From assembly GCA_000783305.1 (NCBI GenBank), contig JROE01000002.1, forward strand, positions 434,001 to 498,000: a stretch of DNA of 64,000 nucleotides, given 5' to 3'. A program made the position numbers and the translations under genes. The notes under the pieces were generated by a model that made no database searches, was not told the origin of the DNA, and saw only the letters and a program-made list of their open reading frames with translations. The first letter of the stretch is position 1; the number at the start of each line of letters is the position of its first letter. Positions 1-64,000 of the stretch are shown one piece after another. The stretch is from Sphingobacteriaceae bacterium DW12. Lineage in GTDB: Bacteria > Bacteroidota > Bacteroidia > Sphingobacteriales > Sphingobacteriaceae.

Positions 1-596
1 TGATCTTTAGCGTACTTCTTAAAAAATTCCATTCGCTGACCTTCCCGCTCTTTTACATATCCTTCGTACTGTACAGGATCGAATTGCACGTACGCGAAAT
101 AATTTTTTAGGTGCTTGTCCTTATACTGATTGAACTGCCAATCTTCCACATTGAGGTAATAACTATCTGTATTATTCCTTCCAGTGATACGTAAGCTGTT
201 TTGGATATCGCCCAGCGTTAATTGCACGTCTTGCTTTGCTTTGGGCATGAGGTAGAGAAATACCATCTCTGGGCGCTTGGTATTGGTTGTCATAGTTGTA
301 TCTTGGCCGTCGCCCTTTTTCAAGGTAAACTGCTCTTCTACTGGAGTAGACCCCAACATCAAGAAGGCTCGGGTTGGACCTGTGATCGACAGTTCGAATC
401 GAAACTTCCCGTCTTCATCTATCTCCACATCTTGTGACCGCTGCGCACTGAGCAAGGCATATTCCTGATAGCTGACAGTAGCTTTACCTCCAGTCCAACC
501 TGTAATCTTCCCAGTCACAACGGCCGCTCTATTCGTAGCATATACAGCTACACAAAAGAAAATCATGGATACCAGTGTTGTTATTTTTCTATACAT
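1..596 (-). CDS. Secreted redoxin/DUF4369-like protein, N-terminal part (cut by window edge)
   Basis: The frame is open from an ATG at 596 to the left edge, giving about 198 residues without a stop, so the gene is truncated by the window. The N-terminus is a signal peptide (MYRKITTLVSMIFFCVAVYA), followed by a beta-rich segment with VTGKITGW near residue 27 and FRFELSITGPTRAFLML further on. This resembles the DUF4369-type domain that precedes a thioredoxin (TlpA-like) domain in many Bacteroidota proteins, but the redoxin part would lie outside the window, so the assignment is inference. It is downstream of SusD (191 bp gap) in the FecR-SusC-SusD direction, a common place for such redoxins. 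An alternative is a generic periplasmic lipid- or glycan-binding protein. Confidence 0.6.
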   Translation of the reverse strand, partial: MYRKITTLVSMIFFCVAVYATNRAAVVTGKITGWTGGKATVSYQEYALLSAQRSQDVEIDEDGKFRFELSITGPTRAFLMLGSTPVEEQFTLKKGDGQDTTMTTNTKRPEMVFLYLMPKAKQDVQLTLGDIQNSLRITGRNNTDSYYLNVEDWQFNQYKDKHLKNYFAYVQFDPVQYEGYVKEREGQRMEFFKKYAKD

Positions 597-787
597 GGTA
601 TTATCAAATTAAAAACATTATATACTATAAAGCAGGTCTAAAAAGCCAGCTTGATTTCATAAAACACGCCATTGCTTTCTTAATTTTCGCTCGCAATGAC
701 GCATTTTCAAATCTTCAGACCGTGTTATTGTCCCGTATACTTTGTACATCCTTATGCCGCTTCGACTTTAAGTGCACGTGCTCCTCC

Positions 788-2218
788 TTAATTCTGAGTT
801 AGATTGGGATTTAGATTAATAGCCGACGTCGGTATCGGAAGATAAATTGCTTTCGATTGCCAAGTCGGCTTCAGCGCAGGTAAAATATCGTCTGCTCTTG
901 TCTTACCTGCAGTACACGTTTCACTCGGCCATCTCCGCAAGTCGTACCAACGATGTCCCCATTCACCAAATAGTTCAACACGACGCTCTTGTTCGAATGC
1001 CTTCCGCACCGCTGCATCATTCGCTCCCAATGAGAGTGCCTCTAATCCTGCTCGCTCGCGTATGGTATTGATATCATCTTGGGCCTCACTGTATTTTTTA
1101 AGATTATAGCGCGCTTCAGCACGAATCAAGTACTGCTCACCCAAACGCAACACCATTGTATACTCAGCTGTAGGAGTTACCCCAAAGCGCACTTTATATT
1201 TATGTGGAAATTTATGGGTTACGCCAGCGGCTGTTGTAATCTTACCTACCCATTGTTCGTCCCGCTCGTCACCGCTTTCAAAGGCATCATACAAATAATT
1301 GGGTACCATACGAAATAAAACCGACCCGTTGACCAAATTGGCAGGGATTAATAAGAACCCTTCCCAAGTATTACGTCCTCCACCGGTATTCACAGCTTGG
1401 ATTTGCCAAATAGCTTCCGTATTGTTTTTTTTGAAGATATCTTTTAATTCTCCTGTAGGCAATAGCTCATACTGGGGGTTATTGATAACCACTGTAGCCT
1501 CCTGCTCCGCTAAATCCCACTGTTTGTTATACAGATATGCTCTGGCCAGTAAGGCAGATGCCGCACCTTTGTTGGGTCGGATGCGTTCGCCTCCAGCGTC
1601 TACTTTTTCAGCATTGGGATACTTATCAAATAATTTAGCCTTTGCATCCTTGAGATCCTCAATGATGGAGGAGTATACCTCCGCCTGAGGGGTACGCGGC
1701 TTTACATTGTTTTCATTTACGTCGATTCCCAATATCAAGGGTACATCCCCAAAATTGTTGACCAAATAGAAATAACAGAAAGCCCGAATAAACTTAGCTT
1801 CTCCAATCAGTTGGTTCTTCACATTGACCGCTAGCCCTGTTGAAGCTTCCAGTCCAGCTATACACATATTGGCTTGTGCAATATATTGGTAAGGTTGCGT
1901 CCAAAGGGTACTCACATATTGATTGGAAGGCAATACTCCATTGTTCTTGAACTCATCAAAAGGTGCTGAGGCTATCGCATATGCAAATTCGTCGGCCTCC
2001 ATAGCTGGGAGAATCATGGACAGAACATTAGCAAACTGATAGTTAAGTTGATTCATTCGTGAATATACCCCAGTTACCGATGCCGTTGCAATCTTGTCAT
2101 CGGAAAAAGCCAATGCTGCAGGAGTTTCATCTCGAGGCTCTCCTACATCTAAATAGCTTTCACAAGCCGTAAGAGATAACCCCAATACACCAATCGTTAT
2201 ATATTTCAATATTTTCAT
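788..2218 (-). CDS. SusD/RagB-family nutrient-binding outer-membrane lipoprotein (locus 1)
   Basis: This is the surface lipoprotein that caps the SusC channel and binds its ligand. The N-terminus is a lipoprotein signal ending in LTAC with Cys19, and the early SYLDVGEPRDETP segment is the usual SusD start. Internal SusD features include FIRAFCYFYLVNNFGDVPLI around residue 145, the TPR-like PNKGAASALLARAYLY stretch and the C-terminal ERRVELFGEWGHRWYDLRRW motif. The 476-residue length is normal. It lies 11 bp downstream of the SusC gene and is surely co-transcribed. The substrate cannot be predicted from sequence; unlike polysaccharide loci, no glycoside hydrolase is adjacent. Confidence 0.95.
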   Translation of the reverse strand: MKILKYITIGVLGLSLTACESYLDVGEPRDETPAALAFSDDKIATASVTGVYSRMNQLNYQFANVLSMILPAMEADEFAYAIASAPFDEFKNNGVLPSNQYVSTLWTQPYQYIAQANMCIAGLEASTGLAVNVKNQLIGEAKFIRAFCYFYLVNNFGDVPLILGIDVNENNVKPRTPQAEVYSSIIEDLKDAKAKLFDKYPNAEKVDAGGERIRPNKGAASALLARAYLYNKQWDLAEQEATVVINNPQYELLPTGELKDIFKKNNTEAIWQIQAVNTGGGRNTWEGFLLIPANLVNGSVLFRMVPNYLYDAFESGDERDEQWVGKITTAAGVTHKFPHKYKVRFGVTPTAEYTMVLRLGEQYLIRAEARYNLKKYSEAQDDINTIRERAGLEALSLGANDAAVRKAFEQERRVELFGEWGHRWYDLRRWPSETCTAGKTRADDILPALKPTWQSKAIYLPIPTSAINLNPNLTQN

Positions 2219-2229
2219 GTCTAATCAAA

Positions 2230-5200
2230 TTAATAAGTAAAACGAATACCTACCGTGTAATTCTTCAAAGGTGGCAAAGCACGGCCTTTTGTCTCTGGAT
2301 CAAAACCATCGTACTTCGTAAACGTCAGCAAATTGTGTCCCTGGGCGTACAAACTTATACGCTGAGTCTTGAGTGCCGAAAGCAAAGAGGTAAAGTCATA
2401 GCTCACCATAACGTTCTTCAACCGAATATAAGAAGCATCTCCCCATAGCGCATCAGAGTGCCTGTAATAGGTATTGTAGCTCGAATAAGCTGGATCAGTA
2501 GAGTTTTGGGCGGCGCGAGGTATATCCGTGATATCACCTGGTTGTCTCCATCGATCGCGCATAGACACATCAAAATTGGTCATACTGCCCAACGCTACGG
2601 GCGCCGAATAACCAAAATTCAACTGCTCACCTTCCTGCTTCACAAATTGCAGTAAAAAACTTACATTCAGGTTTTTATAGGTCAAACTATTGTTCAATCC
2701 ACCAAAAAACTTAGGCAGTCGGGTCCCTAACACATACATATCATCTAAGTCAGCACTCAATTCGCCATCCCCGTTTAGATCGGCAAATTGTGCTATGCCA
2801 GTTTGCGGGTCTACACCCGTAAATTTGTAACCAAACACAATGTCCATCGGATATCCAATCGAGTATCGACCTTTATCGTTCCCTGATTCCAATCCCGGAT
2901 AAGACACCAATTCACTTTTGGAAACGGTCAGATTGGCTGAAGTATTCCATTCAAAATTTTGATTTTTCACGTTTACGGAACTCAGTTCAAATTCCCAACC
3001 TCTGTTTTCAACCACGCCTGGCAAATTAGCAGTATATCCTTCAAAACCAGTCTGAGGTGAAAGCAGATATAAAATCAATTGATTGTCCGATTTATTTAAA
3101 TAACGATTAACATTTAAGGTCATCCTATTATCCAAGAAACCGAGCTCTGCTCCGAATTCTAGTTTACGTGTCGTTTCCCAACTGTACAAAGGATTGGCTA
3201 CGCGCGTAGGGTATAATCCAGACACCCCTCCATATGCATAAGCAGGTGCACTCCAGGTATCCATAAAGCCGTAATTTCCAATCTGGTCGTTACCCGTTAC
3301 GCCCCAGCTACTACGTAGTTTACCAAAGCTTAAGAAAGGTAATCCCTCTTTGACAAACGTCTCTTGTGAAAATACCCATGCACCACCTATAGAGCCAAAA
3401 TTACCCACGCGGCGATCCGGTCCGAATCGCGACGAGCCGTCACGCCTAAAGGTACCGTTCAAAATGTATTTATTTTCCCAGTTATAAGTCGCACGAGCAA
3501 AGCCAGCCTGATATCTATACTTAGAATAGCGTAATCCATTCGAGCGAATATCCACTGCTGCATGAATATTGCTCAATTGGGTATCCGAACTAAAACCCTC
3601 TCCTATGAAATAAGTACCATCATTGACATTCTGCTGCCAAGTTGCTCCTGCCAAGAGCTCAAGGGTACCCCTGCTCAGTTGCAGACTGTATCGCGCCTGC
3701 GGCTCGATGCTATAGCTGCTATTAGTGCCATTGCCCAAGTAAGACATGGCCACTGAGCCTTGGTCCGGTTTGAAGCTAGTGCTCGGATACATCTGAATCT
3801 GATTTAGGGTAGCGTAATTATATCCCAAAGTGGCCGAGAGGTGCAAATCTTGAATCGGGCTGTAGCGTAATGTCGCACTACTTAATAATGTCTTGTTTCT
3901 GGTTTCGTGTTTACGCTGCAGCAATCCATACGGATTTTGAGTATTTCCATACCAATAAAGCGTCCCGTCCGGATTATAAATGGGCTGATTCGGCGACAGG
4001 TTGTAGTATTGGCTGAGGTCCGTCGCCAAGGCATTGTTAAGATCGCCCGTAAAATTGGCGGTGGCACTTGCCGAAAATTTACCATCTGCCGAATTATGAT
4101 TGACACTCAGCATACCCGCTCCTTTTTTATAACCTTGATCGCCTGGTTGTACCGTGTTTTCGCTACGGATGGTTCCGCTCATCATGAAATTGGTCGACTC
4201 CGATCCGCCGGTAATCGAAACATTGGCCTCCGTCAATTTGGAGCTTCCGCCAAATAGTTCCTTCTGCCAGTTTTGATCGGTATTCGCATCCCACTCGCTC
4301 AAATCGGGAACATCTGCACCTATAACTACGTTTGAATTTTTAAAAGCCTCTCTTCGCAATTCCAGGTACTCTGCGGTACTTAGCATATCTACCATATTCG
4401 TGACTTTCCCTCCACCCGTGTATGCATTGAAATTAACGCGAGTATTTCCGGTCTTTCCTTTTTTAGTGGTAATCAAAATAACACCATTCGCACCACGGGA
4501 GCCGTAGATAGCCGTAGCATCCGCATCCTTCAGTACATCGATTCGCTCGATATCGCCGGGATTGATTCCCGCTATTGGACTTTGTTGTCCATTATCCCCC
4601 GAAAACATATTTAGTGATTCCGAAATGAACGGCACTCCATCCACGATATACAAGGGAGAATTATTAGCTGCAATCGAGTTCAGACCACGCAGCCGAACGT
4701 TGAACGAAGAGCCAGGCAAACCATTGCTTGAACTGATATCCAAACCAGCGATACGACCTTGCAAAGCTTCTAATGGATTGTTAACGGGTGCACGAGATAT
4801 CTCTTCACTTGTGATACTCGATGTAGATCCCGTACTCACCCGCTTGCTACTGGTACCATAGGCAATCACAGTCACTACATCTAGGTTTCCAAAATCCTGC
4901 TCCAGCATAATCTCCGACACACTGGCCGTCAGTTGGATTTCCTTTGTTTTATACCCCACGTACGAAATCACCAATGTAGGCTGTACATCCACCGCCACGG
5001 AAAATGCACCGCTTTGGTCTGTGGAAGTCACCCGATTAGCCCCCTTTATACGGATAGTTACACCGGCTAGAGGTTTCCCGTTCTCATCTAGGATGCGGAC
5101 TTGACGCTCCTGCTGTGCTACAGTCTTCAATGTTTCAGGTTGTCCAACTTTTGTATTTGGCTCGCCCTTACGTTTAATAATAACCGTCTTGCCTACTTGT

Positions 5201-5517
5201 TGGTAAGCCAGTCCTGTATTCCCCAATAGGTCTTCGAGTATCCTGGCTACATTGGTGCTGCTCTTGCCCACCTCTGCTTGTTTGTAATTATTGATGTCAT
5301 TACTTACATATGTAAATCGAATTTCAGTCTGCTTTTGCAGTTGCTTCAAGGCCTCTTTCAACGTAATCGTACCAGTAGGCAATGAAGCCTTTATCTCCGC
5401 GAGATTCTGAGCCGATGACTCGGCTGCCACCACCGTAGCAAACCAAGTCAATAATAGGGCTAGTGAGGATATTTTCATTAATAATCTCCTATTGCACTCT
5501 TTTAGTTTTAAATGCAT
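2230..5517 (-). CDS. SusC/RagA-family TonB-dependent transporter with STN domain (locus 1)
   Basis: This is an outer-membrane, TonB-powered importer of 1095 residues. In order it shows a signal peptide (about residues 14-37), an STN (secretin/TonB short N-terminal) domain (about 40-105) that contacts FecR, a carboxypeptidase-D-like Ig domain (about 140-205, VRILDENGKPLAGVTIRIKG), a plug domain (about 225-330, with DVLKDADATAIYGSRGANGVILITTKKG) and a 22-strand barrel ending in an aromatic residue (TVGIRFTY). The STN domain means that transport signals to the upstream FecR/sigma pair. The first ATG is at 5517; an internal Met at 5478 would start directly at the signal peptide and is a plausible alternative start. 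Confidence 0.95.
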   Translation of the reverse strand: MHLKLKECNRRLLMKISSLALLLTWFATVVAAESSAQNLAEIKASLPTGTITLKEALKQLQKQTEIRFTYVSNDINNYKQAEVGKSSTNVARILEDLLGNTGLAYQQVGKTVIIKRKGEPNTKVGQPETLKTVAQQERQVRILDENGKPLAGVTIRIKGANRVTSTDQSGAFSVAVDVQPTLVISYVGYKTKEIQLTASVSEIMLEQDFGNLDVVTVIAYGTSSKRVSTGSTSSITSEEISRAPVNNPLEALQGRIAGLDISSSNGLPGSSFNVRLRGLNSIAANNSPLYIVDGVPFISESLNMFSGDNGQQSPIAGINPGDIERIDVLKDADATAIYGSRGANGVILITTKKGKTGNTRVNFNAYTGGGKVTNMVDMLSTAEYLELRREAFKNSNVVIGADVPDLSEWDANTDQNWQKELFGGSSKLTEANVSITGGSESTNFMMSGTIRSENTVQPGDQGYKKGAGMLSVNHNSADGKFSASATANFTGDLNNALATDLSQYYNLSPNQPIYNPDGTLYWYGNTQNPYGLLQRKHETRNKTLLSSATLRYSPIQDLHLSATLGYNYATLNQIQMYPSTSFKPDQGSVAMSYLGNGTNSSYSIEPQARYSLQLSRGTLELLAGATWQQNVNDGTYFIGEGFSSDTQLSNIHAAVDIRSNGLRYSKYRYQAGFARATYNWENKYILNGTFRRDGSSRFGPDRRVGNFGSIGGAWVFSQETFVKEGLPFLSFGKLRSSWGVTGNDQIGNYGFMDTWSAPAYAYGGVSGLYPTRVANPLYSWETTRKLEFGAELGFLDNRMTLNVNRYLNKSDNQLILYLLSPQTGFEGYTANLPGVVENRGWEFELSSVNVKNQNFEWNTSANLTVSKSELVSYPGLESGNDKGRYSIGYPMDIVFGYKFTGVDPQTGIAQFADLNGDGELSADLDDMYVLGTRLPKFFGGLNNSLTYKNLNVSFLLQFVKQEGEQLNFGYSAPVALGSMTNFDVSMRDRWRQPGDITDIPRAAQNSTDPAYSSYNTYYRHSDALWGDASYIRLKNVMVSYDFTSLLSALKTQRISLYAQGHNLLTFTKYDGFDPETKGRALPPLKNYTVGIRFTY

Positions 5518-5565
5518 AATTTTGATAATGATTTAGTATTCCGTAATCAGTTTATTAGATCGATA

Positions 5566-5595
5566 AGCCATCCTCGGGGTCCAGCCAGGATGGCT
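5566..5595 (-). terminator. Hairpin between fecR and susC, locus 1
   Basis: A perfect 9-bp stem (AGCCATCCT with AGGATGGCT, 5566-5574 and 5587-5595) with a 12-nt loop lies between the end of FecR and the start of SusC. No clear U-tract follows on the minus strand, so it may be a weak terminator, an attenuator or an mRNA-processing structure. A comparable hairpin stands at the same junction in locus 2. Confidence 0.4.
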
Positions 5596-5648
5596 CTACT
5601 TATTTTCGTATTTCTTAGTACATAGGCATTGTTAGCGTTAGGGGTAGG

Positions 5649-6668
5649 TTAAAAAATCACATAATTATTATCACTCTTTTTAAAGTCGGTATCCGTTAAT
5701 GTCGTCAATATCTCCAGCACTGCTGTCGGTTCCATATTCTTTTCAACCGACAGTGTTATCATCTTCTTATCCAAATCTTTTCGTTGCAATTGGATTGAGA
5801 TTCCAAAATGTCTTTCCAGGTCTGTCACTATCGTCGCAATCTCCTCATCTTCATAATCCAAATAGCCCACCGTCCAATTACCCGCCACTTTACTCTGTAA
5901 CGTCCTCTCTATTATTGACTCTGTGACTAGACTTCCTAAGACAGACACACGCAATTCCTCGCCTTTTGTCAAGGTGGCCAATCTTCTATCCTGCTTGGTC
6001 ACCATCACCTTGCCTGTCTTGACCGTCACCAAAATATCCTTCATCTCAGGGTAGGCTTTCACATTAAACTTGGTACCTAGCACCTTGGTGCTCACATCAC
6101 CTGTATGCACGATAAAAGGCCAGTCCTCCGCTCGTTCGATTTCAAAATAGGCCTCCCCCACCAGCGTCACCTCCCGCGCTTGTCCTTTTTTGAATTCTTG
6201 TGGATATTCCAATCTAGAAGACGAGTTGATCCATACTTTGCTCCCATCCGCCAACGTCAATACCTTATTTTCATCGCCTGCAACCTGTTTGATGACCAGT
6301 ACCTGCTCTTTTGGTTCATAGGTTCGTCTCCCTTGTCCGTAGAAAAACCCCACCAACAACAACGCCGCAGCGCTGGCTACCGCCGCATATAATCGCCATC
6401 TTCGCCCCTTTTCCTTAACATTTGTTTCTACAGGCATGCCAGATTGACCAGTAGCCCAATCCTGGAGATCCAGCAATTGACCATCGCCATTGACATACGT
6501 CAAGGAGGGATCCTGTCGTTTCAAGTCATCATACAGTTCCTTAATCAGCTCTGCTATTTCCGTATCGTATTTGGCAGATTGGATGACAGCAAATAGCTCA
6601 TCCAATTCTTCTCGACTCGATTTGTTGTAAAAATATTGTTTCAGTAAATAGTTAATTCGTGCTTTCAT
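5649..6668 (-). CDS. FecR-family anti-sigma factor (locus 1)
   Basis: This inner-membrane protein of 339 residues transmits the signal from the STN domain of SusC to the ECF sigma factor. It has a cytoplasmic N-terminal segment (about 1-88), one transmembrane helix (about 90-110, RLYAAVASAAALLLVGFFYG), a periplasmic FecR beta domain (about 125-225, with EVTLVGEAYFEIE and FIVHTGDVSTKVLGTKFNV) and a C-terminal DUF4974 domain (about 262-339). It is divergent from the sigma gene across a 229-bp intergenic region and lies upstream of SusC by 131 bp. The length and order are typical for Bacteroidota FecR proteins. Confidence 0.95.
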   Translation of the reverse strand: MKARINYLLKQYFYNKSSREELDELFAVIQSAKYDTEIAELIKELYDDLKRQDPSLTYVNGDGQLLDLQDWATGQSGMPVETNVKEKGRRWRLYAAVASAAALLLVGFFYGQGRRTYEPKEQVLVIKQVAGDENKVLTLADGSKVWINSSSRLEYPQEFKKGQAREVTLVGEAYFEIERAEDWPFIVHTGDVSTKVLGTKFNVKAYPEMKDILVTVKTGKVMVTKQDRRLATLTKGEELRVSVLGSLVTESIIERTLQSKVAGNWTVGYLDYEDEEIATIVTDLERHFGISIQLQRKDLDKKMITLSVEKNMEPTAVLEILTTLTDTDFKKSDNNYVIF

Positions 6669-6778
6669 ACATCAATCTATTATATAAAGACGTAGCTCAC
6701 GAAGATGTGTCCTATTCCCTTTTAAAAAAATATCGTTCTCTTTTCCAAGTAAAATATCTGCTATATGAGCGCACACGA

Positions 6779-6809
6779 TTGCAATTCATCAGTATTTTAG
6801 CTAAATTTG
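6779..6809 (+). promoter_or_regulatory. Predicted Bacteroidota housekeeping promoter of the locus 1 sigma gene
   Basis: TTG (6779-6781), a 20-bp spacer and TAAATTTG (6802-6809) match the Bacteroidota -33/-7 consensus. The element lies 88 bp upstream of the sigma-factor ATG in the divergent region shared with fecR. Transcription has not been mapped. Confidence 0.55.
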
Positions 6810-6897
6810 TAATACTCAATACAATCCCTAACCCTGACGTGAAAGCGAGTTTACATGCAAATGTGTAGATTTTGCCAACCATATTTTTTATTAAGAG

Positions 6898-7452
6898 ATG
6901 AAGAGAAAAGATGTAGAAGGCAGACATTTCGATAAGAAATCAGAAGATGATTCGTTGCGCCTACTCTTTCACGACCTCTTCGTTTCCTACGAAAAATCCC
7001 TTTTCAAATTGGCTTTGAACTTGAGTAAAGATCCGCAGGTAGCCCATGACATCGTGCATGATGTCTTTATGAAATTGTGGGAAATCCGGTTTCAGTTGCG
7101 CGAAATTAAATCCGTCGAATCCTACCTCTTTATACTAACCCGCAATAAGGTCATGGATTACCTCCGCAAGGTATCCTCAGATGCCAAACTCAAACAAGCC
7201 ATTTGGGATTCTATGCAAAATATTGTCGTTCATCCTACCGCGATAGAGGACAAAGAATTCCGCGAACAACTCCAATTAGCTATAGAACAACTTCCTCCGC
7301 AGCGCAAAGCAATTTACCTAATGAGAGATGAAGGTCACAACTATGAAGAGATTGCAGCTGAGCTCAATATCTCACGCCATACCGTCAAAAATCAAATCAG
7401 CTCTGCTTTAAAGTCCATCCGCAAGCTCATTGAAAATTTTCATTTATTTTGA
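6898..7452 (+). CDS. FecI-type ECF RNA polymerase sigma factor (locus 1)
   Basis: This 184-residue sigma-70 family protein lacks region 3. Region 2 is seen as DPQVAHDIVHDVFMKLWE (about 49-66), and region 4 as a helix-turn-helix within LPPQRKAIYLMRDEGHNYEE followed by IAAELNISRHTVKNQISSAL (about 132-170). It probably directs transcription of the SusC operon when FecR releases or activates it. It is divergent from fecR, and no anti-sigma gene is on its own strand. The length and the bacteroidal LPPQRK motif are typical of SusCD-associated sigma factors. Confidence 0.95.
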   Translation: MKRKDVEGRHFDKKSEDDSLRLLFHDLFVSYEKSLFKLALNLSKDPQVAHDIVHDVFMKLWEIRFQLREIKSVESYLFILTRNKVMDYLRKVSSDAKLKQAIWDSMQNIVVHPTAIEDKEFREQLQLAIEQLPPQRKAIYLMRDEGHNYEEIAAELNISRHTVKNQISSALKSIRKLIENFHLF

Positions 7453-7524
7453 ATTTGAAAATCGAAACAATAGACTCATGAATATCATTTTCATTGTGTA
7501 GATTGGTTCCAAAATTAAATCAGA

Positions 7525-8544
7525 ATGAATCCTCCACCACCAATCATGAAAATTAAGCACGACCGAAAAGCTATTCTAAAAAAATACACAAACGATATCC
7601 TTATTCCATTGGACTTTCATGATCGACTAGCTCCTGCAGTGATGGGATTATCCCAATTCTTATTTGACCTCCTAGAGGTGGACACTAACGATAGGGAGAC
7701 ACAGCAACATCATATTACCCAAAATGGCAATGCCATCGGTCCATTATGGGCTGCGCTATGCAGTCGGGAGGTACTTCGTACACAGCGCTTTATAAAAGGG
7801 CTACACGAAGCTATTCAAACCTGTCTAAATGGGAGGGAAACACCAGTACAGGTACTTTATGCAGGGACCGGACCTTTTGCTACACTGGCTATTCCCTTGA
7901 TGACACAGTATACGCCATCACAACTGCAATTTACACTATTGGAGATTAACCCAATAAGTTTTGTAAAAATGCAAGAGTGTATATCCGAGCTAGGGCTCGA
8001 ATCATATATAGCGGCCTATCACTGCTGTGATGCTAGCACGTGGGAAGTAGAGAATAAGCAGATAGACATTGTCGTGAGCGAGACAATGTATAATGGCCTA
8101 TATCGAGAACCACAAGTCAGCATCATGCTCAACTTACTTTCGCAACTTCCGCCTACTTGTATTGCCATCCCACAGCTGATTCAGATAGACCTAGTCGCCC
8201 AAGAACATCACTCCCTCCCGTTACAATCCCTTTCATCACTCATGACACTCGACCGCACATATATGGAAGATATTATTAGGCACTCGGCGCAGGCTCAATG
8301 GCAATTTCCATCAGTACGAGTACAGATATCCAATAATCCAAAAGTCAAACTTTTTCTTCAAACAAACATACAGATATATGGCAACCAAAAGCTTGGGTTA
8401 AATGATTCAAGCTTAAATCTATTACGACAATTTAAAATACCTGCGACCTGTTTGGGACACAACATCAATATTCAATATCAAATCAGTGAAATTCCCCAAT
8501 TTGTATTCTCGAATGACATCCATTTAGAACCAACTATACAATAA
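7525..8544 (+). CDS. Class I SAM-dependent methyltransferase with a PRMT-like double-E loop
   Basis: I do not recognise a named family for this 339-residue protein, but it has the layout of a Rossmann methyltransferase. Motif I is VQVLYAGTGPFATLAIPL (about 108-125), an acidic ribose-binding end of strand 2 is TLLEINP (Glu140), and a post-II aspartate is in HCCDAS (Asp169). The segment DIVVSETMYNGLYRE (181-195) places Glu186 and Glu195 nine residues apart, the same spacing as the catalytic double-E loop of protein arginine methyltransferases (E144/E153 in PRMT1). The substrate is unknown; a small molecule is as possible as a protein. It is 27 bp upstream of an AraC regulator on the same strand, so the two probably form an operon. 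Start: ATG at 7525, or the later ATG at 7546. Confidence 0.6.
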   Translation: MNPPPPIMKIKHDRKAILKKYTNDILIPLDFHDRLAPAVMGLSQFLFDLLEVDTNDRETQQHHITQNGNAIGPLWAALCSREVLRTQRFIKGLHEAIQTCLNGRETPVQVLYAGTGPFATLAIPLMTQYTPSQLQFTLLEINPISFVKMQECISELGLESYIAAYHCCDASTWEVENKQIDIVVSETMYNGLYREPQVSIMLNLLSQLPPTCIAIPQLIQIDLVAQEHHSLPLQSLSSLMTLDRTYMEDIIRHSAQAQWQFPSVRVQISNNPKVKLFLQTNIQIYGNQKLGLNDSSLNLLRQFKIPATCLGHNINIQYQISEIPQFVFSNDIHLEPTIQ

Positions 8545-8571
8545 TCTAGAGGACATCCTACCTACATTCTT

Positions 8572-9306
8572 ATGAAGCACCAAGAGATATTGCCCACCCC
8601 AAAACTAACTCCTTATATCCATTCCTTTTGGGAATTAAAGGGAGAACCACATGATAATCAATGGGAGCGCATATTTCCAGACGGATGCCCTGGAATAGTA
8701 CTCAATATTGGAGCATCATTCCATACAGATAATGGGAAGATCGTAATGGACCATGGCAAGACTTATGTCGTAGGTGCGATGACTTCGTTCAAGGACAGCT
8801 TTATTAATACTGACACGCACTTATTAGGCGTATGTCTGAAGCCAACAGCTTTTTCAAATTTCTATAAATACGTACCTCAGCACGAATTGATAAATAGTAC
8901 AGTTCAATTTGACAAAGCCTATTCCTTTGACCTCGAAAAAATCAAAAAAGTTCCCACAGACTATCTCAATAGCTTTTTTATAGACAGAATCAGGATGTCC
9001 AATAAACCACTTACAACCGTTATCGCCAATATCCACCACTGCAAGGGCCAAATTAGCATATATGAACTGGCAAAACAAAATCATATGACAGTGCGACAGT
9101 TGGAAAGAAATTTCAAAATCCATATAGGTACTACACCTAAAGAATACGCAAGGATTGTTCGCTTTCAATCTGCGCTTACGCTAATGACAACCCCTCACCA
9201 ACAGAAAAGCTTATCAGATATTGCCTTTGAATGTGGCTTCTTTGATCAGGCACACCTCGCCAATGAGGTCAAGCACCACACTGGGCTTACACCTTCCCAA
9301 TTTTGA
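8572..9306 (+). CDS. AraC-family transcriptional regulator
   Basis: The 244-residue protein has an N-terminal sensor region (LTPYIHSFWELKG, RIFPDGCPGIVLNIG), typical of AraC proteins with the DUF6597-type N-terminus in Bacteroidota, and a C-terminal double helix-turn-helix (about 150-244). The first HTH is around ISIYELAKQNHMTVRQLERN, and the second around SLSDIAFECGFFDQAHLANE, followed by the usual GLTPSQF end. It follows the methyltransferase gene by 27 bp. It may regulate that gene or the reductase gene downstream (154 bp away). The ligand is unknown. Confidence 0.9.
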   Translation: MKHQEILPTPKLTPYIHSFWELKGEPHDNQWERIFPDGCPGIVLNIGASFHTDNGKIVMDHGKTYVVGAMTSFKDSFINTDTHLLGVCLKPTAFSNFYKYVPQHELINSTVQFDKAYSFDLEKIKKVPTDYLNSFFIDRIRMSNKPLTTVIANIHHCKGQISIYELAKQNHMTVRQLERNFKIHIGTTPKEYARIVRFQSALTLMTTPHQQKSLSDIAFECGFFDQAHLANEVKHHTGLTPSQF

Positions 9307-9460
9307 CTTTGTCGCATTCTTCCAAAAGATATACAAATACAGAACCTATTTTTGTCAAAATCATTTTAAATAAACCCCGAGGTATTAATAATTTGGGTAT
9401 ACATAGCAAATATTATCAACTCGAGCTCTAATTAACAACAGAGAACAAAATAAAAATAGG

Positions 9461-10006
9461 ATGAAAAAAGTAATTTTGAATTTAGCGGTGACTCTAGACG
9501 GATTCATCGAAGGTAGCAATGGCGAGGTAGATTGGTGTATAATGGATGAGGATATGGACTTCAATGCTTTTATCGAAAGTATAGATACCATGTTTTACGG
9601 AAGGGTGAGCTATGATAGTTGGGGAAATTTTCAACCCGAGGGGGATACAAGTCCGACTGAGCTTGCTATGTGGCAAGCCATACACTCCAAAAATAAATAT
9701 GTTTTCTCTAGTCAAAATAGACAAGATGAAAATGCAACATTCATCAATACAAACATTGCAGACACCATCGCCCAAATCAAACAGCAAGCAGGTAAGGACA
9801 TCTGGCTATATGGCGGGGCCAACCTTATTAAGACATTTATTCAATTGGCCCTTATTGACGTCTACAAGATATCCGTACACCCGGTAGTCTTAGGCAAAGG
9901 TAAGCCACTATTTGAAGACATACAAAAACGGATCGGACTAAAACTAATGGGCACCAGAATTTTTAAATCTGGAGTTATAGAGATCACCTACGAACCTGAA
10001 AATTAA
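9461..10006 (+). CDS. Dihydrofolate reductase / RibD C-terminal family protein
   Basis: This is a 181-residue protein of the DHFR-like fold. It begins with MKKVILNLAVTLDGFIEG, the standard start of this family, continues with EVDWCIMDEDMDFNAFIESI and YGRVSYDSWGNF, and has the NADPH-binding segment DIWLYGGANLIKTF (about 110-124) and SVHPVVLGKGKPLFEDI near the C-terminus. Members are annotated as YwjB/YyaP-like reductases; the physiological substrate is unknown and true folate reduction is unlikely. It has its own leader of 154 bp after the AraC gene and is followed by a terminator-like hairpin. Confidence 0.9.
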   Translation: MKKVILNLAVTLDGFIEGSNGEVDWCIMDEDMDFNAFIESIDTMFYGRVSYDSWGNFQPEGDTSPTELAMWQAIHSKNKYVFSSQNRQDENATFINTNIADTIAQIKQQAGKDIWLYGGANLIKTFIQLALIDVYKISVHPVVLGKGKPLFEDIQKRIGLKLMGTRIFKSGVIEITYEPEN

Positions 10007-10014
10007 ATATCTAG

Positions 10015-10045
10015 CACAGCCTTCCCATATCATTCGAAGGCTGTG
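10015..10045 (+). terminator. Terminator-like hairpin after the DHFR-family gene
   Basis: A perfect 10-bp stem (CACAGCCTTC at 10015-10024, GAAGGCTGTG at 10036-10045) with an 11-nt loop starts 8 bp after the stop codon. The following TCTGTTAGT is only weakly U-rich, so termination efficiency is uncertain. Confidence 0.55.
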
Positions 10046-10459
10046 TCTGTTAGTACACCAGATTTCTGCTGATATACCCCCTCTTGTAGATATCCTTATT
10101 GCGATAGCATTTCGATAGGCATTTACCTCGCTGTGTGAGATGTTTTCAGTAATCTTTCTCGAGATTACTAATACCCATTTATAAAGTGCTCACAAACTGT
10201 ATATACCTTGAAGAGCCAAAATATTGACTTAAGCCACTAGACTAATTACTGTAAAAGTTCAAAATTGTATTTCGATGAAGAATTTTAGACGATCTTAACG
10301 TCATTTAGTTTGCTGATATTTGTTACAGAGCTACCTCCAGATATTAATATTTTATTCACTTAATGAATGTCCAAAACATCTCTTTTCAGAACGCACGATA
10401 AAGAAACTAAAAGAAATAAAAGAAAAGAAGACGAAAGCAATGTGATATTTGAAAAGGTA
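10046..10459. other. Gene-free stretch between DHFR-family gene and second sigma gene
   Basis: I find no open frame with coding character and no RNA gene in these 414 bases. The sequence is AT-rich with no long repeat. The promoter of the next gene lies at its right end. Confidence 0.4.
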
Positions 10460-10491
10460 TTTGTATAGCCAATCATTTTCGATTATATTTG
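10460..10491 (+). promoter_or_regulatory. Predicted promoter of the locus 2 sigma gene
   Basis: TTTG (10460-10463), a 20-bp spacer and TATATTTG (10484-10491) form an exact Bacteroidota -33/-7 pair. It leaves a leader of about 100 nt before the ATG at 10602. Confidence 0.6.
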
Positions 10492-10601
10492 GTTGACCAT
10501 TGTATCAACTTGACTCGAAACACAACTTATTCTTTTATTAAACTGGACTTAACCCCGATTTAATAACAAGACCTTACCTTTATAAAGACTAATTGCTTAG
10601 T

Positions 10602-11204
10602 ATGCCAGACAATACCCTAATATATCAAACTAATATACATTTACGAAACGGCGATCATGACTCTTTTATGGATGTGTACAATCAGTATGCGAAGATGTTA
10701 TATCATTTTTTAAAAAAATATATTCAAGATTCCCATACTGTCGATGACATGGTACACGATACATTTTTTAATCTGTGGCGATCCAGAGAACGTATTGAAT
10801 TGACACGACCTATTCAAAACTATCTATTCCGCATTGCGCGGAATGTAGTTTACGACGAACTAAAGAAGCAGATAAGACAATCAGATGCGATGCTTACCTT
10901 AAAGTACGAAGGCGAGCTAAGGGCGACAGCATATAGCGTTGATAACGCTATACTTGAAAATGAATACGATGCAATTTATGATTTAGCAATCAACAGACTT
11001 CCACCACAACGCAAAAAAATATTCAGAATGCACCGAGAGGAAGGACTAAGTCATAAAGAAATTGCAGAATTTCTCGATATATCTCCCAACACAGTAAAAG
11101 AACATATGTCTTTAGCCATGAAATCCATCAAAGATTACATTGCTAAAGACCATGATATGATACTAAAACTTTGGATTGTCTACATCCTCATTGGCAGGTC
11201 TTAG
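10602..11204 (+). CDS. FecI-type ECF RNA polymerase sigma factor (locus 2, displaced)
   Basis: This 200-residue ECF sigma factor has region 2 (DSHTVDDMVHDTFFNLWRSR) and region 4 (LPPQRKKIFRMHREEGLSHK, then EIAEFLDISPNTVKEHMSLA). An in-frame TTG lies 9 bp upstream of the ATG used here; the ATG (MPDNTLIYQ) is preferred. It is convergent with the last gene of the locus 2 SusCD operon, whose FecR gene is about 8 kb away at the other end. It is the natural partner of that FecR by proximity, but this pairing is inference; an unlinked sigma factor elsewhere cannot be excluded. Confidence 0.93.
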   Translation: MPDNTLIYQTNIHLRNGDHDSFMDVYNQYAKMLYHFLKKYIQDSHTVDDMVHDTFFNLWRSRERIELTRPIQNYLFRIARNVVYDELKKQIRQSDAMLTLKYEGELRATAYSVDNAILENEYDAIYDLAINRLPPQRKKIFRMHREEGLSHKEIAEFLDISPNTVKEHMSLAMKSIKDYIAKDHDMILKLWIVYILIGRS

Positions 11205-11248
11205 CCTTCCCTACTGCTTCATCTCGCCATAATACATACAAAGGACGA

Positions 11249-12067
11249 TTAATTGACTGTAAATGTTGCCATCACTGGGAAATGATCGGACTCTTTGTTG
11301 GCCCAGTTATATACACTATATAGTTTAGTCGTGAATGCAGTCAGTGGAGCGTACATAATATAGTCAATTGTGCGGTTTGGATTATCCGTTGGAAAGGTAA
11401 ACTGACTACAATTACTATTGAGGCACCCCAAAGCAAAATGAGTACGTAATATGTTAATTGGATTAGATGTCGGTAATGCATTAAAATCTGACCCCACAAT
11501 AACTGGTCTATCAAAGGATTTAGCCAGTGCCACAAAATCACTAGCCTGTTTTACACGATTTCTTTCGTCACCAAGATGATCAAAATGGGTGCTTATGAAG
11601 TAAAAATTCTTGTCAGACTTTTCGACTAGCACTCGTGCAACTGACCGCCTTTCACCTCCTAAAGCTGGGTCCACTTCCAAATTAAATGCTTTTTTCTCTT
11701 TTACGGGCAGTTTGGACAACACAGCATCCCCATACTCTCCCCCGTAAACATCAATCGCTTTCGCAAAAAAGTAATCCATTCCTGTCAAAGCAGCTAATTC
11801 TTTAGCAACATCACCATTTTTTGCGTTTCGAGTAGTAAACTTATCCACTTCTTGCAAGGCAACTAAATCAGGATCAGCCCTTTTAATAACTTCTGCAATC
11901 TGCGTTAAATCTGGAATCCCTCCGCTTCTCGCCCCATAAATATTGTATGTCATGACCTTCACTGTGATATCTTCTTCTTTAGGAGGTTCAACTTGAGGCT
12001 CGTGAGTTGAGCTCTTGCCACAAGAATAAAGAATGAGTATAAGTATAAGTGCTTTTGTAATTTTCAT
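11249..12067 (-). CDS. Secreted endonuclease/exonuclease/phosphatase-family lipoprotein
   Basis: The 272-residue protein has a lipoprotein signal (ILILYSCGKS, Cys16) and then the EEP (DNase I-like) fold. The family motifs are present: VMTYNIYG (about 38-45), DLVALQEVDKF with the metal-binding Glu, STHFDHLGDE, VIVGSDFNALPTS with the Asp/Asn pair, and the C-terminal SDHFPVMATF with the catalytic Asp-His. Enzymes of this fold cut nucleic acids, phosphoinositides or sphingomyelin, so the exact phosphoester substrate is unknown. It is the last gene of the locus 2 operon, 60 bp after the DUF1735 gene with a hairpin in between, and is probably exposed at the cell surface or in the periplasm. Confidence 0.93.
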   Translation of the reverse strand: MKITKALILILILYSCGKSSTHEPQVEPPKEEDITVKVMTYNIYGARSGGIPDLTQIAEVIKRADPDLVALQEVDKFTTRNAKNGDVAKELAALTGMDYFFAKAIDVYGGEYGDAVLSKLPVKEKKAFNLEVDPALGGERRSVARVLVEKSDKNFYFISTHFDHLGDERNRVKQASDFVALAKSFDRPVIVGSDFNALPTSNPINILRTHFALGCLNSNCSQFTFPTDNPNRTIDYIMYAPLTAFTTKLYSVYNWANKESDHFPVMATFTVN

Positions 12068-12086
12068 ATGATATTAATTTTTAACA

Positions 12087-12114
12087 GAGGCTGTAGTTTG
12101 CCAACTACAGCCTC
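12087..12114 (-). terminator. 12-bp stem hairpin between DUF1735 and EEP genes
   Basis: GAGGCTGTAGTT (12087-12098) pairs perfectly with AACTACAGCCTC (12103-12114) around a 4-nt loop. The minus-strand flank TGTTAAAAATT has only a short T run. It may cause partial termination and so lower expression of the distal EEP gene. Confidence 0.5.
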
Positions 12115-12127
12115 AAAGTTATTGATT

Positions 12128-13129
12128 TTAGAAAGCAACCAATTCTGCAATAGCTGTAGTGTCTCCATTGCCCGCACTGCTCAACACCGTCACCTTAAAG
12201 TAACGGCACACAAGGCTCTTCTCAAAATACATCGTAGCAGAAGTATCCTCAGAAGATGCAGCAATTGAATAGAGTCCTGCATCACGCCATGATGTCCCAT
12301 CATCGCTGACTTCTATACGAACATTCTTAGGAAATAGATAAGCGTTACTAGCACCTCGTCGACCAAACAGTGTAATCCCATGAAGCAGGTGTTCCATATG
12401 CATATCGATGGTTACATAATGCGGATGAGGGGGACGCCAATTGTTTACTCTTCTATATGTCGAAAGCCAACAAGTCGATACATCACCATCGATACAATAG
12501 GGAGCCCTACCTCCAATTGCGTCATAATCATCATCGGAAAAATCATGGACAGTCCAACCTGTCAAGGGTATCGGTACAAATGGGTTCGTTTCATAAAAAC
12601 CATTCACTATAAAATAGGTTGTTTCCAATCCGTCTGCAACAGGAATGTTTGGTTGCACACTATTAATATGAATAGGGATAAGATAGCTCTTCGTACCTGC
12701 TAGTTTCAAGGCATTTATCTCTAAAGCTGTTGAATTACTACCGGCATGCCCAGCCGCAATTGTCACGCTAGGTGAAGTCATCCTATAACTGTCCTGAGGA
12801 GGCAACTCATAGTTAGTATTATTCTGTTCATTGTATGCAGTGATGATAGCTTGATCGATCTGAAAACCTACTTCTATATTCTGAGTAGCCAAGTCAAGTC
12901 CGCCATATCCCGCTCCAAAAGGCAGACTCACCCATTCATCTTTAATGGGCAGAGATTTATTAACGACCCCATTACTCGCCAATTGCATAAATACTTTTGA
13001 ATACGATTGGGAATTTTCGATCGGATATTCCGGCTTTTTACAACTTCCTAAAAAAATAAGGATTGCCAAACAAAGAAGGCCCAGCGCCTTTGCGGCATCC
13101 AGGATATGTTGATTGATATTAAACTGCAT
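12128..13129 (-). CDS. DUF1735 and F5/8-type C (discoidin) domain lipoprotein
   Basis: This is a surface lipoprotein (FLGSC, Cys30 from the chosen start) with a DUF1735-type Ig-like domain in the first half (SKVFMQLASNGVVNKSLPIK, then SVTIAAGHAGSNSTALEINA) and a discoidin-like F5/8-C domain in the second half (IDGDVSTCWLS, HYVTIDMHMEHLLHGITLFG, NVRIEVSDDGTSW, CRYFKVTV). Such proteins sit third in many SusCD loci and bind glycans. The frame continues upstream to an ATG at 13165 that overlaps the SusD stop by one base; I chose the ATG at 13129 because it starts directly at a lipoprotein signal and follows an A-rich leader. Confidence 0.88.
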   Translation of the reverse strand: MQFNINQHILDAAKALGLLCLAILIFLGSCKKPEYPIENSQSYSKVFMQLASNGVVNKSLPIKDEWVSLPFGAGYGGLDLATQNIEVGFQIDQAIITAYNEQNNTNYELPPQDSYRMTSPSVTIAAGHAGSNSTALEINALKLAGTKSYLIPIHINSVQPNIPVADGLETTYFIVNGFYETNPFVPIPLTGWTVHDFSDDDYDAIGGRAPYCIDGDVSTCWLSTYRRVNNWRPPHPHYVTIDMHMEHLLHGITLFGRRGASNAYLFPKNVRIEVSDDGTSWRDAGLYSIAASSEDTSATMYFEKSLVCRYFKVTVLSSAGNGDTTAIAELVAF

Positions 13130-13164
13130 AAATGTAATTTTTAGTATTTTACGATATCTTTTCA

Positions 13165-15030
13165 TTACCACCCTGGGTTTTGCACAAGATTTATATTTCT
13201 CTGTATCTCCGTCTGTGGAATGGGAAAGAAATAGAAGCTTTTACGGAATACCCTGTTTTCGAAACGTGTCCGCTTAAAGAACGCTAGATCCGTATTAGAG
13301 GTCCCGCCCTCTGCATTCATCCCGTAAAATGGGCCCGAATCTGTCTGTTCGGCAATTTTCCAACGACGGGTATCAAAATACCTCAAATGCTCCATCGTCA
13401 GCTCAATTCTACGCTCTGCACGAATGTGTGTGCGCATATCATTTTGAGGTAAGCCTGCAGCTAATGCCGGAATTCCTCCACGTTCGCGAATCTGATTTAA
13501 GTATTTCAAAATATCTGGATGATCGGGGGTAACCTCGTTCAATGCCTCCACGTAGTTCAACAAAATTTCAGCATATCGCATCATAACATAGGGTCTTGCG
13601 ACATTATTCTGTGTTGGATGATAGGTCGGAGAGATATTTTTACGAAACAAATAACCAGTCTCTGTATAATCATGCGAGCCTCCTTTACCAGATTCACCTG
13701 TATAATAGAGACCTACCTCTCTGACACCAAGGCTGGATGTTGTATTAATCCAATCACTGCCACTATAAGTTATCGTTGCATAAAACCTTGGTTCACGGTT
13801 AACGTACATATTGAAGGTATTTTTTTGACGTGTAGCACCAGGAGCCATGAAATTAACAAAACCTATTTCAGAATAACCGCTTGCAGAATTGATAACTGGA
13901 TTTCCATCTGCAGTATAACTTGTAATTGGAGCCTCACCGTTGACCATCCTGTAGGTGTCTATCAATTGTTGTGTGGGTCCCATTGAAGCATATCCCCCTG
14001 CCAAACGAGGAGTACTTGAACGCTGATAGCTTCCTAAAGAATTACTGTTGCGAGCCAATATCCATTCGATATTCCAAGAATCCAAAAAGACATCACGGTA
14101 AGACAGAAAGGCATCAATACTACCATTGGTCTTTAATTTCTTGTAAAGGCCAAGTTTACCAGACGACTCCGCATAATCGATAACAGCCTTAGCCGCTTCA
14201 GCGGCTTTAGTCCATTTAGAGACTTCAGCTGTCGCATTAAAAAGAGATGTGCCATCTACATTCGTGAACCCCCTATAATCCGGATTTCCGTTTACCAATG
14301 GACTTGCAGCATACAGGAGTACTTTGCTCTTAATAGCTCTACATAATACTTTGCTAGCTCTCCCCATATCATTTTCCAATACATTATCTCCATAATAATG
14401 TTCGACATCCAAGTCAGCCTCTGCTTGATTCAGCTCAGATACAATATAATCTACACACTCATCATAAGAACTTCTAGCTTTTTGCATCGTAGGATCGGTC
14501 AGCGGAAGATCTGGATTGATTTCTTCGTCACCAATAATTATGAAAGGACCATATTGTTTTAAAATCTCCGCATAGAAAAATGCCCGTAAAAATCGTGCTT
14601 CAGCCTTACGTCTTTTAATAAGAGCAACTCCTTCCCTCTCCTTCATAATCTCTACATTACCATCAATATTATTCATAAATGTGGTCGCTGTACGGATTCC
14701 TTTATAATAATGATCCCAAAAATTCCAATAATTGGATGATGCATTCCAGTTACCAAGATTTACTCGAAAAGGGTTATTTCGTTGCGATACGTCATTGTCA
14801 TCAGAAAGTACGTCCCAGGGTGTATCGTTGGTACGATGTGATTCGTCGCGTATGTGGTTGTAGGTATTCGCTAACCAAGATTCGGACAGGTCTCTGCGAT
14901 TAAAGACTTCTTCCAAAGTCAATCGATCATCGGGTACCTGATCTAAAAAATCCTTGTAACAAGAGATATTTAAGGTGAGAATCGTTGCTATAAACAATGA
15001 TTTTGTTAAAAAACTATATTTGAATTTCAT
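13165..15030 (-). CDS. SusD/RagB-family outer-membrane lipoprotein (locus 2)
   Basis: This SusD protein has a lipoprotein signal (TLNISCYKDFLDQVPDD) and the SusD features FLRAFFYAEILKQYGPFIII, LPLTDP and a C-terminal ERRIELTMEHLRYFDTRRW motif. It is about 621 residues, longer than the locus 1 copy, as in RagB-type proteins (SusD_3-like N-terminus plus RagB). The ATG at 15030 lies 10 bp after the SusC stop; in-frame ATGs further upstream (15054) overlap SusC and lack a signal-peptide start. It is probably co-transcribed with SusC and the DUF1735 lipoprotein. Confidence 0.95.
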   Translation of the reverse strand: MKFKYSFLTKSLFIATILTLNISCYKDFLDQVPDDRLTLEEVFNRRDLSESWLANTYNHIRDESHRTNDTPWDVLSDDNDVSQRNNPFRVNLGNWNASSNYWNFWDHYYKGIRTATTFMNNIDGNVEIMKEREGVALIKRRKAEARFLRAFFYAEILKQYGPFIIIGDEEINPDLPLTDPTMQKARSSYDECVDYIVSELNQAEADLDVEHYYGDNVLENDMGRASKVLCRAIKSKVLLYAASPLVNGNPDYRGFTNVDGTSLFNATAEVSKWTKAAEAAKAVIDYAESSGKLGLYKKLKTNGSIDAFLSYRDVFLDSWNIEWILARNSNSLGSYQRSSTPRLAGGYASMGPTQQLIDTYRMVNGEAPITSYTADGNPVINSASGYSEIGFVNFMAPGATRQKNTFNMYVNREPRFYATITYSGSDWINTTSSLGVREVGLYYTGESGKGGSHDYTETGYLFRKNISPTYHPTQNNVARPYVMMRYAEILLNYVEALNEVTPDHPDILKYLNQIRERGGIPALAAGLPQNDMRTHIRAERRIELTMEHLRYFDTRRWKIAEQTDSGPFYGMNAEGGTSNTDLAFFKRTRFENRVFRKSFYFFPIPQTEIQRNINLVQNPGW

Positions 15031-15040
15031 AATTAGCATA

Positions 15041-18000
15041 TTAAAAATTAACATTCAATCCCAGAGAGTATGTCTTGACATTAGGATAACGTGTACCGCG
15101 CCCGTCTCCTAATTCCACATCCCAAAATTTAAAAGGACTCCAAGTAAATAAGTTATACCCTGCAAAAAAGATATTAGCATTTGATATTTTCACAGGTTGA
15201 AGTAGATTAGAAGGAAGTTGGTACGTCAGCTGGAGATCTTTCAAACGAATATATCGCCCATTCTTAACCCACCAAGTACTGGTAGCATAGTTGCTATTCG
15301 GGCTTCCATCAGATAATCTAGGATAAAAAGCATCCTGGCGAGGGTTGTCAATAGTCCAACGATCTTCAATATTACTCAACAGATTACCTCTACTCATGGA
15401 GACCGAAAATGGCATCATACCTTCGCCGTTCATTAAGACATCCACATTGCCTACCCCCTGGAATAAAGTCGATAACGACAAGCTCTTGTAGCTGAAAGAG
15501 AAACCTAAGCCATATACCAATTCTGGAATAGTACCATATCCCATAGGCATGCGATCAAAATCATCTATCTTCCCATCACCGTTCACATCTTGAAATTTAA
15601 TATCTCCTGGTTTAACAATACCAGGATGCAATGGTCCATTGTTAATCTCGTCTTCAGATTCAAAAAGTCCAAGTGCCACAAGGCCCCAGCGTTGACTTAG
15701 TTTTTTTCCTTTTGCATCTAACCATGGATATAAGGGGGCTGGTTGATCATTCTCGACTACCTTATTCCTATTGTAGGTCACGTTTCCAAGAATTTGAAAA
15801 GAAAAGTCGGTAAACTTTTTATTCCAGGTCAAAGAAGCATCAAATCCTTTGTTATCAATAATTCCTAAGTTTCCGAATGGAGCACTCTGTAATCCTACAT
15901 AACTAGGCACATTTCCTCTTCTTAGAAAGATACCTTCCCTTCGTTCCTTAAAAAAATCCAACTGAAAGTTCAATTCATTATTTACAGTCTGTAAATCAAA
16001 GCCAAGATTGCTCTTCAACGAAGTTTCCCAAGTCACATTCACACCATATTCTCCGATGTTATATCCATCAAAAGTATTTCCCCTATCTTTTCCAAAGCTG
16101 TATCCAGTCCCTGGCTTAATCGTGGAAATATAGGCGAACCGGAGTTCGGATTCTCCACTTAGAATTTTACTGCTCCCGACTTTACCATGTGAAAAACGAA
16201 TCTTAGCTAGTTGAAACTTATCTTTGAGACCTTCAAAAAACTTCTCTTCGCTTAGCACCCATGCTACCCCCATCGAAGGAAAGAAGCCAAATCGATTTTG
16301 AGGAGCGAAGTTTTCTGATCCATTATATCCAAAATTTACCTCGGCAAAATATCTGTCGTCATAACTATACGTTCCCCGACCTGAAACTCCTAAAAAGCGA
16401 TAAGGAAGAGAGGTAATCAAATCACCTGCTTGTGAATTCAACATATCGCTTTTGTTAAAGAGCACCATACCTGTTGTCGTATGTTTTCCAAAATCACGTT
16501 TATAATTAAGGGCCCCTTCAAGATATATAGTACGCTCCCCCTGACTACTTCTTGCAAACTTAAGGAAGCGTTCTCCAACATAAGTTTGTTCGTATTGCAT
16601 CTCTCCATTTTCGTCTCGACCAATGGCTAAAAAGGAATCTGGTCTCTTCGTACGGCGCATGCTAGTATAATTGTAAACGTCAAAAGAAAACATCGCAGTG
16701 GCCGAAAGCCCCTTTGTGATAAATGGCAAATCCTGTGTGGCGCGAAGATTGGAGAACAACTGGTTTCTCCATTGGTTGGCGTATCCCGTTTGCGTCAAGT
16801 GTGCGTAGGGATTAACCAATCCTCCTGCTCGTTGATCAGGAATGGTTCCATTTTCAAAAACAATAGGATGAATCACTGGAGTGACTATCCAAGCATTCGC
16901 AAAAATATCACCCTGACCTGTAGCCGGGTAATTTGCATTAGCCAAATGTCCTTGAACACCCAACTCTATTTTTGTAAGTGTAGAAGGCTGTAAGGTTAGA
17001 TTGGAAGTCAAGTTATATCGTTTATAACCGACCTGCTGATTATAATTGACCAAGTCATCTTGCTTATACAATCCCACCTCATCAAAATAACTCAGACCTA
17101 CGTAATAAGTCGCACGATCGGAACCTCCATTTATATTGAGGTTACCCCTTCTCTGATGACCAAATTTATTGAACAGAGCGCCCATCCAGTCAACATTCGG
17201 ATATAGATAGGGATCCTCTCCACTAGCTGTTTTCTGAATTCGCTCCTCACTATAAATAGGTGCTGCTCCCCTGTTCGTCAACGCTTCATTAGACATATGC
17301 ATATAGGTCAATCCGTCAGCAAATTCAGGAAGTTTGGTAAACTGAGTAAGCCCCTCATAATACCTAAAATTGAATTTTGGACGTCCGGAACTCCCTCGCT
17401 TTGTCTTAATAATTACAACACCATTTGCCCCACGAACGCCATATACTGCAGTAGACGCCGCATCTTTGAGCACTGTAAAGCTTTCAATATCCTCAGGGTC
17501 TACATTTTGCATATTCCGAGGTGTCCCATCTACCAATACCAAGGGAGCACTTAACCCCTGACTGAAAGTGGAAATTCCCCTTATCCAAATCCCCGCATCA
17601 TCAAACCCTGGCTCTCCCGTCCGTTGCACCGCTACAACACCTGCAATACGACCTGCTAATGCATTGGTCAAATTAGCAACGGGCACTTGCAGACTTTTGG
17701 CTTCAACAGTAGATTGGGCTCCCACCAGACTTATTTTCTTCTGGGTACCAAAGCCTACTACTACAACTTCATCCAATCCCGCAGCCGTTTCCTCTAGGAT
17801 CACTTCAAGAGATCGTTGGTTTGTCAACTTGATTTCCGTTGGTCTGTACCCTACACTTTGGAAGACTAATGTTGAAGAAACCGGCACTGCTAAAATAAAC
17901 TTACCATTGATATCGGTTGTCGTTCCTACACTAGGTTTGTCCTTCAAGATTACGGTGACTCCAGCCAAAGATTCACCTGAAGAGTTGGTAACAATTCCTG

Positions 18001-18406
18001 TCACTTCTTGTTGTTGGACTGCTGCCTCATTTCTTAAAGGCTGCTTCTTTAGAATCCTGACAAAATCATGTCTGACTTCAAAGGTCATGTTATGCGCACT
18101 TAACAGGTCTTTGAGAACAGATTCCGCCGACTTTCGCCCTTTATATTTTACACGTACATTTAAGTATTTTTCTTCATTATTATACGCTAATGGAATATAG
18201 AATTTGGTCTGTAACTGTTCGAAAGCCGATCGCAGGCTAACATTATCAAAATTGACATTTATGGTCTTTTTTAGCTCTTTTTGACCGTAGCTTTCATTGC
18301 TAGCCATGACGATACAGGTCGTAAGAAGAAGACACCCAAGCATACATGAGATACGCATAATCCGAGGGAGGTTAGGAAAATAATAAATACGTCTTTTTTT
18401 TTGCAT
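15041..18406 (-). CDS. SusC/RagA-family TonB-dependent transporter with STN domain (locus 2)
   Basis: The 1121-residue protein has a signal peptide (about 15-42, ending SNESYGQ), an STN domain (about 48-115, INVNFDNVSLRSAFEQLQ), a carboxypeptidase-like domain (about 133-208, VTGIVTNSSGESLAGVTVIL), a plug (about 215-330, with GLDEVVVVGFGTQKK and TVLKDAASTAVYGVRGANGV) and a beta barrel ending SLGLNVNF. The STN domain predicts FecR-coupled signalling, matching the FecR gene 138 bp upstream. A strong terminator hairpin stands between the two genes, so SusC probably has its own sigma-dependent promoter. Confidence 0.95.
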   Translation of the reverse strand: MQKKRRIYYFPNLPRIMRISCMLGCLLLTTCIVMASNESYGQKELKKTINVNFDNVSLRSAFEQLQTKFYIPLAYNNEEKYLNVRVKYKGRKSAESVLKDLLSAHNMTFEVRHDFVRILKKQPLRNEAAVQQQEVTGIVTNSSGESLAGVTVILKDKPSVGTTTDINGKFILAVPVSSTLVFQSVGYRPTEIKLTNQRSLEVILEETAAGLDEVVVVGFGTQKKISLVGAQSTVEAKSLQVPVANLTNALAGRIAGVVAVQRTGEPGFDDAGIWIRGISTFSQGLSAPLVLVDGTPRNMQNVDPEDIESFTVLKDAASTAVYGVRGANGVVIIKTKRGSSGRPKFNFRYYEGLTQFTKLPEFADGLTYMHMSNEALTNRGAAPIYSEERIQKTASGEDPYLYPNVDWMGALFNKFGHQRRGNLNINGGSDRATYYVGLSYFDEVGLYKQDDLVNYNQQVGYKRYNLTSNLTLQPSTLTKIELGVQGHLANANYPATGQGDIFANAWIVTPVIHPIVFENGTIPDQRAGGLVNPYAHLTQTGYANQWRNQLFSNLRATQDLPFITKGLSATAMFSFDVYNYTSMRRTKRPDSFLAIGRDENGEMQYEQTYVGERFLKFARSSQGERTIYLEGALNYKRDFGKHTTTGMVLFNKSDMLNSQAGDLITSLPYRFLGVSGRGTYSYDDRYFAEVNFGYNGSENFAPQNRFGFFPSMGVAWVLSEEKFFEGLKDKFQLAKIRFSHGKVGSSKILSGESELRFAYISTIKPGTGYSFGKDRGNTFDGYNIGEYGVNVTWETSLKSNLGFDLQTVNNELNFQLDFFKERREGIFLRRGNVPSYVGLQSAPFGNLGIIDNKGFDASLTWNKKFTDFSFQILGNVTYNRNKVVENDQPAPLYPWLDAKGKKLSQRWGLVALGLFESEDEINNGPLHPGIVKPGDIKFQDVNGDGKIDDFDRMPMGYGTIPELVYGLGFSFSYKSLSLSTLFQGVGNVDVLMNGEGMMPFSVSMSRGNLLSNIEDRWTIDNPRQDAFYPRLSDGSPNSNYATSTWWVKNGRYIRLKDLQLTYQLPSNLLQPVKISNANIFFAGYNLFTWSPFKFWDVELGDGRGTRYPNVKTYSLGLNVNF

Positions 18407-18494
18407 CTTTGCAATAATTAATAAAGGTTAAAACTTTGTTATTGAGCATGCTGTATATCAATAAGTTTCTCAGGCCAACTGATCTCAGCATCTT

Positions 18495-18532
18495 AGAAAA
18501 ACCAGGAGTGCCTAGCACTTCTGGGCTTTTTT
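18495..18532. terminator. Bidirectional terminator between fecR and susC, locus 2
   Basis: A 10-bp stem with one mismatch (CCAGGAGTGC at 18502-18511, GCACTTCTGG at 18515-18524) and a 3-nt loop is flanked by T runs on both strands (six T on +, five T on -). It has the classic form of a rho-independent terminator and would stop fecR transcription before susC. Confidence 0.75.
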
Positions 18533-18543
18533 AGGCATTTAAA

Positions 18544-19596
18544 CTACTTTTTCATAATCTGCCATATTTTATTCTTTTCATCTCTAATTAATTTAGCATC
18601 ACATAGCTCAGCTAGCGTCGTGACAACCTGCTTCAAATTCTTATCTCTAAACGTGATTGTAATTTTTGAATTGGAAATATTTGAGGAGAGCCATATAGAG
18701 TCCCCATAAAATCGATATGCTTTTTTAGCCACTTGAGATAAGGATTCGTTCAGATGGACCAATTCATTGTCATGCCAGTTCTTGCTATTAAAATCAAAGA
18801 CGGATAATCTATTGTTTACCAATATCGCCTTTTGCCCTTTTGTTAGGATAACATTGTCATTTGCATACGTGTCAATGAGTGTTTGAAATTGAGATAAATC
18901 ACTGAAGTTATCAGACGATGACTGTAGATTATTCTCGGATATTGCATAAACATTCACTTTTCCAGAATTAACCTCAATAGCATTCTCGATATCAGTATCT
19001 ATATTAAAGGAAGTGCCCACAACCTTGGTCACAAAATCTTGCGAAATAATATAAAATGGTTTTTCGGTGCTCTTGGCAATCTTAAAAAAAGCTTCTCCTT
19101 TAAGCTTCACCATTCGTATATTTTCTAATTTCTCGCTAGAATAATGAACGGTAGAATTTCCATTTAGCAGAATAGAACTTCCATCATCTAAAGTTATTTG
19201 TTTTCGTTCACCATAGGCTGTCTTAACGTGCTTCCAGGTGATGCCCGTACTACTTTTTTGGTAGAAATAGCCCAGGTAAATAAATCCAACAATTGCAACA
19301 ATACTGGCTATCGTCAAATACCTATATAATAGATGTCGTCGACTTCGTGATATAGCCATTGCTTTATCTTTTTTGATACTAGACAAGAGCCTCTTACCCA
19401 CGTCTTCTTTCCGGGGATAAGCCTCTAGTCGATCGGAGACTTTCAAAAATTCATCGAATGATTTCTTAGTCGCAACAAACAACTCTTTGGTATACTCCCT
19501 GTTTTCAAGTAAGTATTTTAATCGTTCTAACTCGGCAGAAGTGATATTCTTTGATTCTAATTTGCCAATCAACTTTGACAGTTCTTCCTGTATCAT
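18544..19596 (-). CDS. FecR-family anti-sigma factor (locus 2)
   Basis: This 350-residue protein has a cytoplasmic N-terminus, one transmembrane helix (about 88-112, LTIASIVAIVGFIYLGYFYQ), a FecR domain (YGERKQITLDDGSSILLNGN, MVKLKGEAFFKIAKSTEKPF, TKVVGTSFNID) and a C-terminal DUF4974 domain (ISNSKITITFRDKNLKQVVT). It is transcribed toward SusC but separated from it by a terminator. There is no adjacent sigma gene; the likely partner is at 10602-11204. It is about as divergent from the locus 1 FecR as expected for unrelated loci. Confidence 0.95.
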   Translation of the reverse strand: MIQEELSKLIGKLESKNITSAELERLKYLLENREYTKELFVATKKSFDEFLKVSDRLEAYPRKEDVGKRLLSSIKKDKAMAISRSRRHLLYRYLTIASIVAIVGFIYLGYFYQKSSTGITWKHVKTAYGERKQITLDDGSSILLNGNSTVHYSSEKLENIRMVKLKGEAFFKIAKSTEKPFYIISQDFVTKVVGTSFNIDTDIENAIEVNSGKVNVYAISENNLQSSSDNFSDLSQFQTLIDTYANDNVILTKGQKAILVNNRLSVFDFNSKNWHDNELVHLNESLSQVAKKAYRFYGDSIWLSSNISNSKITITFRDKNLKQVVTTLAELCDAKLIRDEKNKIWQIMKK

Positions 19597-19747
19597 ATCT
19601 TACTAATACGCTAAAGATTAATGATGGTAGGGGTGCTAAATAAAAAAAACACATATCACACTAAATCACAGCGAGTTATTTTTTCAACTCTAAATAAGAG
19701 ACGTCTTTGAATCGAAAAATTCATCATAAACAAAATGAATTAAATTA

Positions 19748-20037
19748 TTTGATTTTCAATATATTATACTTACATTTGACGTAGAATCAGGCTCTGTGTT
19801 CACTGATCTAACACATTTAAGTTCACCTTTCTTGCGTTGGACGTCGCTTTATCCAGCTGCCATTTTTGTTATCCAATAAAGTGCGCAGTACCCTTTGAGC
19901 TTGAAAGCTTTCAAACGTCAAGAATACAAACTCCCTTTCCTTGCTAGCAAATTGATTAACTAATGTACCACACTAGCCATGTAATGGCAGCAACATTAGG
20001 ATAGAAGTAAACAATTTTTTATAAAAACAATTATACA
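19748..20037 (+). promoter_or_regulatory. Predicted promoter and about 250-nt leader of the cold-shock gene
   Basis: TTTG (19748-19751), a 19-bp spacer and TACATTTG (19771-19778) are an exact Bacteroidota promoter match. The only downstream gene on this strand is the cold-shock gene at 20038, so the transcript would carry a leader of about 250 nt. Long structured leaders are known thermoregulatory elements of cspA-type genes in other phyla. The rest of 19597-19747 holds nothing I recognise. Confidence 0.55.
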
Positions 20038-20232
20038 ATGCAAGAAGGAACAGTAAAATTCTTTAACGTTACCAAGGGTTTCGGTTTTATTACACCAGCA
20101 GATGGCGGACAAGATATATTTGTACATTCAACGGGCCTAACAGAAGACATCCGTGAAAATGACAATGTAATCTTCGACGTAGAAAATGGCAAAAAAGGCA
20201 TCAATGCCACTAATGTACGCGTAGCTAGATAA
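20038..20232 (+). CDS. Cold-shock domain protein (CspA family)
   Basis: This 64-residue single cold-shock domain binds single-stranded RNA and DNA as a chaperone. It starts MQEGTVKFFN and contains the RNP1 motif KGFGFIT (residues 13-19) and RNP2 motif DIFVH (26-30), then VIFDVENGKKGINATNVRV. Length and motifs are those of a complete Csp. It stands alone, with a long leader upstream and a clean terminator downstream. Confidence 0.96.
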   Translation: MQEGTVKFFNVTKGFGFITPADGGQDIFVHSTGLTEDIRENDNVIFDVENGKKGINATNVRVAR

Positions 20233-20270
20233 TTAGGCTTTAAGAATTTATATAAACTCTTAATACTAGA

Positions 20271-20304
20271 AATGTCGTAAATAACTTTGCTTATTTGCGA
20301 CATT
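20271..20304 (+). terminator. Rho-independent terminator of the cold-shock gene
   Basis: A 14-bp stem (20271-20284 with 20291-20304; all pairs Watson-Crick except one G-T) with a 6-nt loop follows the stop codon by 38 bp. The flank CCTTTAG gives a short U run on the plus strand. Confidence 0.65.
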
Positions 20305-20508
20305 CCTTTAGTACCCGACCTATTTCGATGCCTTACGAATAATATCTCGGCTAAAGCACCGTGCATAGGGTTCATCAGCTAATCAAGTAAATTTTCAACT
20401 TCCTATTTTAAAGACAAATTGCGGAGGATTTTTCTTGTTGCTCTTTATTGATTTTAGTATCATTGCATTTGGATCGTGAATGACTACAATCTAAACTAAA
20501 AAATTATT

Positions 20509-21558
20509 ATGTCATTTTTAGACAATGTGCTCCAACCACCCTCCTATGGATGGCAAGACGCTACGGGTAAGCTTATCAAACCCAACAAAAGAGAAATAAT
20601 CCGCGAGTTCTTCAAACGACTAAATGTCTTGAAGGATCGTCGCAATTGGCTTCCTTTTTTCAGCTGGTTAAAGGTTCTCTGCCTCATTCCTTTTTTCTTT
20701 ATTTTCTTAACAAACTACTTAAGTTGGTGGACGCTCGTTGCAACTTTTATATACAGTATGGTCATCATGGGTACACATGGTACCATATGGCATCACCGCT
20801 ACTGTACACATGGAGCTTACAAATTCAGAAGTCCATTTTGGAGATTTTTCACCCAAAACCTAACTATCAATGTCATTCCTGAGGAGATATACGTTATCTC
20901 TCACCACGTACATCACGCCAAATCCGACCAACCTGGAGATCCCTATAATGCACAAGCTGGATTTCTCTACTGTTTTCTAGCAGATGTCAATCATCAACCC
21001 ATTGCTAAAGATCTTACGGAGGCAGATTACAACCGCGTGAAGTCACTGATGTCGCATACGGGAGTACCGTCTAATTCATATTCCCAATACAAAAAATGGG
21101 GTTCATATGTAAATCCGACCTACGCAATTGCCTCTTGGATACTAAATTGGGCCTTCTGGTATACAGCATTCTACTTGATGGGAGGCCATGCGCTTGCATG
21201 CAGTCTGTTCGGAGCCGCAGCATTTTGGGCTGTAGGTGTACGGACCTTCAACTATGAAGGGCATGCAAAAGGAAAAGATAAACAACGAGAAGGAACAGAC
21301 TACAGCGTTAAAGATAAATCCATCAATCAAATATGGCCCGGTATCGTAGCTGGCGAATGGCATAATAATCATCACCTGTTCCCAAAAAGTGCTAGGAGTG
21401 GCTTTAAACCTCACCAAGTCGACTTGGCTTGGTATTACATCAAATTGATGAATAAACTTGGGGCTATCACGAGCTATAGAGATGACAAAAAGCTATTCTA
21501 TGAGCGTTATCACAACCCTTATCTTCAATCAAAGAAAAGCGAACTAGATACCCCATAA
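20509..21558 (+). CDS. Membrane fatty-acid desaturase (acyl-CoA desaturase family)
   Basis: This 349-residue di-iron membrane enzyme introduces a double bond into fatty acyl chains. All three histidine boxes are intact: HRYCTH (H96 to H101), HHVHH (132-136) and HNNHH (285-289). Four hydrophobic helices flank them (for example LKVLCLIPFFFIFLTNYL and WILNWAFWYTAFYLMGGH). It lies 276 bp downstream of the cold-shock gene and has its own leader; both genes fit a response to low temperature, since desaturation keeps membranes fluid, but co-regulation is inference. The substrate position (delta-9 is commonest) cannot be read from sequence. Confidence 0.93.
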   Translation: MSFLDNVLQPPSYGWQDATGKLIKPNKREIIREFFKRLNVLKDRRNWLPFFSWLKVLCLIPFFFIFLTNYLSWWTLVATFIYSMVIMGTHGTIWHHRYCTHGAYKFRSPFWRFFTQNLTINVIPEEIYVISHHVHHAKSDQPGDPYNAQAGFLYCFLADVNHQPIAKDLTEADYNRVKSLMSHTGVPSNSYSQYKKWGSYVNPTYAIASWILNWAFWYTAFYLMGGHALACSLFGAAAFWAVGVRTFNYEGHAKGKDKQREGTDYSVKDKSINQIWPGIVAGEWHNNHHLFPKSARSGFKPHQVDLAWYYIKLMNKLGAITSYRDDKKLFYERYHNPYLQSKKSELDTP

Positions 21559-21590
21559 TAATATCGATACAGTTACCGATATTATGGGGA
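21551..21590 (+). terminator. Hairpin at the end of the desaturase gene
   Basis: Arms 21551-21566 and 21578-21590 (CCCCATAAT...ATCG with CGATATTATGGGG, 3-nt bulge) form a stem with an 11-nt loop that overlaps the last codons of the gene. The downstream flank is C-rich then A-rich (eight C, eight A at 21606-21621), not U-rich. It is a candidate 3' end structure. Confidence 0.45.
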
Positions 21591-21758
21591 GGCAACATTT
21601 TACTGCCCCCCCCAAAAAAAATCAAGTTATTTTTTTGTATTTCGCAGAACAAGCTTTTCAGAAAACAGACAAACATGTTTAACTCCTTACAGCTCGGTAG
21701 TGAGGTCATGAATTGTGTAAACTTCAGAACAACTACCAATGATCGTCGAAATGATTAA

Positions 21759-21793
21759 AGAGGCTATACTTCATCAAATGAAATATAGCCTCT
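21759..21793 (-). terminator. Hairpin after the Gfo/Idh/MocA gene
   Basis: A 16-bp stem with one mismatch (arms 21759-21774 and 21778-21793, AGAGGCTATA core) and a 3-nt loop lies 21 bp beyond the stop codon of the minus-strand oxidoreductase gene. It is likely the terminator of the 21.8-30.5 kb cluster. Confidence 0.6.
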
Positions 21794-21813
21794 CTTCATA
21801 ATCCTCCAGCCCA

Positions 21814-23097
21814 CTAAAAAGCATTGAAGTCCCAATCTCCACGATAAGGTCTACTTCGCATCAGATTCGCAAACTCATTATCAAATTCTTCCCTCTTAGG
21901 ATCCCATTTTAGATCTCTTTGTAATTCATAGGCAATATTGACGGCATTGCAAACCGTACTCGTCCTGTGCCCTATCTCCACATCGCAGATTGGCTGCGAG
22001 CGCTTTTTGATGGCATCAATCCAATCTTGGTAATGGTTGTCACTGAAGTATACCCGCTTGTCACGAGCTGTAAACTTCAAGGATGCCAGTCCCTCTTTAG
22101 TACTTCGTATGAAGGAACGACTCACCTCGATGATGCCCTCTGTCCCAATAAATTGTATAGCATTGTGCTCTCCCCAATTGGCATGATTGACCTTAACGCC
22201 ATTTTTATAAGTATAGGAGAGTCCGCTCTGTGCAAGAGGCATCTTAGGAGGTGAAAACAGTACTGGCCCACTACCGTCCATATCCAATGCCCATTGTACG
22301 ATATCAAACATATGTGCTCCCCAGTCCGTCACATAGCCTCCCCCAAAATCCCTATACCAACGCCAACCTCCCCAACTAGGATCTTCCAATTCTGGAGCTA
22401 GAATAGGATGATAGCCTCGATACTGCGACGGCCCTACCCACATATCCCAATTTAGGGCTTTAGGCGCTACGAGTGAGGGCAGGTCACATTGCTTCACTGG
22501 TTCACCAATCTGTACATTGACTTCCTTTATCTGACCTATGTAGCCATTACGTATCAACTCCACTGCTTGTCTAAAATTAAAAGATGAGCGCTGCATACTT
22601 CCCGTCTGAAATACCCGCTTATATTTCCGACTAGCATTAACCATTGCCCTACCCTCTGCAATCGTAAGAGCTAAGGGTTTTTCGCAATAGATATCTTTGC
22701 CAGCTTTGGCTGCATCTACAGCAATCTGAGCGTGCCAATGATCGGGTGTAGCAATAACAACAGCATCGATATCTCTATTCTCCAACAATTCACGATATAA
22801 TCCATAACCCTTCATTTGGACCGATGGTTTCTTCAAATTGACTTGCGCCTTATTCGTCTCCGAAATAAAATTAGCCAATTTGCGAGTATCCACATCGCAA
22901 GCAGCTTGTATCAGTACCTCCTTACAATTAGACAGTCCATTCATCAGTCCATATGATTGCTTTCCTACGCCGATATATCCTAAATTAATCCGATCGCTTG
23001 GAGCTATAAAATTAGTTCCTCCCAATACAGATCGCGGGACGATAGAAAAGGCCAAGCCAGCCTTCACGCTTTTGTCAATAAAATCTCTTCTGTTCAT
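21814..23097 (-). CDS. Exported Gfo/Idh/MocA-family oxidoreductase
   Basis: This 427-residue NAD(P)-dependent sugar or inositol oxidoreductase has a Tat-like signal (MNRRDFIDKSVKAGLAFSI), a Rossmann segment (INLGYIGVGKQSYGLMNGL), the family motif DIYCEKPLAL (about 137-146) and the C-terminal domain with WGGWRWYRDFGGGYVTDWGA. Exported members of this family are common in Bacteroidota and Planctomycetota glycoside-processing loci. It is the most downstream gene of the planctomycete-like module, separated from the beta-propeller gene by 254 bp that contain no gene, so it may have its own promoter. Confidence 0.93.
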   Translation of the reverse strand: MNRRDFIDKSVKAGLAFSIVPRSVLGGTNFIAPSDRINLGYIGVGKQSYGLMNGLSNCKEVLIQAACDVDTRKLANFISETNKAQVNLKKPSVQMKGYGLYRELLENRDIDAVVIATPDHWHAQIAVDAAKAGKDIYCEKPLALTIAEGRAMVNASRKYKRVFQTGSMQRSSFNFRQAVELIRNGYIGQIKEVNVQIGEPVKQCDLPSLVAPKALNWDMWVGPSQYRGYHPILAPELEDPSWGGWRWYRDFGGGYVTDWGAHMFDIVQWALDMDGSGPVLFSPPKMPLAQSGLSYTYKNGVKVNHANWGEHNAIQFIGTEGIIEVSRSFIRSTKEGLASLKFTARDKRVYFSDNHYQDWIDAIKKRSQPICDVEIGHRTSTVCNAVNIAYELQRDLKWDPKREEFDNEFANLMRSRPYRGDWDFNAF

Positions 23098-23350
23098 ATT
23101 AAGTATTTGATTTATAGCAATTGGTTCCCTTCAGCCTAACTACCTCACCTCGGGTATATACCTAAGGAAATGAAGACGTTCATATTCTTAGTCATATAGC
23201 CGTCAATATATCGAAAAAAAACACATTGAGCAACCTGCCGTCACCTGCTACGAAAAAAACAGCCCTACTATTTCATAAAAGTAGCATACAGCCCAATAAC
23301 AAAGTTCTCCAATCTTTATCGTCCGAGAAATCCAATCCCATAGTAAATCA

Positions 23351-24376
23351 TTATACTCGTGTCAGCTTATACGGAAACACCTTCCCTGAAGCCCACTGAG
23401 CAACATATACATTATCATCATCATCCACACAGACATCATGTGGATGAGCAAATATTGCTGCTTCTTGCTGCATCTTCTGTAATACTCCATTTATATAACT
23501 AGGCTTGGTTCCCCCCACATTACTAATGACCTTGTTACGCTTGTCTAAAATAGTTACAAAACCAGAATCAGCAATATCCATCCCAGGCGAGCGCAAGACA
23601 GCTGCATAAATATGGTCTCCCTTAATCACTGGCCTACACACACATGCCCCAGGCAGTTGGATTTTATCAATCAATTTTCCAGAAGTCTCAAATCGCTTAA
23701 AACAATTGCGTGTCCGATCTGTAATCAACAACGTATTCCGCCCATTTCGCCGATCAAAGCATATACCGTGGGCATTATCTAAGTGTATATCTCCCTCGCC
23801 ACGACCACCAAAATGATTCAACAACTCTCCTTTACTATTGTAATGTAAGATGTGCTGCTTACCATATCCATCAGCAATGAAGATGTCGCCATTGTTGTCA
23901 ACAGCCGTCTCGGTGGGAACAAATTCAGCCGATGTACTATACAATCCAATATCCATCGGAGCATCAATAGTCAGCAAAATATCTCCGGCCATTGTCGTCT
24001 TATATACCTGATGCTTCTCTGTATCGGTGATGTACAGAAAATCGGTACCATTTTCATGATGCAAAGTCAGACCGTGTCCGCCAGGAAAAGTATGTCCCCA
24101 GCTATCTATCACCCTACCATCCTTATTTAATACCAGAATATTGTTCTTGACCTCATTGGTTAAGAGGATAATCCGCCCTTTGCTATCCTGGACCATTTCG
24201 TGGCAGTCGTTGACACCCACCCTGGGGGTATGCTGCGTGACCCAAGACTTATCCAGGCTATACCGCATATTATTGTGCCCATAGATTGTTGCTTGGGGCT
24301 TAGCAAACAAATCATGCATAATCATAAAGCTACTGCTTATCACTGCAGATTTTTGGAGGAAGGCTCTTCTTTTCAT
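23351..24376 (-). CDS. Exported NHL-repeat / six-bladed beta-propeller protein
   Basis: The 341-residue protein carries a Tat-like signal (MKRRAFLQKSAVISSSFMI) and repeated NHL-type blades: LVLNKDGRVIDSWGHTFPGG, LYITDTEKHQVYKTTMAGD, DIFIADGYGKQHILHYNSKG, LLITDRTRNCFKRFETSGKL and VCVDDDDNVYVAQWASGKV. It resembles peptidyl-glycine alpha-amidating lyase-like propellers, but no enzymatic site can be assigned safely. The frame is open further upstream; the ATG at 24376 is chosen because it starts the signal peptide. It follows the DUF2231-cytochrome-LRR gene by 34 bp. Confidence 0.88.
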   Translation of the reverse strand: MKRRAFLQKSAVISSSFMIMHDLFAKPQATIYGHNNMRYSLDKSWVTQHTPRVGVNDCHEMVQDSKGRIILLTNEVKNNILVLNKDGRVIDSWGHTFPGGHGLTLHHENGTDFLYITDTEKHQVYKTTMAGDILLTIDAPMDIGLYSTSAEFVPTETAVDNNGDIFIADGYGKQHILHYNSKGELLNHFGGRGEGDIHLDNAHGICFDRRNGRNTLLITDRTRNCFKRFETSGKLIDKIQLPGACVCRPVIKGDHIYAAVLRSPGMDIADSGFVTILDKRNKVISNVGGTKPSYINGVLQKMQQEAAIFAHPHDVCVDDDDNVYVAQWASGKVFPYKLTRV

Positions 24377-24410
24377 ATATGTATTGGACTTATAGAATAT
24401 TTTAAAATGT

Positions 24411-26561
24411 TTATTTAATAACGATTTCGTCCACAAACAGCCACGGAGGAAATCCACCTCCAGGATATCCTTCTGGTATCTTAGCATGATGTTGGATCTT
24501 CAGATGGATGAATCCAATAGTTTGATCTGGGATCGGACAAGTAATTATTCTAGTAGCACGCGCGTGCTCAATTTTATCCAAGGGAATACGCACTTTGTTC
24601 AATAGGCGCACGTGTAGGGAATCTACCCCACCCCACACCTCTACAAACTCAGGAGGATAAATATGTTGGTTATATTGCTGCTTGATACTGATAGCAAGCG
24701 TATCCATTCGAGCTGGGGCGTCAAAAGAAAACTTAGCCGATAGTGCGGTCGCCTGAAATCCCATCCACTTACCGTCAGCATGATTGTTGCCCCCACTCTC
24801 CAAGTCAAAAAAGGTTTGCTCTTTACGTGCTTTGAATAAATGATGCGGCTTATGGTCCAAGCTAATGCGCTGTGGTGTAATCGGTGCATTATAAAAATAC
24901 TGCTTAGCTTCAGTACTCGGAAGCCATCCGTCTTTAATAGCCTTTACCCGCAGCGATACATCCTTTTCTATCACAAATGCCGATTTATAGATAAGTGCAG
25001 TAGCACTATCAGGATTGCTGCCATCAAGTGTGTAGCGTATCTCGACCCCTGCAATAGGATGACTTAGCGACACCTCTACTTGCTTTTTGAAAAAACTACG
25101 AGCAGGTGAAATCTTTGGAACAGTCAATTCCAGCTTGAGATTATCATCACCTTTGGACCCGCCATCAATACGGAGAATCGGAAATTCCTTCCGGACGCCC
25201 TCCAAGTCAGCCTCTTTAAGTGCTGTATTCCAAACATAAAGTTTGCGAAGAGTGGGTATCTTCGCTATTTCCTTTAAACCGTCGACCGTTATCCCCGTCC
25301 CAATTACACTCACACTCTTCAAATTAGGCAGCACCGACAGTAACATAATATCCGTATTCTGCAACTTTGTATTATTTAAATTTAGTGTTCGTAGATGTTT
25401 GAAATTTTTCAATATTTCCAAGTCAGCCCTCTTCACAGGCATAGAACTCAGATTGATAGAGACAACTTGTTCTGATAGGCGGAGTAGCTCTCGCAACGAC
25501 TCCTCTGTGTAAAAATCCTTTCCGTAAAAATTAACATTCAACGCAGGTGAACCAGCATCCAGCGGATTAATAATCCGATAAGGTGTCGTTAGTTTTTCAA
25601 TAAGCGCATCATCAGCCGCCCCGAAATCATAACTCTCGGTGGTTTGAAATCCATAAATAGTCTTTATTGCTTGATACAGCGTATCTTGCTCTCGAAAAGC
25701 AGACAAAGGGACATTAAATTTGGCTCCACTGGTCACCCAAGCTTTCAAAAGCATAATTTCATCAGCACTAAGCTGAGGCTTACCTTTTGGAGGCATACGA
25801 TGTTGATGGTCGAGATCTAGTAATATACGCTCGATCATCATACTGTTAAGCGGATTGCCAGCTATAAATGCTTTGCCATTTTTCCCTCCTTTCAAGATAG
25901 CGGCACTATCGGTCAATATAAGTCCTCCTTTAGGTTTATTATTGTTATGACAGCTTACACATTTGGCTTGTAAGACCGGTAAGATTACATCTTCAAATAC
26001 AATAGCTCCCTCGACATCCAATGCTTTGGACGCACGACCCATCAGAGGTGCAGTGATAAAGTTTTCACCATGAGTCAATTCCGCGCCAAAATGACCGACA
26101 AGCAATAGCAATAGCAAAGAAATATTCATACCCACTACAAATCCCCGATGATATCGATCAGCCTGCCTGTATCGTGCATACCCCACCAACGCTAAGGTAA
26201 GCAGAGACAGCGCTACTCCCGTATATTTATGCCAATCATAGGTATTCCCTTCATAACCGCCCTCCTGAGAAAGTAGTAATCCCATGATTACCGTGATAGC
26301 TAACAAAAGCGCACTACCATATACCATCGCATCAATGACGGATTTAAAAGATGGTATCTGCTGCTCAAGCCTTCGCCTAAATAGCAGAAGCACCCACGAT
26401 ATAATAAGTAGGACAATCGGAAAATGCAACACCAAGGGATGCATCCGGCCTACGACCTGTAAATAGACCGGTACTTTGATATTATCTTCAAAGAAAAGAA
26501 AAAAAATGATAAAGCTATTGAGGCCTATCAAAATATTGAAATGGATATTTTTAATTGTCAT
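24411..26561 (-). CDS. DUF2231 membrane domain, cytochrome c domain, LRRs and chitobiase-like C-terminal domain protein
   Basis: This is a 716-residue multi-domain inner-membrane protein. The N-terminus has about four helices of the DUF2231 type (HPLVLHFPIVLLIISWVLLL and following). Next is a planctomycete-type cytochrome c domain with CVSCHNN (about 199-205) and RMPPKGKPQLSADEIMLLKA. Then come leucine-rich repeats (INLSSMPVKRADLEILKNFK, LNLNNTKLQNTDIMLLSVLP), a chitobiase/beta-hexosaminidase-type C-terminal Ig fold (GVEIRYTLDGSNPD) and a discoidin-like end. It likely links a periplasmic oxidation to the respiratory chain. It lies 15 bp after the DUF1501 gene. Confidence 0.85.
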   Translation of the reverse strand: MTIKNIHFNILIGLNSFIIFFLFFEDNIKVPVYLQVVGRMHPLVLHFPIVLLIISWVLLLFRRRLEQQIPSFKSVIDAMVYGSALLLAITVIMGLLLSQEGGYEGNTYDWHKYTGVALSLLTLALVGYARYRQADRYHRGFVVGMNISLLLLLLVGHFGAELTHGENFITAPLMGRASKALDVEGAIVFEDVILPVLQAKCVSCHNNNKPKGGLILTDSAAILKGGKNGKAFIAGNPLNSMMIERILLDLDHQHRMPPKGKPQLSADEIMLLKAWVTSGAKFNVPLSAFREQDTLYQAIKTIYGFQTTESYDFGAADDALIEKLTTPYRIINPLDAGSPALNVNFYGKDFYTEESLRELLRLSEQVVSINLSSMPVKRADLEILKNFKHLRTLNLNNTKLQNTDIMLLSVLPNLKSVSVIGTGITVDGLKEIAKIPTLRKLYVWNTALKEADLEGVRKEFPILRIDGGSKGDDNLKLELTVPKISPARSFFKKQVEVSLSHPIAGVEIRYTLDGSNPDSATALIYKSAFVIEKDVSLRVKAIKDGWLPSTEAKQYFYNAPITPQRISLDHKPHHLFKARKEQTFFDLESGGNNHADGKWMGFQATALSAKFSFDAPARMDTLAISIKQQYNQHIYPPEFVEVWGGVDSLHVRLLNKVRIPLDKIEHARATRIITCPIPDQTIGFIHLKIQHHAKIPEGYPGGGFPPWLFVDEIVIK

Positions 26562-26575
26562 GTAGCTACACCCGT

Positions 26576-28054
26576 TTAAGCCAAGATATCTTTAATCACG
26601 TTCCCGGCAACATCCGTCAAGCGGTACCTTCGTCCGAGATGCTTGTAGGTCAACTTTTCATGATCTAATCCTAACAATTGTAATATTGTGGCGTGAAAAT
26701 CATGCACATGAACAGGGTTTTTGACAATGTTGTAGCCTAGCTCATCCGTTTCACCGTAAACAATTCCCGGCTTCACACCACCACCAGCCATCCAGATACT
26801 GAAGCATCGTGGGTGGTGGTCACGTCCATAGTTATCAACGGTGAGCCCTCCTTGACAGTAGTTTGTGCGCCCAAATTCACCTCCCCAAATAACTAATGTC
26901 TCGTCAAGCAGCCCTCGCTGCTTAAGATCAGTAATCAATGCCGCTGAAGCCTGATCCACGTCTTTCGCTTGGGTTGCCATCTCACCAGGCAAACCACCAT
27001 GCTGATCCCAACCTTGATGATACAATTGCACAAAACGTACACCGTTTTCGGAAAGCTTGCGCGCCAACAAACAGTTGGCCGCATAAGTACCTGGCACTAG
27101 GCATTCCGGACCGTACATCTTAACGATATGATCAGGTTCCTTGGACAAATCGGTAGTCTCCGGAACAGAAGTTTGCATGCGATAAGCCATTTCATATTGT
27201 TGCACTTTGGCCGTAATCTCAGGATCACCGAAAGTCTCGTGCTGTATATTGTTGAGTGCAGCCAATTTATCCAACAGCTTTCTTCTACTCATTTTATCAG
27301 TGCCCTCCGGATTGTTGAGGTACAAAACTGGATCGGGACCTCCCATAAATTGTACACCTTGGTGTACTGAATCCAAAAAACCATTTGTCCAAAGCTTAGA
27401 GTAAACGCCTTGCCCGTTTCCCTTACCTTTGGAAACCAATACACAAAAGCCCGGCAAATTTTGATTTTCACTCCCTAGACCATAACTTAACCATGCACCC
27501 ATACTGGCCCGACTACCTTGCTGCGAACCGGTTTGAAAGAAAGTAATAGCAGGGTCGTGATTGATGGCATCCGTGTGCATAGATTTAATGATACATAGGT
27601 CATCAACCACTTTGGCCATATGAGGGAAAAGACTGCTTACCCACGCTCTACTCTGACCGTATTGAGCAAAGTCAAAATAAGACCCCACCAATGGGAAGTT
27701 AGCTTGATCGGCAGTCATACCTGTAAGCCGTTGGCTTCCCCTTATTGAAGCGGGTAAATCCTGACCAATCATTTCTCGCAATTTGGGTTTATAATCAAAT
27801 GATTCTAATTGCGATACACCTCCCGATTGAAACAGATAAATGACCCTTTTGGCTTTGGGAGCAAAATGTGGCAAAGCCTTTTCGAATGCCTCTTGACTAC
27901 CGCCCGTACCAGAAAACAAATCCGGTATCAACAAAGAGCCAAGCGCTACACTACCTATTCCAACACTCAGGCTCGATAAAAATTGCCTACGATTTTGAAA
28001 GAGCTGCGCCTCTTTCACCTCCTTATCTAAGTTGGGATCTACCTTTCGTTTCAT
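26576..28054 (-). CDS. DUF1501 (sulfatase-fold) exported protein
   Basis: This is a 492-residue DUF1501 protein of the alkaline phosphatase/sulfatase superfamily fold. It has a Tat-like signal starting near NRRQFLSSL (about 22-30), PKAKRVIYLFQSGGVSQLES, HDPAITFFQTGSQQGSRASM and LVIWGGEFGRT. Members lack the formylglycine cysteine of sulfatases and their reaction is unknown. It is 42 bp downstream of the DUF1549/DUF1553 gene, the pairing seen throughout Planctomycetota and Verrucomicrobiota and in some Bacteroidota. Confidence 0.92.
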   Translation of the reverse strand: MKRKVDPNLDKEVKEAQLFQNRRQFLSSLSVGIGSVALGSLLIPDLFSGTGGSQEAFEKALPHFAPKAKRVIYLFQSGGVSQLESFDYKPKLREMIGQDLPASIRGSQRLTGMTADQANFPLVGSYFDFAQYGQSRAWVSSLFPHMAKVVDDLCIIKSMHTDAINHDPAITFFQTGSQQGSRASMGAWLSYGLGSENQNLPGFCVLVSKGKGNGQGVYSKLWTNGFLDSVHQGVQFMGGPDPVLYLNNPEGTDKMSRRKLLDKLAALNNIQHETFGDPEITAKVQQYEMAYRMQTSVPETTDLSKEPDHIVKMYGPECLVPGTYAANCLLARKLSENGVRFVQLYHQGWDQHGGLPGEMATQAKDVDQASAALITDLKQRGLLDETLVIWGGEFGRTNYCQGGLTVDNYGRDHHPRCFSIWMAGGGVKPGIVYGETDELGYNIVKNPVHVHDFHATILQLLGLDHEKLTYKHLGRRYRLTDVAGNVIKDILA

Positions 28055-28095
28055 ATCAAAGTCTTTAATTTAAGTGAATCATACCAATCCACTCT

Positions 28096-30468
28096 CTATC
28101 CTTTTGTAAGTGTCTCTTCTAAATTGTATATAGCGTGTATGACCGACATCAAGGCCGCAAGCTTTACCTGAGGTATCTTGGTATCCAATGGCGTTTCCCC
28201 AACTTTCAAAAAGGCCTCTGCATCCGCCTTCTTTCTTGTAAATCGATCTAACTCTTCCTGATAATATTGTTCTAAAAGCGTCAGTTCCTTTTGCGTTGCT
28301 TCCCGACAGAGGACACGTCTAAAGGCATTGCGAATATGCTCGCTTTGAGCCTTGTTGGGAGCTTCATTAATAAGACGCGTCGAAAATACCCGAGCCGCCT
28401 CTAGTATAGCGGGATCATTCAACATGACCAACGCCTGTAATGGCGTATTGGTACGTTGGCGCTGAACTTCGCAAGCATCTCGATTGCTCGCATCAAAAAT
28501 CAACATACTAGGTGGTGGCAAGGTCAGCTTAAAAAACACATATAATCCACGCCTATAAAGTGCGTCACCATGATCCTGTACATACTGAGCCAATGCCCCT
28601 CTCCCAGAACTGCTCACCTCCCAGATACCATCGGGCTGATATGGCTTGACACTAGGCCCACCAATAGTCCGATTCAAGAGTCCACTACTGGCCAATACCT
28701 GATCACGTATCATTTGCGCTGGCAGGCGGATGCGACTAGAACGGGCAAACAAACTATTGTCAGGATCCTGTTCCAAGTGCTGCTTGCTAATTTGGGAGGA
28801 CTGCTTGTAAGTTTCGCTACTGACAAGCTGCTTCACCAAGCGCTTTATATTCCACCCATGCTGCTGAAAATCTACAGCTAACCAATCCAACAACTCTGGA
28901 TGTGTTGGTAAATCTCCTTGATTACCAAAATCGGCAACGGAAGGTACGAGCCCACGTCCAAAAACCAAAGCCCAAATCTGATTGACAAATACACGAGCGG
29001 TCAAAGGATTCTTATCGCTAAATGTCCATTGGGCCAAGCCAAGTCTATTAGGAATATACTTCGTACTGTCAAAGGGTAGTATCGCCTCGGGGGTCTGTGG
29101 ATATACACGTTCTTTGGGTGAATCATATACCCCTCTATCCAATATATAAGTAGGACGTACGCTATCTCGCTCGCCCATTACGGACACAGAAACCTCTTCC
29201 CCCTCATCCCATTTGTTAATAAAGTTAAGTATACCCTTCAAATCGTCTTGGGTAATGGTAATCCTTGGCGTCTTAGATGGTCCCGAATTGACTAAACCCT
29301 CTAGACCCTTCTCCAAAGAATTATTGAAAAAGGCATACATTCCGTAATAATTTTTCTGGGTAAACGGATCATACTTATGATCGTGGCATTGAGCGCATTC
29401 CATCGTAATCCCCAAGATACCCTTGGCGTAGGTGTTCGTCTTGTCCAGACCATATGCAACTCGATACTCTTCTTCGACTACCCCCCCCTCTTCGGTAATC
29501 TTGTGATTCCGATTAAATGCAGTTGCTAAGATTTGTTCCTTTGTAGGATTAGGCAGCAAATCACCTGCCAACTGCCAGGTGACAAATTGATCATAAGGCA
29601 TATTGCTATTGAAAGCATGAATTACCCAATCGCGCCACGGCCATTGGGTCCGGATATCATCATCCTGATAACCATAGGAATCAGCATATCGTGCTACATC
29701 CATCCAATGCAATGCCATAAGCTCACCGTAAGCAGGAGTGGCAAGTAGTTCGTCTATTAGACGATCATAGGCTTTATCAGTCGTATCTTTTAAAAAGCGC
29801 TCCATTATACGCTCATCTGGCGGCAACCCGGTAAGGTCTAGACTTACCCTACGCAGCAATCTATTACGGTCTGCCCTGGAGTTTGGCCGGAACCCCGCTT
29901 TCAACATTTTGTCTAGAATAAAACGGTCAATCTCATTACTGCCCCATTTTACCTTATCCTGCTGGGGGATTTTTGACTTCTGAGGAGACGTAAAGGCCCA
30001 ATGTGATTTATAGACGGCCCCCTGCTCAATCCAACGCTCAATTAGACTAATTTCATGCTTGTTTAATGTAAGATTAGACGCAACTGGAGGCATTCTTATA
30101 GCCTCATCTTCAGCAGTCATTCTAAGGTAGGCTTCACTCAAATGTGGCTTTCCTGGTACAATGGCATGCTTTCCTGGACTTTCGACCAAAGCTTGATAGG
30201 CACCCTCTTCCGTATCCAACCGCAGACCACCTTCTCGTGTATTATTGTCAGGGCCGTGACACGCAAAGCATTTGTCCGATAATATTGGCTTGATATCAAA
30301 GTTGTAATCCACAAATTTGGGCAATACAAATTTTCCCCCATCGGCAACGGCCGAACTATCGCCTGACCGACACATCGTCAAAAGAGACACGAGCAAACCT
30401 GCGCTTCCAAAAACCAAGCAAATCACGACCAAAAAGCGCTTAGAAATTTGTTTTTTTCTAGACATCAT
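28096..30468 (-). CDS. Planctomycete-type cytochrome c, DUF1549 and DUF1553 protein
   Basis: This is a 790-residue exported protein with an N-terminal membrane anchor (FLVVICLVFGSAGLLVSLL), a PSCyt1-type cytochrome c domain with CFACHG (about 67-72) and GGLRLDTEEGAYQAL, then DUF1549 (PSCyt2, for example LLRRVSLDLTGLPPDE and MDVARYADSYGYQDDD) and DUF1553 (PSD1, VFVNQIWALVFGRGLVPSVA). These proteins are almost always paired with DUF1501 and are thought to act in surface polysaccharide breakdown or electron transfer. The upstream in-frame GTG at 30507 is not preferred; the ATG at 30468 (or 30465) precedes a normal signal. A palindromic candidate operator lies about 155 bp upstream. Confidence 0.9.
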   Translation of the reverse strand: MMSRKKQISKRFLVVICLVFGSAGLLVSLLTMCRSGDSSAVADGGKFVLPKFVDYNFDIKPILSDKCFACHGPDNNTREGGLRLDTEEGAYQALVESPGKHAIVPGKPHLSEAYLRMTAEDEAIRMPPVASNLTLNKHEISLIERWIEQGAVYKSHWAFTSPQKSKIPQQDKVKWGSNEIDRFILDKMLKAGFRPNSRADRNRLLRRVSLDLTGLPPDERIMERFLKDTTDKAYDRLIDELLATPAYGELMALHWMDVARYADSYGYQDDDIRTQWPWRDWVIHAFNSNMPYDQFVTWQLAGDLLPNPTKEQILATAFNRNHKITEEGGVVEEEYRVAYGLDKTNTYAKGILGITMECAQCHDHKYDPFTQKNYYGMYAFFNNSLEKGLEGLVNSGPSKTPRITITQDDLKGILNFINKWDEGEEVSVSVMGERDSVRPTYILDRGVYDSPKERVYPQTPEAILPFDSTKYIPNRLGLAQWTFSDKNPLTARVFVNQIWALVFGRGLVPSVADFGNQGDLPTHPELLDWLAVDFQQHGWNIKRLVKQLVSSETYKQSSQISKQHLEQDPDNSLFARSSRIRLPAQMIRDQVLASSGLLNRTIGGPSVKPYQPDGIWEVSSSGRGALAQYVQDHGDALYRRGLYVFFKLTLPPPSMLIFDASNRDACEVQRQRTNTPLQALVMLNDPAILEAARVFSTRLINEAPNKAQSEHIRNAFRRVLCREATQKELTLLEQYYQEELDRFTRKKADAEAFLKVGETPLDTKIPQVKLAALMSVIHAIYNLEETLTKG

Positions 30469-30623
30469 AATATAGCAGCCAAAAATATATCGATATATGC
30501 CATGCACACATTTTGCTGTCTACAAAGCCTATAACAATCAGTAATTTATAAAAGGTATCACAACTTGCTAAGGTCGGCAGCTCTGGGGTATAGAAAACTG
30601 TCACCTCAACACTATTTCACACA

Positions 30624-30645
30624 TTCAAATGTACACACATTTGAA
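30624..30645 (-). promoter_or_regulatory. Palindromic candidate operator overlapping a -7 element, upstream of the DUF1549/DUF1553 gene
   Basis: A perfect inverted repeat with 9-bp arms (TTCAAATGT and ACATTTGAA) and a 4-bp ACAC spacer lies 156 bp upstream of the chosen start. On the minus strand the left arm overlaps TACATTTG (30633 to 30626), an exact Bacteroidota -7 hexamer-like element, although no good -33 element stands at the expected distance. Confidence 0.45.
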
Positions 30646-30714
30646 CAAATATAAAAATAAAAAAACACTTTGTAACAGACACCGCTGCCATTCTTGTTTT
30701 ATCTATGTTGCTAT

Positions 30715-31146
30715 CTATTCCGATGGAATTGACAGTATATAGGCAACCATCGCTTCTGCTTGTTCAACAGACAGCTTTCTATGGGGACTCATCACGGCAT
30801 TGCCCCACGCACCGCTTCCACCATGAATGACGCGCTGTGCTAATACCCTAATAAAAGTGCGTGTCCTCGGATATCGTAATCCAATATCCTGAAAGGAAGG
30901 GCCCATAGTTTTCTTCGACTCACGATGACAACTATAGCAGTCCGAATAAGACAACAACACCTTACCTCGCTGTATGGTCTCAGCTGCGATTTTTTCATCT
31001 TCCCCCGCAATAGCTCGAATATAAGTCCGTCGCCTATCCCCCATTTCGCTATCCGCAATCTGTTGTCTGGCAGTGCTTCCTCTACAGCCAGATATCAATA
31101 CAACAGCTACAATCCAGAACCATTTATTATTCAACGTTATCTTCAT
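30715..31146 (-). CDS. Small class I cytochrome c lipoprotein
   Basis: The 143-residue protein begins with a lipoprotein signal (VVLISGCRGS, Cys21) and has one heme-binding motif CYSCH (about 74-78) in LLSYSDCYSCHRESKKTMGP, followed by a distal methionine candidate in GNAVMSPHRKLS and the terminal helix EQAEAMVAYILSI. It resembles the cytochrome domain attached to membrane-bound dehydrogenases (ScyA or c551/c552-like). It is transcribed toward the planctomycete-like module and may be its electron acceptor; the 246-bp gap suggests separate initiation. Confidence 0.9.
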   Translation of the reverse strand: MKITLNNKWFWIVAVVLISGCRGSTARQQIADSEMGDRRRTYIRAIAGEDEKIAAETIQRGKVLLSYSDCYSCHRESKKTMGPSFQDIGLRYPRTRTFIRVLAQRVIHGGSGAWGNAVMSPHRKLSVEQAEAMVAYILSIPSE

Positions 31147-31518
31147 TACACACGGTCCATTCCAAATAATGCAACAAGGTCAAATTCTTACTCACATCCT
31201 GCATACCATATACATCAACTAATGGTATAGGTGCTTAAAAAACACTCCATATCAGACATAAAGCGCACATTTGTCTGAATCAATTGGTTACAATAGTAAG
31301 TTAAACATTATTTATTGACAATGGAAACCAGCTTTCTTAAATAATTCAAGCACGACAGCAATGTTACACATATCCCCTAAGCTTAGTACCCAAAGCATTC
31401 TTTCAATGCCTGTCTGATCAACGCACAAGATTGAATTAGCGTACCCTGAAATTCAAAAATGGAACGTATCGAATCATTTTGGGATATCGAAAAGCGCAAA
31501 CATGCCATCATCCAGTCT
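31147..31518. promoter_or_regulatory. Leader region with two inverted repeats upstream of the cytochrome c gene
   Basis: This gene-free 372-bp region carries ATACCAT/ATGGTAT (arms 31203-31209 and 31222-31228) and TCAGACA/TGTCTGA (arms 31252-31258 and 31272-31278), each perfect over 7 bp with 12-13 bp spacers. They are candidate regulator sites for the minus-strand cytochrome gene. Nothing else is recognised here. Confidence 0.3.
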
Positions 31519-31977
31519 CTATTTCAAGTAAAGTCCGAAATACCAAGTCCACGCAATCAAGAGGAGCTGCATAGGTAATCTCTGCGCATAAAGATAATTC
31601 ATACCTGGCCCTGTATAATCGGCTTTGAATATATTTATCATTTTTTTAGATGAATTGACATTGGCGACAAACACGACCACAAAAAACACGATTAATAGAA
31701 TAGCAGTGAGTGCACGCAATTTCGGAATCATCAGCCCAATTCCAGCTGCAATCTCCAATACACCCGTAAAATACACGAAAAACATCTTGGCGGGGAAGTA
31801 ATCAGGCATCATCATAGCCATTCCCTTTTGGAATCGGAAATGTGACATGCCCGTAAAAATAATGAACACTGCCATTCCAAAATTACCAGCGAATAAAAAA
31901 TCCCAAAAACCTAACACGAGCTTCGTCCCCACTAACGCCAAGGAAAAAGCAATAAAAAGAACATATAACAATTTCAT
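31519..31977 (-). CDS. DoxX/MauE-family membrane protein
   Basis: The 152-residue protein has four hydrophobic helices (LLYVLFIAFSLALVGTKLVL; AVFIIFTGMSHFRF; VYFTGVLEIAAGIGLMI; LTAILLIVFFVVVFVANVN) in the pattern of DoxX-like proteins. Homologues are associated with thiol or quinone redox chemistry, but the role of this small version is unknown. It is monocistronic, divergent from the SRPBCC gene. Confidence 0.85.
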   Translation of the reverse strand: MKLLYVLFIAFSLALVGTKLVLGFWDFLFAGNFGMAVFIIFTGMSHFRFQKGMAMMMPDYFPAKMFFVYFTGVLEIAAGIGLMIPKLRALTAILLIVFFVVVFVANVNSSKKMINIFKADYTGPGMNYLYAQRLPMQLLLIAWTWYFGLYLK

Positions 31978-32295
31978 ATTTTTTCTATTTTTTGCACTAA
32001 AAATTATTCAAACAACATTAACAAGGTTTATCAAATCTTTAACAAGTAGTTCGCTAAATTGTTAGAAAAAACTTAAACACTAGCGATTATCCATTGAGGT
32101 CACCGTCTAGAATTATCATCACAATCCCTATCTTCAAAATGCACCCCTTCAATTCATATCAAGATACTATCATTGCATAACAGTCCATGATGATGATATT
32201 AATTTTCCTATCCACACTAGACAATTACTTTTAGCATTAAAATACATATCGTATTTTAGTGGAAAGAATATTGTCGAAATATATCTGAAAACAAA
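31978..32295. promoter_or_regulatory. Divergent intergenic region with a palindrome near the SRPBCC gene
   Basis: In these 318 bp the only structured element I see is a perfect inverted repeat, TAAAATAC (32238-32245) and GTATTTTA (32251-32258), 37 bp upstream of the SRPBCC start. It could be an operator. No consensus promoter is apparent. Confidence 0.3.
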
Positions 32296-32721
32296 ATGGA
32301 AGAACAGGACATTGTGATAGAATGTATTTTCAATACCACCAGACAAGAGGTATGGCGCGCTATTACACAAAAAGAAAGAATGCAAAAATGGTATTTTGAC
32401 CTTCCGGAGTTTAGACCAGAGCTAGGCTTCAAGTTTACCTTTTTTGGAGGTAATCCCAATGGCACCCAGTACAAGCATGTATGTAAAATTATAGAAGCCA
32501 TTCCTGAACGGAAATTGAAATATAGTTGGGAATATGAAGGCTATCGTGGGACCTCGTTCGTCACATTTGAACTCTTTGATGAAAAAGAAGATATCCGATT
32601 GAAATTAACGCATTCGGGAGTAGGTACCTTTCCTCAAGAAAATGATTTGTCTTTCCATAACTTTGAAGCGGGATGGAATTATATCATCAATACCTCTTTA
32701 AAAGATTTTTTGGAAATTTAA
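32296..32721 (+). CDS. SRPBCC / AHSA1-type domain protein
   Basis: The 141-residue single-domain protein has a START-like fold. It shows the family's opening IVIECIFNTTRQEVWRAITQ, a central FTFFGGNPNGTQYKHVCKII and IRLKLTHSGVG, and the C-terminal helix NFEAGWNYIINTSLKDFLE. AHSA1-like proteins bind hydrophobic ligands or act as Hsp90 co-factors; the ligand here is unknown. It is followed after 43 bp by the DUF1697 gene and both may be one operon. Confidence 0.92.
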   Translation: MEEQDIVIECIFNTTRQEVWRAITQKERMQKWYFDLPEFRPELGFKFTFFGGNPNGTQYKHVCKIIEAIPERKLKYSWEYEGYRGTSFVTFELFDEKEDIRLKLTHSGVGTFPQENDLSFHNFEAGWNYIINTSLKDFLEI

Positions 32722-32764
32722 AGGTGTAAAGCCGTCAAATGAGATATTAAATAAAGCACAAATA

Positions 32765-33316
32765 ATGAAAAAATCAGTCGTTAACTTATCTCCTATTTAT
32801 TGCGCATTTCTACGTGGAGTGAATGTGAAGGGTACTACGATGAAAATGGCAGAGGTCAGTGCTGTTTTTGGAAAAGCAGGGATGGAAGCTATCACTACCG
32901 TCCTAGCGTCGGGCAATGTTCTCTTTTCTTCCAATCAACCCAAGGATGTATCGAAGACCGTATTGGAAACAGCGCTGTCACAGCATTTTGACTATCCTGC
33001 GTTCTTATTCGTAAAAGATAAACAACAGCTAGCAACGATTGTGGCTAAAAATCCGTTCATAGCCTCGCCTGATTTTCACATTTATATATTCATCGGCATC
33101 GAGGGGCTTCACCATTCTTTGATGCAGGAGTTTGAACAATTGGAAAAGACTGAGGGTGAGGAAGCCTCCGTAATCGACGAGAATTTTTATTGGAAGGTAC
33201 CAAAAGGCAATACCCTGGATTCTAAATTTGGCAAAATCCTAGGAAGAAAGAACCTTAGGGACGCTTTCACCTCTCGCAACATGAACACGATTGAAAAAAT
33301 CTTTCAGAAGATGTAA
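32765..33316 (+). CDS. DUF1697-family protein
   Basis: This is a 183-residue protein of unknown function. It has the DUF1697 signature YCAFLRGVNVKG (about 12-23) and ITTVLASGNVLFSSNQ (about 44-59), and ends with LGRKNLRDAFTSRNMNTI, which is typical of the family. The fold is ferredoxin-like in solved homologues, with no proven activity. The adjoining SRPBCC gene suggests a small stress or metabolite-binding operon, but the sequence gives no more. Confidence 0.9.
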   Translation: MKKSVVNLSPIYCAFLRGVNVKGTTMKMAEVSAVFGKAGMEAITTVLASGNVLFSSNQPKDVSKTVLETALSQHFDYPAFLFVKDKQQLATIVAKNPFIASPDFHIYIFIGIEGLHHSLMQEFEQLEKTEGEEASVIDENFYWKVPKGNTLDSKFGKILGRKNLRDAFTSRNMNTIEKIFQKM

Positions 33317-33421
33317 CCTATAAGTACAGAGCAAATTTTAAGTCGAATAGCAGAAAAAATAATTAAATCTTTTGAAATCACTTCATTTGAATGATATCGT
33401 ATTCCATTGGCACGTACTTAT

Positions 33422-36400
33422 CTAAGCCAACAAAATTCTACCGTCCAAAAATTTCACTTTACCATCATCAATCAATCGGTTCAGCGTAAAACTAATAACG
33501 GACTCTATTTGGATGCCTACCTTATTAAATCCAAAGACTTTACCCATCGCTCTTATCAACTCGTCCTTGCTGATGCTCAAGTTTTGTTGCAGAAACTCCA
33601 TTACAGCAACTTCAATTTCTTCTGGCGCAATATCTTCTATATTGCGTTTTTCGATGCTATTGTCTCGATAATAGTCAATTTCATCTGACAAGCCTATGCC
33701 ATCATAGTAGAATAATTGATAAGAGTATCGTGTAGTGACATCAGACAAATCGGTTACGATTTCGTTCAAATAAGCGACCAATTTAGCCCCCGCACGTTGA
33801 GTATTCCATAGTCGCAGGACCTTACGAAAAAGATTAGGTTGACTAATAGGTGACTCCGTTCGGATAAATGTGGCCAATTGAGTTCTTATCACTCCACGAT
33901 TCTCCTCCTGGTAAATAGATTCTGAACTCGCATCTGAAACAGGGGAAAGCCCAGCGTCCTTGTAAGGCACTTGGCGTATAACTTGATGAACCTCCGCAGA
34001 TACAGGCATGATACTGTTTGCGATCTTAGCATCAATGGGTGCTTGCATTATTGCTTCTCTGTTCAATTCCTCTACATGCGGGCGCTCCACGAGCTGCTGT
34101 ATACGTCGATCTATCTGTGTTACCACATAGGCCTTATTTTTCAACCAATCCAATGTCCAAATTCGGAAAATATTCCAGCCCAATGATTGTAAAACGTCCG
34201 GAATGAGCAGTTCACGATCATTGGTGGTCTGTGTATGTATATAATTTTTACCGTCAACAATAATACCTAAAATATACCTATTGGGATTACGCGGATCTAC
34301 CACCCCTATATCAACTCGATATCCCGAAGTCCCAATTGCTGTCTTGACAGTCAAGCCATGTTGAGTAAGATAGTCTGCGATAGCGTCTACCAATTCGTAT
34401 TTTACGCGATGAGCTTCCACCATTTGCGTATTTTCCAGATGACCATGCTCCGCAAAATGCAAGAAATTCTTCAGTCCTTTAACGCCTTCCGCTTTGGTAC
34501 GGGCCAAATCTATTTGATCGGCCTTAAGTGATGAAAACACTTTCATCTCATATCGGGCACGTGTGACCGCAACATTCAGCCTTCTCCAGCCCCCATCTCT
34601 ATTCAAGGGGCCAAAATTCATCGACACTTTTCCATTTGCATCAGGTCCATATCCGATGGAAAACAAAATAACATCACGTTCATCACCCTGCACATTTTCT
34701 AGATTTTTTATAAATATAGGTTCCTCTTCTTGATTAGCAATTTCCTCTAAATTAGGGTAGTCTACAAAAAGATTCTGCAACAAATCCTCAATCAGGCTCT
34801 GTTGCGTTTGGCTAAACGTAACAACCCCAATAGACTTGTCCGGCTTATGTTCTAAGTGATTTTTAATATATGCAACAATGGTTTCCGCCTCCATTTTATT
34901 GGTGCGTGAATTTCCTTTATCGTAGTGCCCAGATACCCATTGCAGGGTCACCTTTTTATCCAAATCATCTGCTGAGGGAAAGGTCAATAATTTGCTCTCA
35001 TAGAAATGATGATTACTAAAAGAGATTAAGCTCTCATGTTTACTGCGATAATGTCTCAACAAGTATTTGGACGGAATAGACAACGCCAAGGTATCATCCA
35101 AAATACTTTCTAAATCCTCGAGTTCTAAATGATCTTCATCCAGCTTCGCCGTCACGAAAAATGACGTAGGTGGCATCTGCTTGGGATCCCCCACAATAAT
35201 AGCTTGACGTGCCCGCGCTAGTGCACTGACCGCCTCTGATGTAGGTAGTTGGGAAGCTTCATCAAAGATGACTAAGTCAAAATGGTCCTGGGTTACATCA
35301 AAGTACTGAGCTACTGAAATGGGACTCATCAGCATACAGGGCTTAAGTCGAGGCAGTAATGTCGGTATGAGATCAAATAATCTTCGGATACTCGTGCCCC
35401 TACCCTTGTTACGAATATTTCGCTGCAAAATACCTATCTCTGAGCTTTGCATTGCTTCCTGTGCAAGGTTTGGGATACTATTGCTCAACTGAAGGATTAA
35501 TTGATCTTTTGTAAGCCCTACAAACTGATGATACAAGCTCTTGTACTGCTCTAGCGTGGAGGTGTACACGTCAGCGTCAAAATTATTAAGCACCTCTTCC
35601 TTCTCTAGGGCTGTCACAAAAACATTGAAATGTACGACAGACTCCAATTCGCTTTCGAGCACGTTTTTGTCAACAACTCGCTCTTCCAGCAGTTTTATAA
35701 ACCAAGACAGATTTATTTCATCAGCCTTTTGCTTGTAATGGTTGTAACGAATCCAATCATCCAACCCCTCCAATTCGTGGAGCGCAGTATCCAACATTTT
35801 ATCTTCTGGAATCGTAGTCAAGAACTCTCTTAAAATTCTAAAATATTTGATAAATTCACGAATAGCATCTAACGCAACATTTACATCGTTTCTCCATGTT
35901 TTCTGGACACTCAAATCCTTAAACCAATCCGTCCATTTTTGAAAATACAATTGCTGTGCACACTCATCCAGTTCATAGTAGATGGCAAGATCCGCGTTCA
36001 ACTGTGCAAGGTTATACCCATTAGTATACCTATAAGATGTAGTTCTTCTCTCCATCTCAGCAAAAGGCACAGATTGCAAATCCGATAATATCGCTCGATA
36101 GTTATCTAAATCCTGGAACAAATCCCACACTTGCGAATCATGTCCCACTCCGGTAGTGCAAAATCCATTCAAATATTGCTTTACTTTCCGTTTTTTTAAC
36201 CATCTAGGCAAAAACCAAGCATGTTGGGCTTGATTCCACAAGGACTCTACCGCAGTAGTATCTGCATCTAGTATACGCCTACTATAGCTGGCAAGCAGTC
36301 TATCCTCCACCTGCTGCTTTCGGCTTTGCTGCTCCATCCAAAGGGCCATCACATTACGTTGTGCATGACTAGATAATACAGTAATCAGCTCCATAGGTAA

Positions 36401-39157
36401 GGATAAATCTCTCAATCCCGTTAGAAATTGAACCAATTCTGAAAAATCGATTTGAAAATCTGGAGGAAGATTCAACTGTAGACTTTCGTTCACCTCTTCT
36501 AAGTGCCCCTTCGCCGCCAAATAGGCTGTAATAGAGCTCGAAATATGGGCTTTATGAGAAAAAGCCTGATTTTTAAGATTAATCATACGCAGCGGATGCT
36601 CCGCAGGATCAGGTATTTTTCGACTCAAGCTCGCAAAAGCAACCGACCAATCTTTCCATTGATGCCATGTCGTTGTATCCAGCTTAGTTACATCCATCGG
36701 CATAATCCATTTTTGAGTCATAGCAACCTCGTGGCTATCCAAATAAGAAATCGATTCGTACAGCGTCCATCCAATAGGATAGGTTTGATGTAATGCATCA
36801 ATATACTTCCGGATCGCTGCCTTCCGCTCATCTATACGGGTTGCTTCTTCTTGGAAATCAACGCGGCTTTGATATTTCGGTAGGTCCAACGTCCGCGCCA
36901 ACTGGTTGATGACATCTGATTTTTTAGATTTATTGGAATGAATCTCCAAACAAAATGGTCCCAAGCCAATTTTTTCGAGACGCTTATGGACTACATCCAA
37001 GGCGGCTTTCTTAGCCGCAACAAACAATACCTTTTTATTATTGGCTAATGCATTGGCAATGATATTAGTGATGGTCTGGGATTTCCCAGTCCCCGGTGGA
37101 CCATGTAAAACGAATGTCTGATTAGCATGCGCATACTTAATTGCTGCTAGTTGTGAATAATCGGTAGCAATTGGCAAATTCAAATGAGACGAGGGAAGCT
37201 TTTCTAAATCCTCATGTGATTCCCGGATGTCAAATGCACGATTCAGCTTGCCTTCAATTAGGCTACTGACAATAACACTTCGCTGTATCTGTTCGGCATT
37301 TCTAGAAATATCTTGCCATAAAATGAGTTTATTGAATGAAAAGTTACCCAATACAACCTGCTCCAAAACATCCCAGCCGGCAAGGTTTAAAATAGCACGA
37401 CGTAATATCGCAAAGACCTTGTATACATCAATTCCAGAATCGTCCATTGGCAGCGTCTCAAGGCTATCTAAATTGAGCTGGTATTCTTGCTTAAGATACT
37501 CAAGTAACGTAATATTAAACATCGTTTCCTCCTCTCTACTCCGCAGATAATATTTGGCATTAACAGATTTCCGAGAGAGCTCTACCGGCACCAAGAGTAG
37601 AGGAGCGTAGCGTGCCTGTTCTTTACTTTTGGTATCATACCATTTTAAAAGGCCCAATCCCATATAGAGGGTACTTCTGCCATTCTCCTCTTCAGCAATC
37701 TTAGCGTTTCTAAATAAATGGGTAACAATATGGCCTAAATCTTCCTGGTGATAGTGGGTCAATAATCGATTATAACCAAATTCCTCCTCTGCCAATTTAT
37801 ACATAGGTTCCGAAGCGTGCAAAGGTGGAGCGTACAAATTGTAGCGCTTTAGGACAGGTTGATTGTTATTCGGTTGGATTGTAAAGGCTTTATTATTGGC
37901 TAGTGCATCTTCCAAACTGTTGACATTTACATCTAGGAGCTGCAGCATACTCTTGGTAAATCGAAGGTTTAGCAAATTGTTCCGTAAAGATAAATCGAGC
38001 AGTTTCCTTTCCCATACTTTCTGTTTGCTCAAATTACTATAATCGGTAAGCTCCAAGTTATCGTATTGCTGTCCAAGTGCATAATCGTGATTTATAGTCG
38101 CATCGTCGGCATACATATCCATCCCACTGGCACTGTCGAGAAAGGGAATGTCTTTTGTCAAAGACAGAGGTGTCACCCCCCATGCCCGCGCACTTTTGAT
38201 ATCTATAGACAACAGAAAGGCGTCCACATCCAAAATCTGCATTTCAGCTAGGTCCATGGCTTTTTTTAAGGGGAAGCTCGTCCCCTTGCAAAGCTGTGTA
38301 GATTCAATTAAGCAGATTTCGCGAATCCCAGACGCCATGCGTTTCGAAATCGCTGCTTGATCAAAGTTAATCATACTATCTAATCGCTGATTATCTAACC
38401 ACACTCCCACGAAAGCATGTCCTTTTGTGATGATAAGAATCGGATTAAGGTCAATAGCCTCCAAACAGGCGACAAAAAGCAAAGAGATATCAACGCAATT
38501 GCCAAATCTTGTTTTCAATACCTGATCAGCCAAACGAATACGCTGTCCCTCCGTCTCAAAACTTGCGGGCATCGCACTATATACGATATCGAGGTGTTGT
38601 ATGGCTTGGTATATAGCGTCTACCATTTGCAACACGCGGTCTTTGCTTCCAGACTGATATCCCTCAAAAGAAACCAACACGTTACTCTGCTCCAATATCC
38701 TGACTGCAGCAGTCTTGATTTGATAGACGGTATCATCATTGGGCATAGCATAGCTAAGCAATAACTCAGGATGCACCTGTAGGCCACCAAAATAATCAAT
38801 TGGGAAAATCGTGATTGAAAATGTCGTTTCATATAACACGGCATGCCCCGCAACTATAGACACGGAAATTGTATCGGTATCCTTTTCCTTCAAATCTCTC
38901 AAAAATGGCAGATTATACTTAAAAGGAAAACGATTAATTAAGTGACTATCTTCCTTCCTAATCAAATCCACTAAGCATGAGTACGCTTCGAAAATACCAA
39001 GAGAAGAAGAAATCTTGACATCAACATGGTGATAATCTACAGTATTACTTTTGATTACGATTTTTTCAAGGAATGGAAGACTATGGAGACAAAAGCTATA
39101 ATTGAAATAGAGATGATTTTGTATGATAACCTGCATTGAAGAATCTGACATGACCAT
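33422..39157 (-). CDS. Giant DUF4011 / SF1 helicase / Vsr-like nuclease / DUF3320 protein with transglutaminase-like domain (probable defence protein)
   Basis: This 1911-residue protein has, in order: a transglutaminase-like domain with candidate Cys221, His247 and Asp255 or Asp260 (RFGNCVDISLL, KGHAFVGVWLD); DUF4011 from about 378 (VWERKLLDLSLRNNLLNLRF); an SF1 helicase with Walker A GPPGTGKS (686-693), Walker B FDEASQLP (Asp/Glu about 1299-1300), GDPKQMPP, and the C-terminal motifs VQGDERDVILFSIGYG and LNVAVTRAR; a very-short-patch-repair-like endonuclease domain (GIIVDGKNYIHTQTTNDREL, Asp about 1635, then LGWNIFRIWTLDWL); and DUF3320 at the C-terminus. Fusions of this type (Hhe-related) have been proposed as single-gene anti-phage systems. 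It is monocistronic, and the flanking genes carry no other defence function that I recognise. Confidence 0.9.
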   Translation of the reverse strand: MVMSDSSMQVIIQNHLYFNYSFCLHSLPFLEKIVIKSNTVDYHHVDVKISSSLGIFEAYSCLVDLIRKEDSHLINRFPFKYNLPFLRDLKEKDTDTISVSIVAGHAVLYETTFSITIFPIDYFGGLQVHPELLLSYAMPNDDTVYQIKTAAVRILEQSNVLVSFEGYQSGSKDRVLQMVDAIYQAIQHLDIVYSAMPASFETEGQRIRLADQVLKTRFGNCVDISLLFVACLEAIDLNPILIITKGHAFVGVWLDNQRLDSMINFDQAAISKRMASGIREICLIESTQLCKGTSFPLKKAMDLAEMQILDVDAFLLSIDIKSARAWGVTPLSLTKDIPFLDSASGMDMYADDATINHDYALGQQYDNLELTDYSNLSKQKVWERKLLDLSLRNNLLNLRFTKSMLQLLDVNVNSLEDALANNKAFTIQPNNNQPVLKRYNLYAPPLHASEPMYKLAEEEFGYNRLLTHYHQEDLGHIVTHLFRNAKIAEEENGRSTLYMGLGLLKWYDTKSKEQARYAPLLLVPVELSRKSVNAKYYLRSREEETMFNITLLEYLKQEYQLNLDSLETLPMDDSGIDVYKVFAILRRAILNLAGWDVLEQVVLGNFSFNKLILWQDISRNAEQIQRSVIVSSLIEGKLNRAFDIRESHEDLEKLPSSHLNLPIATDYSQLAAIKYAHANQTFVLHGPPGTGKSQTITNIIANALANNKKVLFVAAKKAALDVVHKRLEKIGLGPFCLEIHSNKSKKSDVINQLARTLDLPKYQSRVDFQEEATRIDERKAAIRKYIDALHQTYPIGWTLYESISYLDSHEVAMTQKWIMPMDVTKLDTTTWHQWKDWSVAFASLSRKIPDPAEHPLRMINLKNQAFSHKAHISSSITAYLAAKGHLEEVNESLQLNLPPDFQIDFSELVQFLTGLRDLSLPMELITVLSSHAQRNVMALWMEQQSRKQQVEDRLLASYSRRILDADTTAVESLWNQAQHAWFLPRWLKKRKVKQYLNGFCTTGVGHDSQVWDLFQDLDNYRAILSDLQSVPFAEMERRTTSYRYTNGYNLAQLNADLAIYYELDECAQQLYFQKWTDWFKDLSVQKTWRNDVNVALDAIREFIKYFRILREFLTTIPEDKMLDTALHELEGLDDWIRYNHYKQKADEINLSWFIKLLEERVVDKNVLESELESVVHFNVFVTALEKEEVLNNFDADVYTSTLEQYKSLYHQFVGLTKDQLILQLSNSIPNLAQEAMQSSEIGILQRNIRNKGRGTSIRRLFDLIPTLLPRLKPCMLMSPISVAQYFDVTQDHFDLVIFDEASQLPTSEAVSALARARQAIIVGDPKQMPPTSFFVTAKLDEDHLELEDLESILDDTLALSIPSKYLLRHYRSKHESLISFSNHHFYESKLLTFPSADDLDKKVTLQWVSGHYDKGNSRTNKMEAETIVAYIKNHLEHKPDKSIGVVTFSQTQQSLIEDLLQNLFVDYPNLEEIANQEEEPIFIKNLENVQGDERDVILFSIGYGPDANGKVSMNFGPLNRDGGWRRLNVAVTRARYEMKVFSSLKADQIDLARTKAEGVKGLKNFLHFAEHGHLENTQMVEAHRVKYELVDAIADYLTQHGLTVKTAIGTSGYRVDIGVVDPRNPNRYILGIIVDGKNYIHTQTTNDRELLIPDVLQSLGWNIFRIWTLDWLKNKAYVVTQIDRRIQQLVERPHVEELNREAIMQAPIDAKIANSIMPVSAEVHQVIRQVPYKDAGLSPVSDASSESIYQEENRGVIRTQLATFIRTESPISQPNLFRKVLRLWNTQRAGAKLVAYLNEIVTDLSDVTTRYSYQLFYYDGIGLSDEIDYYRDNSIEKRNIEDIAPEEIEVAVMEFLQQNLSISKDELIRAMGKVFGFNKVGIQIESVISFTLNRLIDDGKVKFLDGRILLA

Positions 39158-39504
39158 TTTACGTTACGCTAAAAGATAATGATTTAAAGATAATCATTAA
39201 AAATATAACTTTACTATTATTTAAAAACGAGATTTCTCTTCGCGTAGCAAATTATTTAACGCACCGAGTACCAAATCTGATGCCACCTTTTTGCAAGGCT
39301 TCTAGACACTTAAAAAAACAATCAATGTGTAGCGTAGTTGTTTTCTAATCGTTTAACTATCCAGCTTAAGACATTATGAAAAGGCCAATTATTATGCTAT
39401 CGATAACCTTGCTCCAACAAGCATATAACAGTTGCACCACAAAATTTACAATGCAAGTACCCTAAATACGTGGTAATAAGAAGGGGCACCTACAAACAGA
39501 TTTT
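39158..39504. other. Gene-free region upstream of the giant helicase gene
   Basis: I see no gene, RNA or exact consensus promoter in these 347 bp, which must contain the promoter of the 1911-residue gene. The region is AT-rich without repeats. Confidence 0.35.
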
Positions 39505-39546
39505 GACCAATACAGTAGGTATTGTAGAATACCTACTGTATTGGTC
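39505..39546 (-). terminator. Perfect 19-bp stem hairpin at the end of the LacI-regulated operon
   Basis: Arms 39505-39523 and 39528-39546 (outer bases GACCAATACAGT, mirrored ACTGTATTGGTC) are perfectly complementary around a 4-nt loop. It starts 8 bp after the stop codon of the DapA-family gene. The minus-strand flank AAAATCTG has no U run, so it may act by stabilising the mRNA 3' end instead of classical termination. Confidence 0.6.
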
Positions 39547-39553
39547 CTTATAT

Positions 39554-40624
39554 TTAACTTTGCAATTCGTATCGTTCTAAAAACTCCCTAACAAAATCAT
39601 CATCATGGAGCAAAGGATAATCGTTGTGTATACGAGTCAGCTCCCCTGACTGTCCGTCAGAAAGTACTTCATGCGGATTTAAGCACCAAACACCCTTCAT
39701 CAGACCTTGTCTGACCAAAACCTCGTGTATTCCTGGTATACAGCCTTCAAAATCATTTGCAACATCAAACAAAGCTGCATTAGCATCTGTTGTTTGGCTA
39801 CCCACGATCTGAAGATGTCGCCATTTTTCAGGGGTGGGTTGTATCTTAAATTCTTTGACCAGTTGCAAGAGTTCGACCGCCTTGGACGTCCAAACTGCCC
39901 AGTGCCCCAATAGCCCCCCCCTGAACTGTACCTCCTTTGCAGATCCATTGACCTCGAATCTATAAATAGACAATAAATCGGCAACAATGTTGTCATCATT
40001 ACCTGTATATAGTGCTATTTGCTCTCCTCTCGGAGAATTAGCTATTGCCCTTACCACATCCAGGGTTTGGTAGCGATTAAAAGAGGCGCACTTGATAGCC
40101 TCCACATTTTCGATGTTGACGAATTTCGTCCAAAAATCATAGGAGAATATACGCCCACCCACCGAAGGTTGTAGATAGAAGCCGAATACGGGAATAATCT
40201 GTGCGACGGCTTCTGTGCGTCTTAAAATTTCGCTTTCTGTCAACTCTTGTAGCCCCCCCATACTCAACAGTCCCATGTCATATCCATATGCAATGGCCAA
40301 TTTGGCTTCAGCAATCGCTTGCTCTGTTGACCCAACTATACCTGCTATCCTAATAAAAGGCCTTGTCAGTTTAGCTTTGTCTATCTCTTCTGCTGAAATC
40401 TTTAATAATCTTTCAAACAGATTGTATTGAGGTAGCCTTATTTCAAACTGTGTCGAATGAACTCCCACAGCCACTCCACCCGCACCACTTTCAATATAAT
40501 AATTAGTCAACAGACGTTGTCCGTTTTCATCCAATAATCTATCCTCATTCAGACAGAGCGGGTGGGCAGGAAACACCGTACCTGCAAATAAAAGTTCCCG
40601 TTTCTGAGTTTCTAATCTTTTCAT
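39554..40624 (-). CDS. Dihydrodipicolinate synthase (DapA/NanA)-family aldolase
   Basis: This 356-residue TIM-barrel protein belongs to the class of Schiff-base aldolases that cleave or form 2-keto-acid products. The Schiff-base lysine is probably Lys178 (NVEAIKCASFN), and Tyr150 (FGFYLQPSVGG) takes the place of the catalytic DapA tyrosine. It is longer than typical DapA (about 290) with an extended C-terminus, so it is unlikely to make lysine precursors and more likely handles a sugar-derived keto acid. Its ATG overlaps the stop codon of the SDR gene by one base (TAATG), indicating translational coupling. It is the last gene of the operon. Confidence 0.88.
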   Translation of the reverse strand: MKRLETQKRELLFAGTVFPAHPLCLNEDRLLDENGQRLLTNYYIESGAGGVAVGVHSTQFEIRLPQYNLFERLLKISAEEIDKAKLTRPFIRIAGIVGSTEQAIAEAKLAIAYGYDMGLLSMGGLQELTESEILRRTEAVAQIIPVFGFYLQPSVGGRIFSYDFWTKFVNIENVEAIKCASFNRYQTLDVVRAIANSPRGEQIALYTGNDDNIVADLLSIYRFEVNGSAKEVQFRGGLLGHWAVWTSKAVELLQLVKEFKIQPTPEKWRHLQIVGSQTTDANAALFDVANDFEGCIPGIHEVLVRQGLMKGVWCLNPHEVLSDGQSGELTRIHNDYPLLHDDDFVREFLERYELQS

Positions 40625-41646
40625 TAAAATTGTCCCCTTCTTTCCTGAAAGTGCGTATCTTTCCCAAATTCATCTCCTTTATGGAGTATCCATTGCGCAG
40701 TAATCTCAATAATTGACAAAATCGTAACATTCGGATATCCAAACAATCGATGACACTCCGCCGCATTGTTCAACAAGGCAGTAGCCTCCGGCTCGTTTTC
40801 AAATTGCGGTTCTTTTCCCAGGACCTCACCTAGCTTTTCGGCAATCCACCTGATAGATAACACTTCTGGGCCTGTTACATTCAACACTTTGGCGGGGCTT
40901 TCACAATGCAATAACGAGCGAATCGCTATTTCATTGGCATCATGTTGCCAAATAACGTTGACATTATTTGTACGCAGATCAATAGGTTGCTGGTGGTAGA
41001 CTTTTTTAGCTATTTCGCGAATGATACCATATCGAAAGTCTACCGCATAATTTAATCGGTAAATCAACACAGGCGTTGCATTTTGTTTACTGAAATAGGA
41101 AAACATCCGCTCTCGTCCCAATGTACTCTGAGCATACTCTCCAATTGGCTCAGGAGTCCCCCCCTCATCGACACCACCGGATGTAACTGGTACAAAAGGC
41201 AATACGTTACCCGAAGAGAATGCCACAATCCGAGAGTCCTTAAATGCCTCTGCGACCCGCCCTGGCAAATATGTATTCATCGCCCAAGTGAAGTCTTCTT
41301 TACCAGTAGCTCCAAATTTGAATCCTACCAAAAAAATCACATTTTTGACCTTAGGTAGACTTCTTAAGGCCTCATCATCCAACAAATCACACGCAATAGT
41401 TTCTACTCCCCATCTATGTAAGTCCTCCCTACATTGGTTATCCGAAAAGCGAGAGACACCGATGACCTTGCTCGTGCTACCGATTTGCCGAAGTCCATCT
41501 TTCAGGAGTTTGGCCATGCTCGGCCCCATTTTTCCACCAACTCCCAACAACATAAAATCTCCATCTATCTCCGCTAAATCTGCTAAAAGCGATACAGATG
41601 GCTTTGTATATTGTTCTTCTAAATTCTTTAAAATCTGATTTTCCAT
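40624..41646 (-). CDS. Extended-SDR NAD(P)-dependent epimerase/dehydratase-like protein
   Basis: The 340-residue protein has an N-terminal Rossmann motif LGVGGKMG (34-41), the strand end VAFSSGNVLPF (141-151, with Ser144/145) and the C-terminal substrate domain VLNVTGPEVLSIRWIAEKLG. The usual catalytic YxxxK is YAQST (Tyr171, Thr175), so the lysine is replaced by threonine. It may have lost classical oxidoreductase activity or use another base. It lies between the Nramp-like transporter (1 bp upstream) and the DapA-family aldolase (1-base overlap), so the three are co-expressed. A sugar epimerase/dehydratase or lactone-related role is possible but unproven. Confidence 0.85.
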   Translation of the reverse strand: MENQILKNLEEQYTKPSVSLLADLAEIDGDFMLLGVGGKMGPSMAKLLKDGLRQIGSTSKVIGVSRFSDNQCREDLHRWGVETIACDLLDDEALRSLPKVKNVIFLVGFKFGATGKEDFTWAMNTYLPGRVAEAFKDSRIVAFSSGNVLPFVPVTSGGVDEGGTPEPIGEYAQSTLGRERMFSYFSKQNATPVLIYRLNYAVDFRYGIIREIAKKVYHQQPIDLRTNNVNVIWQHDANEIAIRSLLHCESPAKVLNVTGPEVLSIRWIAEKLGEVLGKEPQFENEPEATALLNNAAECHRLFGYPNVTILSIIEITAQWILHKGDEFGKDTHFQERRGQF

Positions 41647-41647
41647 A

Positions 41648-42850
41648 TTATTTCAAAAACATGTCGTATACATTACTAAGCATCAAAATAAAAATAACTA
41701 CCAGTCCCATCAGGCCTGCAGTTTTATAAAAAGTATTGTTAGCGTGCTCACCCATTATTTTCTTGTTATTAGCGATCACCAATATTGAAATACCGATAAA
41801 GGGCACTAAAAATATAGTTACACTCTGTGCTAAGACAATCAGCTCCAAGGGTAGCTTACCAAACGATATCGAAACTATACACCCCAATATCATGACCACT
41901 GAAATCAAGATTTTCACCCGTTTAGAACTTAAGCTGCTGCCGTAACCAAGCGCATCACCCAACAACGCGCCCCCCACCGTTGCGTTTCCTACCAGTGAAG
42001 AAAAGGATGCACCAAACAGACCAATAAAAAAAAGGGAGCTTGCATAGGTGCCAAATAATGGTTCCAAAGCCGTCCCCATTTCTGCGGCACTTCCTACGTG
42101 TATTCCCTTAGGAAATAATACTGCCGCAGCACACACCAACACCGAAGCGCTCATGAATCCCAAAATACCCACACCTATAAAAGCGCCTCTTGCAGAGGAA
42201 GGTACTGTGACGGATCCGGCACCTACTTTCTTGCGTTCCTGTATAAGATAGGTCTGATAAAAAGCACCAACTAGCGAGAAACAAGAGGCCGTAAATGCAA
42301 TTATCAATCCTAGCGAGTGATCGGGAATGGAGGGGACGAATCCAGATAGCAGGGACCCAAATTGTATATCAGCTAAAAATAAGGTAGCCACAAAACAGAA
42401 CAGCATTAGCAACACCAACCCTATCATCAGTTTTTCCATCACCTTATAGAAGGACGGTAGAAATAGGAGTATAATAGCGATAGCCGTAAAAGTCAATATC
42501 CATATCTCCTTAGGAGTACCCGTGGCCTCACCTATCGCTATACCGACGCCAATGCTATTACCAGCTTGAAATGAGGTTGCTACCAAAAATATACCAATAC
42601 CGATAGCAACCCCTATTCTCTTGTCAAAGTATTCTTTTATAAGTGTTAACAAAGACTTCTCTTGTATGGTACCTATTCGCGAGCACATAGCGGTATATAC
42701 GCCCATAAAAAATAAGGCTACGATTACAATCCACATTAGATTGTACTCATAGTCAGCTCCCATCTTGGATGTAATCGTCATTTTACTCGGACCAAAAACC
42801 AAGGCAGCAGTGATTATCCCTGGTCCTAATATGTTCAACAGTTTTCTCAT
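41648..42850 (-). CDS. Nramp-superfamily transporter lacking the metal-binding motifs
   Basis: This 400-residue membrane protein has about 11 helices in the LeuT-like Nramp arrangement, beginning LLNILGPGIITAALVFGPSK. Canonical metal-transporting Nramps have DPGN in TM1 and MPH in TM6. Here the TM1 motif reads GPSK (about residues 20-23), and TM6 (SCFSLVGAFYQTYLIQERKK) has no MPH. Transition metals are therefore doubtful substrates. The gene sits in a sugar-oxidation/aldolase operon, 9 bp after the PQQ-dehydrogenase gene, so import of an organic acid or other product is a reasonable inference. A Mg-type relative is an alternative. Confidence 0.85.
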   Translation of the reverse strand: MRKLLNILGPGIITAALVFGPSKMTITSKMGADYEYNLMWIVIVALFFMGVYTAMCSRIGTIQEKSLLTLIKEYFDKRIGVAIGIGIFLVATSFQAGNSIGVGIAIGEATGTPKEIWILTFTAIAIILLFLPSFYKVMEKLMIGLVLLMLFCFVATLFLADIQFGSLLSGFVPSIPDHSLGLIIAFTASCFSLVGAFYQTYLIQERKKVGAGSVTVPSSARGAFIGVGILGFMSASVLVCAAAVLFPKGIHVGSAAEMGTALEPLFGTYASSLFFIGLFGASFSSLVGNATVGGALLGDALGYGSSLSSKRVKILISVVMILGCIVSISFGKLPLELIVLAQSVTIFLVPFIGISILVIANNKKIMGEHANNTFYKTAGLMGLVVIFILMLSNVYDMFLK

Positions 42851-42859
42851 TTTACAATC

Positions 42860-44386
42860 TTATTTATGCGTTCTCATTCTAATATCTTTCACCATAGCAC
42901 TGTCTATTGAGCCCAAGTTATTTCCGAAATGCGTTCTAATATAAGTTGCTATCGTGGCAACATCAGCATCGGACAGAAAGCCAAATGCTGGCATTTCTTC
43001 ATCATATTCCTCTCCATTGATTACAATTTTCCCCTTTAGTCCCTTCAATAAGACCGTTACCAATTTGTCGGCATCTGTTATGGTAGGCGTCTGAGTCAGC
43101 GGCGGAAAGAAATTTCTCACCCCTTTACCATCATTTTTATGACACGAAGCACAGTATGACTGATATAGCACCTTTCCATCACTTGTCTTTCTATTTTCTG
43201 GTTCATAAGCCATCAAGAATTCCTTCGGTACAAAATCGATTACAGCCAATTTTAAGATACGATCATCTCCTTTTTGCGGAAATCCATTTTGCGGATTCCA
43301 ATCGCGATTGCTAGTTGCGATATAGATATTCCCTCTATCATCTATTGTCACAGCTCGAATCCGTCCATAGTGATTCTTAAAATATAATTTTTCATCGGCA
43401 ATTACCTGCTGCTCAGCATCTAATTTTAAAACTCGAAAACTTTGGCTTTTCAGTGTTGTCAGCAGCAGACTATTGCTCCATTCTGGGATGGCCTGAGAAC
43501 CATAATAGGTAAGAGCGGCGGGAGCGATCACTGGAGTCCAGGCTTTGATGGGCTCTGTTCGCGAACTGTGCCGAGCGATTTCCTTCTCTGCATCCGTATC
43601 GTGAAATCCTTCGATTTCCTTCCATCCGTAATTATGCAAAGGCTTGACTAGATTAATCTCGTCCTCTATCGCATCCCCATGTTCAGAAGTCATCAGATGT
43701 CCCTTGGAGGTCATCGCCATCCCCTGTATATTACGAAAACCCCAAGCATAGACGTACGAATTCGAGATAGGATTATCGGACGGGATAAGCCCTTCATCCG
43801 TCATTCGAAGTACTTTTCCGTTTAAATTTGTTGAATCTTGTGAATTGGTATTGGAGTGCGCATCACCAGTAGCCCAATATAGTAATCCCTCTTTATCGAA
43901 GAGTAATCTGGACCCATTGTGCCCCAATGCGCCACCAATCTTCAACAACACCTTTGATTCGACAATTTCCCCTTCTACATACCTCAATTGAGCAAGTTCA
44001 CTAAAATATTGTTCACCATCTTTGATGGTATAGCAGACATATAGATACGGTTTTTTATCAAAATCAGGATGCAGGGCTAACCCCAATAGGCCCATCGATC
44101 GCTTTTGAAAAACATGAGGAACAGTATAAATAATCGTTCGTTTATTCGTGGCTAAGTTCAATTCTGAAATCTGCCCCTTTATCTCCGTAAAGAATATAGA
44201 TTTGGTCGTCGGATTAAACTGCAAATCCCAGGGCACCTCCAAGCTGTCGGTCAATTGTGAGATGCCCAAATACGTCGTATCAGAAACCTTCAAAAAATCG
44301 ATATATTCCTCGCGAGGTGTATGCTGACAGGCAGAGACCATGAGCACAAGACAGGAGACCAAAGCGCAATATAATTGCTTCTTCAT
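42860..44386 (-). CDS. PQQ-type sugar (sorbosone/glucose) dehydrogenase fused to cytochrome c
   Basis: This 508-residue periplasmic lipoprotein has a signal ending in LVSCLVLMVSACQHTP. The main part is the six-bladed soluble glucose dehydrogenase fold: DSLEVPWDLQFNPTTKSIFF, MGLLGLALHPDF, LYWATGDAHSN, SYVYAWGFRNIQGMA and SEHGDAIEDEINLVKPLHNY. The C-terminal 100 residues are a cytochrome c with CASCH (about 412-416) and a candidate Met ligand in EEMPAFGFLSDADVATIA. The enzyme would oxidise a sugar or sugar alcohol and pass electrons to the respiratory chain. The ATG at 44386 is chosen over upstream in-frame starts because it begins the lipoprotein signal. Confidence 0.9.
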   Translation of the reverse strand: MKKQLYCALVSCLVLMVSACQHTPREEYIDFLKVSDTTYLGISQLTDSLEVPWDLQFNPTTKSIFFTEIKGQISELNLATNKRTIIYTVPHVFQKRSMGLLGLALHPDFDKKPYLYVCYTIKDGEQYFSELAQLRYVEGEIVESKVLLKIGGALGHNGSRLLFDKEGLLYWATGDAHSNTNSQDSTNLNGKVLRMTDEGLIPSDNPISNSYVYAWGFRNIQGMAMTSKGHLMTSEHGDAIEDEINLVKPLHNYGWKEIEGFHDTDAEKEIARHSSRTEPIKAWTPVIAPAALTYYGSQAIPEWSNSLLLTTLKSQSFRVLKLDAEQQVIADEKLYFKNHYGRIRAVTIDDRGNIYIATSNRDWNPQNGFPQKGDDRILKLAVIDFVPKEFLMAYEPENRKTSDGKVLYQSYCASCHKNDGKGVRNFFPPLTQTPTITDADKLVTVLLKGLKGKIVINGEEYDEEMPAFGFLSDADVATIATYIRTHFGNNLGSIDSAMVKDIRMRTHK

Positions 44387-44589
44387 TTTTTTGTTTTCAT
44401 AATCTTTATAAAAACCATTAATAACAGTTAGGTATGTATCCCCAAAGGTCTTTCCCATTTTCAAAATAGATTTTATCATATGTACCCAATACCATTAGGT
44501 TACTTCTTTAATTTGCGAGATTCTGTCGGTTTTAATATAGGAATTAGATAACATATTAGTCAAGCCGAAGAATACCATTCCATTTCAAA

Positions 44590-46317
44590 CTACCATCCAG
44601 GATTTTGAGTGAGATTTCCTTCATTCAATCTAATCTCACTTTCTGGAATGGAATTTAGGTAATCTCGATTTAACTTAAATCCATATCCTGCAGGAACTGC
44701 TTTTTGAAAGGGATCTAGAAACCCATCGCTATCCACAGGGAAAGGATTCTGCTTAACTTGACTTGCAAGGAAACCTTTAGGCCGTTTGCCTACTATCAAC
44801 TCATCCGCCGCTGCCCAACGCGCGATATCATCCCATCGAAATCCCTCACCTACCAATTCGACCCTACGCTCTCTCCTGATTTCATTTATTGCTGACGATA
44901 GCAATGGAAAATCCCATTTGCTATCTGTAGTGATATTCGATAAATCCAAATTTGGCATTCCCACCCTATTTCTCAAAAGATTAATAGTTCGATTTACATC
45001 TTCTTGTTTGAGTCCCCCTAATTCAGCTTTAGCCTCTACATTGTTCAACAGGACTTCTGCATACCGAAATAAGATTGATGGCGTTTCTTCATACTGTTGC
45101 ACATGATAGATAACCTGTGGATCATATCCCTTTTGAATGACATAACCCGTAGGTGCATTCAGGTCAGTCTTTGAGTTTAAGGTATTGTAGATCTCTGACC
45201 ATAATTGGGTAGCACCATTTGCTCCTATTTTCCATACCTGGTCTGGAGTTGCCACAGTCTGTTTCAGTCTTGAATCGCGATTCTCAAATTCTTGGTTGAT
45301 ATTCGTATATCCTTTGAATAAGGCATTGCCCGAGATAGGTTTCCCATCCGTACAAAGATAACTGTCAGCTAAACCCTTAGATAGTGACCTCCCTAGCGGT
45401 TGAGACATTCTAAAATTCCGATCATTCGTAAAATCATTGTCTCCGCGCGAAAGCTCATTATCATATCTTCTCCAAAAAAGCACCTCCACATTTTCCGAGT
45501 AGTCACGCTTGGTAAATAGATCCCGATAATCAATTTGGCCATTCCCAGTAGTGTACACGCCATACAAACCTGATTTCATAATTTCTTCACTAGCGTCTAC
45601 AGCCTTTTGAAAGTACTTATTAGGATTGGCATTGGAGACTTTAAATTCATCGTCACTGTGATATTTCTGCCACGAGCCCTCATACAACGCAATTCGGCTC
45701 TGCATCAACAATGCGATCCAACGATTGATACGACTATAGCCATTCGTGCGGTCGGCAGTGAGATACATCGCAGCTGTATCCAGACACCCTAGTATACGAT
45801 CGGCAACGACGTTTCGTGGTGTACGGCCATTGTACAATTCCGGTGAGCTTGTTCCTAAATCTTTATCCAACCACTGGATATCACCATACGATTTCAATAA
45901 ATTAAAGTAGGTCACGGCCTTAAAATAATAGGCCTCACCAACATACTGCTTATAAGTATTGAAATCATGCTTCCCTTCTATCTTTTTGTAATTTGATAAA
46001 AAATAGTTCAAGCTTCTCACTTTTGTAAAATCGATTGTTCCACTGGTAACCACTGTACGCGTACCTTGCAAACGAAGATCTACGGTAGAGGCCACCATAT
46101 CATCACTATTATAATCATTGCCGTGATTCTGGTATTTTGGAAAATATGCATTGCTATAAAATTGATTCATATAAATCTCCAAATCCAATGGTTTTTCAAA
46201 ATACATATCAGATATCACCTCATCAAGTGGCTGTCTGTCCAAAAAATCATCATTACAAGACACTATTATCGTCGCCGATGCTACCAATAGAGCAGCCGTT
46301 TTTATAAAATTTTTCAT
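44590..46317 (-). CDS. SusD/RagB-family outer-membrane lipoprotein (locus 3)
   Basis: The 575-residue lipoprotein has a signal ending in IVSCNDDFLDRQPLDE, and SusD features YVGEAYYFKAVTYFNLLKSYG, LFRYAEVLLNNVEAKAELG and the motif RRERRVELVGEGFRWDDIAR. It is 8 bp downstream of SusC. It probably captures the soluble substrate that the downstream PQQ-type dehydrogenase oxidises. There is no glycoside hydrolase in this locus, so a small sugar or sugar conjugate is more plausible than a polysaccharide. Confidence 0.95.
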   Translation of the reverse strand: MKNFIKTAALLVASATIIVSCNDDFLDRQPLDEVISDMYFEKPLDLEIYMNQFYSNAYFPKYQNHGNDYNSDDMVASTVDLRLQGTRTVVTSGTIDFTKVRSLNYFLSNYKKIEGKHDFNTYKQYVGEAYYFKAVTYFNLLKSYGDIQWLDKDLGTSSPELYNGRTPRNVVADRILGCLDTAAMYLTADRTNGYSRINRWIALLMQSRIALYEGSWQKYHSDDEFKVSNANPNKYFQKAVDASEEIMKSGLYGVYTTGNGQIDYRDLFTKRDYSENVEVLFWRRYDNELSRGDNDFTNDRNFRMSQPLGRSLSKGLADSYLCTDGKPISGNALFKGYTNINQEFENRDSRLKQTVATPDQVWKIGANGATQLWSEIYNTLNSKTDLNAPTGYVIQKGYDPQVIYHVQQYEETPSILFRYAEVLLNNVEAKAELGGLKQEDVNRTINLLRNRVGMPNLDLSNITTDSKWDFPLLSSAINEIRRERRVELVGEGFRWDDIARWAAADELIVGKRPKGFLASQVKQNPFPVDSDGFLDPFQKAVPAGYGFKLNRDYLNSIPESEIRLNEGNLTQNPGW

Positions 46318-46325
46318 AATCTTGT

Positions 46326-49300
46326 TTATTTCAATGTTAGATTAAGACCAAAGGATATAATTTTATTCATCGGATATATGACACCACTTGTCAAATACCC
46401 CCCCTCTCTACTATCCGAAGCAATAGCCGTCTCAGGGTCAAATACCTTAGGTAAACTAGAGAAAGTCAAGAGGTTTTCGCCTGAGAAATACACACGTGCC
46501 TTACTGAATACCTTACCACCGACACTTTGCGGAAAAGTGTAACCTACCTGTACGTTTTTTAAACGGATATAAGAGGCATTTAGGAGGTAACGTGTTTGGG
46601 TAAGCTTATTTTTTTCGGTCTCCGCTGTAAAATAGGGTTTAGGAAGGTATGCGTCTATATTTGGTCCCAAAATGTTGGTCTCGTCAGCAGGCCTCCAATA
46701 ATCGAGTCCTGGCGAGTTTTTGTACAATCCAGAATTGGCCCAAGCATTAGTCAACCCCCAGAACAAAGGAGTAGAAGACTCTGGAGCAAAATCCCGTTTT
46801 CCAACCCCCTGCCAAAACATATTGAAATCAACACCTTTCCAACTTGCACCAGCCGTAACTCCAATATTATATCTTGGAAGTGAATTACCGATTACTTTCA
46901 AATCGCCAGGATCACTCAAGGTCCTGGCGCCATCGTTGATAATACCATCTCCATTTAAATCGGTATACTTGATATCACCTGGTCCCCAATTGCTATGGTA
47001 TTTAGATTGATCGGCCATTTTCTCTCCTGCTACCTGCATAATCCCTGCAGTTTCAAATCCCCATATCTCCCCATACTGCTTACCTTCGTACCACGTGTCA
47101 ATCCTTCCTGTTTCATTCAAATACTCCAAGATTGTAGTTTTACTATCCCCTAAGGACACTTTTAAATTGTAACTAATACCATTTGAGAACCTATCATTCC
47201 ACGATGCGACCAATTCAAATCCCTTGGTAGATAGCTTAGCATTGTTGGTCACAGGGGTGGCAGCACCTAATACATAAGGCAACTCTATCGCTTTACCAAA
47301 CATATTGCTTGTAGTACGGTTGTACCAATCAAATGTAATTCCCAGCCTAGAATCCAATAGCTGTACATCAGTACCCAAATTGAGGGTTGTAACCGTTTCC
47401 CACGTTATTTTATCACTGATTAAGATAGGCACCTGCCCATATTGAGGGCGTGATTCGTTGATAATCCAATCCAACTCGGGTCTTATCGGAATCCTCGAAT
47501 AATATAAATCATTGCCTACATTCTGATTCCCTAAAGATCCATAGGAAGCCCTGATTTTCAAATTATTTACCTGGTCTTTTATCGGTTCCCAAAAGTCTTC
47601 TTTAGAAACAACATACCCTATCGATGCAGAAGGAAAAAAACCGAATCTATTTTCTTTTGGAAACCTTGACGAACCATTGTAACGAGCCGCCAGTTCTACT
47701 AGATATTTTTCTTGATAATTGTAATTGACCCGACCGAAACCGCCGCGAGTAGCCCAATGGCTCATATTATCAGAAGCGACAATCCCGCCCAACGAAGTTA
47801 CGATAGAGGGATTGTCATCCACTACGGGCGAGGTCCCAGTAGCATTCAATCCAGTATATAGGTTTTCTTCTTGTTCATACCCCAAGAGAACTTTGAAATA
47901 ATGATTGTCCCATTGAGATTCATACGATGTAATAGCATTCAACACCTTATATACATACTCGTAATATCCTGCTGTATAGGAAGATTGAGGTTTCCCGATG
48001 TTACCAAATGCGCCTGTCCCCAGCTCTACCATCACAGGCTTCGGATTTTGACTGGTTTTGGTATTCTTGATGTTGTAACTATAAGTAAGTGCTGTTTTCC
48101 ATCCTTTGATTGGCTCTACTTCTGCACTTAAGTTGGCAAGAAAATCAGCATTCTTCTTCTTATCTCGACCAGAATCCTCTAAAAGTCGGACCAAAGGGCT
48201 TTGAACAATACCGTTAATATTATAATGAGGCATCATAGGTGCAAACATTAGCATCTCCCTAAAAGTATGTTCCCGCCCTACTGTAGTTTCTCCCATAGGA
48301 AAGTCTGTGGATGTAGACGCCCATTTCAGACTTGACCCCAATCTCAACCAATCTGTGATTTGGGTAGATACATTGGACATTAGGTTATAGCGTTTGAAAT
48401 AGTCATGCCCAAAAGCGTATGTTCCATTTTGCTTAGTATATCCAGATGAAAGAAAGTACTGCGTCCGCTCGCCTCCACCTGTGACATTTACATTATGTTT
48501 TTGGCTGAAGGCATTTTTTCCCATTAAAATGTGTGGCCAATCGTTATTAGCGTTCCCATTTCTTCTTCCTGCCCAAATGTTGTCTATTGGATGCTCTGGA
48601 TCATATTCATATGGAAAAGTACCATCTAAGTATCCTTTGATGCGCTCCATCTGCTCGTCGCTATATATGGCAGTAAGGCCGGCATTTGCATTGGCTTGGT
48701 TATACGCAGTCGCCCAAGTATATGAATCGATAAAACTAGGCAACCGAAGTGGTGACGACAAGGACAGATTATTACTATAGTCCAACTTTGTCCCTTCGAG
48801 CTTGGAACCCTTCTTGGTCGTGATCAAAATAACACCAAATGGTGCGCGTGACCCATAAACTGCTGCTGCTGAAGCATCTTTCAGCACAGAAATACTTTCT
48901 ACTGTTTCAGGGTCAATTCCAGCTAGATCCATCTCTACTCCATCAACCAGTATCAAGGGACTACTATTCCCATTAATAGATCCTACCCCCCGTATATTCC
49001 AACCGCTTGCAGCTCCTGGCTCTCCCCCCCGCATCCCCATCTCGATATTCACGTTAGGTGATGCACCTTTTATCAAATCCGCCACATTATTTGCGGGCCT
49101 ATCTTTCAGGCGATCGCCAGAGATGACATCAATGGAAGCTGTCAAGTTGCCTTTCTTTTGAGTTCCATAGCCAACGACCACCACCTCTTCTAAATCTCGT
49201 GAAGCATCGTTTAACACCACCTGAATTTCCCGCTTTCCATTAAGTGCTGCCAAATAGGTCGAAAAACCTACAGAACTAAATTGCAGCGTATCTGTCAGTG

Positions 49301-49502
49301 CACTGACGTCAATCCTAAAAGCTCCTTTTGAATCGGTCTGTGTTTTCGTATCATTCCCCCTCACTCCAACACTAACACCCGCCAAAGGAATACCATTTGT
49401 GGTCTTTACTGTTCCATTAACAGTATTTTTTTGCTGCGCATGGATCGCAACCCCATAAAATATGAGGACGACGAGTACCATTATCGGTCGAATTGGTATC
49501 AT
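46326..49502 (-). CDS. SusC/RagA-family TonB-dependent transporter without STN domain (locus 3)
   Basis: The 1058-residue importer has a signal peptide (1-22, IMVLVVLIFYGVAIHAQQ), a carboxypeptidase-like domain directly after it (27-100, VNGTVKTTNGIPLAGVSVGV), then a plug (about 110-220, DLEEVVVVGYGTQKKG, SVLKDASAAAVYGSRAPFGV) and the barrel. There is no STN domain, which fits the absence of a FecR/sigma pair and control by a LacI regulator instead. It heads the six-gene operon and is preceded by 562 bp containing two LacI-type palindromes. Confidence 0.95.
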   Translation of the reverse strand: MIPIRPIMVLVVLIFYGVAIHAQQKNTVNGTVKTTNGIPLAGVSVGVRGNDTKTQTDSKGAFRIDVSALTDTLQFSSVGFSTYLAALNGKREIQVVLNDASRDLEEVVVVGYGTQKKGNLTASIDVISGDRLKDRPANNVADLIKGASPNVNIEMGMRGGEPGAASGWNIRGVGSINGNSSPLILVDGVEMDLAGIDPETVESISVLKDASAAAVYGSRAPFGVILITTKKGSKLEGTKLDYSNNLSLSSPLRLPSFIDSYTWATAYNQANANAGLTAIYSDEQMERIKGYLDGTFPYEYDPEHPIDNIWAGRRNGNANNDWPHILMGKNAFSQKHNVNVTGGGERTQYFLSSGYTKQNGTYAFGHDYFKRYNLMSNVSTQITDWLRLGSSLKWASTSTDFPMGETTVGREHTFREMLMFAPMMPHYNINGIVQSPLVRLLEDSGRDKKKNADFLANLSAEVEPIKGWKTALTYSYNIKNTKTSQNPKPVMVELGTGAFGNIGKPQSSYTAGYYEYVYKVLNAITSYESQWDNHYFKVLLGYEQEENLYTGLNATGTSPVVDDNPSIVTSLGGIVASDNMSHWATRGGFGRVNYNYQEKYLVELAARYNGSSRFPKENRFGFFPSASIGYVVSKEDFWEPIKDQVNNLKIRASYGSLGNQNVGNDLYYSRIPIRPELDWIINESRPQYGQVPILISDKITWETVTTLNLGTDVQLLDSRLGITFDWYNRTTSNMFGKAIELPYVLGAATPVTNNAKLSTKGFELVASWNDRFSNGISYNLKVSLGDSKTTILEYLNETGRIDTWYEGKQYGEIWGFETAGIMQVAGEKMADQSKYHSNWGPGDIKYTDLNGDGIINDGARTLSDPGDLKVIGNSLPRYNIGVTAGASWKGVDFNMFWQGVGKRDFAPESSTPLFWGLTNAWANSGLYKNSPGLDYWRPADETNILGPNIDAYLPKPYFTAETEKNKLTQTRYLLNASYIRLKNVQVGYTFPQSVGGKVFSKARVYFSGENLLTFSSLPKVFDPETAIASDSREGGYLTSGVIYPMNKIISFGLNLTLK

Positions 49503-49741
49503 AATATATGATTTAATTAAATATTTGGTTGTCAGTTTATAATATTTTCTCTTCTTAAAATAAAATGTACATATTGCGTCCAGCTATTCTTCGTCATGCA
49601 CCTACCTCGAACTGTCCATAGTTTGGGGCATTTCACATCAAGCAATATTTCAATTAAGCAACATCCGTCTTCCAGTGTGTTATCTATGAATGTCCTCAAC
49701 CCCTATTCTTCAGACAATCAGATTTTTATACTTAATCAATA

Positions 49742-49763
49742 TTTACGTTAACGTTACCGTAAA
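49742..49763. promoter_or_regulatory. LacI-type operator 1
   Basis: A 22-bp palindrome (two symmetric mismatched positions) centred on AACGTT contains the core CGTTAACGTTACCG at 49746-49759. The central CG step is what LacI-family hinge helices intercalate. It lies 240 bp upstream of SusC. Confidence 0.7.
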
Positions 49764-49854
49764 TAGATAAGCCACATCTGGATTACCGATACATCTATAC
49801 GAATTCAACATATTTCATATCCCCTTTCAATTGCCAATTAAAAGAAACCTAGAG

Positions 49855-49875
49855 AAATCGTTAACGTTACCGAAA
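49855..49875. promoter_or_regulatory. LacI-type operator 2
   Basis: The same 14-bp core CGTTAACGTTACCG recurs at 49859-49872, with palindromic flanks AAAT/GAAA. Centre-to-centre distance from operator 1 is 113 bp, close to an integral number of helical turns (10.8), which would allow DNA looping. Confidence 0.7.
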
Positions 49876-50064
49876 TGGTATTAAAAAAAAGAACCATCAC
49901 GATTCAACTTTCCAAAATGCAAGAATTTATATTTTAAAATCAAATAACTGTGTTTGTCTCATCATCTACGTTTTTCAAAAAAAAAGCACTCGACAATCGC
50001 TAGGGTTCGGTCTATAACATTTGCAAGATAAAGATTAGATATATACAATGCAAAATTATTTTTT

Positions 50065-51132
50065 TTAATTTTCATAAAAAAGATAATTTTCAATTGTCAA
50101 GATATCTATTGGCATAGGTTTGAATTCCACCATCTCCTCTTTTAGTAAAAAGTATTTGTATAAATAATTCAATGCCAGATATCCTTGTTTATCCGGCCGC
50201 TGACATATCAAAAAATCAATTACCCCCTTTGCTAGATATTCCACATTTGCACCCAAAAAATCAAAACCGATTATATGCGGCTTGGTCAATTCTGTATTTT
50301 CATGAAAGAATTGCCCCACCAACGATACCCTCGAGTTGGTAATAAAAATCAAGTCAGGTTTGATATCCGTGTGATAACGGAGAAGTTTAGGTGCGATTTC
50401 ATCATAGTCATTATAAGGAATATCTTTTATCGTTATATCGTAGGCCCTATCCAGTGATTGCAAATAATTACGATAGCCCTCTATCTTGGTATTTAGATAG
50501 GTGTAGTTTTTTACTCCTTTTGCGATGTTCAGAATTAAGAGTCGAGCTTTGTTTTGAACCAAATATGAGGTCAAATTTCCAGCTAAACGTCCTGTACTAT
50601 TCAAATCCGGACCGATGTATCCCAGTGAGGAATGACCTGGTATATCCGAATTAATAAAAATCGTCTCAATACGCTGTTGCTTACATAGGCTAACAAATTC
50701 TATTGTCTCCTTAATAAATATGGGCGCAATCACCACGGCATTAAATTTTTTTTGCAGCACCTTGGCCGATAATTTCAAAAAAGTAGCCGCATCTTCTTGG
50801 TCATATAAAAAAACTTCGCTGTTAATTCCAAAAGTTGCAAATTCCTTAACACCTTTATCGATTCCCTTTAAACAGAGCTCCCAATATCCAGTCTGTAAAG
50901 AAGTCCTAGGTATCAAAATTGCAAAACTGAGATTATTTTTGACCGACAAAGAGCGAGCATACAAATTAGGTTGATAATTATGCTCTTTGATTATCTCCTT
51001 TATCTTTTCTCTCGTCTTATCCGATACATCCTTACGATTGTTCAGTACGCGATCTACGGTCGCAATAGAGACATTGGCAAGTTTAGCAATTTCCTTGATA
51101 CCAAATCGCTGGTTCTCATTCTGTTCACTCAT
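50065..51132 (-). CDS. LacI-family transcriptional regulator of the locus 3 operon
   Basis: The 355-residue regulator has an N-terminal helix-turn-helix (IKEIAKLANVSIATVDRVLN, about 12-31) and hinge helix (YQPNLYARSLS), followed by a periplasmic-binding-protein-like sensor (SFAILIPRTSLQTGYWELCL, AVVIAPIFIKETIEFV, LIFITNSRVSLVGQFF). It lies immediately upstream of the operon on the same strand. The two AACGTT-centred palindromes in between are its probable operators. The ligand is presumably a sugar taken up or produced by the pathway; the C-terminal domain does not tell which. Confidence 0.93.
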   Translation of the reverse strand: MSEQNENQRFGIKEIAKLANVSIATVDRVLNNRKDVSDKTREKIKEIIKEHNYQPNLYARSLSVKNNLSFAILIPRTSLQTGYWELCLKGIDKGVKEFATFGINSEVFLYDQEDAATFLKLSAKVLQKKFNAVVIAPIFIKETIEFVSLCKQQRIETIFINSDIPGHSSLGYIGPDLNSTGRLAGNLTSYLVQNKARLLILNIAKGVKNYTYLNTKIEGYRNYLQSLDRAYDITIKDIPYNDYDEIAPKLLRYHTDIKPDLIFITNSRVSLVGQFFHENTELTKPHIIGFDFLGANVEYLAKGVIDFLICQRPDKQGYLALNYLYKYFLLKEEMVEFKPMPIDILTIENYLFYEN

Positions 51133-51157
51133 ACGTTAAAAATTAATGGTATATATT

Positions 51158-51190
51158 CAAAGATAATGCATACCCAAATAAAAAAACAAA
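51158..51190 (-). promoter_or_regulatory. Predicted promoter of the lacI-family gene
   Basis: On the minus strand, TTTG (51190-51187), a 21-bp spacer and TATCTTTG (51165-51158) match the Bacteroidota consensus. It stands 26 bp upstream of the start codon, so the leader is short. Confidence 0.55.
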
Positions 51191-51234
51191 ATTTATCTAT
51201 GCACAATAATAAGTCGGCCAGACCAAGAAATGCA

Positions 51235-52023
51235 TTAATCGGACCTGTTATTAATATTTTCAAAGTACCGCATGACTTGCAGCTCCGTTTCCACTTGCAA
51301 TATAATTGTATGATCGAAAAGAACCAATCGCAGGTCGCGATACAGTCGAACAGCATTTTGAAGGCCCTGCAGTAAGGCGCTTCTATCATACTGTGCTATT
51401 GTGAGCTTTAAATCTCCCAAATCCTGACTCTCCAATTCCATTTCAACTTTTCTCACCCCTCTTGGTAGGCTGTTGTTCTTTACATGAAGCAGAGGCCCTA
51501 GTGTACTCATTCTCAGAAATCCCATAAAATCCAATGCTTCGAAATACTCCCCACGACCAATCTTAAGCAGGGCGTAATGTACCCAAATCCAAAAACGATC
51601 TTCTATCCATTGATAGTTTGGATATGGAAAGACCGATTCGGATTTAAGCAAAGCTGATTGAAGCTGTTGGTTTCTGTCAAAAAGTATGACCGGCGTTTCA
51701 ACTCGATTGTAGCATTCATCTAATGTGACAAATTTGATATCTACATGCAGAAGAGGACGATCATACAGACATATCAATAGTCTAGGCTCGCCCACATGCT
51801 CCCCGGTAAACCCCGACAAGAACCTTCCCAATCGCCGAGCATAGGCTATCATCTCTTCTGGGTTATCCGTAATCTTTTCCCGTGTGACGATGATTAAATC
51901 CAAATCTGAAAATTCGTCCATCTGCCCAGACAACCATGACCCACCTACAGCGAGTCCGATGATCTGCTCGTCTTTCTCCAGAATATGTTTTGCGTTATTT
52001 GCAAATTCAGTCTGTATCGTCAT
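51235..52023 (-). CDS. Nucleotidyltransferase-domain protein (aminoglycoside adenylyltransferase-like)
   Basis: The 262-residue protein starts with an antibiotic-NT-type nucleotidyltransferase domain: GLAVGGSWLSGQMDEFSDLD places Gly27/Gly28/Ser29 and the metal-binding Asp40 and Asp42. The rest is helical. The pattern resembles streptomycin or lincosamide adenylyltransferases, but resistance cannot be claimed: most chromosomal members have no demonstrated antibiotic target, and many are annotated only as nucleotidyltransferases. It is 102 bp upstream of the lacI-family gene, separately transcribed. Confidence 0.85.
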   Translation of the reverse strand: MTIQTEFANNAKHILEKDEQIIGLAVGGSWLSGQMDEFSDLDLIIVTREKITDNPEEMIAYARRLGRFLSGFTGEHVGEPRLLICLYDRPLLHVDIKFVTLDECYNRVETPVILFDRNQQLQSALLKSESVFPYPNYQWIEDRFWIWVHYALLKIGRGEYFEALDFMGFLRMSTLGPLLHVKNNSLPRGVRKVEMELESQDLGDLKLTIAQYDRSALLQGLQNAVRLYRDLRLVLFDHTIILQVETELQVMRYFENINNRSD

Positions 52024-52346
52024 TGTAATATTGATTTAGGCAATGCCATACATTCCTATACTACGCTATCACGCTATTGCCAGATTCAAGATAAGCATTC
52101 TTTCCCATTAAGACCTACATATGGCCAAAAATATAATACAGTCTGTTGATTAGCATTATAGCACTATTCAACCCCCCACTGCTTAACTTTTATAATTAAG
52201 AGTTCTATATTTGTAAAGTCTGGGAGTTTCAGATACCCATACGAAAATGCGGCATCATCCTACGTATTTTAAAAATGGTTGGTCTGCGAGCAGAATTTGG
52301 AGATAAGGTAAAAAGCGATTTCGACTAAGGAAAAAGATAAAGAACA
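52024..52346. promoter_or_regulatory. Divergent region between nucleotidyltransferase and CDF genes
   Basis: The 323 bp contain one -7-like element for each direction: TATTTTTG on the minus strand (52133 to 52126) and TATATTTG on the plus strand (52206-52213). Neither has a clear -33 element at the normal distance. No other feature is seen. Confidence 0.3.
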
Positions 52347-53219
52347 ATGACCAGTGAAGACAAAGCAATCAAGACAACTTATTTCAGCATAGTCGGTAAT
52401 ACAGCCTTAGCTTTATTAAAGTGGCTGGCCGGATTCTTTGGTAATTCATATGCGTTGATTGCAGATGCCATAGAATCTACTGTCGATATACTTTCTTCGT
52501 TCCTTGTACTTATAGGACTCAAATACGCCAAACGACCAGCCGATGACAACCATCCATATGGGCACGGTCGCGTCGAACCCTTGATTACCTTTATTGTAGT
52601 AGGTTTTCTGATTATCTCAGCCACGATAATCGCATATGAAAGCATCCAAAATATCGGAACACCACATGACCTTCCCAAACCTTGGACATTAGCCGTACTG
52701 GCGGGCATTATTATCTGGAAAGAGATTTCTTTCCGTGTGGTCATGAAAAAAAGCAAAGAAACAGGAAGCTCTTCGCTTAAAGCCGATGCTTGGCACCATA
52801 GAAGTGATGCCATAACATCTGTCGCGGCCTTCATAGGTATCTCTATAGCACTTTTTCTGGGTCAAGGATATGAAAGTGCAGATGATTTTGCCGCCCTACT
52901 TGCAGCTGGATTTATTCTATATAACTGTTACCACATCTTTAGACCCGCCTTAGGCGAAATCATGGACGAAAATGTATATCAAGACCTTATTGATGAAATC
53001 AAGGCCAAGGCCTTACTCGTTGACGGTGTGATAGATACCGAGAAATGCTTTGTGCGCAAGTCTGGGACCACTTACCATGTAGATCTGCACGCCATTGTCA
53101 ATGGTGATATTTCTGTGAGAGAAGGGCACCGCATCGCTCACCAGCTAAAGGATACTTTGCTTTCCAAACTTCCCCAACTCGGGCACGTACTGATCCATAT
53201 TGAGCCAAAAGGATACTAA
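52347..53219 (+). CDS. Cation diffusion facilitator (CDF) family efflux transporter
   Basis: This 290-residue inner-membrane metal/proton antiporter has about six helices and a cytoplasmic C-terminal domain. The transport-site ligands fall in TM2 (ESTVD, Glu43 and Asp47) and TM5 (HHRSD, His150 and Asp154), and the signature NHPYGHGRVE (68-77) follows TM2. YiiP has Asp at the first position where this protein has Glu, a conservative change that may shift metal preference. The exported ion is Zn, Fe, Co or Mn; sequence does not decide. The gene is monocistronic. Confidence 0.93.
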   Translation: MTSEDKAIKTTYFSIVGNTALALLKWLAGFFGNSYALIADAIESTVDILSSFLVLIGLKYAKRPADDNHPYGHGRVEPLITFIVVGFLIISATIIAYESIQNIGTPHDLPKPWTLAVLAGIIIWKEISFRVVMKKSKETGSSSLKADAWHHRSDAITSVAAFIGISIALFLGQGYESADDFAALLAAGFILYNCYHIFRPALGEIMDENVYQDLIDEIKAKALLVDGVIDTEKCFVRKSGTTYHVDLHAIVNGDISVREGHRIAHQLKDTLLSKLPQLGHVLIHIEPKGY

Positions 53220-53518
53220 ACGCGGTATATTGGGTAAATATGTGTAAACATATGTTATCTAACATACGACAGCTCCACCTAATCCCCTCAAAATCAATCA
53301 ACACACCCCTCATCCCCCAAAAGAGTGTAAGGAATCATCCAATAAAATACGTACATACATAGATTATTTTTCCTAAATTAGAGCCAACTATGAAAAACTG
53401 TCCCCATAAGCGGGACCCATAACCTATTGAAGTGATGATTCTGTCCTATTGGGTAAAACCGATGATGGAAGCAACGCTCCTATAGTGTTTATCTACTATT
53501 AAAAAATGGCATCTTAAA

Positions 53519-54268
53519 ATGGAACAAAGGCCAACTGCCCGTTTTATTGATTTTGACAATGGAGAATCCATTGCCCATTCGTTGCGCACTATATATGCGA
53601 AGGAGATTGTACATGATATCGGCAAGGGAAAGATCAATGAACTATATCAATTTGCCAAAAAAGCATTATTGACCGACAAAGCCGAATACTATTGCTCGCA
53701 ATATCATATATCCATGCTTTACAATTACGAAAAAGATCAAATCTATGCAAAAGGAATTAGATCACTGAAGGATTCTATAGATGATATCTGGTATAAAATT
53801 GCATTGACTGCCCAGAAAATAGGATTTGAAAATTTAAAAATTCTTAAAGAACTGGCCTGTCAAGATCAGCTATATATACTTCGCACTACATCCAATCAGG
53901 GCCTGTACTCCTATCTAATGAAAGAATCTGCAGAGCAAATGATCGTAGACCAACTATCTACACCCTACACCCGCCTGCCACATATTGTACGCACTATTAT
54001 ACAAATAGGCTATGACCACCAAATTCAAGACATTGAACAATTAGAAAACGCCTTAATACGAAAGTCGAAACCCTATATTATTAAATTCTATACTAAAATA
54101 AGCCCCGAAACAGCGTTGGCTGCTATCAAAATTGGCTTACAATATCTCCTGAATTACATTCAGGATCCAAACGAGAATCAGAGGCTAATCAAGTCTACCA
54201 ACGTACTCTTAGATACAGATAAAAGTATGGTCATGCCGAGCAAAATATGTTATGTCAAAAAAATATAG
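53519..54268 (+). CDS. Unrecognised 249-residue protein
   Basis: I do not recognise this gene. It encodes 249 residues with no signal peptide, no membrane segment and mixed helix-rich composition (FLEN/LKIL, TRLPHIVRTIIQIGYDHQIQ, SPETALAAIKIGLQYLLNYI). It has a proper ATG, even codon usage and no stop, so it is probably a real cytoplasmic protein. It stands between the CDF gene and, convergently, the arginase gene; neither side suggests a function. The preceding 299 bp contain no recognised regulatory element. Confidence 0.75.
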   Translation: MEQRPTARFIDFDNGESIAHSLRTIYAKEIVHDIGKGKINELYQFAKKALLTDKAEYYCSQYHISMLYNYEKDQIYAKGIRSLKDSIDDIWYKIALTAQKIGFENLKILKELACQDQLYILRTTSNQGLYSYLMKESAEQMIVDQLSTPYTRLPHIVRTIIQIGYDHQIQDIEQLENALIRKSKPYIIKFYTKISPETALAAIKIGLQYLLNYIQDPNENQRLIKSTNVLLDTDKSMVMPSKICYVKKI

Positions 54269-54342
54269 TGAAATATAATCAACTCTCGTTATGTGAACAT
54301 ATCTGCTTCTCAATGCATTACATTAACTTCCTCCTTTAGCTT

Positions 54343-55299
54343 TTATGCTCTCTCCAGTAAAAGAGTTACTTGCTCCAAAATGTCAAAAGTGACCTCAGCC
54401 ATTCTATTACCTCGGTTGTCCAATAAAGGATTAACCTCCACCACCTCCAAACAGACAATCTTATTAGAGGTTATTAGCTCCTTTAGTAATAGGGTGACTT
54501 CTGAAGGGAAAAATCCTCGTGGGACAGGTGTACCCGTTCCTTCAGATATCATCACACTGTCCATGCTGTCCACATCAAATGATACATACAATATGTCGCA
54601 GTGGCGCATTTGATTGAATACCTCTTCCACACAACATTTTATTGTTTTATCTCGCACTTCATTCACCCTATAGTTTTTGATGCCCAAACGCGCCATCAAA
54701 GCCTCTTCGGCGTCTTCGGTATCCCGCACACCAAAATAAACCAAATCTTCAGGTAGTACCTTCACTTCTGGAATACCGATATGTTTTAATTTTTCCCAAT
54801 ATAAGCGAGTATGCTCGTCAACCTCATTTTGTTTGCTATCTAAATTATCCTGCTGCATCACTGATGCAAGTGGCATGCCATGCAGGTTGCCAGAGGGAGT
54901 TGTGTAAGGCGAATGGATGTCGGCATGCGCATCTATCCAGACCACTCCCAAACGCTTGTTGGGAAATGCAGCCTTGATCCCCCCTATCGTACCAATTGCC
55001 GAAGAATGGTCACCAGAGAATACCAACGGAAGGTTATCCTTCAATAAACTATCTTCCACAATAGTAGACACCTGTCTGCACTGTTGATACACTTCTTTGA
55101 TATGCTTACCAAATGGATTTGCATCTGTCTCATATATCGAATCATTTCGTGTCTGTACATCCACGGAAGGATATTTCTTAAAAAATAGACTTCCCTTATT
55201 TATAGCGGCAATCTCAATCGCATCGATTCCCATATCGGAACCTCTAGTTCCAGCACCTATATCCGATCTATTCTTAATCAGTTCTATCGACTTTTTCAT
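54343..55299 (-). CDS. rocF: Arginase
   Basis: The 318-residue enzyme hydrolyses L-arginine to ornithine and urea. The binuclear manganese ligands are visible: GDHSSA (His98), [10 protein letters not shown] (Asp123, His125, Asp127) and SFDVDSMD (both Asp, about 247-249). [10 protein letters not shown] and the terminal VVEVNP follow the arginase pattern, although agmatinase or formiminoglutamase specificity cannot be excluded completely. The ATG overlaps the end of the ornithine aminotransferase gene by 4 bp (ATGA), so translation is coupled. Confidence 0.93.
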
Positions 55300-56555
55300 A
55301 CAAATGATTTCAATGATTTTTCGATTAAGCCAAGACTCTCTTCTATTTGTGCTTGATTAATGACCAATGGGGGGGCCAGTCGTATTTTATTTCCATGGGT
55401 AGGTTTAGCTAACAGTCCATTCTCCTTAAACTTCAGACATACGTTCCAGGCAAGATCATCATTCTCGCTACAATCCATTTCGATGGCAGTAAGTAGCCCC
55501 TTGCCCCTTACTTCCTTAATCAGACCCAATCTGCGAGCTATATCCTCAAGTCCTGCCCGGAAAATCTCGCCCATTTTTTTGCTATTTGCAGCTAGCCCCT
55601 CATCCAATACCACCTGTAGAGCTTCAACCCCCACTGCACAAGCCAAAGGATTACCGCCATAGGTCGAACCATGTTCACCTGGCTTGATCGTCAGCATAAT
55701 TTCATCATCTGCTAACACCGCAGATACGGGCAGTACACCTCCAGACAGCGCCTTCCCTAAAATCAAGATATCAGCCTTACTTCCGTGTTCCTTTGCCGAC
55801 ACATCATATGAAGCCAATAAGCTTCCTGTTCGAGCTATACCCGTCTGTATCTCATCGACTATGAGCAAGACATTATTTATTGTGCACAACTCACGTATTG
55901 CTCGAAGATATCCTTCATCTGGAATAATGATTCCGGCCTCCCCTTGTATTGGCTCCACTATAAATCCAGCAATATTTTTATCGGACTCCAACAACTGCGC
56001 AAAGGCTTGCACATCATTGTATGGCACCTGCACCATCCCAGATACAAACGGACCAAACCCTTTGGTGCTTGTCTCATCATTTGATGCGGAAATCACTGAT
56101 ATCGTCCGACCGTGAAAATTATCCTTTGCAAACACAATCTTAGCTTGATCAGGGGCCACCCCTTTTACCGTGTAGGCCCATTTACGGCACAGTTTGAGGG
56201 CAGTCTCCACAGCCTCTACTCCCGAATTCATGACCAATGCTTTGTCATAGCCAAAAAGTTCACACATATACTCTTCAAAATCACCTAACTTATTGTTATA
56301 AAATGCCCTCGAAGTAAGTGTCAATTTAGCGGCCTGTTCATTTAGCGCTCGGATAATACGGGGGTGACAATGCCCTTGATTAACTGCTGAATAAGCCGAT
56401 AAAAAATCAAAATACTTATTCCCCTCCACATCCCAGACAAATGCGCCTTCACCTTTTTCCAATACCACCGGCAAAGGATGATAATTATGCGCTCCGTATT
56501 GGCTTTCTTTAGCGATAAAAGCCTCGCTCTTTGTTAAATTCGCCTGAGTTCCCAT
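55296..56555 (-). CDS. rocD: Ornithine aminotransferase
   Basis: This is a PLP-dependent class III aminotransferase of 419 residues that converts ornithine and 2-oxoglutarate to glutamate semialdehyde and glutamate. Signatures: GCH-type [46 protein letters not shown] with Asp234 contacting PLP, and Lys268 in [10 protein letters not shown]. With arginase it forms a two-enzyme arginine-degradation operon leading to glutamate. An in-frame TTG lies 27 bp upstream of the ATG used here; the ATG (MGTQANL) is clearly preferable. The divergent Lrp/AsnC gene is 152 bp away. Confidence 0.95.
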
Positions 56556-56623
56556 ATCTTTAAGTTTTTGTTTACAATCCAAAATTATAAAATATAACGC
56601 ATAGACTGCAAACTAAAATAAAA

Positions 56624-56658
56624 TTTGACTCATCAAGTCATTTAAATTAGTAAATTTG
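56624..56658 (+). promoter_or_regulatory. Predicted promoter of the Lrp/AsnC gene
   Basis: TTTG (56624-56627), a 23-bp spacer and TAAATTTG (56651-56658) fit the Bacteroidota consensus. Transcription should begin inside the AAC repeat that follows immediately. Confidence 0.6.
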
Positions 56659-56696
<38 letters not shown>

Positions 56697-56706
56697 ACCC
56701 TTATAT

Positions 56707-57153
56707 ATGTTAGATGACTTTGACATTCGTATATTAAAAATGTTGGACAAGGATGGCCGTATGGCTTATTCAGCAATCGCCAATGAGATGGGGGTATCCA
56801 ATACCATGATTCATCAGCGCATTGCTCGAATGGTCGAACAAGGTGTCCTAGAAGGCACCAAGCCTGTGTTGAACGAGAAGAAGCTAGGCTACGACTGGGG
56901 CGCATTTACGAGCCTCAGTCTTGAAAAAGACCATGATTCCCAACGTGTTATCGAAGAGCTCAAAAAAATACCAGAAGTCACGGAATGCTATTTTATAACT
57001 GGTAACTACACACTTTATATCAAAATCATTGCGAAGAACCACGAACACATGCGTCAACTGTTATACGAAGAGATAGACAATATTCCAGGCATCGCTAAAA
57101 CAGACTCCATAATTGAGTTAGGCTGTGCATTCAAGCGCAACATCATATTATAA
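56707..57153 (+). CDS. Lrp/AsnC-family transcriptional regulator
   Basis: This 148-residue regulator has an N-terminal winged helix-turn-helix (LDDFDIRILKMLDKDGRMAY, then SAIANEMGVSNTMIHQRIAR) and a C-terminal RAM-type effector domain (IPEVTECYFITGNYTLYIKI, GIAKTDSIIEL). It is divergent from rocD-rocF and probably controls those genes with arginine, ornithine or a related amino acid as effector. The frame extends upstream through the AAC repeat to TTG 56656, which would add poly-asparagine; the ATG at 56707 is the normal start for this family and is preferred. Confidence 0.93.
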   Translation: MLDDFDIRILKMLDKDGRMAYSAIANEMGVSNTMIHQRIARMVEQGVLEGTKPVLNEKKLGYDWGAFTSLSLEKDHDSQRVIEELKKIPEVTECYFITGNYTLYIKIIAKNHEHMRQLLYEEIDNIPGIAKTDSIIELGCAFKRNIIL

Positions 57154-57190
57154 CATCGTCTTTATGCAGTATACAGCATTCTAGCAGATG

Positions 57191-57526
57191 CTATCCCTTA
57201 TTCTTAGACTGTCCTGTCGGCATGAAGCATAAGCCATGTGCTGCCAATGCTGATCTAAATATAGGTAGAGAAGCTTTACCTATTCCATGTAGATTCAGAA
57301 TTTCCTTCTCTGTGAATGTCGATAATTCTTCGAGAGTAATGATTCCATAATGCAAAAGGGCATTCCTCGCAGGATTACTCAGCAAAGCCAAGAAACCAGC
57401 TAACGGCTTCTTACCTTTTTCACAAATAGGACAAGTTGGGCAATCCGAACTTTTATAGAACTGGTGCCCATTGTCACAGATTTTCATTTTTTTGGAAGTC
57501 GTCATCATTTTTATAGTTGTTTGCAT
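57191..57526 (-). CDS. Small zinc-ribbon plus RNA-polymerase alpha-CTD-like (helix-hairpin-helix) protein
   Basis: The 111-residue protein has an N-terminal zinc-finger-like segment (CDNGHQFYKSSDCPTCPICE, about 17-36, with three or four Cys and a His) and a C-terminal helix-hairpin-helix resembling the RNA polymerase alpha C-terminal domain (ITLEELSTFTEKEILNLHGI, GKASLPIFRSAL). Such proteins are annotated only as alpha-CTD-like and probably bind DNA or RNA. It is convergent with the Lrp gene, 37 bp away. A start at the internal ATG 57487 is also possible. Confidence 0.85.
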   Translation of the reverse strand: MQTTIKMMTTSKKMKICDNGHQFYKSSDCPTCPICEKGKKPLAGFLALLSNPARNALLHYGIITLEELSTFTEKEILNLHGIGKASLPIFRSALAAHGLCFMPTGQSKNKG

Positions 57527-57873
57527 GCTATAAATACAATTTTACAACAAAAAACCGATTAACTTCCTTCGCATAAGACAAGAAATCAACCAATTAGACT
57601 TGCTTAGTCGTAAACGAAATCCCATCACGGGAAGCAGCTGCTGTTTATAACCAGGTGCTATTACAACAGTATACGCAGACATATTGATACTTTTTTTAAA
57701 ATATTTAATAATCAAGTGTAAGTTTTTCATTCTTTCAACTACCTATTGGATAAAATAATCCTATATGGAATTAACAACACCCATGCTTAGAATTGATCCG
57801 GTCGAAACTAAGACTCCGAGTGATTCACAATCAATAAATCGCTTCAAATCGTTAACTTTAATCAAAAATCGAT

Positions 57874-58347
57874 ATGGACGAACCTGATTTTTTAACTCTA
57901 CTACACGAACATCGCGGGATTCTTCATAAAATATGTCGTCTATATCGAGATTCCAAAGAGGACAGAGAAGATCTCTTTCAGGAAATCACATTCCAACTCT
58001 GGAAATCTCGACAAGGATTTAAAAACGAAGCAAAAGCAAGTACTTGGATATATCGTATTGCGCTGAACACAGCAATAGCTACGTTCCGCAAAAAAGCCCA
58101 TACAATTATCTATCCCCCCGTACTACCAGATACTGCTGAAGAGTTGCCATCGGACGAACTGGCACTGCGACAAGAACGTCTGTTCGCAGCCCTGAAACAA
58201 CTTGATGACGGTGATAAAGCAATAATCACCCTTTACCTCGAAGACCTCAGCTATCAACAGATTGCGCATATTACAGGAATAAGCGAAAACTATGTGGGAG
58301 TCAAATTAAATCGGATCAAAACAAAAATTCAAAAACTTTTAGGCTAA
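57874..58347 (+). CDS. ECF RNA polymerase sigma factor
   Basis: The 157-residue ECF sigma factor has region 2 (SKEDREDLFQEITFQLWKSR, about 27-46) and region 4 (LDDGDKAIITLYLEDLSYQQ, then IAHITGISENYVGVKLNRIK). It differs from the SusC-linked FecI types: it lacks the LPPQRK motif and is followed by a membrane protein rather than FecR. The next gene begins 5 bp after its stop, so the two are one operon. Such pairs are common in Bacteroidota. Confidence 0.94.
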   Translation: MDEPDFLTLLHEHRGILHKICRLYRDSKEDREDLFQEITFQLWKSRQGFKNEAKASTWIYRIALNTAIATFRKKAHTIIYPPVLPDTAEELPSDELALRQERLFAALKQLDDGDKAIITLYLEDLSYQQIAHITGISENYVGVKLNRIKTKIQKLLG

Positions 58348-58352
58348 ACGCA

Positions 58353-58895
58353 ATGGAACTAAACGAACTAAAATCAACATGGAATACCCTAAACAGTCCC
58401 GATTTGTCAAAGACAGATATACTAAACATGCTATCCGAAAATAAGCATCCCGTGTTAAAAAGTATTCGCAAACAGTTGCTTATTGAGCTGGTTGGATGGA
58501 CTATATTCCTATTGTGCTACTACTCCATGTTCGACGGAAATGCAAAACCACTGTGGGTAAATGCACTGCTCATCCTTTCCATCTTATTGCCGGCAGGGCA
58601 CAATTTAATGGGTTACAACCTTGCAAAACATCTGATATGCGGAGTCAATATCCATCAATCACTTCAAATCTATCTATCAAAAATCAAGGTTTATGCTGCA
58701 TCGTCCATTATCACCAGGCAGATTTACCTGACGGGAATTCTGCTATTCTTCGGCTATGGCCTAAACAACGGTCCCAGACAACATCTCGCTTTCGTAATAA
58801 TCGGACTCGTTTTTTCAGCACAATTGATTATGACGACCAGGATTTGGCAAAAGCGAATAAGAAAACTTAAAGAGTCACTAGCGGCCTTCAATTGA
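58353..58895 (+). CDS. Membrane protein, probable anti-sigma partner
   Basis: The 180-residue protein has a soluble N-terminal part (MELNELKSTWNTLN, about 1-40), with conserved short MELxxLKxxW start found in sigma-linked membrane proteins of Bacteroidota, and four hydrophobic helices (LIELVGWTIFLLCYYSMF, LWVNALLILSILLPA, ASSIITRQIYLTGILLFFGY, LAFVIIGLVFSAQLIM). The position 5 bp behind the ECF sigma gene suggests it holds the sigma factor at the membrane. No zinc-binding anti-sigma motif (HxxxCxxC) is present, so the mechanism is not the ZAS type. Confidence 0.8.
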   Translation: MELNELKSTWNTLNSPDLSKTDILNMLSENKHPVLKSIRKQLLIELVGWTIFLLCYYSMFDGNAKPLWVNALLILSILLPAGHNLMGYNLAKHLICGVNIHQSLQIYLSKIKVYAASSIITRQIYLTGILLFFGYGLNNGPRQHLAFVIIGLVFSAQLIMTTRIWQKRIRKLKESLAAFN

Positions 58896-59057
58896 CACTC
58901 GCCCTACAAATACATTCGGATGGTATGTGAAAAATAGCTATCCAAGGGGTTGTGTATAGCAAAGGCATATAAGCGTAATATTATAAATTTTCTTATCTTA
59001 ACACTATCCGTACTACAAAGGAGTATGCGGATATTTCAGGAAAGAGCTGATATTCAT

Positions 59058-59762
59058 ATGTTAAAGACATTTGCTGACAAAGTCATAGATTTTAATCGAA
59101 TGCTACACTATTCAGGGCTGTTACCACCGGGATATGAAGTGATGAATCCCTATTTAGATAACCCCGAAACAATGGAGGTCATGCAGCAGTTTTACCAAAC
59201 TTTTTATGCCGACACTAGACAACGGAAATTCATTGTCGGAATCAACCCGAGCCGTCATGGTGCCGGTGTCACAGGCGTCCCTTTTACGGATACCAAACGA
59301 TTACAAAGTGCTTGTGGTATCCAAATGCAGTCAGCCCATACGCATGAGATATCCTCGGTCTTTATGTACGACATGATTGCCGAATATGGAGGAGTAAGAG
59401 ATTTTTACAGCAGTTTCTACATCAATTCGCCATTTCCACTGGCTATTATACGTCGTACTACGGACGGCAAATGGCTGAATGCCAACTACTATGACGACCC
59501 TAGGCTCTTCGCCTTAGTCAAAGACTTCATGATTGATTCGCTACAGCAACACATCGCCTTAGGGCTTGACACATCAGAAGTATTTATCTTGGGTAAGAAA
59601 AATGCAGTTTTTATCCAAAAACTCAATAAAGAAGCAGGGCTATTTGATAAATTGACCATCTTGGAGCATCCACGCTACATTCAACAATATAAATCCAAAG
59701 ACAAGCAGTATTATATCAACAAATACATCACCACCCTTCATCCGACGCCATCTGATTCGTGA
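59058..59762 (+). CDS. SMUG2-type uracil-DNA glycosylase family protein (DUF4918)
   Basis: The 234-residue protein matches SMUG2-like glycosylases: MLKTFADKVIDFNRML at the start, the active-site-type motif GINPSRHGAGVTG (about 61-73) and a second motif near ILEHPRYIQQ. These excise uracil or related bases from DNA. The frame is open upstream, with an ATG at 59025 and a TTG at 58950; ATG 59058 gives the usual family N-terminus. It stands alone after the sigma operon. Confidence 0.85.
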   Translation: MLKTFADKVIDFNRMLHYSGLLPPGYEVMNPYLDNPETMEVMQQFYQTFYADTRQRKFIVGINPSRHGAGVTGVPFTDTKRLQSACGIQMQSAHTHEISSVFMYDMIAEYGGVRDFYSSFYINSPFPLAIIRRTTDGKWLNANYYDDPRLFALVKDFMIDSLQQHIALGLDTSEVFILGKKNAVFIQKLNKEAGLFDKLTILEHPRYIQQYKSKDKQYYINKYITTLHPTPSDS

Positions 59763-59826
59763 ATACACGTTATTATTCACTGCCGTCAATTTCAAACCTC
59801 CTTCGCTAGCACTAACATTTATACAC

Positions 59827-60255
59827 ATGAACAAAATATACAAGTCTAAAATCAGTCCATGGCTCACTCTCTTAATACTGAGCGCAATCTTTGGCCCTGT
59901 CATTCCAATGGCCAGCGACTTCATTTGGACCTCCCTTGTGTACATCATCGTACTTTCGGTTCTCTTTATCCCTACGTTGTTCAATACACACTACATCCTC
60001 ACTCCCGACCAATTGATTATCAAGAGTGGAATTTTATTCCACAAAAAAATTCCATTACACAGCATCCGAAAAATAGTCGAGACAGGAAATATGGCCAGTG
60101 CCCCCGCCATGTCTTTAGACAGACTTGAGATTTTTTTCGGCAAATTTGACACCGTACTGGTCTCGCCTAAAGATAAAACGGGGTTTATAAAGGCAGTCAC
60201 GGCCATCCATCCAGATATCGAGGTCAAATTCAAGAATAACTCTTACGGAACATAG
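59827..60255 (+). CDS. PH-domain-like membrane protein
   Basis: The 142-residue protein has two N-terminal transmembrane helices (LTLLILSAIFGPVIPMA and LVYIIVLSVLFIPTLF) followed by a bacterial PH-like domain (THYILTPDQLIIKSGILFHK, IPLHSIRKIVETGNM, SLDRLEIFFGKFDTVLVSPK). This is the pattern of bPH/DUF1200-type YdbT-like proteins. The function is unknown; they are thought to sense or organise the membrane. It lies between the SMUG2 and acetyltransferase genes, 57 bp upstream of the latter. Confidence 0.85.
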   Translation: MNKIYKSKISPWLTLLILSAIFGPVIPMASDFIWTSLVYIIVLSVLFIPTLFNTHYILTPDQLIIKSGILFHKKIPLHSIRKIVETGNMASAPAMSLDRLEIFFGKFDTVLVSPKDKTGFIKAVTAIHPDIEVKFKNNSYGT

Positions 60256-60311
60256 ATTAGTCATCTATCCGAAAAAATATCGGATAACATTAGCTATAAC
60301 ACCATAAAAAA

Positions 60312-60851
60312 ATGAACATACACATCAGACCAGAACGACACGAAGATTTTCAATCTATTTTTAATCTTGTTAAACAAGCATTTGAAGCAGAGGAAATGAG
60401 TGACCATACCGAACATCATTTAGTAAGCAGACTAAGGTGTTCCAGCGCATTTATCCCTGACCTGGCACTTGTTGCTGAAACGAACGAACAGATTGTGGGA
60501 TATATTCTACTCACCAAAATCAAGGTAATCAGCAAGACCGACGAAGAATTCGAATCGCTAGCGCTGGCCCCGGTTGCAGTATTGCCAGGTTATCAAGGTA
60601 AAGGTGTGGGTGCCTTATTAATTCAAAGCGCTCACAAACGCGCATTAGACCTTGGTTTTCAATCCATTATTCTATTAGGGCACGAGCATTATTACCCTCG
60701 ATTTGGATATCATCCTTTAAAGACATATGGGATCAAACTTCCATTTGAGGTTCCTGAAGAAAATTGTATGGCCATTGAACTGGTAGAAGGCGCATTGACA
60801 AATGTAAACGGCATCGTGCATTATCCAAAAGAATTTGGTCTAGCTGAATAA
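60312..60851 (+). CDS. GNAT-family N-acetyltransferase
   Basis: The 179-residue acetyl-CoA-dependent transferase has motif A LAPVAVLPGYQGKGVGALLI, with the pyrophosphate-binding QGKGVG, and a YjhB/YhbS-like C-terminal segment (FQSIILLGHEHYYPRFGYHP). The substrate is unknown; related YhbS-type enzymes act on small molecules. It is probably an operon partner of the preceding PH-like protein. Confidence 0.92.
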   Translation: MNIHIRPERHEDFQSIFNLVKQAFEAEEMSDHTEHHLVSRLRCSSAFIPDLALVAETNEQIVGYILLTKIKVISKTDEEFESLALAPVAVLPGYQGKGVGALLIQSAHKRALDLGFQSIILLGHEHYYPRFGYHPLKTYGIKLPFEVPEENCMAIELVEGALTNVNGIVHYPKEFGLAE

Positions 60852-60940
60852 ACAAGACACAGCCGTGAGATGACACCATTATTCCTGGAAAAAGGTTAAC
60901 ATTCAATTAAGTGTACGTAAAGCCTAATAAGGAGTTTCAG

Positions 60941-63598
60941 CTACATACTAAACCAATAATTGACCTTGAGCATAAAAGTATTGCTTGCAGGTAAGCCAAA
61001 CATGGTGTCCAAATTGCGTCCCCACCCCGTATGGTATACATCGTCCTGATTCGATCTATTATGTTCCCAAACAAGGTATAATGTCGATCCAGGGAGATAC
61101 TCCCATCGTGCCACCAAATTGGAGCGAAACTCATTGAAACTAAAGTTAGGATCCTTGAACGAAAGCTTACGTCCGCCATTTTCAATAGTATAGCGTCCTT
61201 CACCGTATGAAATTTCGTCCGGTTCAAATTCGTTGAAACGATCGGCATAGGTACGTGATTCAGGATTGGTCGCTTCTTTAAAACGATCATATTTTGCTAC
61301 TGAGGTAAATGGTGACCCATAATACTGGATAGAGATGTCAGGAGTAAGATTCAACTGCATATTCAGGGTCATCCCATAGGTCTGTTGCTTCATTCGCCCC
61401 ATCATGTAAACAGTATTGTCTCCAGAATGTTCTGAAGGCAAGATACTGCTTACGTACTGTACATTGTCCCTGTTCCAAGCATAGTTGAGCTGTCCCGTAA
61501 GACGTACATGATTGCCCAACCTGAATATCATGCTTGGATGGATGGCGTTATAGCCCGTCTCCTCCTCCACATAATGTCGACCATTATAATCCAATTTGAA
61601 GACGACGCGTTTGGCCCTATCAGTACTCAAGACCACATTGGTTTCAAAGTTAGCATTATACCGCATATCTGGTCCGCCTCTTAGACGACGACTGTCCACG
61701 GTATTCCAACTAAAGGTCTCCTTGATATCCATCTCAAAGCGACGCTTGGTACTCAAACTACGCCACCGGATTGCAACATCATTATTGATGGCCTTACCCC
61801 CATAGTTCCACATGTTCTTTTGCGTCAGGTTAATTCCTGCAAAACGAAATGGCCCCCATGGATCGGTCTTTCGAAAAGCAATCTCTGATTCATTCAGTTT
61901 GTAATCCGATTGGCGCATGTATCCTACATCATTCAGATCAAATCCTGGTGATGACCAACTGAAGGTCTCTGAAAAATTCCACTGTGCGTTACCCTTTTTA
62001 CCAACCTTAACATACCCTCCAGTACCGTTCAACACATCTTTATCTGGATCCAGATTTAGGTAGTCGGATCCGGACGCCCTATGGTAGTAGTGTGTTGCAT
62101 TACGTTTAGTATTCAAGATTGCTTCTGGTGACCCATGTAGACTACTAAACATACCTTTAGCATCTACATAGTACAGTCTATTAACAAAATATTGCGTAAA
62201 ATCCACTCCACCTGTGAACGCATTGCCCACCCTAATATCTTTCAGATGCTCTTCGCTCAGATTTCTATTGACCGAGGTCAGCATTCCTCCCAACAATGTA
62301 TTCCCTTCCCAGTTTTTCTGTACACGGGCAACAGTATAGTTGGTGAGTGGCTCTGTTACTTCCCGGTCAAATACCCCATTGCGCATCACCCGCGAAGAAG
62401 TTTGTGCCGTCACACTTTCCAGAAAACCAACCGTCACCCCATTCCTATTGGTTCCCGTTAACTTCATCGCTCCTATAATCGGAATATTCTTAGGTGTACT
62501 TGAATAACTATTAATATTGTCAATACCTTGAGGTTGATAAGACGGCATTGCCCCAATACGTCTTGAATAAAACATCATACCATCCGCATTGTTGTCAAAC
62601 TCCAAGATATGTTTTCCTTCCAGAAAGAAGGGTCTCTTCTCATCGTAGAATATTTCATAGGCTGATAAGTTCATCACTGATGGATCTAGCTCAACCTGAC
62701 CATAGTCGGGGTTGATTGTCATATCCAGTGTAAAATCGCTCAATGCAAATTTAGCATCAAGACCTGCATTAGCGTGCCATTTACTTCCCTTTTGAAACGG
62801 ACTATTCGGGATACGGGGCTCGCGTACAAACTTGCTCATGGTATAGGGCAAGAACTCTATCCCCCTTGCCTTTGGCAAATCGTCCATTCCGTGCATTTCG
62901 CCAAATGAAAATACATGTCCATTATTTTTGATTGGTATGATGCTCCAATTTTGGACTTCATTATTTCGTCTGATGATACGCCGCACATGTAGCCCCCATG
63001 TTCCATCTTCATTCTTTTGATTGTAGCGCAGTTGGCTAAAAGGAATACGAAGTTCTGCTGTCCAACTCGAGTCAGCCATATTTATATGGGTACGTCCTTC
63101 CCAGACCGTATTCCAACTCAAATTTACAGACAGCTTATCCGTTACTGTCAAATCGGTCTTGTTCCCCCCTAGGTTAATATTAAATTCGGAGGCCACTCTA
63201 TAATCGTGGTAAGTATCAAAAGCTATGCTGATTAAATCTCCATTACTGTTGTCATCCCTATTTCCAATAAAAGCGTTCATTGTCTCTGGATGTGCGTCTT
63301 TGCAATATACCCCCACGTATACGTTTTCATTGTCATAAAAGATTTTCATACGTGTCCACGAAGCAGTATATACCCGCTCGAAAGGTATCACTTGAGAAAA
63401 CTTTTCGGACCATTCTCCAAGATGGTTCCACATATCCTCATCCAGCTGTCCATCTATTTTAGGTTGTTGCCCTTCCAATTTTGTGACCACATATGTCCTT
63501 TTGTAGGCACTGTCAAAAGAAACCACCTCTTTCCTATCCTCTTGAGCCCAACAAAGGCCCTGAATCATCAAGAAAGCTAGGAAATAATAGTATTTCAT
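60941..63598 (-). CDS. DUF5916 / CBM9-like outer-membrane protein
   Basis: The 885-residue exported protein has a signal peptide (YYYFLAFLMIQGLCWAQ), a carbohydrate-binding-module-9-like beta-sandwich (about 45-200, PKIDGQLDEDMWNHLGEWSE, MKIFYDNENVYVGVYCKD, SWTAELRIPFSQLRY) and a C-terminal DUF5916 beta barrel (FSDFTLDMTINPDYGQVELD, FFLEGKHILEFDNN). DUF5916 proteins are widespread in Bacteroidota and considered outer-membrane beta-barrel proteins of unknown function, sometimes linked to proteases or carbohydrate loci. The gene is monocistronic here. Confidence 0.92.
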   Translation of the reverse strand: MKYYYFLAFLMIQGLCWAQEDRKEVVSFDSAYKRTYVVTKLEGQQPKIDGQLDEDMWNHLGEWSEKFSQVIPFERVYTASWTRMKIFYDNENVYVGVYCKDAHPETMNAFIGNRDDNSNGDLISIAFDTYHDYRVASEFNINLGGNKTDLTVTDKLSVNLSWNTVWEGRTHINMADSSWTAELRIPFSQLRYNQKNEDGTWGLHVRRIIRRNNEVQNWSIIPIKNNGHVFSFGEMHGMDDLPKARGIEFLPYTMSKFVREPRIPNSPFQKGSKWHANAGLDAKFALSDFTLDMTINPDYGQVELDPSVMNLSAYEIFYDEKRPFFLEGKHILEFDNNADGMMFYSRRIGAMPSYQPQGIDNINSYSSTPKNIPIIGAMKLTGTNRNGVTVGFLESVTAQTSSRVMRNGVFDREVTEPLTNYTVARVQKNWEGNTLLGGMLTSVNRNLSEEHLKDIRVGNAFTGGVDFTQYFVNRLYYVDAKGMFSSLHGSPEAILNTKRNATHYYHRASGSDYLNLDPDKDVLNGTGGYVKVGKKGNAQWNFSETFSWSSPGFDLNDVGYMRQSDYKLNESEIAFRKTDPWGPFRFAGINLTQKNMWNYGGKAINNDVAIRWRSLSTKRRFEMDIKETFSWNTVDSRRLRGGPDMRYNANFETNVVLSTDRAKRVVFKLDYNGRHYVEEETGYNAIHPSMIFRLGNHVRLTGQLNYAWNRDNVQYVSSILPSEHSGDNTVYMMGRMKQQTYGMTLNMQLNLTPDISIQYYGSPFTSVAKYDRFKEATNPESRTYADRFNEFEPDEISYGEGRYTIENGGRKLSFKDPNFSFNEFRSNLVARWEYLPGSTLYLVWEHNRSNQDDVYHTGWGRNLDTMFGLPASNTFMLKVNYWFSM

Positions 63599-63910
63599 AA
63601 ATTATTCAGCTATTTTATTACGGGTTTAGTATTATAATGGTCAAATTATTAACGCAATTGCAGCAAGGTAAATAAAATAAAATAGTTAAGGTGATTCCTA
63701 CTTCGACGTAATAGTTTTTTTACGAAATCAATTGCTCTTTTCAAGAGCAATACATACATGTCTATTCAACACATCATTTCTTCATTTTTATGCACTTTGA
63801 AAAATCAAATGCATCACGTTTTCTGTACAAGTTATACATTTAGATAGTGCTTAGTCAATCCATAAATCATTTCACTATCATTCATGTCAAATTTAAATAG
63901 GGACTTATCC
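63599..63910. other. Gene-free region upstream of the DUF5916 gene
   Basis: The 312 bp contain AT-rich sequence with no open frame of coding character. The promoter of the DUF5916 gene must lie here, but I find no exact consensus match. Confidence 0.35.
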
Positions 63911-63914
63911 ATAA

Positions 63915-63949
63915 AAAAAGAGCCAAAAGCATACGCTTCGACTCTTTTT
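63915..63949 (-). terminator. Rho-independent terminator
   Basis: An outer 8-bp stem (AAAAAGAG with CTCTTTTT, 63915-63922 and 63942-63949) encloses an inner AAGC/GCTT stem (63927-63930, 63935-63938). The arms give T runs on both strands. It probably terminates a gene entering from the right edge. Confidence 0.6.
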
Positions 63950-63971
63950 AGTACACCTTTAATCAAGCTCC

Positions 63972-64000
63972 CTATTCCGCCATGACCACAAATTCTGCTC
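63972..64000 (-). CDS. Possible C-terminal end of an unidentified gene (cut by window edge)
   Basis: In one minus-strand frame the right edge reads AEFVVMAE followed by TAG at 63972-63974, and a terminator follows 23 bp downstream. The gene's body lies outside the window; eight residues do not allow identification, and another frame also remains open. Confidence 0.3.

Follow-up and report, generated by a model that had tools for sequence, protein, structure and literature searches.

An operon that joins SusCD uptake to enzymes with generic names

What does a bacterium use when it takes up a compound through SusC and SusD and places, behind their genes, a sugar dehydrogenase, an Nramp-fold protein without metal motifs and two enzymes that sequence records name only as NAD-dependent epimerase/dehydratase and dihydrodipicolinate synthase family? 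This question is raised by a locus in the 64,000-nucleotide stretch of Sphingobacteriaceae bacterium DW12 DNA that we analysed as a whole, hereafter the window. The gene order given in the preliminary description, LacI-SusC-SusD-dehydrogenase-Nramp-SDR-DapA, is borne out, with all seven genes on the minus strand. The LacI-family regulator (50065..51132) comprises a LacI HTH (PF00356) and a Peripla_BP_4 domain. The SusC-type TonB-dependent outer-membrane transporter (46326..49502; TIGR04056, 807 bits) and the SusD-type lipoprotein (44590..46317; PF07980, 167 bits) are encoded side by side, 8 bp apart, as in SusCD-type loci. They are followed by a PQQ-type sugar dehydrogenase (GSDH) with a C-terminal cytochrome c (42860..44479), the Nramp-fold carrier (41648..42850), an extended-SDR-fold protein (40624..41646) and a DapA/NanA-superfamily protein (39554..40624). 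The spacings reported for the last four genes (9 bp, 1 bp and a 1-base overlap) hold to the base, and the description of an SDR without the YxxxK lysine and an Nramp-like protein without metal motifs is true across relatives as well. The operon's genes in the window include no glycan-degrading enzyme; such enzymes were found in the clusters of some relatives.

A conserved predicted operator and a probable single transcription unit

Two copies of a 14-bp palindrome with a central CG, CGGTAACGTTAACG, precede susC on the minus strand (49859..49872 and 49746..49759, 113 bp apart) and none occurs elsewhere in the 5.3-Mb genome. This predicted operator, conserved before the operon in relatives, accompanies a regulator with a LacI HTH domain, and LacI relatives of 67-73% identity precede the operon in L025, L026 and L043. 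We scanned six genomes (G000, G018, G014, G013, G009 and G029) and found nine exact sites, seven before this operon and two before pyruvate carboxylase, the latter in two relatives of which G029 is one. Sites with one mismatch (2, 16, 4, 7, 6 and 6, respectively) were no commoner than those of a reversed control pattern (24, 8, 9, 10, 12 and 2) in four of the six genomes, and for this reason only exact sites were counted, the one-mismatch sites being leads at most. This palindromic footprint supports the LacI control that had been predicted for the locus.

Operator position also bears on the extent of the transcript. Where SusCD are present (the window, G013 and G014), the operator lies in front of susC and no site within one mismatch was found before the dehydrogenase gene; where SusCD do not head the operon (L026, L043, G009, G018 and G029), it stands directly before the dehydrogenase. 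Codon 32 of the dehydrogenase gene (position 44386) is its probable start, with a predicted lipoprotein signal ending in VSAC, so that the gap behind susD would be about 203 bp rather than 110. A search of this gap for a terminator-like site found none, and directly after the dapA stop lies a 19-pair hairpin (39505..39546, strand-neutral), the probable transcript end. Against one unit with SusCD counts a sigma-70-like match (10/12) within the gap, at 44563-44534; the same scan returned 26 promoter-like sites, fewer than the mean of 36 in shuffled sequences. Judged from these sequence features, a single transcription unit comprising SusCD and the downstream genes is favoured.

The SDR and DapA-like genes form a conserved and widespread pair

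The preliminary description proposed that the last three genes belong together and suggested following their co-occurrence in other genomes. Of at least 578 related loci we analysed the 80 best, counting genes by tblastn, as ORF-based counts (SDR 73/80, DapA 78/80) miss genes lying under longer antisense ORFs. The genes for the Lys-less SDR and the DapA-like protein are neighbours in all 80, and DapA adjoins SDR in all 22 loci of a second set that includes the window's own, although in L024, the most distant of the 22, it lies on the opposite side. The suspicion that these genes might not be conserved as neighbours in relatives thus fails. Both the pair and the three-gene unit are conserved: the Nramp-like gene is present in 42 of the 80 loci, directly upstream of the SDR gene in 41 of them. 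A PQQ-type dehydrogenase gene occurs in 24 loci, all from Bacteroidota, and in none of the 35 Bacillota loci; the pair is therefore not bound to SusCD or PQQ. As direct neighbours or with one gene between them, the two genes were found in bacteria of five phyla, including on plasmids of Actinomycetota, Alphaproteobacteria and Planctomycetota; of the 20 plasmid records listed for the SDR, three, all haloarchaeal, have no DapA match.

The neighbours of the pair in relatives include sugar-acid-type enzymes and transporters (MR_MLE, GMC and Gfo/Idh oxidoreductases, ABC sugar transporters), and they also vary widely, with GNAT, M20 amidohydrolase and serine dehydratase genes among them. One simple pathway does not explain so varied a set of partners, and the serine dehydratase, M20, GNAT and CN-hydrolase genes nearby may point to an amide-bearing substrate.

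The SDR lacks its lysine and the DapA-like protein keeps its catalytic pair

Residue counts were made on the window and loci L025-L113, taking matches that cover at least 80% of the query and contain no stops; L003-L024 were left out. Position 171 of the SDR is Tyr in 90/90 sequences, window included, and position 175, where the YxxxK dyad has its lysine, is Cys in 74, Thr in 13, Val in two, Ser in one and never Lys. The window's protein has no Pfam match at E 0.001; at E 0.1, 38 of 49 family members match Epimerase. Its modelled fold resembles TerB (Z 31.2, rmsd 2.5 over 291 residues) and, with Z 28.4, UDP-sugar 4-epimerases. TerB and GalE-1 keep YxxxK in the alignments, whereas the operon's SDR has Cys or Thr at the aligned lysine, which makes it an SDR that may work without this usual residue. 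No paper on the TerB of the PDB match was found in the open-access literature searched.

The DapA-like protein is more conventional in its active site. Lys178, the Schiff-base residue, is kept in 89/89 sequences and the catalytic Tyr150 in 88/89, both counts including the window; in L024, the most distant homologue seen (~34% identity), Glu replaces the tyrosine. Both residues align with the catalytic Lys and Tyr of NanA (sialate lyase) and, placed in the barrel as in DapA/NanA class I aldolases, belong to a model that superimposes on dihydrodipicolinate synthase (Z 33.5, rmsd 2.3 over 295 residues). The window's protein falls below the PF00701 cut-off (19.7 vs 22.1 bits), and 44 of 48 family members match DHDPS at E 0.1.

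The dehydrogenase and the Nramp-fold protein

The dehydrogenase scores 250 bits on PF07995 against a cut-off of 25, its PDB matches are glucose/sorbosone dehydrogenases, and its C-terminal part matches PF13442 (44 bits) with the haem motif CASCH. In the 18 operon-bearing genomes no PqqE match exceeded the cut-off; weak matches appear in 16 of them and also in all 14 control genomes. A PQQ cofactor would consequently require scavenged PQQ.

The Nramp-like protein belongs to its fold family by a wide score (PF01566, 229 bits vs a cut-off of 29.8) and departs from Nramp metal-ion transporters, which carry DPGN in helix 1 and MPH in helix 6. Both motifs are missing in 43/43 Nramp-like proteins: the DPGN site reads GPSK in 34 and GPGS in nine, and VGAFYQ-like residues occupy the MPH site, whereas the other Nramp of the genome has DPGN and MPH. 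Loci without the Nramp-like gene show no clear replacement by another transporter, which is present in 21/38 cases, vs an extra one in 15/42 loci with it (P = 0.12).

A proposed route from a sugar or sugar acid to pyruvate

We consider the chances evenly balanced that the operon serves to break down a small sugar or sugar acid, the last step being an aldol cleavage that yields pyruvate. LacI would repress it at the two identical operators before susC, and SusCD would take the substrate through the outer membrane. The GSDH-cytochrome c, a predicted lipoprotein, could then turn it into a lactone or acid by oxidation in the periplasm, passing electrons to the respiratory chain, and the Nramp-fold carrier, its metal sites lost, may import this acid. 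In the cytoplasm the Lys-less SDR would convert it to a 2-keto-3-deoxy-type acid, probably by a redox step on a keto or hydroxy group, with which the DapA-like enzyme would form a Schiff base before splitting it into pyruvate and an aldehyde. All substrates, the way each reaction runs and what the Nramp-fold protein does are inferences on our part. Aldol cleavage, already proposed for the locus, and pyruvate as its product gain support from the predicted catalytic residues and from the operator-linked pyruvate carboxylase in two relatives: the placing of exact operators before either the operon or pyruvate carboxylase is consistent with pyruvate being formed.

In favour of this reading, besides the sugar-acid-type neighbours of the pair, a strong MR_MLE match (E < 1e-150) is present in 7/18 SDR-bearing genomes of the genus vs 0/18 without the SDR, a count that excludes the weak match of G011 (E 1.5e-4). 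Unlike relatives, the window's genome yielded no MR_MLE, PL6 or heparinase II/III genes. All 18 operon-bearing genomes have a KDPG-aldolase family gene elsewhere, which says nothing for or against a bypass of the classical route. We counted against the catabolic reading the PqqE result, these missing genes, the KDPG aldolase, the varied partners of the pair, the haloarchaeal SDRs without DapA, the Glu of L024, the transporter counts and the one-mismatch operators. With somewhat less confidence, and still tentatively, we propose that the operon represents an undescribed, widespread, non-phosphorylative sugar-acid pathway, in which the SDR and the DapA-like enzyme lead to pyruvate and a metal-site-free Nramp-fold protein is the acid carrier. 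No title on this gene set was found in the open-access literature searched, subscription journals lying largely outside this scope.

Which substrate and which role?

In a specific form of the catabolic reading, which we hold to be rather unlikely, the operon would handle uronates freed by polysaccharide lyases. Such lyases release unsaturated uronates, which become 4-deoxy-5-keto uronates. The SDR could reduce either of these to 2-keto-3-deoxygluconate; alternatively, periplasmic oxidation at C1 would come first and give a 4-deoxy-5-keto aldarate. The DapA-like enzyme would then split the product without prior phosphorylation. In G029 five PL6 (chondroitinase B family) genes lie in one ~30-kb stretch together with the operon, and the pyruvate carboxylase of this genome bears the exact operator. 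PL6 is present in 12/18 SDR-bearing vs 4/18 SDR-free genomes of the genus (P = 0.018, a difference that genome size may confound). PL6 or heparinase-II/III-like genes lie within 10 kb in 8 of the 80 loci, a raw count without a random-window baseline, made up of one PL6, three PL12-like and four with only weak DUF4962-type likeness; it leaves out matches of 21-30 bits (L059_14, L055_15, L059_06, L092_01, L035_00, L036_00 and L051_00). BNR_4 genes occur within 10 kb in four further loci. These lyases in relatives' clusters are a hint towards uronates. However, 68/80 loci have no match to lyase-type queries within 10 kb, PL6 genes are not near the operon in most genomes that have them, and the window's own genome has neither PL6 nor heparinase II/III.

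Less probable still is a 3-keto-glycoside-type pathway, where Gfo/Idh or GMC enzymes and GSDH would turn a ring hydroxyl into a keto group and the SDR and DapA-like enzymes would act on the resulting keto acid. Gfo/Idh, TIM-barrel isomerase, DUF1080 and GMC genes do recur beside the pair, but none is part of the window's operon, each such group of genes turns up in at most 13 of the operon-like runs of the 80 loci, and neighbours differ among phyla. We find it equally improbable that the pair is not catabolic and instead detoxifies or builds a metabolite, SusCD and the dehydrogenase being chance additions in Bacteroidota: in two alphaproteobacteria it lies beside a GNAT gene and an ABC transporter, and in one haloarchaeon the SDR adjoins a DegT aminotransferase and no DapA is annotated close by, but the sugar/acid transporters, the LacI regulators and the pyruvate carboxylase link indicate carbon use. 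Finally, it is very doubtful that the Nramp-fold protein supplies other enzymes with a metal ion, such as calcium for the dehydrogenase, rather than importing the product. Its PF01566 score and the raised cell manganese on over-expression of YcsG, another Nramp-family protein (PMC10448178), favour that role; the loss of both motifs and the precedent of PxpT, an Nramp-family protein required for growth on 5-oxoproline (PMC13274462), count against it.

Comparison with known systems

The locus reads as a sugar-utilisation operon built round a widespread, unnamed SDR-DapA enzyme pair. With the SusCD-type utilisation loci of Bacteroidota it has in common the SusC/SusD pair, a local regulator and a periplasmic enzyme; it differs in having no glycoside hydrolase or lyase and, instead, a sugar dehydrogenase and the SDR-DapA pair. 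The oxidative chitin (Ong) pathway of Pseudoalteromonas (PMC9537276) likewise has outer-membrane uptake of an oxidised sugar, inner-membrane sugar-acid import, cytoplasmic break-up and a local repressor. It relies on OngB (D-aminoacylase-like), the PLP enzyme OngC, the SSS carrier OngIT and phosphorylation of KDG, and we rejected it as a match because the families of OngB, OngC, OngIT and KDG kinase are absent from the operon.

At the level of single proteins, the DapA-like enzyme shares the barrel, the Schiff-base lysine and the catalytic tyrosine with the DapA/NanA superfamily (sialate lyase, dihydrodipicolinate synthase), but shows 13-21% identity in the structural matches listed, is ~50 residues longer and has VHSTQF in place of the GSTGE-type motif. 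PxpT and YcsG are likewise Nramp-family proteins of catabolic operons, PxpT being needed on an organic acid; unlike the carrier proposed here, YcsG has also been reported to import manganese, and the likeness is one of family and context (PMC13274462 and PMC10448178). As these two papers differ on this point, the operon offers a clean test of whether an Nramp fold can carry an organic acid, and the link between operator and pyruvate carboxylase provides a concrete handle for naming the reaction of the SDR-DapA pair.

Gene content and layout of the operon

The seven genes lie on the minus strand in the order and with the spacings, positions and gaps of the preliminary description, as gene calls confirmed: LacI (50065-51132), SusC (46326-49502), SusD (44590-46317), a dehydrogenase (42860-44479), an Nramp-like protein (41648-42850), an SDR-fold protein (40624-41646) and a DapA-like protein (39554-40624). 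Domain searches with Pfam and NCBIfam identify LacI, SusC, SusD, a dehydrogenase of the GSDH type carrying a C-terminal cytochrome c, and a member of the Nramp family; the DapA-like protein scores slightly below the Pfam cut-off, and Pfam does not match the SDR at E 0.001. For the dehydrogenase, codon 32 (44386) is the most likely start, judging from the lipoprotein signal that it would yield. A 19-pair hairpin directly follows the dapA stop, and for the susD-dehydrogenase gap the scan listing contains no terminator-like site and one sigma-70-like match. The next gene upstream of lacI, also on the minus strand (51235-52023), encodes a nucleotidyltransferase that weakly resembles lincosamide nucleotidyltransferase (28.5 bits, cut-off 525).

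Elsewhere in the window, the minus strand encodes a 1911-aa helicase-like protein (33422-39157), matched by the PADLOC candidate defence model PDC-S37 (1122.6 bits) and by Hhe (506.9 bits). A further minus-strand cluster (21814-30507) comprises, by reading of the sequence, Gfo/Idh-like, propeller-like and DUF1501-like proteins, a membrane protein that bears a cytochrome-like motif, and a large protein with cytochrome domains, of a type known from Planctomycetes. A protein with a start similar to one in this cluster is encoded near the SDR-DapA pair of another locus, L099.

A shared putative LacI operator precedes the operon

The 562-bp lacI-susC gap contains CGGTAACGTTAACG, the probable operator of LacI, twice, 113 bp apart. 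With up to two mismatches, the window holds five matches (these two sites, each counted on both strands, plus a single match elsewhere) versus 0.16 expected, and with one mismatch allowed the window's genome has no third site. Besides this genome, the search took in five of the other 17 congeneric genomes that carry the SDR, namely those whose SDR identity is at least 75%. Nine exact sites were found in these six genomes, seven before the operon and two before pyruvate carboxylase genes of two relatives (L140:1-2941 and L142:17334-20000, Pfam being applied to the L140 copy only), where the operator, 69 bp ahead of the start codon, is embedded in a palindrome of at least 22 bp. One-mismatch sites precede an MR_MLE-containing run in two genomes (G018 and G029), a SusC gene in G029 and a GMC oxidoreductase gene in G013; in four of the six genomes such sites were not commoner than a reversed control pattern.

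The operator is found at susC where SusCD heads the operon, and before the dehydrogenase gene where it does not. This sequence pattern favours a single transcription unit for SusCD and the downstream genes. In G013 the operator falls inside susC as called from the longest frame, and translation probably begins further downstream than that call. G029 has no lacI directly before the operon, and a LacI with 71% identity is encoded about 30 kb away.

The SDR and DapA-like genes are conserved neighbours

Within the genus, 18 of 36 genomes carry the SDR, as do 5 of 296 genomes spread over the phylum (window's genome counted in both), whereas all 23 further genomes searched in the class lack a match. 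Around the resulting 22 SDR matches, in loci extending just 1.5 kb to each side, DapA adjoins the SDR in all 22, with the Nramp-like gene in 20 and the dehydrogenase end in 17. A scan of named genomes yielded at least 578 loci; the analysis retained the best 80, whose record titles place 45 in Bacteroidota and 35 in Bacillota. In all of these best 80, SDR and DapA are same-strand neighbours, no more than 300 bp apart in 79 and 412 bp apart in one; Nramp is present in 42, directly upstream of the SDR in 41, and the dehydrogenase in 24. Family distances correlate (r 0.81 for SDR-DapA, 0.83 for SDR-Nramp, 0.80 for DapA-Nramp; 0 of 999 label shuffles as high), as expected of co-travelling genes or of plain shared species history.

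The SDR also matches 25 plasmid records, 20 of them among the matches listed; a DapA match accompanies it in 17 of these 20, and the three lacking one are all haloarchaeal. Among eight pair-bearing records inspected with their flanks, seven of them from these 17, the genes are adjacent in Streptomyces, Rhodococcus, Aquisphaera, Paenibacillus and Mesobacillus, and flank one GNAT or TetR gene in Tistrella, Sulfitobacter and Nitratireductor. Annotation, where present in these records, labels the SDR either NAD-dependent epimerase/dehydratase or NAD(P)-dependent oxidoreductase; DapA is assigned to the dihydrodipicolinate synthase family, and once is a hypothetical protein. A GNAT-family gene separates the pair in two alphaproteobacteria (L105:9944-12986, L106:9932-12918) and precedes it in a planctomycete (L110:7108-10321). 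The records inspected also include the haloarchaeal Halomontanus. On a haloarchaeal plasmid (L108:9959-11005), the SDR lies beside a DegT aminotransferase, with no annotated DapA, and a further two haloarchaeal records match the SDR without matching DapA.

Residues and folds of the operon proteins

Lys178 (89/89) and Tyr150 (88/89) of the DapA-like protein are kept in the aligned relatives, window included, and align with the Lys and Tyr of sialate lyase; in the most distant homologue (L024), outside the 88/89 count, Glu replaces Tyr150. Such residues are catalytic in NanA and DHDPS. The structural model (pLDDT 94) matches dihydrodipicolinate synthase (Z 33.5, rmsd 2.3 over 295 residues), and together residues and predicted fold make it likely that the enzyme acts on a 2-keto acid through a Schiff base. 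The SDR model (pLDDT 90) best matches TerB (Z 31.2, rmsd 2.5 over 291 residues). All relatives keep Tyr171 and Ser144, and no family member has the Lys of YxxxK in the residue count over relatives; the invariant Lys39 and Lys110 are candidate stand-ins.

DPGN and MPH are the metal motifs of Nramp transporters. Neither motif is present in any of 43 members of the Nramp-like family, and both are present in the other Nramp copy of the window's genome. Within the Nramp family, PxpT is a precedent for a protein required for growth on an organic acid (PMC13274462); its relative YcsG is reported as a manganese importer (PMC10448178).

The dehydrogenase is kin to glucose/sorbosone dehydrogenases of the PDB. 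No PqqE passes the cut-off in any of the 18 operon-bearing genomes, so the enzyme would either need externally supplied PQQ or work independently of it. For the same reason, PQQ uptake could be served by a TonB receptor whose gene follows a one-mismatch operator in a relative, together with genes for MR_MLE, cupredoxin and a GSDH-like protein (L140:8962-15078).

Neighbourhood and possible function

Within 10 kb of the pair in the best 80 of at least 578 loci, phmmer detected M20 amidohydrolase (18), MR_MLE (9), serine dehydratase (6) and GMC oxidoreductase (3); Gfo/Idh, ABC sugar transporters and LacI are further partners. In the same range, 8 of these best 80 have a lyase gene, be it PL6, PL12-like or one with weak heparinase likeness, and 4 more have BNR_4. 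Within the genus, PL6 occurs in 12/18 SDR-bearing versus 4/18 SDR-lacking genomes (P 0.018) and a strong MR_MLE match in 7/18 versus 0/18 (P 0.008). The window's genome has no PL6, heparinase II/III or MR_MLE of the relatives' type, an absence that speaks against lyases playing a part in this particular strain. In a Paenibacillus locus (L050:12117-13681), iron-sulfur serine dehydratase subunits lie directly 3' of DapA, followed by M20 amidohydrolase; these neighbours hint at an amide-bearing or amino sugar acid. The preferred reading, at about even odds, is an operon for sugar-acid catabolism that ends in aldol cleavage to pyruvate; uronates are the leading candidate substrate class, at a low probability. 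The gene set observed in the preliminary description stands, and its interpretation as uptake, oxidation, import and aldol cleavage is supported in part.

Among the titles listed by literature searches, none deals with this gene set. The SDR-DapA pair, so far without a name, is the part of wider interest. The operon resembles SusCD loci in uptake. In logic it resembles Ong, the oxidative chitin pathway of Pseudoalteromonas, whose enzymes belong to other families (PMC9537276).
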